From Atriophallophorus winterbourni (taxonomy: Eukaryota > Platyhelminthes > Trematoda > Plagiorchiida > Microphallidae), in NCBI GenBank assembly GCA_013407085.1, contig JACCGJ010016190.1, forward strand, positions 1 through 64,000: DNA of 64,000 bases. Direction: 5' to 3'. Both the position numbers and the translations under genes were made by a program. The notes under the pieces were generated by a model. That model was not told the DNA's origin and did no database searches. It was given only the letters and a program-made list of their open reading frames with translations. Shown one piece after another: positions 1 through 64,000 of this stretch (positions are counted from its first letter, which is position 1; each line of letters begins with the position of its first letter).

Positions 1-958
1 GCAACCGTTAAAATTGACTGAGCCTTTCATGCCTGAGTGGAACGAAATAACTAGTCTCAGCAGCCTTGGGGGGCAGCCTATCAGATCGAGCATTTTGAAG
101 AGACCCTCCCTGCTGACGTAGTCTAATGCATTAGTTAAATCAATAAAAACAGCGTATAATGGCATACGCTGTTCCCGACACTTTTCTTGAAGTTGTCTCA
201 GGGAGAAGATCATGTCAACGGTTGATCTTTCCTTGCGGAAGCCACATTGGGATTCGGAGTAAATTCTATCAGCTAAAACTTGCAGCCGGATCTGTAAGAC
301 TTTAGCAAACAATTTGCCTACAATATTCAGAAGGGAGATTCCTCTGTAATTGTTGCAGTCGCCTCTGTCACCCTTATTCTTAAATAGCGTGATGATCTTT
401 GTGTCTCGCATCTCTTGTGGGACACCCCCCCTCCTGCCAGCACTGAAGAAGCAAATGGTGAAGAGGCTGTAATAATGCTGCTCTACCGCATTTGATGAGC
501 TCAGAATTCCGTCGTCACCAGGGGCTTTCCCATTAGCTAAGCGGTCGATTGCTTTATTGAGCTCATCAAGTGTAGGCGGGGTATCTAGATATTCAATGGT
601 CGGCAACCGTTCGACATTTTCAATTGCATGCGGTAGAACCGTACTGTCCCTAGAGTAGAGGGAGGAGAAGTGCTCTACCCATCTTTCCATCTGTTGAGTT
701 TTGTCGACAATCGGCTTACCAGATAAAGACTTTAATGGGATCCGGTTTAAGTTTGTTTGGGCCAATGGCTCTCTTGGATCCATCATACCTACCGTGAAAA
801 TTGCCGGCATCCGCAGCTTCTGATATTGAGGCTAACGTCGTCCAATAGTCGTTTTCACAACGCCTGCATTCAGTTGGACCTTATTTCTAGCTGCCTCTAG
901 AAGACGTATAGTTTTCATCTGTTGGCATACCTTTGAACCTCAAGATGCTGATCGTTTC

Positions 959-1312
959 TCATCCATCACGCATCATCTCATAAGCGTTTGCTGCGAGACC
1001 ATCGCTTCGTTCGAGCATTCTTCGTCTTTTCTTCGGACCGAAAGTGGAAAGTGCGACTCGGCATATGCAGCTTTTTATCAATTCCCAGTTTTCTGAAGCA
1101 GATTTAAGTGGGGTTGTCTTGTTGAACTCGTCCGTGAAGGCTTTTGCGAATCTCGCAGTTAGATTAGGCTCGCACATGCGAGTGACGTCTATCCTAGGCT
1201 TAGCAGACAATTTGGTGCGGTAAAATCTCATGTGGGGGAGCTTCAGTTTTGCACAGACCAGTGAATGATCAGTGTCGCAGTCTGCGCTTTGATATGATCT
1301 GGTGAGGAGCAC
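959..1312 (-). pseudogene. RTE endonuclease/RT linker segment
   Basis: This open segment continues the element after the frameshift near 1400. It contains SADCDTDHSLVCAKLKL, where the DHSLV stretch is the conserved C-terminal Asp-His motif of the endonuclease, followed by the basic linker that leads to the reverse transcriptase. The frame closes at about 959. The RT region (about 1-950) has no long open frame left but can be recognised piecewise by alignment with the copy at 34.4-35.5 kb. It is a fragment, not a separate gene. Confidence 0.7.
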
Positions 1313-1317
1313 GCTTC

Positions 1318-2094
1318 CTATATTAGTACGCTTAACAAGAATAAGATCAAGCTGATGCCAATGCTTAGAGCGAGGATGTTTCCAAGAGACTTTATGCTGT
1401 GGTGTAGTTTGAAAAAAGTGTTACTGACACAAAGATTGAACTGTGTGCACAATTCTAAAAGGCGTTGCCCATTTTCATTGGTTTTACTTACACCGAACAT
1501 TCCGAGACAGTTTTGCCAAGACTCGTAATCTGCACCAACTCTGGCATTGAAATCACCCAATACCACTACACAGTTTTTCTGTGGCACGTTTTTCAGGACG
1601 GCTGTGAGGTTATGATGAAAAGTGTCTTTTTCAGCAGGCGTCGCAGAGAGCGTCGGTTCATAAACGTTGACCAACGTAATGGTACCAGTATTGCACCTCA
1701 GATTTGGAGTCCAAATCCGTTCGCTCCCGCTGCTGCTCGGTTCTGTTGCTTTTAATATGTCGTTTCGCACGGCAAACCCAACTCCATGCAGTCGAGGCTC
1801 ATCGGAACCTCTTCCTTTCCAAAAGAATGTGTAATCACTTTCTGTTAGCTTACCAGTGTCGGGTAAGCGCGTCTCTTGTAGGGCAGCCACGTCGACATTC
1901 AGCCTCTTTAGCTCGTTGTTAATCACGGCGGACTTGCTAACGCCTCTGATATTCGAGACGTCGTCATGAAATCCTGGAAGCATGGACCGGACGTTCCAGG
2001 TTCCAAGTTTCAGAACTGACATTTGTTGTTTGGTATTTCGATTCGCTGGTGCGGAAATATACAGTCTGCTTGTCGGTTGATACCTAATCCCCAT
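1318..2094 (-). pseudogene. RTE endonuclease domain (broken)
   Basis: This 258-codon open stretch is the N-terminal part of the RTE polyprotein and encodes an apurinic-type endonuclease that would nick target DNA for target-primed reverse transcription. Visible motifs in order are KLGTWNVRSML (Asn in the strand-1 motif), VAALQETRL (catalytic Glu) and VVLGDFNARVG (catalytic Asp/Asn). The last ~28 residues of the open frame (after NTFF, near 1400) no longer fit the family, while a different frame continues the expected sequence, so a frameshift lies at about 1400. An upstream Met next to the leader was taken as the start, but the conserved region begins about 25 residues later at MSVLKLGTWNV. 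Confidence 0.8.
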
Positions 2095-2869
2095 GCACCC
2101 AATGGGGATAGCAGACCGTGGCGAGACGGCACCTTATTGACTGGGGGCTGCCCAGCTTGAGGCGGGCGGTAGCCGTCCAATGAGACCTGGAAGTCTCTCC
2201 CACCGTCGAAAGCAGCCCCAGGCGCTTAGCTCTACGCCAGTTGAGCCATAGCTTTTAACCGGTATCTGCTGCTTCCCGTGTTATTTTCCGTAGAAGCGGA
2301 ATGGAGTGTCCTCTCCAAAGGTGCGTTGTGATGTACGCCAGGGCAGTTCAATATGAAGAACTAGCTGTTGCCCATGCAGCAAGTGCTCCCTCTCCACGGC
2401 ATCACTGGAATCAAAGGAACAGCTAGGCTGATTCGTTTGGACAACGATGCCGTCGCAGGAGCTGGCAGGACGAAGTTGAATAAACTTCGGACTGCCTAAC
2501 GGTACTCCGGCTCCGGATTTTTCCTCGAGGTTGACTCCTGAAGCCTTTTACATGAATGGATGTAGCCACAAGGCAGTGGAGGTTTGAGATAAGGGTTTTC
2601 CTTCCCCTAGGTTGGTCGCCTTCATGGACTAACGAGCTCCACCTGCCCGAAGCATGCTGGTTTTGAGGCGCCAGTTAGCCGCCTTCGCCCTTTCTCCTGT
2701 CAGTAGAAGCAGTTCCGCCGAATCACACAGGACCACGCGTGCAGGCCAGGAGCTGGACTTGGTTGTCAGAGGCTATATGAGACGCAGGCCATTGGAGCAT
2801 TTTTGGAATTGGGAGCTTATCCCCAAAACCGCCCCGGCCATGACAACCTTGGAACCTTGAAGTCAATTA

Positions 2870-3390
2870 TGGTTTGGTATTATACGTTCACGTTGGCAGA
2901 ATGAACGATCGAACACGAAGGAGGCAGTCCATAAAATATCAATCCCATCCAACTCTCGATTACCTCCAGAGATCTGGATGAATGTTTAGGTCACGATCAA
3001 GTATGTTATCGAGAGTGATTCGGATGTGCCACCGGAGTTCGTAAGAAAAACTATAGAAGGAAGCAATTATATCGAATTACATCTGCTCCCAGTGGTATCA
3101 TCTCTAATGTCTGATCACTTGTTACAAAAAAGTAGTGCATTTTTGTATGCAAATCATTAAAAGATTTTATCAGCACCACTCAAACAAAGCAATGTTCCAT
3201 TATATCATAATATTAGTATCATATCACGATATCATATGATGCTGTTAGATTTGAAGCTACAACTATTTAACCATTAATATTGTGACTAAATATTCCCATA
3301 TTTATGTGAAGCATTTGATTGAGACGAAGGAATCACTTTTCGGTATTTCTCAAAAATCTTTGCGATACCAGAGAAAGAAAATAAAAACAA
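2870..3390. other. No gene seen
   Basis: AT-rich sequence between the RTE leader and the palindromic element. No open frame or repeat could be supported. Confidence 0.5.
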
Positions 3391-3553
3391 ATCTAATCAA
3401 CATCAACCAATAAACGAAAATCATTGTACGGTTGTTACTTAAAATCGTTTGGTCGATATGGATATTGGAAATGGAAGATCACGAACTAGTCGTTTTGGTC
3501 TAAGTAACAATACGTGACATTGACATTTGTTTATCGGTCGATGTTGATAAGAT
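3391..3553. repeat. MITE-like imperfect palindrome
   Basis: The left arm (3391-3441) and right arm (3501-3553) are reverse complements with scattered mismatches, for example ATCAACATC and TTGTTACTTA paired with TAAGTAACAA and GATGTTGAT. They are separated by about 60 bp. Length and structure suit a miniature inverted-repeat transposable element or foldback element. I could not identify an autonomous partner or a clear target-site duplication. Confidence 0.55.
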
Positions 3554-4230
3554 CAATTTATATTCCCTTACCATTGTATTCTAAAACTTGATGAGCAATA
3601 CTGATAAGGAATGTCTTTGGCAGTCGCTGCCAGAAATGCGCTTATGATTTGTTAATAATTACCGAGCTTACTTCCTCAAACCTTTCGACTAGCTACATTT
3701 TGCGTTGCTCCAATGATTCGGTTCCTGCCATTTTGGGTGATGTTGGTGTTAATATATTACTGGATTCAATTGTCGAATCCCATCTAATTAATTGAATTCA
3801 TTTTTGCTACATTTCACATATATTGTTGTCAGGTTCCACTTGCATTTTTTTTCGGTCATTGTTTCTGATATTCGGACGCCAATTCTTGCTGTCGCATTTC
3901 CCCTCAAATTTTGAATTCATTTTATGTTATTTCCCGATGAAGTACATTTGAATGACAATTTTGGAAAATCTATTCTTCTATTCAATTTCTCATATCTCTT
4001 AGTTATTTTGTTTCAAATTTATACCACTCTGTCTTCAGTGTCTTGAATCCATTTGATCTTGCTTCTACGCGTCTTAACATTCAAATTTTTGTTTCTACTT
4101 TTGTTGTAACTGTTGATTACAATACAATTGTAATTTTAATGATACTCCCTAATGAGTTTAATTAGTATTTAATTAATATATGCATTAATCACTTCATTTA
4201 ACTAAGCAATTTGTAATTTTTTGCATTTAA
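3554..4230. other. No gene seen
   Basis: AT-rich intergenic sequence with only short chance open frames. Confidence 0.5.
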
Positions 4231-4239
4231 ATTTTGCAC

Positions 4240-4375
4240 CAAAATGCTCATATACATGCATTTCCATCACACTACTACCGGTTTCGTGCTGTTCGCACTC
4301 ATCAAGTAAGGACGGTATTATCAGGATCTGCATGCGCTTGATCATTGGTTTGGAATGTTTTTTATGTAGTAATTT
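4240..4375 (-). repeat. Hammerhead-repeat remnant, minus strand
   Basis: Read on the minus strand this contains TTGATGAG, a short stem II closed by GTGC/GCAC, GAAAC and CGGTA followed by GTAGTGTGATGG. It is the same ribozyme-bearing repeat as at 7.1-7.6 and 29.95-30.2 kb, here a partial copy with C3 of the core changed to U. Confidence 0.65.
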
Positions 4376-4379
4376 GCTC

Positions 4380-6030
4380 GAAAATGATCAAAATAATAAT
4401 AAGTTTCACGAGTAGATAAATTCTGAATACCATCTAATCGAAATAGAGCTGGACAAGTGTCATTTTAAAGTAAAATGGAATTATTGCATTCGCAAAAATT
4501 TATTGATCAACACCAAATGAGTTTGTAGTTCAAATCAGAGCCATCTGAAACATAAAGCAGAGTTAAGCCATGTCTGTCGAAAAATAAAACAACTTTCACC
4601 ATAGATATTGACGGAGTTATTTGATTTTTAGTAGTTATCTTAAATATTCTCGTTTTTCCAATTCGTCAAATCACATTTAAAATAAAAATCACGATTAAAT
4701 AAATAATGGCTGTCACCAAACATAAAATATTTGATCATAAATACCAAGTGAATTATATGTTTCATAATAATTATCATAAATGTTATCTACATTATTAAAT
4801 TACTTACACAATGTGTTTTCTACGACTATATTTCTGTAATTTAGGAAATTTTGTTATTTATTTAATTGTAATTGATGAACATGATATAGAAAAGGGACAA
4901 AATTTATATTCAATCATGCAAATCGTCTTTAAAAGTGATGCAATAATAAAAAACATACACATGACTAAAACAAAATTGAATTCCAGATCACTTCCGTTTT
5001 ATGTACGAATAATTATCAAGAATTTGAGATGTGTTTATCATTCCTAGCTCGAAAACGGCAAAATATGAATTTTTAGATTTTTCATGATCGTGATAACGCT
5101 AAACTTGACATAAAAATATATTTCGTGCGATGGCGGTTTTATTCCCTGAAATATTCTTTCGATTTTAAATAGTCTTGAGATGAGCACCCGCAATATAGAA
5201 TCAAAAGTTGAAATATGATTCAAATATTTTAAATGTAATTACCAATGTATTCTTTTCATCGGTAAGTTATTGAAATCAAATGTGGTCTAGCTTTACTCTC
5301 AGAAATGCAATTAGATAACTTCAGCTTTATATTCGAAAAAAATAAATGTATTCAGAATGACATGAATCATTTCATCGCAAATAATTAATAGTGCAAAATA
5401 TAGCTCATAATTAATATCGAATGATTTAATTTCTTAATCATTTCACAAAACTTATTCTCATTTCACCACAATTTTTCCACTGGTTTTTTAATTATAACTA
5501 ATATTTATGAGTTTCAACAAGATTAAAACACCTCGATTCACAATGATACTATTTTATCCATTGAATATACATTTATATTTCTCGTGAAATTAAGGGTTTA
5601 ATTACTAAGCTCTATTACATCTGTATAATGAAATCAAACCTTGCATTAGCAAAAAACTTACTCGAATTTGAGGATTTATGAATGATGCTGTGAAGTAGAA
5701 TATATTTAAAGTTAGACCTATGAGCTACTGTTTGATAGGTTTCGTAGAATATATTTGATTGCATGAAATTCTAATAGTGTTTCTGCATACTATAAACAAT
5801 CATTTTAAGAAAATCCAATAATTGAACGCAATTTATACAAATGTACTCGCTAAGAGAAAATTTAACATAGGTGGGCTTTAGGTACCATAGTTATTTTCAT
5901 ATCTTCATTGTCTTTTGTAAGAAACGGAAGATTTAGTTAGTTTATGGCTCCAGCATTTACTATCAGTTAATGTTAGAGCGTATTTTACTCGGGATATAGG
6001 GAAGAATATTTCGATATATTTTTATATATT

Positions 6031-6037
<7 letters not shown>
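4380..6037. other. No gene seen
   Basis: AT-rich sequence. The short open frame at 4811-5047 has no recognisable domain and is probably chance. Confidence 0.5.

Positions 6038-6072
<35 letters not shown>
6038..6072. repeat. (AT)n microsatellite
   Basis: An almost uninterrupted alternating AT run. Confidence 0.9.
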
Positions 6073-6075
<3 letters not shown>

Positions 6076-6424
6076 TGAATTCACTATATATGGAGTATAT
6101 TTTTCTTCAAACATTAAACGTGTTATTTCTCACAGCGTGAAAAATTTAATTTCATGTCTAATGATGTTTTTTCTATTACTACGAAATTCCAGGTTGTTTT
6201 CTCCTCAAATATTTATGAAAATCTAAAGATGAATATTCGTTGGGATTAACTCATGGTTACATTGAAGTAAATTCGTAATCTATCCAAGCGTATAACGATA
6301 TTTTATCTCATAATTGGTTTAATATCAATCGAATACTTACGTATAAAATCCACCCCATTTATCCTGAAACGGATGTTGATTTTATAAGCTAGGAAAATGT
6401 AGATTGAACACGTAAAAAGCCTAT

Positions 6425-7125
6425 TTGCATGCATTTCCATAACAGACCGCGATGATCGGTTTAGTGCTGTGTGCAATAATCAGGAAGGAACAGTAGGATC
6501 AGGATACGCATGTGCATGAAACAGCGGAAGAAAGGTAAACAAGTAGTGATTGTATGCCACTGTTGGATAAGGTTGATAGTAACAACGTGATTGATATAAT
6601 GAGCACACGCTCATGTAGACTGGGTTTGGAAACATGTCTATGAACAAAAACGCTGATTTGCATGCAGTTCCATCACTCACACACCCTAGGACCTGGTTTA
6701 GTGCTGTTTTTACTCATCGGTTAGGAACAGTAGGATCAGGATCACTATGCGTTTAGAACAGACGAAGAATAGACAAAAATTGTGCTTATATGCCACTGAT
6801 AAGGTTGAAACGCCAACCTGTTCAGTCGCATGAGCCCAAACACATGTAGAGTGCGTTTGAACCCGTGACTAGCATATTAAGCTCATTTGCGTGCATTTCC
6901 ATAACACATCTCACTACCGTGCTGTTTGCTGTCACATCTGTCTCTATTTTCAGCTAGAGACTGTAGGATCAGGCTACTCACGCGCTCGGAACAGTGTAAG
7001 AATGGTAAACAAGTTGCCCTTTTATGCCACTGTTGTATACGGCTCGTGGTGTTTGCACTTTACTGGTATGGTCAGTAGGATGAGGATCCGCATGTACTTG
7101 AAATTGAGGAAGAAAGATAAAAAAG
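6425..7125 (-). repeat. Hammerhead-repeat array, three monomers, minus strand
   Basis: The landmark GCATTTCCAT (or a close variant) recurs at about 6431, 6664 and 6893, giving a period of about 230 nt. Each monomer reads on the minus strand: B-box-like segment, CACTGTTTCAAG-like segment, then a hammerhead core. All three cores are degraded (for example ACTCATCGG in place of the exact core complement at about 6698). This half of the array points the opposite way from the half at 7126-7680. The layout resembles small tandem retrozyme-type repeats and may be a relative of schistosome hammerhead SINEs. Confidence 0.7.
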
Positions 7126-7255
7126 ATGCACTTGTGTGTGTACTTATGTGATTGAACAGGTTGTTCGTCCCAACGTTATTCAACACTGGCATACATGCGC
7201 AACTTGTTTAAGATTGTTCCACTGTTTCAACCGCATGCGGATCCAGATCATACTG

Positions 7256-7298
7256 TCCCTACTTGATGAGTGCAAACAGCACGAAACCGGTCGTGGTG
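7256..7298 (+). ncRNA. Type I hammerhead ribozyme, core mutated at C3
   Basis: The core UUGAUGA is at 7263-7269. Stem II GUGC/GCAC closes a short loop, then GAAAC, then CGGUC as the cleavage site and GUGG as the 3' strand of stem I. The C to U change at core position 3 should weaken or abolish cleavage. Stem III would be only ACC/GGU with no loop, which in known short-stem-III hammerheads calls for a dimer. Confidence 0.6.
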
Positions 7299-7489
7299 TG
7301 TGTGTGAGCAAAATGCATGTAAATAAGCTTTAATGTTCATGGTCATTGGTTCAAACACAATGTAAATTATTGTGTGCTCACATGTTTAAACAGGTTGGTC
7401 GTACCATCCTTATCCAAAAGTGGCATACAAGCACAACTTGTGTACCATTCTGCCACTGTTTCTTTTGCCTGCTGATCCTAATCATACTG

Positions 7490-7532
7490 TCCCTGCCTGA
7501 TGCGTTCGAACAGCAAGAAACCAGTCGTGGTG
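7490..7532 (+). ncRNA. Hammerhead ribozyme remnant, core mutated
   Basis: The core reads CUGAUGC at 7497-7503 (A9 changed to C). It is followed by an imperfect stem II, GAAAC, and AGUC with GUGG. Probably inactive. Confidence 0.5.
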
Positions 7533-7856
7533 TGTGTGATGGAAATGCATGCAAATGAATTTTTTCATGGTCATTGGTTCGAACCCTGTCTACATTAATG
7601 TGGGCTAATATGATTGAAAAAGTTGTTCGTACCAACCTTATTCAACAGTTGTATCCAATCCCAACTTGTTTGAACTAGTAAAAATGATTTAAAAATTCAG
7701 CCAGATATTTTTTCCCGTGTTTGAATGTGAAAAGTTCATTTGTTTCAAATTATAAATAAAAGTTTGACTCTTGTAGTCGATAAACTATCCTTATGGGGGG
7801 TAGTGTAATTTAAGTTGAGAAATCCAAGAGTAGAAAGAACAATCAATTGTTAGCAA

Positions 7857-8249
7857 ATGGTTATTAATTATATGATAGCAAGAAATATGTTTGTCGTAGT
7901 AGGGCATATGCAGTTTGGTTCAAATTCCTGTCGTTTTAGTTCAATTGATAAAATTTTAGTCAAGAGACACTGGTGTTTTAATGAAGTAGTTGTTGCTGAG
8001 ATGCATAGCGATACTTATTCGTCAATTGTTTGCTTTGCCAAATTTCGCAATAAAATCTGTAGAAAAATATATATCATAGCTCGTGTTTTTCTAAATAAAA
8101 CAAATTTTAGTTTATACTGTTTACGATACCTGGATAAATTACATTGTCATGTAATAGAGTTTATACAGTGCAATTATTGGAAACGTAAGCTTTCATTGAC
8201 ACTGCGAGTTGACACCGGAGACTTGACGCGTGTGACCCTATCACTATAA
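7857..8249 (+). CDS. Unassigned open frame
   Basis: A 130-codon open frame beginning MVINYMIARNMF. It is long for AT-rich DNA, but I see no domain, signal peptide or repeats. Just inside its 3' end and beyond (about 8200-8240) is a GC-richer stretch with GTTGACACCGGAGACTTGAC, which could belong to an unidentified mobile element. It may be chance or part of that element; no function is proposed. Confidence 0.15.
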   Translation: MVINYMIARNMFVVVGHMQFGSNSCRFSSIDKILVKRHWCFNEVVVAEMHSDTYSSIVCFAKFRNKICRKIYIIARVFLNKTNFSLYCLRYLDKLHCHVIEFIQCNYWKRKLSLTLRVDTGDLTRVTLSL

Positions 8250-8699
8250 TTTTCGACGAATCACCATTTTATATTACAAATATCGTGTTGTAATATTAGT
8301 GGGTTTGTTGACCACTATGGTGCAAGCTTTGTAAAATGTTACACGTAACCTATCTATATCAAGTGAATGCAAATAATTGTCACGGTAATCATTATAAATG
8401 CTCAGGAAACACGGATGTTGGGAATATATTTACAACAAAATTCAGAAGAAATAATCTAATCGGAATTCTAAATTTGTCTGTAAACATGCGGAACAATGTT
8501 GCAATGTTCGCTATTGACAATTGATTGCATGTCAGCTTGCTAAACATTTGTGCGAAAACTTACCTTATCTCCTAAAATCAAGACAAAATCGGAATAAAAC
8601 TTACAAAATGACAAAAATATTTCACAGGAGATGGAAATAATTAACCGTAGGAGTTTGAATCAATCCAGTTAGCTTTTTGTATTGCTGCCAAAAATACTT

Positions 8700-9345
8700 T
8701 AAAATAACTTCAGGAGTCAATCTGCAAAAAATTCTGCAGCCGGAGTACCGTTATATAGTTCGAAGTTGCAATTAACTTTGCATTGACAAATCCTGCGGCG
8801 GTATGTATCCAACTGGAAGCAACAGATTCCAGTTAAACGCTATATTCGGCTGGCACATGAGCTAAGCGCATAAAGTGGTTTTGGTCGGCCACCGCTCGTT
8901 TCAAGCTAGACAGTCACTAGAAATAGTAGTGCGTCTCGCCGTCGTCTGATATTATCATCGATTTCATATGAATTAAGAACCAGATAAATGCTAAACTGCC
9001 ATATTCCGCGCCAGTGAATCAATCTGCTAACACATTAAGATCAGCTTTGAAATAAGGAACCTGGAGCGTCTGATCCACGATTCCAGGATTCCACGATGAC
9101 GTCCTGAACATCATAAACGTAAGAAAATCAGCTGTCATTTTCAATGAGCGAAAAAGTCCGAATGGTGGCCGCCTTGCAATTGACTCGGCTACCAGATACG
9201 TGACTGCTCACTTAAAGTAGCGGAATCACGCGGCATTGAAAGCCAATGGATTCTTACTCTAAATATCAAGTGCACTACTGGTACCATTACTTTGCTCAAT
9301 GTCTATGTGCCGTCACCATCTTCTACGTCTTATGGAAAATATGAA
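8700..9345 (+). mobile_element. RTE 5' fragment, degenerate
   Basis: The plus strand matches the 5' leader and start of the endonuclease of the minus-strand RTE copies. CAGGAGTCAA...GCCGGAGTACCGTTA corresponds to the leader. GGAACCTGGAGCGTC...GATTCCAGGATTCCACGATGACGT corresponds to the segment coding for GTWNVRSM and FHDDV. GGTACCATTACTTTGCTCAATG corresponds to TGTITLVNV. It has many indels and no 3' half, and ends near 9345. Orientation is opposite to the other three main RTE copies. Confidence 0.7.
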
Positions 9346-11880
9346 TTTTTTTATCGTCCGAACACTACTTGATTGCGTGCCAATGAAAAAGTATGTTGTA
9401 TCGCATATTTTTGATGTCAGGATTTTTGAATATCAAGGGCTATGGCTAAACTCTCTGGAAAAGTTCAGGGTAATTAGAACAAATAAGAATGTGTAAACGG
9501 TTTTAGTAATATGCACGCAGTTAATTGTTTATGTCGGTAACATCGTTTTCCAAACAACGCCCTAACATAAATTGTCTTGGAAGTATTCTCGGTCGGAGCA
9601 TTTGAAATCAGCTTGATATGATTTTCACAGACACACGAATATGAAAAATCACACTTTCCATTAGACTCTACCAGATGATAGGCTACTGATAATTCATCTT
9701 TTTTTGTCATGTACGCAAAATGGAAAGTGATCGCATTGCAAGAAATCTACTCTATTGAGCGTTGAAATCAGTAAACCGGCCTTTTAGAATGTTCAACGTT
9801 TGCAAAAGAGATAAGAAAGATCTTCACATTAACTCTACGGGTTGGAAAGAATTTGTTCTTGTACGATCGTCCAAGTGGCACAACGTAAATAGTACTCTTT
9901 TAGCTGAGTTGGAGTAGATACTGTTCTCGGCTGCTTAAAGTGCAAATACCGTCGATCGATTAAACACTGCCTATCGCTATAAGCGCCACGGGAGAAATTG
10001 TTTATCGCCAATCGCTTGTGATGTACATCCATGGTCGAAATCGACAAAATAGGGCCAACAACAATCTTATGCAACATGCGTCAAACAAAATTTTCAATTT
10101 CAACATTTTAGAGCTCATAATAAATTTTCGACACTTTAAGAAATGTGAAAGTTTATTTTTCTATTAACTTTGCATCAACAGTCGATCTTTTTTTAACGCA
10201 CACTCCATTTTAATGAAATATCATTTTGATAATTAATTTTCTTACCTCGGAAAAAGTTAAAATATTTAGAGTAATTTTCACGCGGTGCTATGAGGGTTAT
10301 CCAACTTAGTTTAAACCGAAGAGCAATGCAGACGTTCTCAATCACAGTTGTTTGAATTTCGAAAGAACGACACATTAAGCTATTTATAAAAAGTTTGCGT
10401 AACAATAAACAATCACCAATCGGATTTATACTGATCGTAGCGAGATAACATCACAAATTACCTCGAATATGTCAGACATTATGGTCAAAGGATATGAAAA
10501 CAATTTTACATATATTTTTTGAAATACGTTAGCAATAATTCCGCTCATATTAAACTAACAATTCTACGTAAACGCACCATGTAACTTGTTCAAATGTTCA
10601 GCTGAAACTGAATATTCATTAAATATTCATGAAATACGTGTTCTATGAATCCGAAAAAGGAAGAACAGCTCAAAATGTCATATACTTTTCTTTCTTAACT
10701 TATGTCAGTTTAAGTTGAATTCCAGTTAATGGCATTAAGGCAATACAGAGTAGAACAGCGCATCAACCACTAATCAGATCGGTTCCACTGATGGCGAATA
10801 AGACTTTTGGCATTTGATGATTAGAAAAGCGAAAATATACTTGATCTACTTCATATTGCATTTAATCAAAGAAAAAACAAAAAAAACACCAAAGAAAGCT
10901 TAATGATCTCTATTTATGAAGCATTTTTCGCATCTTGAATCTAAAGCCGGTCATCATTGTAAGTACACTGTGCCATTACAGCATTTCCTCTATAACAGTT
11001 TCATCACGAAAGATCCCCAGGTTTTTACATGTTATACACATTTTGAGAATCTTATTGCAACACAGTGTAAGTGATGTGGATGTGAGCACCATAATATACA
11101 GTGTATACATATTTTCATACAAATCAACATTTTGACAATGTTTTGTTTGCTGGTCTCGAGAAAAACGTAATCTGGAACTCACTTCTTTTCGATTCCGAAT
11201 GTATCATCATCATCATAATCAAAGCATATAGAACCAAAACTCGAACCATCATGAAATTTGGTTCCCGTAGAGAATTTGGATTAATTATACTCGAAAAGTA
11301 CGCAAATTCTCACGGAATCATTTTCGACAACATCAAATTATATAAAGCAATGTGACTCGTTTTAATAACGTCAATGAAACACAATTAAAATATACTTTCT
11401 TTTCCGTAATTGATGTGTGTTGGTACAAAGGGGTACATCATATAAGTGCATGTCCAATATTCAATCGTTTTCGAAACATTTCTAAATTAACATACTCAAA
11501 AATCAATTTGATTTTGCAACCTGCTGAAATTTACTTCGTTCAGTGTAAAAAATAGTTCCACTACACGACACAGCGGGAATGTTTAAAGCTAAAATATCAG
11601 ATTTACGCCGTAATACCTTAATAGCGCAAAAAAGATTATTTCGAAGTTACTGATAAAGGTTACAGCGGCTGTGAGGTCCTTTTGAATGTTCACAAAGATA
11701 ACGACGCTTCGGAAATCCGTGAAGATCAACCTGATATTAAATTGCTTCTTTATATTATAAAAATAATTGCGCTTAGCAGCCCGTTTTCGTTAATATATTC
11801 AGTATGCAAAGTTTACCAAATCAGTTTTTTATTGATTATTAATGCTGTAATCGGGTAAGTTAGGTGAACATATTTATATA
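9346..11880. other. No gene seen
   Basis: AT-rich sequence. Open frames here are under 90 codons, have no recognisable domains and often lie opposite each other. Nothing supportable as a gene. Confidence 0.5.

Positions 11881-11928
<48 letters not shown>
11881..11928. repeat. (AT)n microsatellite
   Basis: About 45 bp of alternating AT. Confidence 0.9.
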
Positions 11929-11929
<1 letters not shown>

Positions 11930-11934
11930 CTTTA

Positions 11935-12040
11935 CTAGTCTATAAACGATGCAGCACAACCTTGGGCATCATGGTTGAAAAACGCTACATCGCTGGAGAG
12001 ATTTATCACAAAATTGCCAAAATGATAAATCGAATTTTAT
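11935..12040 (+). mobile_element. CR1-like RT thumb-region scrap
   Basis: It reads AAQPWASWLKNATSLERFI, which aligns with the conserved region after the RT catalytic core of the full CR1-like element (IQAWAPWLRKDIELLDRIY). Only about 100 bp remain. Confidence 0.5.
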
Positions 12041-12900
12041 TTCGTAAGAAGTGTCGAGATGTAGCTTGATCACTTTATTGCTAAGATGGTTTCAATGTGA
12101 ACTAATCTTAATATACAGAAATACAAATCCATTGTTACTCTAACTAAATCACCATTCAAATTTTTTTCTAGCCTCTAGACGCCGTTATAACCTTACTTTT
12201 CAGATGCAACACGCCTTCAATGCCGTTGAAACATTTACCCAGTCAATGTCTGATTTCTCGCGTCTCGAAAACAGCAAAAGGTTTTTTGATGAATTAACAT
12301 TTTTACATTTTTTATCAGTGTATTTTTATGACTGTTCATATCTGCTTGCTTCAGTTTTTATTTATTAAAGAATATTTATATTACTAAACATAAGAGTAGA
12401 TCGCACAGTATGACACGGCCTACACGTACACATGTAGCTCGAGGCCCATCAATTAAGTTCAGTATGTTTTGTTTGAGAATCCTGTACAATTCTGAACGGA
12501 TAGATAACTAATTGATAATAATGAGTAAAACCGTTATTCATTTAAGGAATTGAGTTCGGAAAGTTCTTTTGCGAGAAGATTTAAATTTGATTTAAATTTC
12601 TGAAACTCAATTAAACGAAAATGTTTTTCCAATGACGAGTGACGAGAGAGTGCGAACCTTACACCTGCATTCCAATCTTGAATGTGACTTTCTAAGTTTG
12701 AGTAAATGTATGTGAACAATCGTCTTGAAATTTCAAAGGCTACCATTAAAACAGCACCGGTGATGGTTTGAACGGATTCTGTTGAATACGGGCGATGTAA
12801 GCTTATTAACCACCTTGATGCATATTAGTAAACGCAAGACCCATACTTGCACACCCTAAATCGTTAAAAAAAGATTAAACTTTTAAGAAATTGTTAGTTA
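12041..12900. other. No gene seen
   Basis: AT-rich sequence without supportable features. Confidence 0.5.
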
Positions 12901-12904
12901 AAAT

Positions 12905-13385
12905 AGTAAAACTAAGCTATTCAATAGCATGCACACAACGCTCATGTAGATTAAATTTAGATATTCGACTACTTTTTCAGTAAAACACACTCCACGACCG
13001 ATTTCGCACCGCCTGATATGAGAAGACAGCCCGAAAATTGTCGTGGGACATTTGTGATTAAGAAATAGGCAAATGTTGGTAATTTTCAAGCTCTGGCTTC
13101 AAATCGCATTGAAATGTTCATATTGTAGATGCGAATAAAATGGTTGGTTGTACTATTTATACATAAAATTAGCTTTAGTTTTCAAGCATTGTATGCATTT
13201 CCTCCACGGATTCGAAGCATGCGGATCCAGGTAGTATCGTTCTGTTGTGCATAGACAGTATGAAACATGTTTGGGAAAGTGTGGTATAAATGAATGCAAA
13301 TAGGTGTAATGCCCATGCATTTGACCGCATTTAATTGTTTGTGAGCATGTGCAATTGACGAGCTTGACATTCTCCAAACATGTTC
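12905..13385 (-). repeat. Decayed hammerhead-repeat remnants, minus strand
   Basis: Fragments of the ~230-nt repeat are recognisable: CTCATGTAGATT near 12,940, CCACGACCGATTTCGCACC near 12,993 (complement of GAAA-TCGGTCGTGG), and TGTATGCATTTCCTCCAC near 13,190. No core is intact. Confidence 0.4.
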
Positions 13386-13474
13386 GAGTCTGGCATAAAA
13401 AGGGAAGTTCTAATTACCATTTTCCACAGATTTATGCAGATTCACCATAATGCTCCTACTTGCTGACTACAAAC

Positions 13475-13805
13475 AACCGTGTGATGGTGAAGCCCCTATT
13501 AAGAATACTGTTACCAATCTACGTGAATGATCTAGCAAAATCTCATGAGGTCCAGGTGGTTTAGTTCGATATAAAAATATGGAAGTGAATTAAGAGCATC
13601 GATTATTTTATTTGCTATAAACGCCCTGAATTCACTTCATGACTGTCTACTCGAAAACAAACTACATTTTTATGAAATCTTCGGTAACACAACTAAAGAA
13701 AAGATCCTAGCTATCTGGATTTGTGACAGCGTTCAAAGTGACCTAAAAAGTAACAGTGTTCACAGACGCACTAAACGTCTTCTGGTCATATAGAATCGGA
13801 TTTTT
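13475..13805 (+). mobile_element. CR1-like RT fragment, degenerate
   Basis: The translated pieces ILLPIYVNDLAKSH, FDIKIWK and EKILAIWI match GPLLFLVYMNDI, DDFKIWK and EKDLGIWV of the full element's RT domain, in the same order. Stops and indels are frequent. It lies just upstream of the near-complete element and is probably an older insertion. Confidence 0.55.
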
Positions 13806-14297
13806 GGGCGCCGTTACTTAATATCCTTCAAACTGAGAAGAACGTGCTGTGCGGACGCATATATTTGTGCTCTCATACCTTTGGATTTATTTCCTCACTT
13901 TTTTGTCTGAACTGGACGGTTCATATATGATTGAACTCGTCTCAATTTTCTCTTTCGGAATATACCCATTTCAACTTCGAGCAAGGTGAATTCTTGAAAA
14001 TTCAAATTTTCAAGTTTTAACCCAATTTTACTGACGCGTGCAATATCCTTGGCGATTCAGAATATTGTTCCTGTTCGAATACTGTTGAGAGGATCACATC
14101 ATTTAGAATTGACTGATATTTTTTCAACACTATCAGATCGAAACTCGTTCAACCGCACCACTTTTATCCAACTCGTTCGTATTTTACCGCTTGAATCGCA
14201 TCACTCCGATCCAACGCATTCACTCCACCAGTACCTACCGATCGATAAACAACTGCACCGCTAAGTGCACTGACTCATCACTCGTTGGATTGTAACA

Positions 14298-15688
14298 ATG
14301 ACGCGAAGGATGACCTCGATGACCCAGAAAAAGAAGGCAGCACGTGATGCGTGTCAAATGTGTAACAAAGGGGTAAGCGCCAAATCCAACGTTGTTAAAT
14401 ATTTTGGCTGTTTGGGTAAAATACATACTAAATGTGTTAAAGCCCTAACGAAAGAAGTGATATCTTTTATTGACAACGTTGATTTACCCGGTGTTTGCTA
14501 CGTATGCTGTGCATGTCGAATTAAACAGCCTATCGATACGACTACAAATCCTCCCCACGAGGCAAAGCTGGAATCTCGAATAGAGATTTTGGAAAATTGC
14601 TATCGAAAACTTGAGGAAACATTTAAACCGCTTTTGGTAGATACACTTGCCAACGCAATTCGACCCGAAATAAATGTTGCTCAAGACAAAAAGGAAATGG
14701 AATTTACACCAATAACTGCTCCCTTAACTGAATGTGTTGATAGCTCATCCGAAGGTAATAAAGATGGACCCACTAAACCCTGTTTACCTAGGTCCTCATC
14801 TGGTAAAATTGTGAACACTTTGTCCAGGACTCCCCGTTGTCTAGTTGCTAGATCCGAGCCTCCCAAAAAAGCAATGTTACCGCTCATTCTACTAAGACAG
14901 ATATCGCTCTCAGTGTAATCTGCACAAATATCCCGGAATCGACAGATTCACTTTTCTCAGCAAGAAAAGCACATGAGCTCAATGAATGGACTAAGCTCTG
15001 TACACACATGGGCTTGAAAGCTTTGGTACCTACATCGATGACGCGCTTAACCCGGCATAAAGACTCCCCTCACGTAGACCAACCGCGCCTATTAAGGGTG
15101 ACATTGCGAAATAAATCTGAAATGGAAGAAGTCATCCTCAATGCGTATCTACTCAGTGCTTGTCCCCGTTTCAACTGCCGAGTACAATCCGACATACCTT
15201 GGTGGGAAAGGAAAGGTCAATCCACTTGTCGAGACCACTCTACTTCACGTAGTTTAATATTCCTCGGTGTCCCCAAAAATGTTGATGTAGTATCAGCATC
15301 GGAATCAAAGCAACACGATCTGAAGCAATGGTTATACATTGCCGATGCTATTGGATCTCGTGATTCCATTGTCGTAGACACTTTTAGAATACCTAGATCC
15401 TCTAACTACAAAGGCAATGGGCCCAGTCCTCTGAAAATCACTTTTCTAACGACTGAAATGGCTATCGCTATGAGTACCGAATGGAAATCAAACCGCTCAA
15501 AACTTCCACCAGACGTGAGAGTAAGCGTGCCCCAGCGTGTTCCCTCACTAAAACCCAGAGAACCATCGCAACCACAGCCTGATTGCAATGTTGTTACTGA
15601 CAGTCAAAATGTTACCCCAAAAACGAAAAGGGTCCGGCTCATCGCGAGTCGGACCAATAGCTACAGTACACGATCCGACATTGCGTAA
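14298..15688 (+). pseudogene. CR1-like ORF1 with PHD-like zinc finger
   Basis: ORF1 of CR1-type elements is thought to bind element RNA or help form the ribonucleoprotein. Residues about 16-75 show a C4HC3-type Cys/His pattern (CQMC, FGC, H-x2-C, CYVCCAC) like a PHD finger. Next is a charged, probably coiled-coil stretch (AKLESRIEILENCYRKLEE) and a Ser/Pro-rich linker. The first frame stops at 14,918. A +1-type shift near 14,870 restores the reading into the frame open to 15,688, which holds RSLIFLGVPKN and ITFLTTEMAIAMSTEWK, resembling an RNA-binding or transposase_22-like domain. The C-terminus overlaps or abuts the start of ORF2. Domain names are pattern-based. Confidence 0.7.
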
Positions 15689-18489
15689 GATAAATACGAT
15701 CAAGTGCATCTATACAAATGCTCAGTGTTTAACTAACAAATTAGTTGAACTATGTGAGCTTTGTGATAGACTTTCACCCGATTTGATTGCAGTTACAGAG
15801 ACTTAGTTTCAGCCCTGCATGACTGATGCTGAGCTTTTGATTCCGAAAATGTCACTACTCCGTCGCGATCGCGATCGAAGATCTGGTGGTGGAGTCGCAG
15901 TCTACTACCACGAACGTTTAGCGCAGTGTAACGTCATCGATCATCCTGACCTCAGCCTTCCTGATACGATGTGGTGTTCAGTAAAACTAGTCAATGGAGA
16001 TGAATGTACGATCGGCATCATTTAACGCTCGCCATCATCCGAAAGCTCATTCAATGATAAGCTAATCGAATCCTTGCAACACATCACAAGATGCCAGACT
16101 ACGCAATTGCTGATCATTGGCGATTTTAATCTCCCGCATCTGTTTTCAATAGGTGAGCACTCCCTGCATTCGATTGAACATAAATTCAAGGAGGTTATAG
16201 AAATTGCTTAACTGCACAATCACGTTAACCAGCCAACTCGCTGGCGGGGTCTTGACCAACCTTCAACCCTTGACCTTGTCTTAACGCCTGAGGCAACCGC
16301 GGTAGAGGATATACAATACCTGGCACCTCTGGGAAAGAGTGATCATGTGGTGCTTTTGTTTGATTATGTATGTAGTGCGGAACGATCGAGCGAACAGACG
16401 AAAGTCATAAGGAAAATACAATTTGAATCGTTAAATATCAGTCTCCGGGATGCACACACTCGTGAGTTTGATTCAATGGATTCTGGCTCATATTACAATT
16501 CGTTTCTAAATTATCTGAATTTGAAGATTTACGAAAACTCGATTTTTGTACCACACAAATGCAGCTACAACAACCAGTTTGTTATTCGGAGTAGAACTAA
16601 GAAATGGTTAGCTGTTAAGCGAGAGTCTTGGGTAACTCATAAGAAGTTTGGTACGGAAGCAACTTGGAAGCGATTCTGTAAGATACGGAATCAAGTCACG
16701 ACTCTTTGTAAGAGAAGATCGCATGCAATTCCAATGGAACTTGCTTAAGAGAATGGAAAAGAATCCGAAGCTTCTCTACAAGATAGTCAATGAACGATCA
16801 AAGATCAAACCAGGTGTATTCTCTGTTCTAACACCTAATGGATTGACCCACACTGCCCAAGATACCGCAGACGCTTTAGCAACGTTTTACTCATTTGTCT
16901 TCAATCCCGAGCGTTGTATCCCATATCAAGTTTCAAGAAATTCGCCAAATTTCGAATTACTAAGTGAAAGGACTATCAACGAATACATGGTTTGGCGGGA
17001 ACTTTGTCAACTATACGAAAAGAAGTCGCCAGGCACAGACAACATTACCCCCGCCATACTTCGCAGGTGTCGCGTTGCTTTGACTGCTCCTCTCACTCGC
17101 ATATTCAATCTCAGCTTAAATGAAGGAAAAATACCACGGCAATGGAAAGCCGGGATGATAACTCCTATTTATAAAGGCGGTAGCCGTTCAGACACAGCAA
17201 ACTATAGACCAGTAACCTTACTTCCGGTGATCTCTAAATTAATGGAACGCATTGTGACTGCGCGCATAAGAGAACATTTTGAAAACCAAAACATTTTGAC
17301 CGCAGCACAACACGGTTTTCGAAGAGATCGTTGCTGTTTATCTAACCTTCTTACAACGTTTGAGGATTAGACCAAGGCACTAGACGAAGGTGAGGCTGTA
17401 CATGCTTGCTACATCGATATTTCCAAAGCTTTCGACAGAGTCAACCATGACATCCTAATCAAAAAGCTCGAGTCTTATGGAATAACGGGAATATTGCTAA
17501 ATTGGATAAGGGACTATCTTACTGATAGACACGTCCAAGTTCGCGTTGGCAGCACCTTATCTAGAAAAATAGACGTCACGATTGAAGTTCCGAAAGGCTC
17601 GGTGCTTGGACCTCTTCTATTCTTGGTGTATATGAACGATATAGTAGAGAATATTGGATGCAACTTGATACTATTTGCCGATGATTTTAAAATTTGGAAA
17701 CGTGTCAGGTCTGTTAATGACTGTATGGCATTACAACGGGATCTAAGCATCTTATTTCGTTGGTCCAAGTTGAATGAGTTACCATTTAACCTTGCGAAAT
17801 GTAAAATGCTGCAGATTGGGAAATCTCTGCACCACACGTATCAGCATGGCACGCAAGATCTCGTCTGGACCACAGCAGAAAAAGATCTGGGTATCTGGGT
17901 TTCGTTTAACCTTAAGCCTGGACAGCATTGCCGGATGTTGTACAATAAAGCTTGCCGTATCATGAGTCTTCTCAAAAGAATATTCCGGATTTTTACGCCC
18001 GAAACCCTACCATGGGTAATTAACACGTATATACGTCCTGTTATGGAATATTCCATCCAAGCCTGGGCACCATGGCTGAGGAAGGATATCGAACTACTCG
18101 ACAGGATTTATCATCGTGCTACAAAGTTGGTCTCCCAGTACAGAAATTTGCCTTTCACAGAGCGAATGTTAAAACTGAACCTACACGATTTTACCCAACG
18201 GCGGATACGTTGTGACCTTATGTTGACCTTCAAAATCCTGCATTCTGTAAACCATCCCCTTAAACACTTGTCAAAGTCCAATGACCTTACACGAACACGA
18301 ACATATTCAAAGGCTTTAAGCATTCCGCATTCTCGATTTGATATACGTCGTAATTTTTTCTCCGTAAGAATTTGTTTCACTTGGAATTATTTGCCCGAAG
18401 AAACCACACGATCAGAATCTGTTGAGATTTTCGCTTCCAATCTCGATGAGTTTATGACGAACCATGCGGTATGCGAGTGTCCCTATTGA
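15660..18489 (+). pseudogene. CR1-like ORF2: endonuclease and reverse transcriptase
   Basis: The product would nick target DNA and reverse-transcribe element RNA. Endonuclease motifs are IYTNAQCLTNK, LIAVTET (catalytic Glu), RSGGGVAVYY, GDFN (16,119-16,130) and SDH (16,338-16,346). RT motifs are LYEKKSPGTDNI, NYRPVTLLPVISKLMERI, AQHGFRRDRC, CYIDISKAFDRVNHDIL, VPKGSVLGPLLFLVYMNDI and the catalytic FADD at 17,674-17,685. VPKG replaces the usual VPQG. Breaks are in-frame stops at 15,807 (TAG), 16,023 (TAA), 16,209 (TAA) and 17,368 (TAG), and one frameshift between about 16,700 and 16,745. The last segment is intact for 331 codons to 18,489. The true start is unclear because the open frame begins inside ORF1. 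Confidence 0.85.
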
Positions 18490-18592
18490 TTTTTGAGATA
18501 TTTTATATTTTTTTATATATTTTTTATATGTTCCGTATACCTTGTCATCCGATGATTATTGTTAAGCTTAATGCTTTTTCTACCATACAATT

Positions 18593-18613
18593 TTCTGAGT
18601 TCTGAGTTCTGAG
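18593..18613 (+). repeat. CR1-like 3' terminal repeat (TTCTGAG)x3
   Basis: Three perfect 7-mer copies directly end the element and mark its 3' boundary. Confidence 0.8.
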
Positions 18614-18960
18614 TTCGATTCTTCTAACGATGGAAACATATTTAAACTTACAACTGGACTATGCTGCACAAGCCTGGGCAGCATGGATCAAATGGATATT
18701 TTATTCTGATTTTTTAATATCATCATTAGTCACCGCTTGTTTACGGGTTCAAAACTTGCCATACATTTGGAATCTCACCCGAAGAAATGTACGATATGAT
18801 CTTATTTTGCATACAAAGTTCGCAATACTTCAATCGACCAGAAGAATAAATTATTTCGATATCGAACTGTGAGTAAGATCTGGGGCCATGTTTCAATTCT
18901 TAATATCGCACATTCTATAAGAACGTACCGCACTTCCACGAAGCTCCGTAATATTTAAAC
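18614..18960 (+). mobile_element. Second CR1-like fragment, RT C-terminal region
   Basis: It reads LQLDYAAQAWAAWIKWI, then LRVQNLPYIWNLTRRNVRYDLIL and KFAILQSTRRINYF, parallel to the C-terminal region of the upstream element (MEYSIQAWAPWL, RNLPFTERM, RRIRCDLML, FKILHSVNHP). It is diverged and 5'-truncated, and abuts the tail of the first element. Either the younger element inserted into it or the two are tandem. Confidence 0.55.
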
Positions 18961-21465
18961 CTATACTATTTTGTATCTATAATGGTTATGAAGAAGCAAG
19001 TTGCTTTTCAACAATAAATATTGCATCTCGAAACATTATAGGTTTCCAAATATTGTTTTCCCCTAAATGCTTGAATGCAATGGAATGAGTGATGTAGTAT
19101 GCCAAGTACACGGTAACAAAACTTGTTCTATACTTACAATTGCTGTTGCTATTTGACTCCAATAAACTTGTACAAATCCAATTTACGGATTACGTTCACT
19201 CAAGTTTTATTAGACTTGACTATGGATAATAAAATTAGTTTTCTCATGAATAATATGTGTTGTTATTCTCAACAGACCGAGCATAATTTTTGAAGACATT
19301 TTGCAATAAATCTAATCAAGTTAGAGGGACCGATTGTATCGAATCGCTGATAAAAACTGCGCATCAACCAAAAACTAAATTTTTCGCTAATGTATTACAT
19401 TAAAACCCATAAAATCTTATTAAATTTTAACAAAACGCGAACTATTAATTAACAGCACAGTTCAAACGTTTAACCGAAGCTGGTAAATGATTTTTTAAGC
19501 AATCTGTATTTGTCTCTACGAAATAACATCCCATTTATGCCTTGTTTCTTTGTAAGTTAATAAACGTTTCGAAGCATTTCCGCTATGTGATACTTGTCAC
19601 AATATTTCACGGAAAGTTTGAAAAAATTGTATGTTATATAAACAAATACTTAATTTGGATGCTACTTGTTAGCTGACAAAAATATTTCTCTCCTAATACC
19701 TGACAACCACAAATTAGGCCCTTGTTGATAACAATTCAGTGAATTAAATAAAAGTTTGCCCGTAATTATATGATAACATGACATGCAACTAAATGCTTTC
19801 TCTGTTGATATTTTGCTCCATTTGATTGCAAATATGCTGTCCAAATTAAATACTTGTTTTAACATCATCATTTTATCACAGAGATTATCCACACCTCTAA
19901 CGGAAACCGATGCTTTAGTATTAAGTTTTTGGAACTCATGTGTCGGCATGTTGTCAAAGTTTATTGAACCTCTGACACAAAATATCAAATCAAGTGAATT
20001 TCGTGCTCGATAACATCCAACAAGTGATCAAATAATGAGGCTATCGTACGGATATTTCTAAATGCTTGCGTTTGTAGCAGGAAAAGTATCTATACTTGTA
20101 GATTAAACATTCATTGAGCAAATGTTTTTTAATGTGCGCAACGTCCGTCTTGTTATATTTCACGAGGCATTATGATCGACGACGAGTTGCTTCCTGTCGA
20201 TAATGCAGACATTCAAAACGACAGGTTGAGAATGGAAAATTTGTTTGGAAATGTGATTAATAACTTCAAAATGAAGCAGTGTTCCCCGGAATTGAGATTT
20301 TCCTTAATGTCATGCTTCACATACTCACGAGTGAATAAAAGATACTTTTATTTTTAAATAGCCGCATAATGGGGGTTAATTTTATCGCGTCACCTGAAAC
20401 TTATATAATATCGCATTACCCGATGTTATAATTCCATAATCACACAGTTCTAATTACGTTTGTGTGTATCCGATATGAATATATTGAGAATGTGGCACAA
20501 TTTGAAATAATTAACAATTAAATGGAACTTACTATTTAACCACCCATTACCCAACATATGGAACCCCAGCTACACAATAATGTGTCGTACAAGAACATAC
20601 GGAATAAAACAGTCTCGGCAATAACAAGTGTCCATATATATGAACCGTGCCAAATTTCCAATTCAAATTTGAACAGAAATTTATTAGTAACCTTTGAGTG
20701 AAAATCACTATTTGGAGTTTCCACACAATGATTGCAACATGTCAAAGCGAGCTGACATACATTTGTAACATTTGTGTAATATTTTCAGCAATGCCTTCAC
20801 CACCCATTTTGTATTATATAATAAAAGATCGTTTCTTTATAGTTGATTTATTTTCAATCCTTTTTACCAATGTAATATTTTAGTATATTATGCATTGTTT
20901 TAGTAGATCCATAAAATATAACGAACAATCTGTCACAACAAATCTTGAAAAATTTTGGTTTTAGTTTTTCGTTATTATTCACATATTCAACACTTGTAAA
21001 TTTATTCAATTTAATTAATTTCCACATTCCAACCTTATTACGCCTCAAGCGACCATAACGACAATGCCGGTTTCCGGTATTATCAATACAAAATAGTACT
21101 GATGAATAGGTGACGTGTCATCCATAAGGTGTTCATTTACTACATACAATTTTCCGCACACGGGGAACCATCTTTAGGAAAATTTTAAATATATGCATAT
21201 TTAGCGTATTTTATTTTATTTTTTCACACCTTTAAGCTTTTTAAATCGCCCCTATAATTCAAACCCACATCGATGGTCAATTTTCATTTCTGCCATAAGT
21301 TAATATCTATTGTTATTGGTTTTGTAAATGATTGAGTAAAGGTTTGTACAGAAAAAGAAAAAAAATGTTCGAAAGGCCTAAAATAATTCATTCTCCATGC
21401 GTTCAGGTCTGAGGAGCTTGTATTCCGTTTTTTGTACAAACCTAATTTAAAAATTGATTCGTTGA
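18961..21465. other. No gene seen
   Basis: AT-rich sequence. Open frames of up to 108 codons (19,662-19,988, minus) carry no motif I recognise. Confidence 0.5.
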
Positions 21466-21469
21466 ATCA

Positions 21470-21565
21470 TCGTTTAAGCTGTTTCAAGTCTCAGAACAGT
21501 GTTTAGTTATTCTACATGAACGGCAAACAGTTAGAAGCAGCTATGAAGTGCCAGAGCGGAGTTTG
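21470..21565 (+). repeat. Possible hammerhead-repeat remnant
   Basis: CTGTTTCAAGTCTCAGAACAG, then ATGAACGGCAAACAG and TTAGAAGCAG parallel the segment before and through the core at 58,700-58,770 (TTTCAAGGCTCACTGAACC, GATGACGGCAAACAG, CCAGAAACC). Core residues are lost. Confidence 0.35.
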
Positions 21566-22774
21566 AGAAAAAACTACATTATTCATTTAAATCGCCTTCG
21601 TTGCCTGATCGAAATACACAATGTGAAACTGTATTGCAGCATTGTTGCTATTCGATCAAGCACTATTTTTCAGTGGTTTCGAAGTCAGACTTTGTTTAAC
21701 ATTTTCCCATTGTTTCAAGATAAACAAAATACAAACATTAATGCTTTTATATGACGACGACAGAAGAGACGGCACATTGTGTGTGCGGAGTTTTCCATTA
21801 CAACAGCTCATTGGTTATTTATAAGCGTCCTACGAGTATTCCGTCAATTATTAGGTAGTTCTATATATTTAAATATCAGTGTTCTTGTTATGAATCAACT
21901 TTATCAGGGGGCTTAACCTTATTCACCAAATTATTACTTAAATTGCTCTCTCCGCCTTTTGACGGCCGTCAGAATCCGGTGGTTATATGTAAGTAATGAA
22001 AATATAATATATCATTATACTTTCAAAAATTATAAAGGGCCAGCAGAGATAGAATCTCTATTTTTCTCTTCGATCAATCTTTCCAGTAAATATACGCATT
22101 TATACATCATGTTTTACCCAAAAATAATATTCTTCGATCAATTTGTGCAAAACGAATATCATTATAGAGTATAAAGTATAACAGCGAATTACTCTTGCTT
22201 TCAAATAAAATACACCCTAATTTTGAGAAAAAATTCTTTGGTTGCAAATATTGTATTATTACTAAGGCGTGATCCTACACTTGGAATCGTCTGAAAGATA
22301 AATGAACGAAATTTACAATGAAATTTAGCAATGAATTATTCGGTTCTAATCTAATTAGCAATTTTAAACAGTCAAAGTAGAAATTGATTTTTACTATATT
22401 TAACTTTTAGTCTACATTTGCTTGATTCTTGGGACAGTTAAACCATGGTTTCCAGAAAAGACTTTTACTTTGATTTTTACTTTATAATAACCAGTTTATG
22501 TTTTTATGCAGTTTTCCGTCAGTCAAAATCGATCGCTGTTTCTATAATGCAATTGCATACAATATGCAACCATTAACTGAGAATAAGCAATTTGAAAATT
22601 TTAATCTTCAATATTGCCAATTAAGAAAAACGTACCAATTGCATTTTATAAATGACCTGATACGAATACGATCGTTTGGGTGAACATAATAGATTTTGCA
22701 TTCTCTTTCAAGTCTGGTAGAGAAGAAACCCCTACACAAATGTGCCTGTTTAGAGAAAGATTCCTTAATGCCTA
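21566..22774. other. No gene seen
   Basis: AT-rich sequence with only short chance open frames. Confidence 0.5.
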
Positions 22775-22960
22775 ATTACGTAAGGCGTGTGATAACATAT
22801 TGATGGTCATGGGTTCGAGGACTACCCGAAGCAGAAGATAGCACAGCTGATGCGCTCAAGTAAGAGCGAAACTCGAGTCCAGTCATTCCATTGTGGATCA
22901 GCATGATCAAATTTGTGAATATTTCGGAGGACTTGGTACTGATGAGTAGTCACAAACACG
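22775..22960 (+). repeat. Sm-alpha-like hammerhead SINE remnant
   Basis: A Pol III B-box-like GGGTTCGAGG lies at 22,811-22,820, followed about 30 nt later by a hammerhead fold. As remembered, schistosome Sm-alpha SINEs combine a Pol III promoter with a hammerhead domain reading CAGCTGATGAG, a stem II, CGAAAC, a short palindromic stem III, then GTCC. This copy follows that order with substitutions. A second weak core-like stretch (CTGATGAGTAG) lies at about 22,944. Limits of the SINE are uncertain. Confidence 0.55.
22840..22893 (+). ncRNA. Hammerhead ribozyme, Sm-alpha type, core mutated
   Basis: The core CUGAUGC spans 22,847-22,853 (A9 changed to C). Stem II is GCUC/GAGC with an AAGUAA-like loop. 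GAAAC follows, then the self-complementary ACUCGAGU as stem III, and cleavage would follow GUC. Stem I no longer pairs well (ACAG against CAGU). Probably inactive. Confidence 0.55.
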
Positions 22961-25900
22961 AATGAGATAAAATTTCACTTGAGATAAGAGTAGCACTTCG
23001 CATGATATAAATTCTACGCAAAATGTACCGAAGGCATTACAGTCAGTCATTTGGGTTAAAAATAGGACATGTTTGAAGGGAGTTTCAAGAGTGCAAAATA
23101 TCGTGAATCAGGCCACTAAATATTTGTGCGTTATTCCACATTTGCTGTGGTGGTACAGTGGTAAAGAAATGATCCGTTACCATGTGGTTTTGAAAAAAAT
23201 TCTGAAACGAATATTAGAAATAGCTCAATGAAAAGGTATATTGAAAAATTACTTACTTTTTTCCAAGCCCTGTGAAGTATAAAGTGATAGAGATTTATGT
23301 GTTAACTCGAAAACGAATGTTTTTAATTAAAAATTTATCTATATGTATACGTTGCGATCCAATAACTATTTCATATAAAAATCGAAACCAATTTTCATGT
23401 ATTAACGCCGATACCCCTCTGTTATGTGGGAGAATATCGATTGCACTACTTCATATTTGGACTCAATCCACCGTGCATGAAAACTCGCGAAGATATCACA
23501 GCAAAACTGGCCGAAGTTACCTAAGATGGATCAACATTTTCTGCTAATTATCTGGCGGTTTGCAGTAAAATCACCGGAAAGCGTAGCTAACCGGAAATTT
23601 GATGAGTCTTAGTGCACCCAAATAAATTTTTTTAAATTGCAAATTTATCGTTTACTATTATTAATTATGTCTCTACTTTAAATACGACGTCTTTTTTTGA
23701 GTATCAAGCTTATGAAGTAAATTCTAAAGGGCATTTCAAAATTGAAATTTCGGTTAACAATATGTGGATAGACATATACACATTTTAGAAACGTAGGTTG
23801 ATTCAATTCAAAACGGCTAATTAAAAAGGTGATGAACCATTTTGATAAACGCCACAAAAACATTATTATTTTTGTCGTGGTGAAATACGTGCCCATCCAA
23901 TTATTCTGCTAAAGTATTTGGTTTATTCTAATCTTTCCTCGCAAATTAATTGATTATTATAATATAATAATTTTTAAATACCACGACGTATTTATTTTTC
24001 TCACTTTTTCGGGGCCTACAAGTAACAAAAAATCAATTTAAATTATGGTGTTCAAAAATATTCGATGGAACCTTCAACAAAATGGTAGCCAGGAATGCTA
24101 TTAAACTGTTTTATTATTGCGAACAGTTTTCCATATTGAGAGCGATACATTACTCGTGTAAAATTTCTGTTAATATTATCTCATCGTTAGTGTGCATACC
24201 ACGAATGAGCTATTTAAAAACAGTCTTTTATTTTCTGTACAAATTTAATTCATTCTTGTTCACTGAAAAAAGAATTCACGATACTAAAAACAATACCAGC
24301 ATGAATTTTCTATGCTTGTTGAAATCAACTGATAAATAATTAAATCACGTTAAAATAGGATGGATTAATAAATTAACCAATTTAGTTTCAACTGCACATT
24401 ATAAAATGTGATCGAGCATTTCGCTTCGTCACTTTAACTAATCCATAGGTTGATGTTGCGAACCGCATGCTTTTTTACTCGATTATGTGAAAATGTACAT
24501 CTACCTCGATATCTTCCATCGTCGTTTTGTTAATTAGCTTTTCCTTGTTCTTTAAATACCTCTAGTCCTTAATTCCAAACTTCAGATCTCAGGCCACTAT
24601 GTGATGCAGAATTGTCGACTGAACCAAAGTAACTTATATAACAATAGAGCTAAGTATGCCAGCAAAAATGCAGCATAACCGGGCGTAAGAACTCCATTAG
24701 AGAATATATTCGCCAACCAACACACCGTAAGCTCATAACTAGCAAACTGAATCACGTAAAAGCGCAGCAGATTGACAGATGTGGCGAAAATGCATTGTTC
24801 CTTAATTGGGGATGAACTTCTAACATGTGACAATGAAATTCTAACATGTTGACAACGGTGCGATAACCACTAACTGTGAGTCCGATTGATCATTATCTTG
24901 CAAAATCTATTCAAACGACGCGGAACTCTAATTGGAGCCTAATACACTCAGTGTAAACGGAGATGAGAACTGCTTATACTATAAGCTCTGTGTGAAATCA
25001 CCAAAAGAACTTTTGAAAAAATTGTGATCGTTTACATCAGTTGTTGACAAAAGGAAAGATTTTGAGCATGTCGTAGAGAGATTTGATCAAGTTGCTAAAT
25101 GTATGAGTTCTAATGAAATCGTAGAATTTATTCTACTTCAAGGTGGCTTACAATGAGCTCAAATTATTCATTGTGAAATCATATGAGTAATTAGAAATGC
25201 AATATAAGTTTCAGCATCAAATAGTTTCTAATGTGAAACCAGCATTTGTGTCAACAATGAGCATTTGCTTTACAATAGAGCTTATCAACGGCTTGTTTGA
25301 TCAGCACGAATTGAGATATTAATACTGACGCAAGGTTTTTTATGGTTGAAATATTTGAAAACGTTTCACAAATTGTCGTCAAACATTAGATCGACCCGAC
25401 TACAGTAAAACTGAATTTCGTTGACGTGATTAACTATGGCTCTTATGTGGTATGAGCAAGTAATAGGTTCTGTCCTGCAGACGAAACTTTCTGTGGCATC
25501 TTTTAAGAAATCTCTGTTTAAACTAGCCGTGATATGAATCAATTGATGTTTCGTCGCTAGATATCATCAGAGCGAGATTGAACAGATTGCAATCTTTCTT
25601 CCCGAGTAACCAAAGCTTTAATATTAATAAATAGTGTAATTAACGATTAATTTCATCAATGGGCGGAAGTTAAGCTACACACGATTTACTGAATACTTTA
25701 AAAATAAAATGAGTTGTTATCTTTTCGGAAACAACGTTAATATTTAGTGAGAAATGAATGAGTACTTTCAAAAGCTGAAATGAAAATCGTATGTACATTA
25801 GTGTCAGCCTTGCTCAAACAGTCTAGTCTCGCTAAATCGTTTGTGGGTGATCCGATCTAATCAACGATGTGTCTTTAATTTATTTTTGGAAGACCGTACA

Positions 25901-27590
25901 ATCCAGGAGTGGGAGACGATTTCGGATACAAGTTTGTGTGAAAAGTGGAATATGAAGCCAGATGGGTAAACCACCGCATCTTCATTCTTACATGCTAAAA
26001 TATTTAAATGATTTAAAATGATAACCTCCAACCCGGAAATTGATATAAAGCATGTTTTCCGTTCGATTCATGGATGTTTATTAAAGGAATGCATATGCTC
26101 TATTGCTACTTCTAATTGCTAAATCTTGGTAAGGTAAACGACCTAGAAAACGTTGCTCAATCTCGTGTTTCATATAAATGTGAAAGTTGGGTGCAAGATC
26201 TCTGCTTCCAAATCGTAATCGTGCGAAGTTTCAAGCGCAATTTTAATTGAAATATCACACGTGATATGAAACCAAATTTTCCCAAGTTAGGCCCAAATTG
26301 CTTTTATGTTTTATGTTAATTATGTAAATCGTCGTGGGTAAATTATTCTACAGATCATCGATGTGACCCAGTGCATTCAATAAAAGACAGTGGACTGGAA
26401 AATAACAGCTTCAATTCGCGAATTCCTCCTTTGGATACAATAAGTTCACACGATATCGAAAACCATTCCAGTGCACACGTTTGCGGGTAAATTGATCATA
26501 GATTCCGAGTACATTTAATATTATTGAGTTTTTACAGAGAAAAATATATAAAATAAAAGTTATCATCCAACACCGCCATATATATAAACATAATATAAAA
26601 ATTGAGAAAAGACTGTGTTTTCGGAGTTGCTCACTTTAATTTTGGTGCTATAAAACAATATCAAATTATAAACATTATTAGATTTTGTAATATCCGAATC
26701 ATTTCGGACTAAACTGGAATGTTTGTGCTGATGTTGATAGATTTTAGTAAAATATAATTGTTGTAAGATAAACATACATCTAACAGCTTACATAAGATAA
26801 TGAACTTTTGACGAGATCAAAGAAACTACGTATTTATTTATTCTTTTATTTTAACCTAAAATTTGAGACTGAATAAATAATTTCAGCAACACTTAAAAGC
26901 AATTGGCTAATGCAGTCAGCAGAATGTTGTTTCGCACGAACTGCTGACACAAATGTTTGCATGCGAATGTTTTTTCAAACTATGCGATAGGCGATCCAGG
27001 AATAAACAAGGATTTTTGTTTTTGTGGTTATAATATACACAATGTCAAATTGAGAAAATACACAACAGTGTGAGATTTGCATTCGTAGGATGTTCACCGG
27101 AAATTTATCGTCATATTGTATCCGCATATCGGCGCTTATTATAACACATTTGTATGCGATGCATGAAGAGATAAGATGTATTTATTTGTGGAAAGTTTGG
27201 CATTTGCATAATATCCACACAATATATTAGGATTTGAGTACCTTTCAACAAATTAACAAACGTTGAATTATCTGATTACTTTAAATTCGTTTTAATCTAT
27301 TTCTTTGCTATATTCTTAAACACTTGATATCGTTAACCGTGAAAATTATTAATAAATTTCAAATGCGTTATTCAAAGAAAGTTAAGAGCAATCAACCAGA
27401 TCGATTTGGGAAAGGTATCACTTCTGACGCAAAAGCTTTGTCAGATCAATAACAATTGTTTAACTTCAACACGATTAATTATTTTTTGACATGTGTGCCA
27501 CAATGTCAACCATCCTTGATAGTCTATAACTGTTTTAGATTGATATGCATGCGCACCGTAGAACGCAATTCGATCATCGATCCTGGTCGA
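22961..27590. other. No gene seen; possible tRNA-like scrap at 23,130-23,200
   Basis: AT-rich sequence. GTGGTGGTACAGTGGTAAAG followed by GTGGTTTTGAAA near 23,145-23,195 resembles A- and B-box spacing of a tRNA-derived SINE head but is too decayed to call. Otherwise no supportable gene. Confidence 0.4.
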
Positions 27591-28064
27591 TCCTATATGA
27601 CGTGACCCCCATAGGCTTAATAAAAGCTGTTGTGCGGTGAGGTAGATTCAGAAGTGGGGGTTTGACTGTTTCTTAGTCATTTTTCTGTGTCCTGACTATC
27701 ACGCTTGGTCGACATAGCTGCTGTGTCAGAAGTGGAATGTTACCCAATACCTGCTTCAAACGAATGCATTCCAAATTCTTCGCATTATGAATACAGGATC
27801 CGTCCAAAACATATTCCAATCGGTTGTCTAATACGTTGTTTTAGCAATAGAGAATAGATCTATTTTAGTGAAATAAACATGTGATTCGATGACAAATAAA
27901 ACTTTAGCTAGTAAACTGGATCGTATGTCAATCAATTAAGACGGACAAGAAAAATCGTTCAATCGACAAATTGTAACTCGATGTCGAGACATGTTTATCA
28001 TTTTTTAAATTTGTGGTGAAATTTTTGTAACAGCTGAAAATTCGTGTGTACGAATAAAGTCAAT
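27590..28064 (+). mobile_element. Possible retroelement 3' end
   Basis: A less AT-rich block ends with GAATAAAGTC and runs straight into a (TTC)n tract. A polyadenylation-like signal followed by a simple-repeat tail is how several non-LTR elements end. No coding motif was found, so the type is unknown. Confidence 0.25.
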
Positions 28065-28085
28065 TTCTTCTTCTTCTTCTTCTTC
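28065..28085 (+). repeat. (TTC)7 microsatellite
   Basis: Seven consecutive TTC triplets. Confidence 0.9.
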
Positions 28086-29940
28086 TATATATAATTATTT
28101 TAAATTTTAATACTCACATTGCTCCTTCCTGCTAAAGAATGCGAAATATCCATTTCATTATATTATAACATTCGATAAAAGCGCTAATATTTCAAAAATA
28201 TTTCTTCGTTTAATATTGCCAGCAGTCTTCATGAAATCAAGGGTTAAAGTTGATAGTGATTCATTTTCATTGTTCATCCGGAAATTGTTCCATTACAGGA
28301 GGATTATTCATTTATTCAAGATATACGACAGTGTAACAAACACCTTCTTACTCGGGTTTGATGGTCCCGAAAGGTTATCGATTAAATGCATAATGTTTTT
28401 CAAAATATCCAATGGTGAGTGAGGCTTCAACGTATAATTGAGCAAGAAAAGTTTGATTCAGTCTACGGTCAAATGCAAACTGCGTCACGTCTAATCAATT
28501 CTTAAGAAATTCCGAGAAACTGCTATAATGAAGAAAACTAAGATTACTGTATTGTTTTATCGTGTTATCGTTTTAACCAATCAATTGTAAACATAAAATA
28601 AAACGTAATAAAGCAAACGACTATTTGTTATTTCACGACTTACGCTGTTAAATCGTTTAATATGAAATATGGAAAAATGCGCGGTAATTGTATCAAACAG
28701 AAAACAAATACTATAATGTCAACTAAATATTTTTTCGGTACAATCACATTCAAGCCATAAACAAACCTTGAGTTTTCTTTCCTCCATTGTTGTAGTTTGC
28801 CGCATCTCTTTCGATTCAAATAATAAGAAAAAACATTTTATGCATTCAAAGCTATGGTTATGGAAACATTAGTTTTGCTTAAATAAGGAAAATCTAATCA
28901 TTCTCTATGATAGTTAGGAAATTAGTCACAATTTAACGCATGTAGTATGACGTCAACAATTTTTTAAACTTTCAATTCGCTATGTGGTTTTCATGAAATT
29001 TATATTTAATAAATTCTAGTTTACACAATTTAAATACCGTTACATGAGGATTTTTAATCGTAGAATTCATTAAGATTCAATTCTATAAGTACAGCCTGAT
29101 ATTTTTGTGCCCATTACAGCTTTATCGCAAGCAATCTGTGATTTGTAACATTTTATGCTGCTAATATTTCACTGATAGCAAAACTGAAGCTACATTCATT
29201 TTTACTATTAGCATTACTCGAAAACCTGACGCAATAATCCATAAGTTCATAAAACTCATTTCATCTTGCAGGCTATATTTATATTACGAAATATCAAGCC
29301 ATTCAAGATATTGATTGAAAAGCCACCAAATTCAATTTTTGAAACGAAATTGTAGGTATTTAAAACAATAAGTGATGAATAATAATGCTCAATGAATTCT
29401 GGACCGTAAAGCATAAAAATAACCTGGGAATTTCTCCATGATTCGCAGTTTTGTGATAAACGGAGTACGCTCTGTCAAACGAATTTTTATTGTGAAAATG
29501 ATTCAATATCCAGGAAAACATGCAGCATGCAATTAATTCAGCATCCAACGATGCAGAAAAACCAACAGTGCTATCGAATTCCGTTATTACAAATAAGTAT
29601 TTATCCCGACAGTAAAAGGTAACGTATCCGTGATTAGAATGAAAATATTTCGATCAAATTTTAGCAACAAATCATAACCACGAGCTCAATAATAGATGAC
29701 TCACTTCACATCGGGATTCAAACGAATACTGTAATATGGAATTGGTTTTTTTCTGACTAATAATCACCTTTCAGATAAGAAAATCTACTGATTTAAAGAT
29801 TTGTTTATTTGGCTAAAATTGTAACTGAATCTAATGCAAAAACTTAAAATCGAATCAAATTTGAAATTGTGAAGGTGCCAACTGTTATGTGGAGAAATAT
29901 ATTATATTCGCAAAAAATTGCATGTTATTACAAACGGAAC
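28086..29940. other. No gene seen
   Basis: AT-rich sequence with short open frames lacking recognisable domains. Confidence 0.5.
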
Positions 29941-29949
29941 ACGCTAATT

Positions 29950-30195
29950 ACGTCATGGGTTCAAACCCAGTCTACATGAGTGGGGGCTCATGTGATTGAA
30001 CAGGTTGGTCGTACCACCCCTACCCAACAGTGGCATACATGCGCAACATGTTTACCATTCTTCCACTGTTTCAAGCGCATGCGGATCCTGATCCTACTGT
30101 CCCCACCTGATGAGTGAAAACAGCACGAAACCGGTCGTGCGGAGTGTGTGTGATGGAGATTCATGCAAAGGAGCATTTTTATTCATGGAACACGC
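29950..30195 (+). repeat. Complete hammerhead-repeat monomer
   Basis: Order: TCATGGGTTCAAACCC (a B-box-like T-arm), CTACATGAGTG, GGCTCATGTGATTGAACAGG, TTGGTCGTACCACCCCTACC, CAACAGTGGCATACATGCGC, CACTGTTTCAAGCGCATGCG, then the ribozyme, then TGTGTGTGATGG and TTCATGCAAAGG. It is the best single copy for defining the family. The B-box-like element suggests Pol III transcription; that is inference. Confidence 0.75.
30100..30142 (+). ncRNA. Type I hammerhead ribozyme, conserved core intact
   Basis: CUGAUGA lies at 30,107-30,113, GAAA at 30,127-30,130 and the GUC cleavage triplet at 30,134-30,136. Stem II has GUG/CAC with a widened loop. Stem I pairs CCAC with GUGC (one mismatch). Stem III is ACC/GGU without loop nucleotides, so activity would depend on dimer formation or tandem transcripts. 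Confidence 0.65.
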
Positions 30196-30199
30196 TTAT

Positions 30200-30690
30200 G
30201 TTACGTTTTCTCAAACGTCCCTCAGTTTTAATTATAATTCAGCAATACACGGAAACGATAAATTGGTTTGTGCGAATTAACTAGAGCAATCATTGAAATT
30301 TCCAACGACAAATATTGAAAACCAGAAGATCACAAACGCTATTTGGCAAACAAGCTTATGATAATTTGTTTATTACTTGAATTGAAAAACAACCAGATAG
30401 ATTTCTCACTCTCTTTCTACTTTTGTGTTTTCCGCTGTGAAACAATAAATATTCCAATGTAAGCAAATTTATACTTGAAAGAAACTGTTCAATAGGGTTT
30501 ATTGATAGGTACCACACGATTTAAATGCATAATTATTTTGCGCATCTGAGTCAAGCCTTCAAGATGCTAATAATAGGCTAATAGAAAGCTCCGTTCATAT
30601 TTTAGCACGAGACATAAAAAGGTTGCTGTCTTTTTACCAGAAACAGTCGGCGAAACTTGAAACGATAACCAGGATATGGGGAAGTGAGCA
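30200..30690. other. No gene seen
   Basis: AT-rich sequence. Confidence 0.5.
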
Positions 30691-30834
30691 GAGCGCTGGA
30701 TTCTTTACTACTTAAAACAGCTTCAAGTCTTACTGAACCTAATCTTACTGTTTTTCTACATTTTCTACATAGATAAATTTTGAATCATTTTATTATTAAT
30801 CTCAACTCTGGATATTGTTTATGCATGTAAAATA

Positions 30835-30960
30835 TAGCATGCTTTAATTAAATATTTTTTGGTACGATTTTGCGAAACACGACCGGCTTCGAGTTGTTTA
30901 CACTAATCAAGTCTAAACTGTATGATCAGGATCCATATGTTTTGAAAATGGTCTCCATCG
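30835..30960 (-). repeat. Hammerhead-repeat remnant, minus strand
   Basis: ACACGACCGGCTTCGAG, ACACTAATCAAG and GATCAGGATCCATATG are the reverse complement of the ribozyme and the sequence before it, with several core changes. A related sequence (AGCTTCAAGTCTTACTGAACC) sits at about 30,720 on the plus strand. Confidence 0.5.
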
Positions 30961-31194
30961 CTTAGAGAAATGTTGGCCACAGCTCAGTACCGCTGTATTG
31001 GAAATGGTGTAAATGAATCCAACTCATATAATTAAGTATATTTATGTTGATGAACGTTAAGAATGTAGGAATAATTTTCACTTTACTCAGGCTGGTGTAG
31101 GCTGTGTAAGAATCCATGCATGATAGAATAATGTTATGCATGCGATATTAAAGCAAGCTTAGCACGATCTGGAGATAGATCACAGCGTGGAGCT

Positions 31195-33463
31195 TGATAA
31201 CAAAGATGTGAAAAGGAGTTTAAATAGGTTGTAGTGATCACAGTTAATAGGGTGGATACAAGAGATATCTTCACAATCTGGCGTCCGGATCTACTGCGAA
31301 TAATGAATTACATTCGTGATTGAGCAAGCAGGATTATCGATTTGAAGTTTGCGTACTTTCATTGTTGCGTCAATGTCTCTCAAATGAGGAGCGAAAGTAA
31401 CTTTATTCTTACAGTTGTGAGTGTGTGAGTGTGTGTGTGTGTGTAAAACAGAAGCACTAATCCAAATATGAAAGCATAAATCAACCCCAGGAATCATAAA
31501 TTTGATACAATGTAGTCCTCAATTGGCTCACCATTGATATATGGATATTTGAATGCTAAGGCACAATACAAATCTCATGTAAATTAAGACAAGGTGTGCA
31601 TTTGTTCATTTTTTCAACATTATAGATAAAATGGAAGAAATTTGAATGTAAGTTTTTAATCAAATGTTAACATTGACTGAAATTCTCGCAGTATTATATT
31701 GAGAGGTGGATAGCTTGTTCTTGAAAAGTTATGATGGTACAGAAGTTTCAAACTCAATTATGGTCCGATCGAGCGTCAAGTATTTTCAATCGCATTAAGT
31801 GTAACCCTCTTAGAATGCTCAGGATTCAAGTTCTGTAATATTTTTTTAAAATATGTGAAAGAATTATCACAGAAATCCCAGCATAATATTTTTTATATGC
31901 GCCAGGGTGATATAGGTCTGAATAAAAATATATTTTCAAAAGATGTTTCGAAGTTATAGAAGACGGTATGAAACTCTTAAAACTTGAGCTGAATACAAAT
32001 TTACTGATTTACGATAAGTGATTGTCTACATAAACAACGAGATAATTCTTTATTTTTCCACAAATATATGTTAAATTGAGTGTAGGTAGAAATATACCAA
32101 ACAATATAGATTCAAAATATTGATATTGCCAAATCTATAGTCATTCAATTTAAAAAAATACTTGAATCATGGTAATTAATTTAATGAAATTTGGGGAGCA
32201 GCAGATACTGCTTTCAGTTGATGAATGTAAATAACTTCGAGTGCAAGAAAACGCCGCCTAGCAAACAAGAACTATCGAAAGGAGCAGGAGGATATAACAA
32301 TATGTATATATATTTATATATTTATATGTGCATATCTATCATTTAGGAAACGTGGTCATGTTTACTGCATATTTTATATTGCGTAATTTCATTTTAATGT
32401 GATTGACCAGGATATCTTGATGCAGCTTACCATTTGCGTCGAAATTTAAAGGAGGCGGGACTAAATTATGGTAAAAAAGGATAATTTTAACCGGGAAATG
32501 TTTGAAAAATGTTGGTTAAATGACGAGGATGTCAAATCAATTAAATATTATAGTTAAAATCAGTAATTTGCAAACTCAATTAAAGAGACTTACGTTCAGC
32601 ACCCCTCGATATTGCTAGAATAATTGAAATTTTTGTAGTGTTGTGTAAGTGTTATTGAACGTGGCTAAACACTTTCTCTAGACCGGTTAATGCATGAATG
32701 TTGATAACAAAGATGTAATAAAGCGGTTAAAATAGGTTGTAGCGATCTCGTTTAATAAGATGGATATAAGAAATATCTTCACAATCTGGCGTCTGGTTCT
32801 GAAGCGGAGAAATAATTACATTCGTGATTGCGCAAGCAGGCTTATCGTTTAGCGGACAACGTTGACAACTGCACACAAAGCAATTAATGGATTACACAAC
32901 ATGCGCGGACGGGAAACTCTTGAACTTGATCTCTAATTCCTATCTTCGTTCACTAAGGATTCGTCAGGTAAAAGCAATTTACACGTGAACCTTGTTCAAA
33001 ATGAAGCATTGGTTTGACCGAGCATTTGTTTAGGAAGCGAAGCGTTATAATAACGTCTAAATATATGTAAAAATCTTCATGTTATCAATCGGGTTAAATA
33101 TTCCTGCTACAATGTTTAATCCACAAAATCCAATTAAATTATCAGCATTGCATTTGCAAAGTATGGCTACTTGAAATTGAACACAAACTAGGAATACCCT
33201 ATGATCTGTTTGCCAACCAAATTACTTGAACTTCGTTTCGAACCGAATGTTTCATAATGTTTGCATGTTTTTTTGAAATTCACTTCAGATATTTGCGAAT
33301 ATTTGAACTACGGTAAAAGCAAGGATTGATTCGAGACCAAAGGAATTAAGAATACGATTTGAGGAAATCGTACTTTCATTTTTGCGTACATGTCGCTCAA
33401 TGGATGAGCATAAGTAAATTTGTTATTACAGTTGTGAGTGTGTTCGTGTGTAAAACGAAAGCA
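31195..33463. repeat. Tandem ~2-kb repeat, first array half
   Basis: Blocks recur in the same order here and at 37,472-39,270. The block starting AACAAAGATGTGA (31,199) recurs at about 32,703 and 38,700. The block with CGTACTTTCATT (31,355) recurs at 33,370. The block starting CAGGAATCATAAATTTGATA (31,487) recurs at 37,507. With the intervening RTE removed, the unit spacing is about 2.0 kb. The first unit lacks about 500 bp that includes the exon-like segment. A (GT)n run lies at 31,422-31,442. Confidence 0.7.
32853..32967 (+). pseudogene. 115-nt exon-like segment, copy 1 (stop-containing)
   Basis: It is bounded by TTATCGTTTAG and by GTAAAAG, which look like an acceptor and a donor. The frame gives TTLTTAHKAINGLHNMRGRE, then LELDL followed by a stop. 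Its length equals copy 2 at 38,851 exactly. The stop at the CTC-TAA position suggests this copy is not functional. Confidence 0.4.
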
Positions 33464-33745
33464 CTTTGTTGGCCTCTTTTGGTCGATGTGGGCCATTGAT
33501 GTCTATCACAATCGCATGAATTTTCATGATCTATAGCGTTTCGAATGACTAAACAGTCCGATTCGGAAGGAACAATCAATCCCGCAGCGCTTGCAATTAA
33601 AGGTAGAACTCGGTTGCAGGGCGTCAGTTGCACGAAGGCGGCGTGATCTATGTTCAGCAGCCAATAGCTGTATCTGCTCCTCCCCAGCTTGCAGACGACG
33701 CATTACACAATGCCTCCAATGTGAGCGGTCAAAAGCAAATTATTT

Positions 33746-34438
33746 TCAACTCGCGCTGCCAATGCCAAGTGCTTTCATATCTCTTTTGCAAACGTCATTG
33801 TACCACAAGTGCGGTCTTCTCAATGATCGACTTCCTGATTGCGACTCCTCATAGAGTAGATCTTTCGGAATACGATCATTTTCCATTCTATAGACATGAA
33901 CAAGCCACCACAGGCGGCGATGACGTAAGGGCGAACATGCTCTGATGACCACCTTTTGAAAGCATTTCATCATTTGTCACTTTGTCCATCTACGATATGT
34001 TTAAGATACGACAGATGCTTCGTAGATGGAAAGCATCAGCTTTCGTTCGTATCTTACGTGGGTGGACCAGGTTTCACGGCCGTACAGTAAAGCATTTAGT
34101 ACGCACGCGCTGAATACCATCACCTTTGCCTTTGCACTCAACTTGCGGTTACACCAAACACGTGAGTTCAATCGGGACAAAATGACAGCTGGTTTGCCAA
34201 TCCGCTTGTCTAGCGAGAGGTTATCCACAATTGTTGAACCAAGATATGTGAAATGGTGTACTGGTTTAAGTTGACTGTTTCCGACAGTGATAATTGGAGG
34301 TGATACAATCACTTGAGCAATGACTATGGTCCTGCGAACGCTGATTGTTAGCCCAAAGTCTTTGCATGCCGACGAAAAACAGTCCATTAGCGACTGGAGC
34401 GAGCAATAATGGTACATCGTCGACAAATAGCACGTCAC
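33746..34438 (-). pseudogene. RTE RT core end and C-terminal region
   Basis: 34,001-34,438 carries CSLQSLMDCFSSACKDFGLT, HHFTYLGSTIVDNLSLDKRI and GKPAVILSRLNSRVW. 33,746-33,973 carries RRLWWLVHVYRMENDRIPKD. Both match the copy at the window end. The FADD-type box lies near 34,390-34,440 but is mutated (VDD in one frame). Confidence 0.7.
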
Positions 34439-34854
34439 GGATTAGGACATCCCGTGTCTTGGTTTGTGCTCTTAACCGGTTTAAGTTAAAAAGCTTGTCA
34501 TCACTTCGCGTTCGTAGGTAAATGCCTTCTGTTCTCGTCACAAAAGCGCGCTTCAGAAGCAGGGCAAAAATATTGTGAACATCGTGAGAGCGAGAACACA
34601 CCGTTGTTTAACGCCTCGGCGAATTTCTAAGGCTTCTGAACTTATACCGTTAAAATGCACTGAGATCTTCATGCTTGAGTGGAACGAAATAAAGATTTTG
34701 AGCAGCCTATCAGATCAAGCATTTTGAAAAGACCCTCCCTGCTGACGTAGTCGAATACCTTCGTTTAATTAATAAAAACAACGTATAATGGCATACGCTG
34801 TTCCCGATACTTTTCTTGAAGTTTTCTCAGGAAGAAGATCATGTCAACTGTCGA

Positions 34855-35538
34855 TCATCCCCCGCGGAGGCCACATTGAGTTTCGGAGTTAATTTTATCA
34901 GCTAAAATTTGTAGCCGGATCTGTAAGACTTTAGCAAACAATTTACTGACAACATTCAGAAGACATATTTCTCTATAATTGTTGCAGTCGCCTCTATCAC
35001 CGTTATTCTTATATAGCGTGATGAACTTTGTGTCTCGCATCTCTTGTGGGACACTCCTCCTGCCAGCACCGAGAATCTAAATGGTGAATAGGTTGTAATA
35101 ATGCTGATCTAGAGCATTTGATGAGCTCAGGTGAAATTCCGTCGCCACCAGGGGCCTTCCATTCGCTAAGCGGTCGATTGCCCTATTGATCTCATCAAGA
35201 GTAAAGGGAGTATCTAGATGTTCAATGGTTAGCAACCACTCAACATTTTCATGAACATTTGGTAAAACCGTACTGTCCATACCGTAAAGAGAGAAGTGCT
35301 CTATACACCGGGTTACCATATACAGAATTAATGGGAGCCGTTTTAAGTTTGTTTGGACCAATGGCTCTCTTGATCCCATCATACATATAGCGAAAAGTTC
35401 CAATTTCCACAGCTTTGTGGATACTGAGGCTAATTTCAGTCCAGTTGTCATTTGCACATCGCATTGCAGTCTGTTGGACGTTAAATCTGTTGGCATACCT
35501 TTGAACCTCGAGAATGATAACCGTTTCTCATCCAACAC
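34855..35538 (-). pseudogene. RTE linker and RT N-terminal segments
   Basis: Two open pieces. 35,077-35,538 contains LTIEHLDTPFTLDEINRAID and RLANGRPLVATEFHL, the region before RT with the usual GKA-P-DGI-type motif altered. 34,855-35,040 contains RDTKFITLYKNNGDRGDCNN and YREICLLNVVSKLFAKVLQI, the RT NYR-I-LL motif (R-G changed to R-E). The pieces are in different frames. Confidence 0.7.
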
Positions 35539-36077
35539 AGCAGTTTTTTAGAAGCTTTCGCTTCGAACCAGTCGCTCGTTCGAGCTTTCTTAGGAACGTA
35601 ATTGAAAAGTGCGACTCGGCATACGCAGCTATTTATCGATTCTTAGTTTTCTGAAGCCGATTTGTGCAGCTAGATTAGTTTGGCATATGCGAGTGACGTC
35701 TATCCTAGGCTTAGCAGACAATTTTGTGCGGTGAAATTTCGTGTGAGAAAGCTTCCGTTTTGCATAGATCAGTGTATGTTCAAAGTCGCCATCTGTGCTT
35801 TGATATGATCTGGTGAGGAGTAGTCTTCTTTTATCAGTGCGTCTAACAAAAATAAGATCAAGCTGATGCTAATGCTTAGTGCGAGGGAGTTTCCAAGAGA
35901 TTTATGTTGTGGTTTTATTTGATAGAAAGTGTTACTGACACGGACTAAACTGTATGCATATATCTAGGAGGCGTTATCCATTTTCAGTGGTTTTACCTGC
36001 ACCAAACTTTCCAAAACAGTTTTGCCAAGACACGTAAGCTGCACTAACTCTGGCACTGAATTCACCCCAATGCAACT

Positions 36078-36278
36078 TCACAGTTTTTGTGGCACGTTTT
36101 TGAGGACATTTGTGAGGTTATGATAAAAAGTGTCTTTTTCAGCACCCGACGCAGAGAGCGTCGGTGCATAAACGTTGACCAACGTAGTGGTACAAGTAAT
36201 GCACTTCAGATTTAGAGGCCAAATCCGTTCGCTCACACTGCTTCTCGATTCTGCTGCTTTTAGTAGGTTGTTTCTCAC
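36078..36278 (-). pseudogene. RTE endonuclease fragment
   Basis: It reads KCITCTTTLVNVYAPTLSAS and EKDTFYHNLTNVLKNVPQK, aligned with the endonuclease of the copy at 1318-2094. The surrounding endonuclease code is frame-broken. Confidence 0.65.
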
Positions 36279-37471
36279 GGGAAAGCCAACTCCTTGCAGT
36301 CGAGCCTCATCACAACCCCTTCCTTTCTGTTTTCATACCAGTGTCTGTTAATCGCGTCTCTTGCCGGGCAGCCACGTCGACATTCAGTCTTTTCAGCTCA
36401 TTGTTAATAACAGCTGATTTTTTTACGCCTCTGATATTCGAAACCTCATCATGAAATCCTGGAAGCACGGACCGAACGTTCCAGGTTCCCAGTTTCAGAA
36501 GTGACCTTTGTTGTTATGTAATTCGTTTGGCTGGTGCGGAAAAATACAGTCTGCTTGTCGGTTGATACCTAATCCCCATTCAACCAATGAGGATAACAGA
36601 CCGTGGCGAGACGATAGCTTGTTGACTGGGGGCTGCCCAGTTTGAAGCGAGTGGTAGCCGTCAAATGATACCTGAAAATCTCTGCCACCGTCGGAAGCAG
36701 ATTCAGGCGCTGATCTCTACGCCACTTGTGTCATAGCTTTTAACCTGTATCTACTGCTACCCGTTTTATTTTCAGTAGAAGCGGAATGGTGTGTCCTCAC
36801 CTTTGGTGATTTGTAATGTCCGCCAGGGAATTTCAATTTAGGGAACTAGCTTTTTCTCATGCAGAAAGTGCTCCATCTCTACGGCACCACGGAAACCAAC
36901 GAAACAGCTAGACTGATACGTTTGGACAACGATGCTGTCAAAGGAGTTGGCAGGACGAAGTTGAATAAAACTTCGGATTGCATAACTGTACTCCCGCTCC
37001 GGATTTTTCCTCGAGGTTGACTTCTCAAGACGTTTCCATAATTGAATGTAGCCACAAGGCAGTGGAGGTTTAAGATAAGGGTTTTCCTTCCCCTAGGTGG
37101 ACCGCCTTCATGGACTTACGAGCTCCACCTGCCCGAAGCATGCTTGTTTTGAGGCGTCGGTCAGCCGGCATCGGCCTTTCTCTTGTTAGCAGAAGCAGTT
37201 CCGCCAGGTCACACATGACCACGCGTCCAGGCCAGGAGCTGGACTTGGTTGTCAGAGACTGTATGAGACGAGTGCCATTGGAGCAATTTTGGAATTGGAA
37301 GCGTATCCTCAAAACTGCCTCCGCCGTGACAACGTTGGAACCGAGTTTGTACATTTTTCTACCAAAGCTCGGTGCCATGAACATAAACGATAAACTAATG
37401 TAACATTCATTCTGCCAAGGGACATTACGCCGAGTGAAACGCATGTCTTGATAACAGAGGAAACTGAAACG

Positions 37472-39270
37472 GATGCACTAAGCGCAATGCTAAAGCATGA
37501 TTCAACTCCAGGATTCATAAATTTGATACAATGTAGTCGTAAATAGGCTCACCATTAATATTAGGATATTTGAAGGCTAGAACAAAATATTCCGATATAA
37601 ATCACTTGTAAATTGTGACGAGGTGAGCATTTGTTCACCTTTTCAAAATTAAAGAGTAAATGGAAGAAATTTGAATGAAAGTTATTAATACAATGCTAAT
37701 ATTTACTTAAATTCTCGCAGTAATATATTGAGAGTTGGATAGCGTGTTCTTGAAACGTTATGGAGGTAGACGATTTTCAGTACTTCACATATGATCCGAG
37801 CTTGGCGTCAAGTGTTTTCAAACGCCTTAATTGTAACCCTCTTAGAATGCAAGGATATATTTTCTGTAATGTATATCTGAAAGAATTATGACAGAAATCC
37901 CTGCATATTATTTTTTAATTTTCACCGGTGTGATATAGGTCTGAATAAAAATATATTTTCAGCAGATGATTGGAAGTTATCGAAGACGGTATGAAACTCT
38001 TATAACTTGAGTTAAATACAAATTTATTGATTTAAGTTAAGTAATTGTCTACATAAACAACAAGATAATTCTTTATTTTTCCCACAACCATACGTTAAAT
38101 TGAGTGTAAGTAGAAAAATACTAAACAATATAGATTCGAAGTTTTAATAATGCCAAATCTATAGTCATTTAATTTTTACTGCTATTCTATTATTTTATAA
38201 CAATGCTTGAATCGTGGATATTTATTATTGAAAAGTGGGGAGCAGCACATACTGCTTTCGGTTAATGAATGTAAATAACATCGCGAGCAAGACAACACCG
38301 CCTATATATATTTATATGTGCACAGTCATCATTTAAGAAAATTGGTCACGTTTAATGCATATTTTATATTACGAAATTTCTGTTTTCATGTGATTGATCA
38401 GGAAATCTTGATGCAGCTTACCATTTGCGTTAAAATTTTTAGGAGGCGGGACTAAATTATGAGAGAAAGAAGGATAATTTCAAAAAAAGGAAATGTTCGA
38501 ACATATTTGGTTACATGTCAAGAATGGCAAATCAATTAAATATTATAGTTGAAAGCAGTAATTTGCAATTGCAATTAGAGAAACTTACGTTCAGCACCCC
38601 TCGATAGTGCTAGAATTATTAACATCTTTGTAATGTTATGTAAATGTGGTATTGAACGAAGCTAAAGACTTTCTGTAGACCGGTCACTGCATGAATGTTG
38701 ATTACAAAGATGTGATAGGGCGGTTAAAATAGGTTGTAGCGATCGCGGTTAAAAAGATGGATATAAGAAATATCTTCACAATCTGGCGTCCGGTTTTGAC
38801 GCGGAAAAAATAATTACACTCGTGATTGCGCAAGCAGGCTTATCGTTTAGCGGACAACGTTGGCAACTGCACACAAAGCATTTGATGGATTACACAGCAT
38901 GCGCGGACCGGAGACTCTTGAACTTGTTCTCCAATTCCTATCTTTGTTAACTAAGGATTCGTCAGGTAAAGGCAATTTACACGTGAAGATTGTTGAAAAT
39001 GAAACCTTCGGTTTGACCGAGCATTTGTTTAAGAAGCGAAGCGTTATTATAACGTCTAAATATATGTAAAAATCTCTATGTCATCAATCGGGTTAAATGT
39101 TCCTGCTACAATGTTCAATCCACAAAATTTAATTTAATTATTAGCATTGAATTTGCAAAGTATGGTTACTTATAATTGAACACAAACTAGGAATACGCTA
39201 TAGTCTGTTTGCAATTAAAGAAACTTACGTTTAACACCCATCGGTAAATCTAGAAATAATTAAAATCTTT
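37472..39270. repeat. Tandem ~2-kb repeat, second array half
   Basis: It matches 31,480-33,215 along its length, with about 10-20% divergence by eye and small indels. It ends near 39,212 and is followed by a short extra copy (39,212-39,270) of the block at 32,578 and 38,572, as expected if the array continued. Confidence 0.7.
38851..38965 (+). CDS. 115-nt exon-like segment, copy 2 (open)
   Basis: It lies between TTATCGTTTAG (acceptor-like) and GTAAAGG (donor-like). The open frame reads TTLATAHKAFDGLHSMRGPE, TLELVLQFLSLLTKDSSG. Length 115 nt is identical to copy 1. I do not recognise the protein. Neighbouring parts of the repeat show no other exon. Possible readings are a captured exon of a host gene carried in a repeat, or a chance open frame. 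The splice-like borders and intact frame in one of two copies are the only support. Confidence 0.35.
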
Positions 39271-39469
39271 TTAATGTTTTGTTCGATATATGTTATTTAA
39301 TCAGATTATTAAATCATTATCTGTTTGCATATTTGACTTATATTTAAAATATTAATAATTATTCAATTGTTGTTTTCGAGGTTGATTGACCATCGTCACC
39401 ATTTAAGCGATTTATTCATCAAAAATTATTGAACAAATGATTAACAGTTATTTCAATGCGAAAATTTAG

Positions 39470-39665
39470 TATTTGCATGCATTTTCTCCACACAACCCAT
39501 GATTAATAAGGTGATGTTTGTGCTCATCCGGTAGGGATCGGATACTCATATTGTGAAACATTGAGGAAACCGTGAACATCGTTGGGAATTATAAGTCACT
39601 TTTGGGCAAGTCTTGCGCCACCCACTTATTTAATCACATGTGCATACACATATTCAGATGACTTA
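39470..39665 (-). repeat. Hammerhead-repeat remnant, minus strand
   Basis: TTTGCATGCATTTTCTCCAC, TTGTGCTCATCCGGTAGGGA, TGGGCAAGTCTTGCGCCACC and AATCACATGTGCATACACA follow the minus-strand monomer order. The ribozyme core is lost. Confidence 0.55.
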
Positions 39666-39907
39666 AAAAATGGTCAAAAACAAAATTTCGTTTTTCGCCT
39701 ACATTCCAATTACACATATCCACTATTATTCCATGTATTTTTCTTGAATTCTAACATGTTAGCTTTTAAATTAACACTGTACTGTATGACAGATAATGAC
39801 GCATATACGGAATTTTGTAAAGTTAATGCGTCTAATATACCAAATGTGTTTTTCTTTGTTTATATCAAAGTAAAACACATACATACATTCATACACCGCA
39901 TACATAT

Positions 39908-40102
39908 TTGTGTAATTATTTATATTCAACTCTCAACATGTACATCAACTGCGTTGGAATTCAAACAAATTATTTTGACTATTTCAATATTGTTTGTTCG
40001 AGTTGGAAACAGGCCGTATATGCTACACTAGTCTTGTTATTAATTTTAATTTCCTGTATGATTTTCGGAAACATCATATGGACGCATAATATACGTAGGT
40101 GA
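39908..40102 (+). CDS. Open frame with one hydrophobic helix, unassigned
   Basis: 64 codons. Residues about 36-56 (WKQAVYATLVLLLILISCM, then IFGNII) form a convincing transmembrane helix containing a Gly-Asn pair, reminiscent of helix 1 in class A GPCRs. A GTAGGT donor-like site lies at about 40,095. No further helices follow. It could be a single exon of a membrane protein or chance in AT-rich DNA. Confidence 0.15.
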   Translation: MCNYLYSTLNMYINCVGIQTNYFDYFNIVCSSWKQAVYATLVLLLILISCMIFGNIIWTHNIRR

Positions 40103-40449
40103 TCCAAATACAAAATACTCGGACGCCAAAATAGACTTCTTCAAATTTGATTGCACAATTCGCCGATTTCTTATTAAAAAATGTATTTTACTACCCAAAT
40201 TCGATGAACGAGAATATTAGGATACCAGCAGTGATTGACAAGTGCATTTGAATCGGTTTTAATAAGCCAACACGGATTCATTTTTTTCAACTGTGATGTG
40301 AATCTTCGCAACAGAAACATCATTTAGAAGCATTGACTATTGATTCATAAAAAAATTAACAATTATTTTATATGATGATTTTTCTATATTACTCCAATTC
40401 ATTTTATAACTTCTTTACCACTGCAGTGCAATTTAAATTATGATCATAT

Positions 40450-40782
40450 TTGTTAAGGATATTGAAAAGATGGATGATAAGTCATTTACTGAAAATTGTA
40501 GGTAAACTCACATTGAAAGGTATAGGAAACAAAGAACAAAATACCAACAATACTTTTAACGACCATTTTCCGATTGCTATCTATAATTATGCATTCAACA
40601 TCTTGTTAAATATATACGATATCGTCTTGCAAATCTACACCGATTGGACTAAACTCAAGAAAGTTGATTTGCTGTTAGAAAATGCTTCATCCAATCCAAT
40701 TCTACGATTCTGGAATGAGCAGTACGATCATGATACACTAGACTATACACAATGCCACAATTTTAGATACAGTCGAAAATAA
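40450..40782 (+). CDS. Unassigned 110-codon open frame
   Basis: Begins MLRILKRWMISHLL and ends FRYSRK. Composition is protein-like (mixed charged and aromatic residues) but no domain is recognised. It may be part of an exon or chance. Confidence 0.15.
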   Translation: MLRILKRWMISHLLKIVGKLTLKGIGNKEQNTNNTFNDHFPIAIYNYAFNILLNIYDIVLQIYTDWTKLKKVDLLLENASSNPILRFWNEQYDHDTLDYTQCHNFRYSRK

Positions 40783-41004
40783 TTAACCGGTGTTAAAGTT
40801 AAATCAGGCATGGCATGTGTGTATCACAAAATGGAAATTACACACGCAGCGTGTTAACGGCAAATGTGTTCACTCAATCCTAGATCGGCGAATTTGTTAG
40901 TAAATGTTTAGTTACCTGTCTCCTGGTTCAAAGTGATTCAAAGTTGTAATGGTCTAAAAAGCATTCAGCTTACCAATAACTATAGGATGGAGTTATGAGT
41001 TATA

Positions 41005-42075
41005 TACAATAAAAAAGAAAAAGAACAGGGAAACTCATGTAGTGTAAATCGTATTAAAATTTGGGTTTTCTCTCAAGTATTTGTCCACATTAGCTTTAAA
41101 AATATCCAGGTTGGCTGAGTGTGTAACAATGGAGGGGAGAGTGTTCCATGTGAAGCTTACACGTACAGCATACGAATATTTTCAACAGTTCAGTCTTGAA
41201 TAGGGAATAAGCAGTGTAAGTTCATGTTTCCGACTGGCACGGGGTGGCGAAGGTGTGAAAAGTTTGGATAAGGGATGGTTAGGGACATGCACAATGTTGT
41301 ACATCAGTATGAGGTCACCTCTTTGTCGACGACAGCGAAAGTCTAAAAGATTGAGACTCCTCAAACATTCTTCATATGTTTTAGCAGCTAGTCCGGGTAC
41401 AAGCTTTGTGGTTCGGTGGTAAATACGCTGCAGAAGATTGATGTCCTTCTGTTTCCAGGGTGACCAAGCCTGAACAGCGTACTCCATCGCTGGTCTCAGA
41501 TAGGTGTTCATGATACGGGGTACTGACTGATTCGAGAATCTGCCGAAAATTCGTTTCAATAACGCCATTACTTGTGACGCCTTTTGTATACTGCTTTGCA
41601 CTGCAGTGAAGTCTTCAGACTTGAACTGGTCCAAACACCCAAATCCTTCTCTCCAGTTGTCCAGACGAGTTGGTGGGACCCAAGAGTGTAGTTGTAATTC
41701 CAGTGTTTAACACCTTGTAGTTGTCTTTCCAATGTTTAACACCTTGCACTTTTAGAAGTTAAAGGGTAGTTTGTTTCTCAGAGATCAATCCTGCAATGTG
41801 TTTAGATCCTTCTGCAAAATTTCACAGTCGTCATTTGTACGTATGATTCTCCAAAGCTTGATATCGTCTGCAAATAATATAACCTTGCATTTAACACGCT
41901 CCGGAATGTCGTTTGCGTAGATCAAAAACAAAATCGGTCCGAGGACCAAACCCTGGGGCACTCCGCTCGTAATTTTAAATGAATCACTTTGGTTAAAATC
42001 TATGAGATTATATTCAAATTCCGAGATTGTTCTTTTATCTGAATGTCTAAAATTAGGATACAATTTTGCGAATAA
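41005..42075 (-). mobile_element. 5'-truncated CR1-like LINE, RT domain
   Basis: On the minus strand, 41,785-42,219 contains KITSGVPQGLVLGPILFLIY and VILFADDIKLWRIIRTNDDC (catalytic FADD). 41,182-41,634 contains MALLKRIFGRFSNQSVPRIM, YLRPAMEYAVQAWSPW and RRQRGDLILMYNIVHVPNHP. The two parts are separated by a broken stretch at about 41,640-41,785. Coding similarity reaches about 41,045, and a T/C-rich 3' end lies near 41,005. It is a different subfamily from the element at 13.85-18.6 kb. Confidence 0.8.
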
Positions 42076-42265
42076 TGCATTTCCATGCATGCATTTCCAT
42101 CGCACAAATAAATCATATAGGGACGGTAAGATCAGAATCTGAATGACTTGAAACCGTGGAGAAATGTTACCAAAAGTTTCAACTTGAAAGCTCCTGTTGA
42201 AATTGGCTGGCACGAACAACCTCTTTAATCACATGTATCCACGAAGACGTGAATGAATTTAAACC
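42076..42265 (-). repeat. Hammerhead-repeat remnant, minus strand
   Basis: CATGCATTTCCATCGCAC, TATAGGGACGGTAAGATCAG and TTTAATCACATGTATCCACG match the minus-strand monomer. The ribozyme segment itself is deleted. It adjoins the truncated 5' end of the CR1-like element. Confidence 0.5.
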
Positions 42266-45200
42266 CTTGTTTCAAAAATAATACTTATATTTTCAGCAAA
42301 ATTATTTTGCAATAAATTAACGGAATTCGTATTTCGATAGTAGTTACACCATATGATGAGTGCTAAATATAAAAAAGTGTTTGTGTAATGGAAATGGATT
42401 TATGGAATATGGATTTATTGTTTAAGTCCAATTTTTTACCCCCTACCATGTAAGCTGTACAATGCATTAACGGTTAGTGGAAATCAGGAGATTTCTAATG
42501 ATATAAACTATGAAGACATTCATGGACCCGTCGTAATTTGTGTTTCGGAAGGAATGCACAAGATATGCAAACATCATCGAAAAAATTGAGAATGACGAAT
42601 TCAGCCCCTATCATGAAATATGAAATTCGATCGTATGAGCCTAGCGTGATGAGGACTTGAACTGCACAGGCTAGTAATACTTCGATTGGCATCTCAGATA
42701 GATTTGATCAACTAGTCAGACATGTTGTGTGTTACGTGATTTGGTAGGCGTGTTTTTACGTTTTTCATGTGCGTATTAAACACGTTTGATCAATTGACGT
42801 TTTCTTGTTTTGTGAGATTTGTGGGTTGAGGCGAATAGTATTTCTACAGGTTGACCTCAGGAATAAATCCGGACACAATCGATACATGAGTGATAAACGT
42901 ATGGGTGACGCGGTCACTGTTAAATCGAGTGCCTTCAAATCATCTGTGAACAACGCAACCGACTTTTGGATAAAGTATCCGGAATAGACTAAATTGACTC
43001 ACGTAATCATCAACCACGTACATTAGCACACGTGATGGGGAAGGATGATTGTGTCAGCCATGCCCCATAGCGGCTTCATTGTTCCACATTTGCTTGTCAA
43101 AATCAATTTAATCAATCAATCAATTTTATTGAAAGTTACATATCCCTGTCTATCTCAATATCCTTTTGATCTTCAGACGATTCTTGCCTGTAATTACGAA
43201 AGCTGTTATCCGAGAAAATGATTGAAGATTTGTAAATCATATGATAGTTACTTGTTCAAGCATATATTCTTGAATATATTCAGATTAATGGAATCAAATG
43301 AAACGTCAGATTTCAGTATGCTATTAGGTGATGCTCGTCCGATCCCTCGTTGAGTAATTTAGTCTTGCGATTCTCATTAAGATTTTGAAACACAAAAGGA
43401 TCAATGTTTGCCGCGATGAATTACAGGATGTTTGTACGAATAGTTGCTATTCATTCTGTATGCGAATCCTTGAGCACAGCAAGTTGGAAACTGTCCTGTT
43501 AATCTGATTGTGGACTGACCGGCATTTCTGTAGATGACACCTATAAAACGCGCAAATTTAAAAAAACCTATGAAACTTGTTTGAATTTGCGGATCGAAGT
43601 GAAACGGTAATATACAGATTAATTGTTTAGGTTCCATGATATTATTGGCGACAAATTTCATGAAGATCTCTGTCTGCTATAGAATTCTAGATCGATATAG
43701 ATCACCTAGCAGTGATATGTATGTTCAACCCCACATAAATAATGCCGGTTTGGTGTACAATTCTTTCAGCCAGCCTAAATGCGCTACGGTAGACAACGTA
43801 GGAAAATCATGCACGATTTTTGAGCTTAACAATAAGAACGATTTCACCACGCATTAAGTCTAGTTACTGTATTTACATGAAGACGTACCTCCGGTTTCTT
43901 GTACTAACACCAAACAAAATTAGAATTCAATGATAGAAACTTCAGTTTTAGTGTATGCGACAATTTATCATTGGTATAAATTTGAAAGCGTAAATTGCAC
44001 GCGGATTTTGTAACACCAAAATTTCCGTTTATGTCAAACGCTATACGCTTGATTAATTACCGAAATTGGACAATGTATATTGAGGCGATAAATATTATTG
44101 GAGAAAACTGAATTTCAAAATTGGGTTATCTGTAGGAATTTTGGTAGGAGTTATCGATTTTAAGAGACGTAAACAACACAATACAATTTCTATCATTCCT
44201 TTTAACAACTGCATTTACAGGGTTCGTGTATAAAAATGGATAGTTTTGTATTTTTACTGTACATTTAGCAAGTAGAGATTAATTATTCAATTGACTTGTT
44301 CGAGGTAAAGCTAACTTTATTTTGCATCTAGGTTCGTATCGAAAAATTATTTATTATCAAAACCTAATCGATTCAGATAATTTGAAAGTTTAGAACATAA
44401 AAATGAATTCAGCTATTCCGTATAACAAAGAAATATTCTTCAATGCGTTTGACGATCAGAACAGCGAAATACGACTTCATTTAATATCACAATTTGATAG
44501 AATGTGGGTCAAACTTGAACTTAATAGCAAAAACAGTCATCAATCGAGAATAATAATCGTATGGTTCGATGCAATGAATCATTTTTAATGAATCACTTAC
44601 GAACGAAACCTCGGCCTTCTGAAAGTCATGCAAACCTAGCCGAATATTCACGCTGCTGACCCGAATATACTTATCACTGTTCACTGGTGGTCTCTTTTAA
44701 TCAAAATCTGTTCGGAATAATTATTTCGATGCTTTGCTCTGTATATATATATATATATATATCCAAATTTAATAAATGTTTTGGGAACGTAGAGAATTTT
44801 CAAAATTCTGGATCTAATTGGTAACCCTCCAAGACTGCAGTGACCCATTATGTCTTTCCACTATTGAGACTCAGTCCAATCCAACTGTTGCAATTTAAGC
44901 GCTCATTGAAATTCTATCAGGCGTAAAATCTGTGTTCTTGTTTCGCGGTGTTCAACATTTCCTTTGTTCTGCCACTGGAGCACGCATTTGCAAAGAGATC
45001 AGAAGTTATCTGCCAGCTGACGTTAGATGTTGGCTTTTTAGCTTGCTTATTTGCTTGAGGCGTTTGAAAGCAGGAACCAAGGCTTAGAAGGTCATAATTA
45101 GTGACCTAAATTATGCTGAATATTCATTAATCACTGTCACATAAAAACAGGTTCAGACGCGAATGTACTACTTTCAGTCAGCGTGTAAATGATCAGGGTT

Positions 45201-45279
45201 TATACTCAACGTGTAAAAGAACAAATTCTTTGGTATATGACTGTATCACCTCCCTGCTTCATTGGTGAAGTCTGTTATC
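42266..45279. other. No gene seen; (AT)n at 44,743-44,761
   Basis: AT-rich sequence. Short open frames without recognisable domains. Confidence 0.5.
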
Positions 45280-45910
45280 ATGAAAGAAAACTTCATTTCC
45301 CATTCCTGTTATAAGCTTTGTGAATAACCTCTCATTAGACCCGAGATTGATAAGCGGATTTGCATAGCAACTGTCACCTGGTTCCGTTTTAACCCTATTA
45401 ACTGGGGAACGACAATTCAGCTGTGAAGACAAAGATAACATGCAATTCGAGCGCACTAAATGCTTTACTGTATGGTAGGAAAACCAAAACTTCAAAAAAC
45501 GAACGGAAGCTGAACACTTTTCATTTAGGGATTAACAATCGTCACTTAAACATAATGTTCAAGGACAAAGTTATTAATGTAGAATTTCTTTCTAACTTTG
45601 TCCACAACGCAGGATCACCATCTTACGACAGCGCTGGCAGGCTCATTTGTGCAGAATGGATAATGGGATTATTCCAAAGATTTATTTTATGAGAGTTCAA
45701 TCAAAAAGTTCGAATTTTTAGCAAGTACGATAGAAAAACGTTTGCTGCATGGATGATTTTGAACGTATTATTAAATAGGAAATCAATTTTTACTCTCTCA
45801 CGTTTGAGGCACTGGGTAAAGCATTGTCTCGAAACTGGGGAACAGAAGATAATAATTTTGCCTGCTGAAAGTTGGTTAGGCCTACAACTGGCAAACATAT
45901 ATAATCATAC
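45280..45910 (+). mobile_element. RTE 3' fragment, degenerate, plus strand
   Basis: VNNLSLDPRL, then KTKITCNSSALNALLYGRK, NERKLNTFHLGINNRHLNIM, FKDKVINVEFLSNF and RHWVKHCLETGEQKI align in order with NLSLETEI-, LNALLYGSETW-, ERKLNAFHLRSIRRIL-, VTNAEVLSKAG- and CVKRRLQAGGGEQI-type segments of the copy at 62.8-63.8 kb. Opposite orientation to that copy. Confidence 0.65.
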
Positions 45911-48900
45911 AAGTTTTTCCAATCACCATAAGGGCTGCTGCAGGAACAATCCTTTGAAACAAGATTGTTGAGTCACTGGTAACACTGAGGAACACCCAAT
46001 GGTCGTGTGTTTGTCATGTACATACATGATCGACATTCAAAGCAGGAGGCCATCATCATATGTTAAGTTCAGTTGGTCGCTATGATTCATCTAAAACAAG
46101 CTCTAGGACCTTAGATCTCATAGTGAAAAATGGGGTGATAGCCAAGTGTGACAAAGTCAGGCTAACCGGGGGAAAATTACGTTCCATTTTCTAACGTCTA
46201 ATACGTTAGCTGCGCAGATTCAGGGTCACGATATCCAACAATTCTACAACAAATATTGGTCCGGTACAATTTTGTCGGAACTGGTAATGCCAGTATATAC
46301 ACCTTCATTCCGGTGTGTGTAAGGATATTGAACAAATGCTGTTTTAATAGTAACTGAATTCAATTATTAGAAGATCAGATTTGAGCAGCGAGTCGTGGGT
46401 TTACATGGTGATGTAATGGATTCAAAAACTACAAATTACAGCAGAAAATGTAGATTGAAACAAATATAATGAGGCAAAATAATACTATATCATGCAAGTT
46501 ATTGAAGATCAACTACGGTGTAAACTTTAATTGATAATTGTAAAAATCAGAATCATTAGCTGTAGCATGGAAATCTCTATCCATTTTGTTTTTTCAACCA
46601 CCTATCGTCTACCTTTGTCTTTTTGTATTGTGTCTCACATCAATGTATGTTACGCCATAGCCCTTCGATTTTTTTTCATGAGGCGCACTTTTGATAGTGC
46701 CCGTCACACTGTCCACCAATTTCGAACTCGAAAATGATTGAACTTTCTTTGAAATTGATAAAACATATTATTATTTGGGTGTATCTGGGAATCTGATTAT
46801 CACTAATGTAACCGAGAATTATTATTGGAACACCAATCGAGCAAAAATGCTGAGTGATGCAGACATATTTGTCTGACTACTTACTACGAGACGAGTATAC
46901 ACTCTCGAAATATGCTCAAGGCTGCTATCGTTTTGCTTCAATTTCAAATTCCTCCAAGATCACCATGGTAGTTAAATTGCTCGAATCCATCACAATAATC
47001 ATAATCAAGCAATAATTAATTCTTATTCACTGTTCGACCTTTAGTGTTTTATTTCCTGTGGTGCACATTGCTATATTTATATGTTAGATATGTCCCGAAT
47101 GATCCAACATTATGAATTGTGGTTGCGGACAAAACATCCTGGAATTAAGTTTTCCATACAATGTGAACAAATACTGATTAGATATATTTCACACATTTAC
47201 CAAGAGTCAGCAGCGTATTCGTTTAGTGTATATATAACCTCGCATTATTCAAGGAATATACTATATACTTGTGTGTTGAAAGTTAGAAATTACACGAACT
47301 CATTGTTAGGAATTGTGTACTCGAGTAAATACAAATTTTCATATTACATTAAATATTGACAATGAAACCTGCATTTTGACGCAGAACTAAATGGAATCGA
47401 TCGCTTCCACAGCAGTAATTTCGATCTATCTGTCTGCTTATATTCAACATGAAGTACATATTTTGACTTTGCACAATAGAACTATAATCAGTTTATTAAT
47501 TAAAGTGCCACCAACCAAAAATCACCATACCACAATTGGAATTTGTTCATTATCACACAAAGCAGCTCAATTTGACTGTGGTGTTATTACCGGTTCTTCT
47601 TGTTGAAGGTGGAATAGACGCTTCCTATACAAGATTCATGACTTTATTTCTGTACTGAAGGTATTGTGATGATAAAACAACTGTCCGATATCGATAGCTT
47701 TAGAGTGGCTTCGTTGTCACTCGATTTCAGTCAATATGAATGACCAAGATCTGGATATATCAAGCACATTGAGGTTAGATCCTCGCCATCAATGTAGCCA
47801 CATGTTGGTAGGCATCATGTTGGCATTATCAGATTCATAACACCGGTCGGAGAGTGATCTCCTTAAGCATCCGAGATTTAATTTTAGTCATCTCTGGCTG
47901 AAAACAAAACGGACACGTTTATATTTGTAAGCACCGCCTTAGGATTAAGATTGAAGAATTTATAACGTAATTTCACAATACTTTAATTCACAAACGTGTA
48001 TTGCAGTGTGCCTAGATGCGAGACAGAAAATCGCGAGTTTAAGGTCCTGATTAGAAACAGAGTGATTGAAATAATTCCGTGTGTATCTCCAAAAGATATG
48101 ACTTAACATGAGTTAACGACGGGTCAGCAAATCTAAACACGGCTCGTTTAAATTACTGAGAATGCACACTAAATTCGTTTCGCTTAAGTTTTGCCTATCG
48201 TTTCAGCAAGACGTTGTGTTATAATGTGTACAAGATCATTTTTATGAACAGGATAAGGTTGTGATTTTCCCAGAAAAGGAATTTAAACGAGATAATAATC
48301 ACCAAGCCAATCCACCAAATATTTTTCGTGTCACCCGTTAGGCTAATTGTTTAGTTTGAATAGAAATGGTGTGAGATATATCCTTACTAACTAGAATATT
48401 GGAAGATAAATGATTAGGAGGCAACTGAGTTGTATTGATAAATAACCTTTTATATAGTCTGCGGTAAAATGAACAGGACATGAGTATGTATCAGAGACTC
48501 ATCCACAAACCGAACAATTTGCGAGCATTTTTCAGACGAATAATTGATGTGTAATGTAACGATGTATTGTTAAGTTATCAAATTGTTTGGTCTGCCTAAA
48601 TGCCAGTTAGACAAATCCATCTAGTTTACCAACTGGAATACCAGTTGCTTGTTTCAGCGTATCGTTATCCACAGTCAGGTAAAACTTCGGAATTTTAAAC
48701 ACACATTTACGAATGCTGAATTTCATACGCATCTATGTTTTCTGATTTTTTCGGTCATGGTAGAACTCAGCCAAGTTTTCTCATATATTACATCGATTTA
48801 ATCTGAACAATTATGAATTAGTCAAATACATACACGTTATCGATTGACTGATTTTAACATTAAAAGCTTTAGCGAGGTTTATGTTCGCTTCAATGTTACG

Positions 48901-48940
48901 ACGTCCAATTAAATTCGTGAAATTATCAACCGTGACTAGT
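45911..48940. other. No gene seen; upstream flank of the MEG
   Basis: AT-rich sequence. A decayed tRNA-like stretch may lie near 48,005-48,060 (GCGAGTTTAAGGTCC). Nothing else supportable. Confidence 0.4.
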
Positions 48941-48954
48941 TTTCATGCCAAACA

Positions 48955-48960
48955 TATAAA
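48955..48960 (+). promoter_or_regulatory. TATA box of the micro-exon gene
   Basis: TATAAA in the context ACATATAAAGGCG lies 46 bp before the first ATG. A start of transcription about 25-30 bp downstream would leave a 5' UTR of only about 20 nt. Confidence 0.55.
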
Positions 48961-49005
48961 GGCGAAGTTGGTTGAAAGAACAATCCGGAGAAGATCGTTA
49001 GAAAA

Positions 49006-49066
49006 ATGATGTACCGACTGCTAGCAATCTTGGTTTTGATCCAGGTTGTATTTGCCATTATTCCGA
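49006..49066 (+). CDS. MEG exon 1: signal peptide
   Basis: Two successive ATGs start the frame, and the first was chosen because it is nearest the TATA box. It encodes MMYRLLAILVLIQVVFA, a short basic n-region, a hydrophobic core and a probable cleavage after VFA, followed by IIP. The 61-nt coding part ends A|GTAAGT, a consensus donor, leaving phase 1. Confidence 0.75.
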
Positions 49067-52000
49067 GTAAGTGTCTAGACGTAATTATTTTCATACTACA
49101 CTAGTAATTTACAGAAAAAAATATAAAAAGTTTCACAAAATTAATGATTTAAAATGATATAATCAACTTAGCTAATTGCTGCTACTTTCAATTGCTTTGA
49201 CACAATTTAACGAATAAGTTTTTTATCAGGCAAATATCACAATCACAATTGAGAGCTAGTATACAGAAAAATGTGATCTAATTGTGATAGAATAATCATA
49301 AGATAATACTAACCTAATTGATGTTAACAGAATGAACGAGATAATTCATACTGAGAGATAAACTGATGCTGGAATACATTTATGAATTACTTTTCCATTG
49401 AGCTATAGATTACTAATAACTAAAAAATATAATCGCCATTGTGGACCAATCAAACATTATAGACTTTGGAAATATTTGATTTTGAATAGACTTTTGAATT
49501 TTAACATATAACTATCCATTTAATTCGAAGGTTTGGATTTTGAAACTGGTAACAAATTGTCGGGGGTAAACTACATAAAAATTGCAATATTACTATACAT
49601 CGAAACTACTCATAGCGTGTAAACATTAGTAAGTAATCGTGAAATAAAACATTATAAATTTGAAGAATTTGGTGTAATGATGATATATTGAAATTTTTAT
49701 GCATAATTTAGGAAATGATGTAATTTAATCGTTTTATACTGCATTTTATTTCACCGTGTTCAACCTATATAACACATTTTAAAATTTACGCGATTGATAG
49801 CCTTCAATGAGGAAAGTGCAACATATTTGCAGTTAAGCACGATATGTGAACCTGACTGGTAAAAAATCACAAAGATATTTCACATTGTTTTTAATGTAGG
49901 CAATAAACGAACCTCACTACTTAACGTTAATACATTTTGCCAATATCAAGCGATTGAGTTTAGATTATATCAATTTGCAGTTAAATTATAGTTTCTACAC
50001 CAATTAGATTCAACAGATTTGCTTATGCGAAGAATACGTGAGTTGTTTCATTTTCTACAATATTTGGAACTGGAGCACGTTTTACGTCATTTTTATGTAA
50101 TCCTAGAAAATGTATCAGGACTATAATATTTGTCGACTAAATTCGCTTTATTTAATTATGATGTTCGTCATTTTAACGAAGCCTTACCAATCATTTAAAA
50201 GTCCGAAGAACACGCGCTCAACAAATATAACTGCTTTATGTTATGTATCGAAAGGATGGTCTCAAATCGTTTCCATGTGATACAACTTCGTTGCATTAAC
50301 AATTAGTATCTCCCACCGAGCCACTCACTCGCAGAATATATAGTACATATAATTGCTTCAATTAATTTTAATCAAATCTACGTGTATGTTATTTTATTAA
50401 TATTATTATTATATTAATCATTGTAAAACCAGTAAAACCATTAATCACGTTTTAAATTATTCATTTACGATATATAGTTTGTTATACTAAAACAGCGCAT
50501 TATTCTCTGAAGCTGTTTACCATTTTATTACATTTCAATATTGAATATCGAATTTAATATATGCACCAATCACAACCATATTTTTCCCACATCAATCTTT
50601 TAAAAGTACAGTTAACTTTGCATTTATTTCGCAATTTATTATCATATGAATTATTGAGGAAAAATAAAATTAATGAATGAATTGGCAACTAAAAAAAGGT
50701 AAACGTTAATATAGTGATCAAGACGACTCCAAAATCTAAATTTACCTCAGTTTAAGTTACCTATATCCCAAACAGAAGTTCCACTCTATGAAGCTCGAAC
50801 TATGAATATTACTCGTTCTTAGTCATTTTAACGGATTGTAAATCTATATTGTATACTATACTGAGAGGAGTCACATTTCAATTGTCATACTAGTTTATTT
50901 AATTTCAATTAAATTTTCAAATTTAATAAGATTTTCGATTGTACGCTCCCAGCAAACCTTTCTAGTGGATTTTAATGAGCTTGTCGAATTTTTTTGAACC
51001 TGTGTCAGAGGTGTTAAATAATCATGCATGCATTTTTTCACACATATACAACGAGTGTTCTCTTGGTGTTTGCACTCATCGGTTAGTGATAATTTAATTC
51101 GGAAGAACACACCTTAAAAATGGAGAAATGGTAGAGAGTGATTATATCTTCAAGGTGCTGTTGAATACTTTTTGTTTCTCCATTGTATCAAGTCATACGG
51201 ATCCCGAAAGAAGTATGCATACCTGATAAGTGCAAGCAGCACGAAGCCGGTCGTAGTGAGTGCAATGGAAATACATGCCAAGAAGAATCTTTATATAAAA
51301 CCATGAGATTAACATCATCTCCATATGTGTGGGCACATATAATTGAACAGGTTTGTTCCGCCAACCTAATCCAATTGTGGCTTTATAATTCATATCTTTT
51401 GTAATAGGAATTGAAGTAATTTCGTGGCATGCTACAATCTTTAAATTTTGCTGTTAAATCCAAGCAAAATATTTTTATACAAACCTCTAATATTAATACA
51501 ACCTCAACATTTTTCGCAGGGAAAATGGCAATCTCCGAAGGTTCGTTGAATTACTGTGCCAAATAACTAACATGATTCTCGATCAAGGTTGTTTCAGAAA
51601 ACTTGAAGTTACAGAAGAACAGATTACCAATAAAAAATCTGCTAAATATAGTAGAGCAAATTAATCAATATGCATGCGTATCCCGAGTGTACTGTCCTTA
51701 CCTGATGAATGCAAACAGCACGAAAACACTCGTGGCTCGGTATATGATAAAGATGCATTCAAATAATCATTTTCAAACCAAATTAAATTTATTGATGGCT
51801 AATTATAAAAGCGATCGCTTTCGCAACTTTTCACCTATGTGTACACGTGATGCAAAGTCATCAGATAAACAAAATTTGTAAATTGACCAATGGCTGATAA
51901 ACAATAACAATTGCATGAAACAGATACCAAGGAGAATTCACATTAACTATACAACGTATTGTATACGATTGCAAAACTGAAGAATCTTACTTATTGTTCG

Positions 52001-55000
52001 CCGCATCGAAAGATGTTCACTCTGTAATCAGAAAATGCTCAATTGAGTTCAGTTAAGCTCAGAGTTGAATTAATCACATAATTATCATACACTTCATTCT
52101 AAACATTAGAGTCACTTTTGCGACGTTTAGAATCATCACTGATACGTCCACGTGCTGAGAAATTATTCTACTTTTGATATGCACATGAATTTGATTCATA
52201 CGGATTAAGGGTAAACATTATTGTTAATCCTATGATGTTTACCGCCATGAAAGTTCTATTATTAATTATATGTGATGATTAATTAAAGCGGGTAGATTTT
52301 GATGCAAAACAAACTAAACAATAAGGAACAGGAACATTGATTCAACTTGTTGGTGTGTGGGATAAATCTGAAGAAGAAATCTTTTTGTCCCCATAAATAC
52401 AGGACCTTGAATATTACTGCATTCGCATAAATATTTACTTCCAAATAGAATGGATTTAACTATAACGACATTGGTTTCAACTTAATACAAACAAACAATT
52501 TGTATTTTATAAAAACAGACATCTCGGTGATCAAATGACTTTTTATAATAAAAAAATTACATTGAAATAGATCCAAATGATTCATCTTCATCTGGTAAAT
52601 TTAGAAATTACTTTTCATGAATAAATGAATGAAGTGTTAAATTTTCAAACTTTTGCGTTTTGTACCTTTTTAATCAATGGACATTTATTCTGTCTAATCA
52701 TACTTTCTCCACGTGATGACGACTAAAGTCAGTTGCAGTGTTACCCAAATGATTGCGTAATATATATTAAATCAATTTCTATTTGAATTAAACCTATACT
52801 TATAACTTGCTAATGAAAGGGCATTTATTCGCATACGTAAGTAATTAGAACCAATGATCTTAGTTGCTCAGCGTTCGGTATAATTTTCTAATCATTGAAA
52901 CAGTATAGAAGCTCGATGGCACAAACATGCTAGAAGAGTACCCAGTCTTTCGAGCAATGGCCTATATACTTGGTCATCAGTAAAATGTTCCCGAGAAGTA
53001 CGTGCAATCATTTGCTTTCCAGGGTCTGGAAACGAAGGAGAAATTTTTAAAAAGGTTCTTCCAGCAGTTTTTTTCAAGCTGCCAGTAATCTAGCCACACT
53101 TGTGGTTTTCAACATTTGCGTAGTCGATATATTAGTCTAAACCATTATGAGATGCTAAATCACAAAATATGCGTAGCATTTTAGTCGGTTGAAAATTGAA
53201 CATCAGTTTGATCTCATATGACCAGTTATGAAGTTGTCCATCAGAAATCGTTCATCTGGGCTATTGTTTGCTATCTATTTTTTCATAAGAGTACAAAACC
53301 TTCTTGCCATCATTTATTCTCCGTTGGTGGTTCATGTTCATTTCGATCAATATCGGTCGAACCACTAATATACATGGAGATCCGTCATTGACCGCAACAA
53401 TATGCAATATGGATTCAAAATTCAAGAATTTATAATATCAAAATCTTGTTGCTGTAAAACATCATATGATATTCGTATAAAGATAAAAAATGACAATAAA
53501 AAATTCAGGCACTCGAAAAATCGACGGTTTCGTAGTTAGATAAAAATGACATGTATTGTTTCCATATGATGGAAAAATATTCTTGAATATAAATGACCTG
53601 GAGAGTTGCTGAAATGTGTTATGTAACGGGATATAGTGTGAATTGTTAAGCATAAATATATCCAGTTTGTTCCTGAAAATCTCTTTCACTAGATGATTGT
53701 ACAACGTCTGGCGGTAATGAGTTCTTTAAAAAACAAACGCACAACCGCTATAGAAGAACCGACGACATTTTCGGTGAGAATTTGGGTTATCCAATACCAA
53801 CGTATGAGTGCGTGTGGTATGGCTTGACCGGAAGCAAAATAGACGCCTCTTTAAGTTTATTAGTTAATGAGTTAGGATTAGATCTAATCGAACCAGTCTG
53901 CGAGGCAGTGTGTCCAAATTAAGTTGAACCAGGCAATTCTAATATGGTAGGTTGCGGAGACTGCCCACCATTTTAGTTGCTCAGTGATAAATCCTCTCGA
54001 TCATCTTGATGTTCTTTTATAGCCCTGGTGCGCAAGTTCGCACTGAGTAATCAATCATTTTGGTAATATGTGGATTAAGGCGCAAGGGGAATGTTTCAAG
54101 AGAAAAAAACAAATATACGTCGAGGTATACTTAGCATGTGTCTAGCCCAGCTGTACATGGCTTCGTATTGCACGCTGTTCTTCAGACTTCCATTGATCCA
54201 AATGCTGAGGTCCTTCTCTTCTGTTGTCCGTTCCAGTTTATATGATCCAAGTTTGTGGATGAATGGAAAATCTTTACCTATTTGCAACATTTTGCACCTT
54301 CCTAATTTGAATGTTAGTTTGTTCCTCTGTGAACAGTTGTTGAATATATATAAATCACTCTGTATGTGCAAACAGGCAACCCTTGACTTGATTCGAATTT
54401 AAAGTTTAGCATCGTCCACAAAAAGAACCATCTTAGCTGTAACAAGTTTCGAAAGGTCGTTGATGTAAAACAAGATGAACCGGGTAATGTATCAAATCCT
54501 GTGGGACACAGCTAGACCATTCTATGTCCCTAGTCATCTCACCGTAGATGCGTTCAGTTGCCTTGCGTTCAAAATCGTAGCTTCCCAGCCAGATAGAAAT
54601 GCACACACTAGCTTTATCAGGAGAATAGAATGGTCCCCGCGATCAGATGTTTTAGATATGTTCAAGTAACACGGAAGCACGCAACCAAACACATCCACTC
54701 CCTCATACAGACATTCATTGTCTCCAATAGGTTAGTCATGCAAGAACGTGACTTCCTAAAACCATGTTGCCTTCTGGACAACAAGTTTAGGTTTTCAAGA
54801 TGACTCTCGATTAGTTCACACACAAATCGCTTCATAACTTTCGAGATAAATGAAATGAGTGCATCATGGTAACGGAGAACATTTTATAGCAATCGTGCAT
54901 TAAACTAATGATACCTTGTCCACTTGAATGATTATTGCAACATGCTTAAACAACGCGTTTCATTATTCATGAAATTTATGAAATTTTTTAGCAACAAAAT

Positions 55001-58000
55001 ACACGTGAAATTTGAGTTGAAAAATCGAAAAAAAGCAAATATGTTTTCAAATATTTAAACATTTCTCAAGTTATAAAGCTTTTCGATAATTTCAAATCAG
55101 ACTTGCAATTTCTTACTTCTGAACAATGACTCATGTTATGAATATCAGAATTTTCATCCATGCCTCTCCCATTTGCCAGTCGATGTTATTGCTTTTGTTC
55201 AATATTTATCTGAGACAGCGAGTGTGATTGATTAATTGTCAAAGTCAAGAATTGACTCAACCCACTTTAATAAATGTTCATTGAGGAGAGATAGCAGAAG
55301 GCTGCCGCAATTATTTTTCGCAAACCAGTTTCTACACATTTTAACCACATGTACGCTGATATAACGAGATTAAATAAACTTCTCAAATGTTCCACCCAGG
55401 ACTGGATAAAATTTGTTTGTTACCTGATGTTGAAAGGATATCCCATGAGCTGCTTCAAACCGATAAATTCATAGCTTTGGAATATCATTCAACACACCCG
55501 TCATTGAAAGGCTATCAGAACCGATATCTGATAATTAAGTCAATATTTTATAATTTTAAATAAAGTTTATACAAAACAAAGTTGGAACATTCAGTTATAT
55601 GAAGCGATTGTATGCAAATAAGGAATTGAATTGAGATTATGTTCATATATTAAAAATATTATTATGTTATTTTCAGTAACAACGGACGAATTAGAAGGTA
55701 CTATTTTACTGAATTTAAAATATCTGTTTAAAAAGAAGTTTTATTATTAATATTAAATTCATATATATATAAATATTATATATATATATATATATATATT
55801 ATGTTATAATCTATATTAATTATTAGGGAAAAGTATAAACAATTTATTTTCGTGTTCAAATACCCATCCCTTACATGACACACCATGTCAGCAGCAAAAT
55901 ATATTGGTCGTTTAGAAGGGCCTTGACTGCTTGACCAAGAATTACGTTGTGATTATTTATTTTAACATTGTGGTTGTTTGTGAGAACCCTGTTTAACAGT
56001 AGCATACAAGTTTACCGTTGTTTATAATTAATCTATTTTTCATCTTTTGTGGATAACTGGTAAAATTTCAATTGAAAAGACTGACAAACAAGAGCATCTA
56101 ACATCTACTCGTAGAAAATGACTGGCGCTGAAAATGCTGACAGTTGAAGCGCAACACACACGGAGAGAGATGCTAGTGTCTTATTAAAAAAACCAATTGA
56201 CCTTTTATTCGCTTCATCTCCGATTTACAACTCCCTAATAAAGTACGAAATCATAGTTGCATTAGAGTATATCAATTATCCCAGTTGCGCAAAAGTAATC
56301 AAACAAACGTAAGCTGGCTGTAATCATTCGATTTGCGGCGATTCGATGCGATACATAAAGTCAATCGATGTTAATCGACAGAAAAATATTTTTTATTAAA
56401 TAAATTTCATAAAAAACTTCTTTTTAATACAAATTTCAGATAAAATTAATCTGTGGAAATATTTGGTTTGCTAGTCACCCCAGTTTATAAACAGTTTTAC
56501 TTTTCCCTGACAGTAGCAACTAAATACAATGAGCATTAATGATAGAGCTAGCAACATTTAAAATTATTTTCATATGATGTATTTTCAAAATCTTTTCTAA
56601 GTTTTTTGTCTTGCGAAAACAAACTTCCAAGAATTCTCAATATATGATATTTGTAATATCGAAAGCGTGTAGGACGTACAAATCTTGTTGACTTCCAAAC
56701 ATGCTACAAATCAAGTAAAATCAACACCGTGGCTGGGTGACTGCAAACGGAAAAAATGTTTGAAAAAATTGACGTTAATCACGCTGTATCAAATGGAAAC
56801 GAAAGAAATGAAACTTAACATCGTTTGACTGCATTTTATGGCATGGTTAACATCAATGAAATATACATTCTGGTTAGAGACTTTTCATTAAGCTTTAAGC
56901 AAGAAATCATTTCAACAAAAAATGAAAAACGATACTAGCTCATTCAATAGATCACATCTGGATAATAAACGCTAACTTTCACATACTACCACAAATGCTT
57001 AGACAGCCTATAAAACTTCCATTCCGGTAAAATATTCAACATATTTCGGAATATTTCAAAGAGTCGTACAAAGTGATTTTAAAATAATTGAGAACATTGT
57101 TAAAAATAATCGGCAATTTTTATTCTGAATAAAATAATTTTACACTCATGACATATAGATATGAATCGTTGTTTTTTCAGATGTATCCTCGATTTCTGAA
57201 ACAGATGATGATATATTTCAAATAGTTTCGCCACTACGTATGTGAAATTTAAAACTATATGTTTCATTGAGTGGAATATTTGAACTGCTATTTCGCAACT
57301 CATTTCAATTTGAAGTCTGAAAAATATCATCAAATTTCATGTCGTTGATAGCCACATTCAGATGATGTCGACCTTGGATGTACATCACCAACGCATGTCT
57401 TTTTCATGCTCAACAGTTTTCAGATGATATAGCTCCCCGATTCGGAAAGAACGATCACCTTAAAGCAATTATTAAGGGAAAAATAGTTTATTTAAAAAAG
57501 CAGGAACTTTTCATTGATATCAAACAACATTAATGGAGATAAATACTAAACGGTGAAGATGAATATGAGCAGTTATACAAATAATACGGCCAGACCATGA
57601 GACATGTTCCAAGAATTTGGTGGATTAATAATTCACGAAGCAGCATAAACTACAGTTCGGTCTTGAAACTGTTTTGCAATAGTTAGGCACTTTGAACCTG
57701 ATGCTTATTACAAAATATTTTCTTTCAAAACGTTTGGAAATCTTCCAAACATGTCGACAAATTATCCTATATTTTAATTTTAGAATTCATGATTCGTGAT
57801 TATTTTTTTATGTTGTTAACTTATCTGGAAACGACTATTTTCAAGAAATCCAAATGCGCTTTACTTTGCTAATAATAATCAAACTACTTCTTGAAAACAA
57901 ACGCTAACTTATGAAAACTTTCTTTATAAATCGATTAGATTTTAGTGTTATCATATGAATATTTCATCGTAAAACTGGGTTCCAATAACAAAATAGAATT

Positions 58001-59502
58001 TATTATACTTCTCACTATTATTATGTGCATCTCACAAAATAAACGTTTCGAAGAGGTGATGGAAATTCTCGATATAACACACCAGATGGTGAGCAATATT
58101 CAGCTGAATACATTTAGTTCGATAAACACAATGTTTTAAACACTGGAACTCTTCAAAATTTGATGAAATGCATCAGCTTTGAAACTTTGTTGCAATGTTT
58201 CGGATCCTGATGAAGTTGAAATTTATTATTGTAAAGCTGATTGCATATCATATTCTAAGATTCGAAAACCTTCAGATGAATGGAGACTTTAATCTTAGCA
58301 TCTGTGGCGTGAGAGTCATAAAAGTTTCGAATTAAAACTTCATAGTTTCAATTTATATTGCAATAAGAATTATACTAATTTAAACTACATATTCACTCAG
58401 CCAATGGCATGTCATTGATCAACATTATTAATTCTCTAAATTTCTGCGTATTAAATCAGTTGATATCAAGTCATACTAATCTTTTCATACCTTATTTATC
58501 TACTTTAAATGGTATGCCCAATGAAGTGTCAAACTTGGAAAAAAATAATTTAGCTATGGGATGTTTTCTGATGGTTAACCTTAATGCTTCCGATGAATTT
58601 ACAGCTCGTGATGCCTTTGTACGAACTACTATACTAACCTCAGAGTTTCCGTACGGTATATCAGCACTTTGTTTACCAATATTTTGAAAGAATAATTTTC
58701 CACTGTTTCAAGGCTCACTGAACCTGATCTTACGTTCTCCACCTGATGACGGCAAACAGCCAGAAACCGGTAGTGGTGTGTAAGGGATGGTGATGTGAGC
58801 ACAACACATTACATAGGTATGGGATTTTTTCTGATGATTAACCATAAGTCATCCGATGCATTTACACTTCGTGATGACTTTCTACGAACGTCTATGCTAA
58901 CCTCAACGTTTCCGTACGATATATCAGCATATTCTTCACCTATATTTTGAACCACTTTATATTATTATTCAGCCTCAGTAAACATCAGTTTGTAATTGTC
59001 TGCAGCTGCCCAAGCATTTTTCTGCGTCGTATGGATTCTAGTTACTGTATTAATTCGATTTATTTATGTGGGACTGCAAACTTAGAGGACCTGTTAAACT
59101 TTAAGTTGCTTTTTAAATTTTTATCGAGTATGGAGGTCGTACATGCTATAGAACAATTCTTAGTTCTGTGAAAAATCGCAAAATACTCATTTATTGGAGA
59201 TGTTCGCGTGATGACACTCTAGTTCAAGTAGTAGTCGGTCACACTATATAATTATATTAATAACATATACTTCTTTCCATTCTGTAAGGATAATTACACA
59301 TCTAAACGTTTTCGAAAAGGAACTAGTTTCATATATTTCCTCAGAGCCTTACTCCAGATGCAATCTTGTACACTTGATTTAGTGTTTTTCTTTTTTCTTT
59401 CAAAGACGTACTGCATGCTTTCAGCAACACAACTCAGACAAGCATAATAAGACGAAGATTGTAATAGAGTATACTTTTCAACTTTTACTATATATATAAT
59501 AT

Positions 59503-59533
<31 letters not shown>

Positions 59534-60952
59534 GCTCGATACAATTAACATGAACATGATCCAAAACAAAAACTGTTTTGTACCCGATTTTCTGTTTAGC
59601 ATTTCTTTGAAGGTATCGAATCAACTGAAGTATCAATTGAGTTAACAGATGATAGCCCGAGTCCATATTGGTCGGTGTCCTAACCGACAAATTGCGAAGA
59701 CCGTTAAATTTCTATACAAATGAAAATATGACAAATTCGTTTTTAGGTGATGAGGCCTTGTTATACCAAATGTAACTCTGCATTCGACAGTGTTATAAAC
59801 ATAAGTTTCTAAAAGCTTATCTGCACCTCTTTCTCTCTCTATATATATGTATGAAACATTTCCAGTTTAGTTCATCCGGTGTTTTGAACTCAAAATTACT
59901 TCAAGCCAGATATTTATTAATTATTTAATAATTTAGTTATTACTATGACTATGCCGATCGAGAAATATTTGATTGTTATTCAGCATCTATCTTATACCGA
60001 CATTATTTCATAATAATTTACCAGCTTCAATAAGTTCTCCAACACCGTCACGAGGTATGAAAGCACATCAGATTTACTCATCCACCTGCACATTTATATA
60101 TTAATACATTTGAAGGATTTAATAATGTGGCTAAAAATTCAAATCGATAGTTTACATTTTATCTACTCATTTCGCAGTATTCACTATATCTGCTGTATAA
60201 TGTACTACCAATTAATTACATTGATGTGAGTTACCGTATGTTGAATGGTACACCAAAGCGAAAGAAGTAACATTGTTATTCAAGTTGATTAGAAATTGGG
60301 GTACTTGCTTGTAGTGCAGCTAGAAAGCTAAAAAAAATTTGCAATAAATAACCCGAAATAAATTTACACCCTGTGCTAAATTTGGAAGAAATTCTTGAAA
60401 TTGATACCGAATTATATCTGGTAACACTTAGTGGCTTATCAGTTGCTAATTGTTTCCTTCTGGATTATATAACATCAAAAAATATAAACAAAACTGAACC
60501 AACCAGGCTTGATCAATAAATCTCTCAAATATTATAAGCCTATAATTCTAAATCAGTTAGACTAATCACTCATTTCTGAATACTTTTTCAATTTTATCAT
60601 TCCCGTTTAATAAACAGAATTTCAACTATATTCTTTGAATAGTAAGCAGGCGAAATATTTGAAATTCATGGGAACTGTTCTGCGAATCGTTACACCAAAA
60701 TCCTTGGAGATATAAGTTTGAACAAAAAGTGTCTACACGTTGATCGCAATAAGAATAAACCACTCAATCGGTTTAACGGACACGGGAGGAAGAATATGAT
60801 GATACATACATTTCAGATCAGAAGATAGTGAATCTTAAATATTCACACAAACGTAATTTATTAAATTTTGGGTAACTATAAAATATTTCCTCTACTAATT
60901 TTTCATAAATATCATATTAAAGGTTCTCAACGATCACGATCACCCACCCCAG
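49006..60952 (+). CDS. Micro-exon gene (MEG-like), secreted protein; multi-exon, 3' end not found
   Basis: Exon 1 encodes a signal peptide and ends in phase 1 at a GTAAGT donor. Downstream lie short segments between AG and GT whose lengths are all multiples of three and whose phase-1 frame is open. The best are 49,531-49,548 (18 nt), 50,017-50,037 (21), 51,520-51,540 (21), 52,571-52,594 (24), 55,677-55,697 (21), 57,181-57,237 (57), 57,784-57,795 (12), 60,025-60,054 (30), 60,618-60,641 (24) and 60,923-60,952 (30). Such symmetric tiny exons define schistosome MEGs, which make secreted, exon-skipping variant proteins in glands or tegument. I do not recognise which MEG family it is. The terminal exon is unresolved. 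Individual exon calls are weaker than the overall pattern. Confidence 0.65.
49531..49548 (+). CDS. MEG candidate exon, 18 nt
   Basis: Bounded by TAATTCGAAG and GTAACA. In phase 1 it encodes (S)LDFET and ends in G. The acceptor has only a moderate pyrimidine tract. Confidence 0.4.
50017..50037 (+). CDS. MEG candidate exon, 21 nt
   Basis: Acceptor TTCAACAG and consensus donor GTGAGT. Phase 1 gives (D)LLMRRI. A second acceptor 9 nt upstream (CACCAATTAG) would extend it in frame to 30 nt, adding three residues. Confidence 0.55.
51005..51400. repeat. Inverted pair of hammerhead-repeat fragments in a MEG intron
   Basis: About 51,010-51,175 is a minus-strand fragment (CATGCATTTTTTCACAC, TTTGCACTCATCGGTTAG). 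About 51,180-51,400 is a plus-strand fragment with core CTGATAAG (G8 changed to A), GAAGC and CCGGTCG, then TAATTGAACAGG. Both cores are mutated. Confidence 0.6.
51520..51540 (+). CDS. MEG candidate exon, 21 nt
   Basis: Strong acceptor CATTTTTCGCAG and weak donor GTTCGT. Phase 1 gives KMAISE plus flanking half-codons. It lies between two hammerhead-repeat fragments. Confidence 0.45.
51640..51780 (+). repeat. Hammerhead-repeat fragment in a MEG intron
   Basis: TATGCATGCGTATCCCGAG, CTGATGA at 51,702-51,708, a short stem II, GAAAA and CACTCGTGG. The first core box is intact, but the palindromic stem III (normally ACCGGU) is altered. Confidence 0.5.
52571..52594 (+). CDS. MEG candidate exon, 24 nt, DPNDSSSS
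   Basis: Acceptor ATTGAAATAG and good donor CTG|GTAAAT. Encodes an acidic, Ser-rich block typical of MEG proteins. Confidence 0.5.
52892..53077 (-). CDS. Unassigned minus-strand open frame
   Basis: 61 codons reading FPDPGKQMIARTSREHFTDD and QVYRPLLERLGTLLACLCHR. Composition looks protein-like but I recognise no family. It lies in a MEG intron on the opposite strand, and could be a mobile-element scrap. Confidence 0.2.
   Translation of the reverse strand: MKKTAGRTFLKISPSFPDPGKQMIARTSREHFTDDQVYRPLLERLGTLLACLCHRASILFQ
53460..54950 (-). mobile_element. Degenerate CR1-like LINE in a MEG intron
   Basis: Minus strand: 54,096-54,371 reads KLTFKLGRCKMLQIGKDFPF and TEEKDLSIWINGSLKNSV, aligned with NLAKCKMLQIGKSLHH and AEKDLGIWVSFNLKPG of the intact-looking element. 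The C-terminal region follows at 53,460-53,800 and RT-core remnants lie at about 54,400-54,850. Many frameshifts are present. Confidence 0.7.
55677..55697 (+). CDS. MEG candidate exon, 21 nt, VTTDELE
   Basis: Strong acceptor TGTTATTTTCAG, donor AAG|GTACTA. Like the 21-nt exon at 51,520 it ends with GAAG. About 160 nt downstream begins the intronic block that recurs after the exon at 60,923. Confidence 0.6.
55763..55799. repeat. (AT)n microsatellite
   Basis: Interrupted alternating AT run shortly after the 21-nt MEG exon. Confidence 0.85.
55860..56060 (+). repeat. Intronic block, copy 1
   Basis: Shares with 61,070-61,260 the ordered landmarks CATCCC..TTACA, ATGTCAGCAGCAA (GTGAGCAATA), TTGACTGCTTGACCAA (TCAATTGCTTGATCAA), TTGTGATTAT, GAGAACCCTGT (AAGAACCCTGT) and a following T-rich tract. 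Confidence 0.5.
57181..57237 (+). CDS. MEG candidate exon, 57 nt, acidic
   Basis: Very strong acceptor CGTTGTTTTTTCAG and strong donor GTATGT. Phase 1 gives DVSSISETDDDIFQIVSPL. It is the longest internal exon and the best supported. Without splicing the frame stops three codons after the donor. Confidence 0.65.
57365..57470 (-). mobile_element. RTE 3'-end scrap
   Basis: GATGTCGACCTTGGATGTACATCACCAACGCATG and CCCGATTCGGAAAGAACGATC match the last ~100 bp of the RTE copy at 62,790-62,890. Confidence 0.65.
57784..57795 (+). CDS. MEG candidate exon, 12 nt
   Basis: Very strong acceptor CTATATTTTAATTTTAG and moderate donor GTGATT. Encodes FMI plus half-codons. Confidence 0.35.
58556..58950 (+). 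repeat. 261-nt tandem duplication containing a hammerhead
   Basis: 58,556-58,687 and 58,817-58,948 are the same length (132 nt) with about 20% differences and no indel, for example TTTCCGTACG and ATATCAGCA in both. The hammerhead lies between them. Differences fall on all codon positions (about 7, 10 and 5 for positions 1-3), so the open frames in both copies are not evidence of coding. Confidence 0.65.
58733..58785 (+). ncRNA. Type I hammerhead ribozyme, intact core, GUA cleavage site
   Basis: CUGAUGA at 58,743-58,749, GAAA at 58,763-58,766 and GUA at 58,770-58,772. Stem I is perfect, CCAC (58,739-58,742) with GUGG (58,773-58,776). Stem II pairs GGC with GCC, with a mismatch at its base. 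Stem III is ACC/GGU with no loop. Confidence 0.65.
58951..60024. other. MEG intron; (AT)n at 59,488-59,532
   Basis: AT-rich intronic DNA. Several strong AG acceptors occur (for example 59,599 and 59,746), but none is followed by an in-phase symmetric exon. Confidence 0.4.
60025..60054 (+). CDS. MEG candidate exon, 30 nt, SISSPTPSR
   Basis: Acceptor CATAATAATTTACCAG and donor GAG|GTATGA. Same length and Ser/Pro/Thr/Arg bias as the exon at 60,923, suggesting exon duplication. Confidence 0.6.
60618..60641 (+). CDS. MEG candidate exon, 24 nt, EFQLYSLN
   Basis: Acceptor CCCGTTTAATAAACAG and strong donor ATA|GTAAGC. Open in phase 1. Confidence 0.55.
60923..60952 (+). CDS. MEG candidate exon, 30 nt, SQRSRSPTP
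   Basis: A branch-like CTACTAATTTTT precedes ATATTAAAG, and the donor CAG|GTAAAT is strong. In phase 1 it encodes GSQRSRSPTP and ends in G. The GC-richer codons stand out from the surrounding AT-rich intron. Confidence 0.65.
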
Positions 60953-61050
60953 GTAAATAACATGATGTATATCTCTATGGATATTGAATGAATCTGATAA
61001 ATACATGTAAATGTATCCTTAGTAAATTGTACAAACTATTTTCTGTTTTA

Positions 61051-61102
61051 AGTAATGTATTACTCACATCCCCCGCACTTACAATGTGAGCAATACATTA
61101 CT
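61051..61102. repeat. 19-bp hairpin
   Basis: Arms at 61,051-61,069 and 61,084-61,102 are reverse complements with one mismatch, around a 14-nt loop. Located 98 nt after the 30-nt MEG exon. Confidence 0.75.
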
Positions 61103-61260
61103 GTGGCCATCCATAAGCGCCTCAATTGCTTGATCAATAATCACTTTGTGATTCTGTGTTTGAACATCGTGGCTCGTTGTAAGAACCCTGTGTGAATGTG
61201 GAATTCAAGTATAACTTTGTTTTCTATTTTAGTTGTTGCAAAATTACTATTTTTGAATGG
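61070..61260 (+). repeat. Intronic block, copy 2
   Basis: Second copy of the block at 55,860-56,060, again just downstream of a MEG micro-exon. Same orientation. Confidence 0.5.
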
Positions 61261-61324
61261 TTCATTTAGAAATCAGCTTTGTAGTAACTCCCTCAACGGA
61301 AGCGCCGGAATAGCAGATATATAA
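61233..61324 (+). CDS. MEG possible later or terminal exon
   Basis: Very strong acceptor TTTGTTTTCTATTTTAG. The phase-1 frame reads VVAKLLFLNGSFRNQL and runs to TAA at 61,322-61,324, which would make it a terminal exon. Splicing at GTAACT (61,284) would instead give a symmetric 51-nt exon. Caution: the region belongs to a block also present at 55,860-56,060. Confidence 0.25.
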
Positions 61325-61714
61325 ATAATAAATTATTCGAGCAATGGTTTCTACCGGAGTGAACATTTGCCAATATCTCAAAGCAACGTCAGAAAATCCC
61401 GTACGCATGGATAATGTTAGAGTTTTGAAAAGAGACAAATATGAGGAAGGAATTCGTAATAAAAATACGTGTGCTAAAAAATACTTGTGACGCAAACAAG
61501 CGCGCAACAGAAATTTCGTGCATTGACTAGTTCTTCGTGCACTAAAGGGAAATAGATGTGAAGAACTTGTATGTCGGGAAGAAGTAACCGCGCTATTCAC
61601 ATTCAAACTGTAACTTTTAAATTTACCAATGTGTGTTTGCCGATGGAATAAAGTAGATAATCTTGCATACATTGAGCTAAACCCGTTCGAAAGCACTAAA
61701 TATTTGTAAGTCAC
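61262..61714 (-). CDS. Unassigned 150-codon minus-strand frame
   Basis: The longest open frame outside LINEs. Contains SSRHTSSSHLFPFSARRTSQ, then LRHKYFLAHVFLLRIPSSYL. No domain recognised. Local base composition is less AT-rich, so it may be a young repeat or mobile element in the MEG intron. Confidence 0.2.
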   Translation of the reverse strand: MTYKYLVLSNGFSSMYARLSTLFHRQTHIGKFKSYSLNVNSAVTSSRHTSSSHLFPFSARRTSQCTKFLLRACLRHKYFLAHVFLLRIPSSYLSLFKTLTLSMRTGFSDVALRYWQMFTPVETIARIIYYLYICYSGASVEGVTTKLISK

Positions 61715-62340
61715 AATAAGAAAAGAACGGATCAGCTAAGTCTTTAAAAGAAAAAAACCAGGGTAAAAATGCCGCTATCACTAGTTGAACACTTTGTATA
61801 AAGTTCCAACATGTAGACTATTCATCAAACCAACAAAAATAGTCAGAACCAGTTACAGTTAGTGATGAAATATTTAGCTAATTCTAGATATTTACTGGTG
61901 TTAAATCCTTTCGCATCACAAAGGATTTGAATGAAGTTGAATAACATTACTCCCGAATGTGAACTATGTGATGAGTATTCCTCCGTTCCGTAAACGAAGC
62001 GCTTGACTTATGACACACCGTCAACTGAAGTTTCCAGTTATCAGACAATTTTAAATATTTACAAATGACCATAGTTCGGACACATGCCGATCTTTTTTTC
62101 ACGCAGGATCTACAGTCACATTTACAATCTGGTTAGAGTTTGTCACAACAGATAGTCATCTGGTATCAATTACATGAGCAATAATAGAAAGTTTAATGCG
62201 AATGTCTAATGATCTCATTCCGCATGGGATTGATCAGACAGCAGCAGAATAACTGAAATTGTAGGAGTATCTGATAAGGATGGAGTCTTAATTTCATTTC
62301 TGACTTCTCTGGCAACTTATCTTACTTTGATCAATGTCAG

Positions 62341-62376
62341 CTCAAGTATTAATTAAAAAAATCGCATTCTACTATT
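62341..62376 (+). CDS. MEG possible exon, 36 nt
   Basis: Acceptor CTTTGATCAATGTCAG, donor ATT|GTACTA (same donor as the exon at 55,677). Phase 1 gives QVLIKKIAFYY. If real, the gene extends toward the RTE at the window end. Confidence 0.25.
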
Positions 62377-62712
62377 GTACTATCTATCGCATCGACTGGT
62401 GACCAACAAGCAATTGACTTTTACACAAACGTAAAATTGGCCTCACATTTCATCCCCTTTCGCTGTTCTTATTGAAAACAATATTATAATTTTCGAGTAA
62501 TTATGGAGAACGACAAGATGCATATGTTCAGTATTAACGCCGGTAAAATGGTCATTGCATGGTTCTTCACGACACAAACGCGTAATTGTTTTCTTTGTAA
62601 TGCATCTATCAGATAGAAATAACACAATGAAATAGTAATCATGTTTTGACGAAAGCCACTATGTTATATTATTTGGAAAGACAACTTATTCAATCACGTT
62701 GAAGTGCGTTCC

Positions 62713-63123
62713 TTATGAGAATTCACGTTCTCGCGCAGTTTCGCATTCGCGGTCCATCTCTCTCTCTATATATATATTGTTGTTGGCCTCCGTCGGTCGA
62801 TGTCGACGATGGATGTACATCACATCGCATGAATTCCATGTTTTGCGGCTTTTTGAATGACTAAACAGTCCGATTCGGAAGGAACAATCTCTCCCGCAGC
62901 GCTTGCAATGATAGTCAGAACCCTGTTGTATTGCATCAGTTGCACGCCGGCGGCGTGATCTGCGTTCAGCAGCCAAGAGCTGTATTTGCTCCCCCCCCCC
63001 GGCTTGCAGACGACGCTTTACACAATGCCTCCAAAGTGAGCGGTCAAGAGCAAGTTCTTCCCAGCTTGCGGGGTCAATGTCAAGAGCTTTCATATCTCTT
63101 TTGCAAACATCTTTGTACCGCAA
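62713..63123 (-). pseudogene. RTE C-terminus with Cys/His motif
   Basis: MRYKDVCKRDMKALDIDPAS, WEELALDRSLWRHCVKRRLQ, then YHCKRCGRDCSFRIGLFSHS. The C-x2-C ... H spacing resembles a zinc finger found at the C-terminus of this RTE group. The final residues after about 62,780 are read-through into the simple repeat. Confidence 0.7.
62757..62776. repeat. Simple repeat at the RTE 3' end
   Basis: CT/AT-rich dinucleotide tract immediately beyond the 3' end of the RTE copy. RTE elements commonly end in short tandem repeats. Confidence 0.6.
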
Positions 63124-63497
63124 GTGCGGTCTGCCAATGGTCGACTTCCTAATTGCAACTCACCGTAGAGTAGATCTTTCGGAATACGACCATTTTCCAT
63201 TCTATAGACATGACCAAGCCACCGCAGGCGGCGCTGACGTAATAGGGTGAACATGCTCTGTAGACCAGCTTTTGAAAGCACTTCAGCGTTAGTCACTCTG
63301 TCCATCCACGATATGTTCAAGATACGACGGATGCTTCGTAGATGGAAAGCATTCAGCTTCCGTTCGTGTCTTGCGTGGGTGGTCCAGGTTTCACTGCCGT
63401 ATAGTAAAGCATTTAGTACGCACGCGCTGTATACCATCATCTTTGTCTTTACAGTCAGCTTGCGGTTACCCCAAACACGAGAGTTCAATCGGGACAA
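63090..63497 (-). pseudogene. RTE post-RT region
   Basis: MSRLNSRVWGNRKLTVKTKM, VLNALLYGSETWTTHARHER, MDRVTNAEVLSKAGLQSM and RRLRWLGHVYRMENGRIPKD. This segment is highly typical of RTE elements. Confidence 0.8.
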
Positions 63498-63593
63498 AAT
63501 GACAGCTGCTCTGCCAATCCGCTTATCAATCTCCGTTTCTAGCGAGAGGTTATCCGCAATGGTTGAACCAAGATATGTAAAGTGATGTACTGG

Positions 63594-63818
63594 TTAAAGC
63601 TGACAGTTTCCAACAGTGATGATTGGTGGCGATACAGTTCCTTGACCAAGGACGTTGGTCTTGCTCATGCTGATTGTTAGGCCAAAGTCTTTGCATGCCG
63701 ACGAAAAACAGTCCATTAGCGACTGTAGGTTCTCTTGGGAGTGAGTAATAAAGGCTGCATCGTCGGCAAACAACAGGTCACGGATTATCACATCCCGTAC
63801 TTTGGTTTGTGCTCTCAA
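63594..63818 (-). pseudogene. RTE RT core with FADD
   Basis: MRAQTKVRDVIIRDLLFADD, AAFITHSQENLQSLMDCFSS, ACKDFGLTISMSKTNV. FADD is the catalytic box of reverse transcriptase. The frame stops at 63,594 within the following region, so it is interrupted. Confidence 0.8.
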
Positions 63819-64000
63819 CCGGTTCAGGTTGAAAAGCTTGCCATCACTTCGCGTGCGTATGTAAATGCCTTCTGTTCTCGTCCTAAAAGCGTGCTTCAGA
63901 AGCAGAGCAAAGAAAATGCCGAACAGTGTGGGAGCAAGAACACACCCTTGTTTGACGCTTTGGCGAATTTCAAATGCTCCTGAACTGCAACCTTTAAAAT

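Follow-up and report, generated by a model that had tools for sequence, protein, structure and literature searches.

The locus lies on the + strand of a 112,202-bp contig, of which the window, i.e., the whole stretch of DNA analyzed here, covers 64 kb. A TATAAA box was seen at 48,955–48,960, as the earlier note had claimed, and about 46 nt downstream an ATG at 49,006 opens an exon of 61 nt (20 codons and one extra nucleotide) that reads MMYRLLAILVLIQVVFAIIP and runs to a donor at 49,066. The signal-peptide exon ending in A before GTAAGT, which had also been claimed, is directly present, and it was first in hydrophobicity among the 32 listed ATG-to-donor candidates from both strands of the 112-kb contig, which include many overlapping entries of one simple repeat and, as two entries, exon 1 and its alternative start. 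Its signal-peptide status was judged by hydropathy. Self-BLAST of the contig revealed a tandem duplication composed of unit A (55,108–69,206) and unit B (69,230–83,959). The features located in the window are listed below.

48,955–48,960, + strand: TATAAA box, promoter candidate, seen in the sequence, with the first ATG about 46 nt further on
49,006–49,066, + strand: exon 1 of gene 1, predicted signal-peptide exon, with a phase-1 end before GTAAGT
51,179–51,262, + strand: SINE-like repeat in intron 1, kin to the repeat holding a sub-threshold hammerhead match at 7,257–7,298
55,108–64,000, + strand: in-window part of unit A, from self-BLAST and alignments
55,677–55,697, + strand: predicted micro-exon, 21 nt, TTDELE (copy B at 69,990–70,010, PTGELE)
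57,181–57,237, + strand: predicted exon, 57 nt, VSSISETDDDIFQIVSPL (copy B at 74,533–74,589, LSSISKRDDDIFQLNSPQ)
58,698–58,812, + strand: SINE-like repeat of the same family as the 51,179 copy, between exons 57,181 and 60,025
60,025–60,054, + strand: predicted micro-exon, 30 nt, SISSPTPSR (copy B at 76,388–76,417, PKNSLSPSE)
60,178–60,225, + strand: uncertain segment, with strong splice sites kept in both copies, not phase 1
60,923–60,952, + strand: predicted micro-exon, 30 nt, SQRSRSPTP (copy B at 77,261–77,290, SQRSRSPSP), acceptor weak in both copies
62,777–64,000, − strand: LINE-type retrotransposon inserted in unit A, running on to about 66,838 on the contig

From 49,006 onward, the + strand probably carries the 5′ part of a flatworm, probably trematode, micro-exon gene, in which six short exons of 21–57 nt, with triplet lengths and in phase 1, would form a cassette downstream of a promoter and signal-peptide exon. 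We consider it probable that this gene starts at 49,006 and uses the exons listed, with its first half inside the window. The 64-kb window does not reach two further cassette exons (67,605 and 68,762), the second exon set, or the candidate last exon (84,794); the gene limit previously placed at 62,376 was abandoned, as the predicted gene continues far past it. The tandem duplication would have copied the cassette, most likely within one gene, and a single transcript may span both cassettes before the frame probably ends in the last exon near 84,794. The model predicted from the sequence comprises 14 exons, of which 12 are consecutive internal exons of 21–57 nt, all multiples of three. Its candidate last exon (18 codons, acceptor score 6.2, AATAAA 11 nt past the stop) was the best in 82.4–97.5 kb, and alternative ends are offered by the acceptor pairs 62,107/78,295 and 60,178/76,503. 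Read in phase 1, the segment 60,178–60,225 reaches a stop after six codons in both copies (by eye from the alignment), and it is a possible alternative last exon.

The earlier note had based its proposal on a property shared by six named segments, and the AG/GT bounds, the length divisible by three, and the open phase 1 were each verified for all six. The property itself is background, since the interval contains 269 segments of 12–57 nt that possess it on the + strand and 268 on the − strand, and its chunk shuffles gave a mean of 240 (50 shuffles). These counts favor the view that ordinary intronic or intergenic AG..GT strings were picked by eye, some of which remain in copy B because the units have diverged by merely ~14%; we regard this view as quite improbable on the evidence that follows. 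Under strict splice thresholds, five pairs pass in the interval, one of which (60,025) was among the named segments. The duplicated part holds five of the six named segments, and for four of the five (55,677, 57,181, 60,025, and 60,923) the AG and GT bounds, the length, and the open frame are all preserved in copy B. Such retention alone is merely suggestive, and agrees with chance picking, because 64 of 159 segments of this type (40%) are retained there anyway (p 0.09). The other two named exons were not upheld: 60,618–60,641 is broken in copy B, where the acceptor is absent and an in-frame TAA occurs, and 50,017–50,037, a segment not included in the duplication, is preceded by a weak acceptor (−1.5). 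A segment at 59,406 was also rejected as an exon; its acceptor is very strong, but unit B contains an in-frame stop, and a usable donor is absent. Frames at 51.2 and 51.7 kb that looked cysteine-rich by eye proved to be pieces of the SINE-like repeat family.

Splice-site pairs conserved between the units were ranked with hand-made weights, not trained on this genome. Among the best 10 non-overlapping + strand AG..GT pairs of 12–100 nt conserved in both units, six were of triplet length and open in phase 1 in both, compared with a baseline of 76 among all 804 conserved pairs and with none of the best 10 on the − strand. When the length was limited to 12–60 nt, the + strand gave 7/10 (binomial p about 0.001, with a baseline of 20% for non-overlapping pairs) and the − strand 3/10 (p 0.29). 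The latter agrees with chance picking, whereas the concentration of the best + strand pairs in phase 1, an asymmetry between the strands seen directly in the DNA, argues against it, as do the first rank of the signal-peptide exon among the listed contig candidates and the occurrence of a second chain on the same contig. Of the six best-scoring conserved + strand pairs, five had lengths divisible by three.

The second candidate, gene 2, runs on the opposing strand from 109 to 97.6 kb, where a signal-peptide exon is joined by five strong micro-exons that share the phase of gene 1. At a splice score of at least 6, 7 phase-1 pairs fall in its region, whereas eight control stretches predict 0.8; the region was picked after its chain had been seen. 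This test is given little weight, and the same holds for the retained picks above, the acceptor ranks, and the Fisher tests against the rest of the contig. Six of the 10 strongest + strand acceptors (2,161 AG sites in 48.95–90 kb) belong to the predicted model, although these scores had a part in choosing the model, and two of the six represent one exon in its two copies. With both units counted, a comparison of gene 1 with the remainder of the contig gave Fisher p values of 0.007 to 0.045 depending on threshold. In unit A alone the enrichment over the control stretches was modest, with 4 pairs against 1.1 expected at a score of at least 6 (p 0.03) and 1 against 0.6 at a score of at least 7 (p 0.46); G+C is higher in those stretches (0.40) than in the locus (about 0.33).

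All six exon pairs of units A and B keep their splice dinucleotides, length, and phase and are free of stops, as read directly from the alignment; at such divergence, the absence of indels and stops across 189 nt is weak evidence. Exons differ at 28 of 189 sites, which is about equal to the 1,111 of 8,229 sites over all aligned sequence, and dN (0.161) is close to dS (0.166), giving a dN/dS of about 0.97, so that purifying selection is not visible. This absence of constraint fits fast-evolving secreted peptides but would also fit no gene, the similar divergence of exons and overall sequence being what chance picking would also give. A micro-exon gene that was formerly functional and died recently, now being neutral, would likewise account for a dN/dS near 1, and the LINE and SINE-like insertions throughout the locus agree with it; this explanation appears about as improbable as chance picking. 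The intact dinucleotides and open frames of the six exon pairs weigh against gene death, and the exon pair 67,605/79,489, which shares the motif RSRSP with exon 60,923, is identical over 30 nt, which would be expected approximately 1 time in 14 from its flanks. Moreover, S. mansoni MEGs are reported with elevated dN/dS and transposon enrichment (PMC4350168). Exon 60,025 differs from copy B at 12 of 30 sites, compared with 41 of 258 in its flanks.

Whether the units belong to one gene is a separate and non-exclusive question, since an arrangement of two tandem genes is compatible with the core claim of a micro-exon gene. Each unit would then be a gene copy or decayed copy with its own last exon, unit B having no first exon. 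Strong acceptors followed by in-frame stops occur in both copies at 62,107/78,295 and 60,178/76,503, those at 62,107 and 78,295 opening onto an open stretch that may be the own last exon of each unit, and published MEG families form tandem clusters (PMC4350168). Exon 1, however, was present once in the genome (its only match at E ≤ 1 was itself), unit B begins about 24 nt past the end of unit A without a promoter exon, and the best last-exon candidate lies 0.8 kb past unit B with no copy between the units. Two genes thus seem unlikely, though less so than chance picking or gene death.

For the preferred reading, a single micro-exon gene containing both cassettes, every internal exon is predicted to be symmetric and in one phase, so any subset could be spliced in or skipped with the frame intact, and one gene could consequently secrete many related short peptides. 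These products, if transcribed, variably spliced, and secreted, would be serine/threonine/proline/arginine-rich and probably disordered, and they may act at the host interface. The available part of PMC7653826 defines a micro-exon gene as one with at least seven exons, of which at least half are micro-exons (less than 70 nt, length divisible by three), with runs of at least four, and the predicted 14-exon model would fit this definition. The class also has a long 3′ flanking exon that holds the stop codon, for which the 18-codon exon at 84,794 is the best candidate. With the stricter size of under 36 bp given in the available part of PMC4671649, 10 of the 12 internal exons fall within the limit, and the two 57-nt copies exceed it. 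Further marks of the class were found in exon 1, which by hydropathy holds most of the signal peptide at the 5′ end, in the symmetry and single phase of the predicted internal exons, and in the high dN/dS, a value that absence of function would also give. The locus looks like a new example of an already known kind of gene, the flatworm micro-exon gene.

The schistosome-MEG design proposed earlier was borne out in part: a signal-peptide exon and symmetric phase-1 micro-exons spread over kilobases are backed by the tandem duplicate, whereas two of the six named exons lack support, the predicted gene is longer, and the stressed property alone is background. As far as the available parts of PMC10526429, PMC4350168, and PMC4671649 describe S. 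mansoni MEGs, the locus resembles them in the 5′-exon signal peptide, runs of symmetric micro-exons, long introns, short secreted products (here predicted), SINE/LINE-rich surroundings, fast protein change, and clustering. It differs in an intron 1 of 6.6 kb (0.1–5 kb quoted for S. mansoni), in a six-exon cassette apparently duplicated as a block, and in an organism that seems to be outside Schistosoma; similarity to any named MEG was not found. S. mansoni MEG families are numbered 1 to 32, with gaps. Tapeworm MEGs of Hymenolepis microstoma and Echinococcus multilocularis share the structural definition, and one tapeworm family grew by tandem duplication, according to the available part of PMC7653826; the N-terminal motif printed there for one H. 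microstoma family is absent from exon 1 (by eye), and the lineage differs. An effect of a MEG product on host cells is shown by MEG-8.2, from the esophageal gland of schistosomes (PMC12998952, as far as available), which shares with the locus the general class of secreted micro-exon proteins, here predicted. In MEG-8 members the last exon encodes a conserved hydrophobic C-terminal domain (PMC5825161), whereas the candidate at this locus is both short and hydrophilic, which leaves no justification for transferring function from MEG-8.2. No homologue of the gene-1 and gene-2 chains was found in a protein collection that seems flatworm-poor (a reverse-transcriptase query gave 49 listed proteins, one with an organism name, Schistosoma), so this absence says little. 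Neither chain matched Pfam, and the gene-1 chain had no match in PDB.

A wider reading, in which a trematode other than Schistosoma carries an opposing pair of micro-exon genes, one with a six-exon cassette tandem-duplicated inside the gene, is tentative, at somewhat less than even chances. If it is true, micro-exon arrays grow by block duplication, and the locus documents, at the level of the genome, how variability arising from splicing is built up, with 60,025/76,388 rewritten far faster than the flanking introns and 67,605/79,489 frozen. If the gene is real, it shows that a micro-exon gene, a kind that gene finders see poorly, can be picked out of raw sequence when coherent phase, a signal-peptide exon, and a tandem duplicate are considered jointly. 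It would also offer exon-by-exon rates relative to neighboring introns within one genome, and place micro-exon genes probably outside the genus Schistosoma. The available part of PMC7653826 assigns high priority to curating such genes across flatworm lineages.

Rfam gave nothing at the gathering score in the 64-kb window and nothing at E ≤ 1 in 48,900–62,400, and the repeat copies at 5,600–6,400 gave a single unrelated match (E 3); the hammerhead link of the SINE-like repeats thus depends on the one sub-threshold match at 7,257–7,298 in a related repeat.

The organism itself is probably a trematode other than Schistosoma, judging from a thioredoxin glutathione reductase (TGR) exon of the genome. 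As a single 77-residue query against PDB, this exon scored about 121 to 123 bits with the nearest TGR entries, which we take to be schistosome, and was approximately 78% identical to them over 76 residues by our own count. Mammalian TrxR followed at 115 bits, about 7 bits behind the nearest entries, and an entry at 114.5 bits is presumably Echinococcus. For a flatworm origin, the sub-threshold hammerhead match was considered alongside this exon. A GST search led to what we read as an EF1-gamma-like gene, and a histone-deacetylase search returned generic HDACs.

The region from 48,951 to 62,376 had been proposed in an earlier note as a schistosome-type micro-exon gene (MEG), on the strength of a TATA box, a signal-peptide exon and at least ten tiny segments, and the opening elements of the proposed gene were found as claimed. 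The TATA box was present as TATAAA at 48,955-48,960, and the ATG at 49,006 started a 61-nt exon of a predicted signal peptide (MMYRLLAILVLIQVVFAIIP plus one base), which ended at 49,066 and was followed by GTAAGT. This exon, accompanied by its TATA box, was the most hydrophobic of 32 listed candidates, drawn from both contig strands, in which a hydrophobic stretch occurs together with an ATG and a donor; it was listed twice among them (alternative start 49,009), and it occurred only once in the genome search. All six micro-exon segments named in the note were likewise present as described. Their common property, namely AG/GT borders, a length that is a multiple of three and an open phase 1, proved to be at background level as evidence: between 49,067 and 62,376, such segments of 12-57 nt numbered 269 on the + strand versus 268 on the - strand, and 50 chunk shuffles averaged 240. 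When strict splice thresholds were applied to this interval, 5 pairs passed, one of which (60,025) was among the named segments. The MEG claim therefore needed other evidence.

The contig is 112,202 bp long, and the window covers its first 64,000 bases; the assembly totals 537 Mb in 15,840 contigs. A query consisting of exon 57,181 plus adjacent sequence detected a second copy at 74,482-74,622, which was 84% identical and located on the same contig and strand. Self-comparison of the contig delimited a tandem duplication of two units.

55,108-69,206, unit A
69,230-83,959, unit B, wholly beyond the window

The identity of the two units was 82-92% by aligned segment, and LINE-type insertions interrupted each. 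Since unit B lies entirely outside the window, it could not have been used in naming the segments. All AG..GT pairs of 12-100 nt kept in both aligned units were ranked by the lower-scoring copy, using hand-made donor and acceptor weights. Among the best 10 non-overlapping pairs of each strand, 6 on the + strand and 0 on the - strand had a length divisible by three and an open phase 1 in either copy; the overall value for conserved pairs was 76/804. The best 20 pairs contained 8 such cases on the + strand versus 3 on the - strand. With the limit set at 12-60 nt, the + strand gave 7/10 (binomial p ~0.001), including one pair (55,180-55,221) that is not part of the gene 1 model, and the - strand gave 3/10 (p 0.29). 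Gene 1 denotes the candidate starting with the exon at 49,006, and its duplicated exons are as follows.

Exon pairs of gene 1 (unit A / unit B, + strand) and their predicted peptides
55,677-55,697 / 69,990-70,010, +, TTDELE / PTGELE
57,181-57,237 / 74,533-74,589, +, VSSISETDDDIFQIVSPL / LSSISKRDDDIFQLNSPQ
60,025-60,054 / 76,388-76,417, +, SISSPTPSR / PKNSLSPSE
60,923-60,952 / 77,261-77,290, +, weak acceptor, SQRSRSPTP / SQRSRSPSP
67,605-67,634 / 79,489-79,518, +, RKRWRSRSP in both copies
68,762-68,782 / 82,417-82,437, +, KREQNK / KRKQNK

Four of the five named segments inside the duplication were kept in unit B; 60,618-60,641 failed to survive there and was rejected as an exon. Two of the best conserved pairs were off phase 1, 60,178-60,225 (phase 0) and 62,107-62,131 (25 nt); the counterparts in unit B lie at contig 76,503 and 78,295. 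The splice sites of these pairs were strong in both units, and the pairs may represent alternative last exons or noise.

The six exon pairs differed at 28/189 sites versus 1,111/8,229 for all aligned sequence, and gave dN 0.161 versus dS 0.166, so that no sign of purifying selection was visible on these exons. High dN/dS is described as characteristic of MEG coding regions in excerpts of PMC4350168; neutral DNA would be expected to give the same picture as the near-equal dN and dS of gene 1. The pair 60,025/76,388 differed at 12/30 sites versus 41/258 in its flanks, and 67,605/79,489 at 0/30 versus 26/300, tiny numbers that are suggestive of exon-specific rates. In a gap-free 30-nt window scan, the 60,025 window ranked sixth among separate low-identity places, and its divergence is therefore not unique.

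The strongest + strand acceptor within 82.4-97.5 kb led at 84,794 into a phase-1 end of 18 codons, with AATAAA 11 nt downstream of the stop; this end is likely, at low certainty, the last exon of gene 1. The predicted model has 14 exons across 36 kb. In unit A alone, 4/7 segments with a splice score of at least 6 were phase-1 multiples of three (expected 1.1 from the control stretches used for gene 2 below, p 0.03), and 1/3 at a score of at least 7 (expected 0.6, p 0.46). Gene 1 was regarded as a predicted flatworm micro-exon gene, a kind already known; the proposed MEG stands as a prediction, with its segment list corrected and the gene extended past the window. The anatomy of gene 1 and its conservation are visible in the sequence. 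We infer its expression, exon skipping, secretion, site and function along the following lines. Exon 1 would send the product into the secretory path, and because every internal exon is symmetric and of one phase, the spliceosome could retain or leave out each one while preserving the reading frame. With its twelve internal exons, gene 1 could encode many related peptides in which S, T, P, R, D and E are abundant, and the duplication would represent a doubled cassette. Searches of proteins and Pfam with the predicted chains of gene 1 and of an opposing candidate, gene 2, and of PDB with gene 1, gave no homologues; the protein collection appears flatworm-poor (a reverse-transcriptase query listed 49 proteins, one named Schistosoma), so that missing homologues say little.

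The candidate gene 2 lies on the - strand beyond the window, with five strong micro-exons in its chain; L016 denotes the corresponding piece of the contig.

108,957 to 108,891 (L016 4957 to 4891), -, candidate signal-peptide exon
108,013-108,045, -, 33-nt micro-exon, phase 1
107,174-107,188, -, 15-nt micro-exon, phase 1
104,990-105,025, -, 36-nt micro-exon, phase 1
101,500-101,523, -, 24-nt micro-exon, phase 1
100,301-100,333, -, 33-nt micro-exon, phase 1
97,660-97,740, -, possible last exon, an 81-nt segment that also reads through to a stop, AATAAA close by

At a splice score of at least 6, 7/10 non-overlapping segments of this region were phase-1 multiples of three (expected 0.8), and the Poisson p of ~2e-5 is optimistic because the region was picked after the chain had been seen. 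One of the seven (108,046-108,075) is outside the chain. The control consisted of eight stretches (129,214 strand-bases, G+C 0.40) on different contigs of this genome and gave 9/47. MEGs are reported as clustered in portions of PMC4350168 and PMC10526429, with which two opposing chains on one contig are consistent. Within the gene 2 region, the + strand also carried a 27-nt segment, open in phase 1 and flanked by very strong splice sites, at contig 106,910-106,936 (L016 2910-2936).

Copies of a SINE-like repeat family and of one LINE-type element were located.

SINE-like: window 7257-7298, 51179-51262, 51672-51766 and 58698-58812; L016 5777-6236
LINE-type, ~80-94% alike, - strand coding: window 1-2857, 34646-37342 and 62777-64000

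The SINE-like family was found in the gene 1 introns and also at 7.0-7.3 kb, and one LINE-type copy sits within unit A. The SINE-like copy at 7,257-7,298 matched the Rfam type-I hammerhead with E 0.007, under the gathering score; the other searched copies gave no match to it. Hammerhead-bearing SINEs are described as enriched near S. mansoni MEGs in sections of PMC4350168.

Histone-deacetylase pieces occurred on the contig pairs C1571/C8220, C8862/C13612 and C8613/C9835, where scores and match ranges were the same or almost the same within each pair; alternative haplotypes may be retained in the assembly, so that its copy counts are possibly inflated. The best PDB matches of the TGR exon of this genome were 22fc and 22ey (named thioredoxin-disulfide reductase), followed by the thioredoxin glutathione reductases 2v6o, 2x8c, 3h4k, 8pdd and 4la1 (121 to 123 bits), and at lower scores by mammalian thioredoxin reductases (115 bits) and 5w1j (114.5 bits). 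We take 2v6o and 3h4k to be S. mansoni TGR entries, 4la1 to be from S. japonicum and 5w1j from Echinococcus. The identity, counted from the alignment, was ~78% over 76 residues, which argues, by a small margin in one exon, for a trematode outside Schistosoma.
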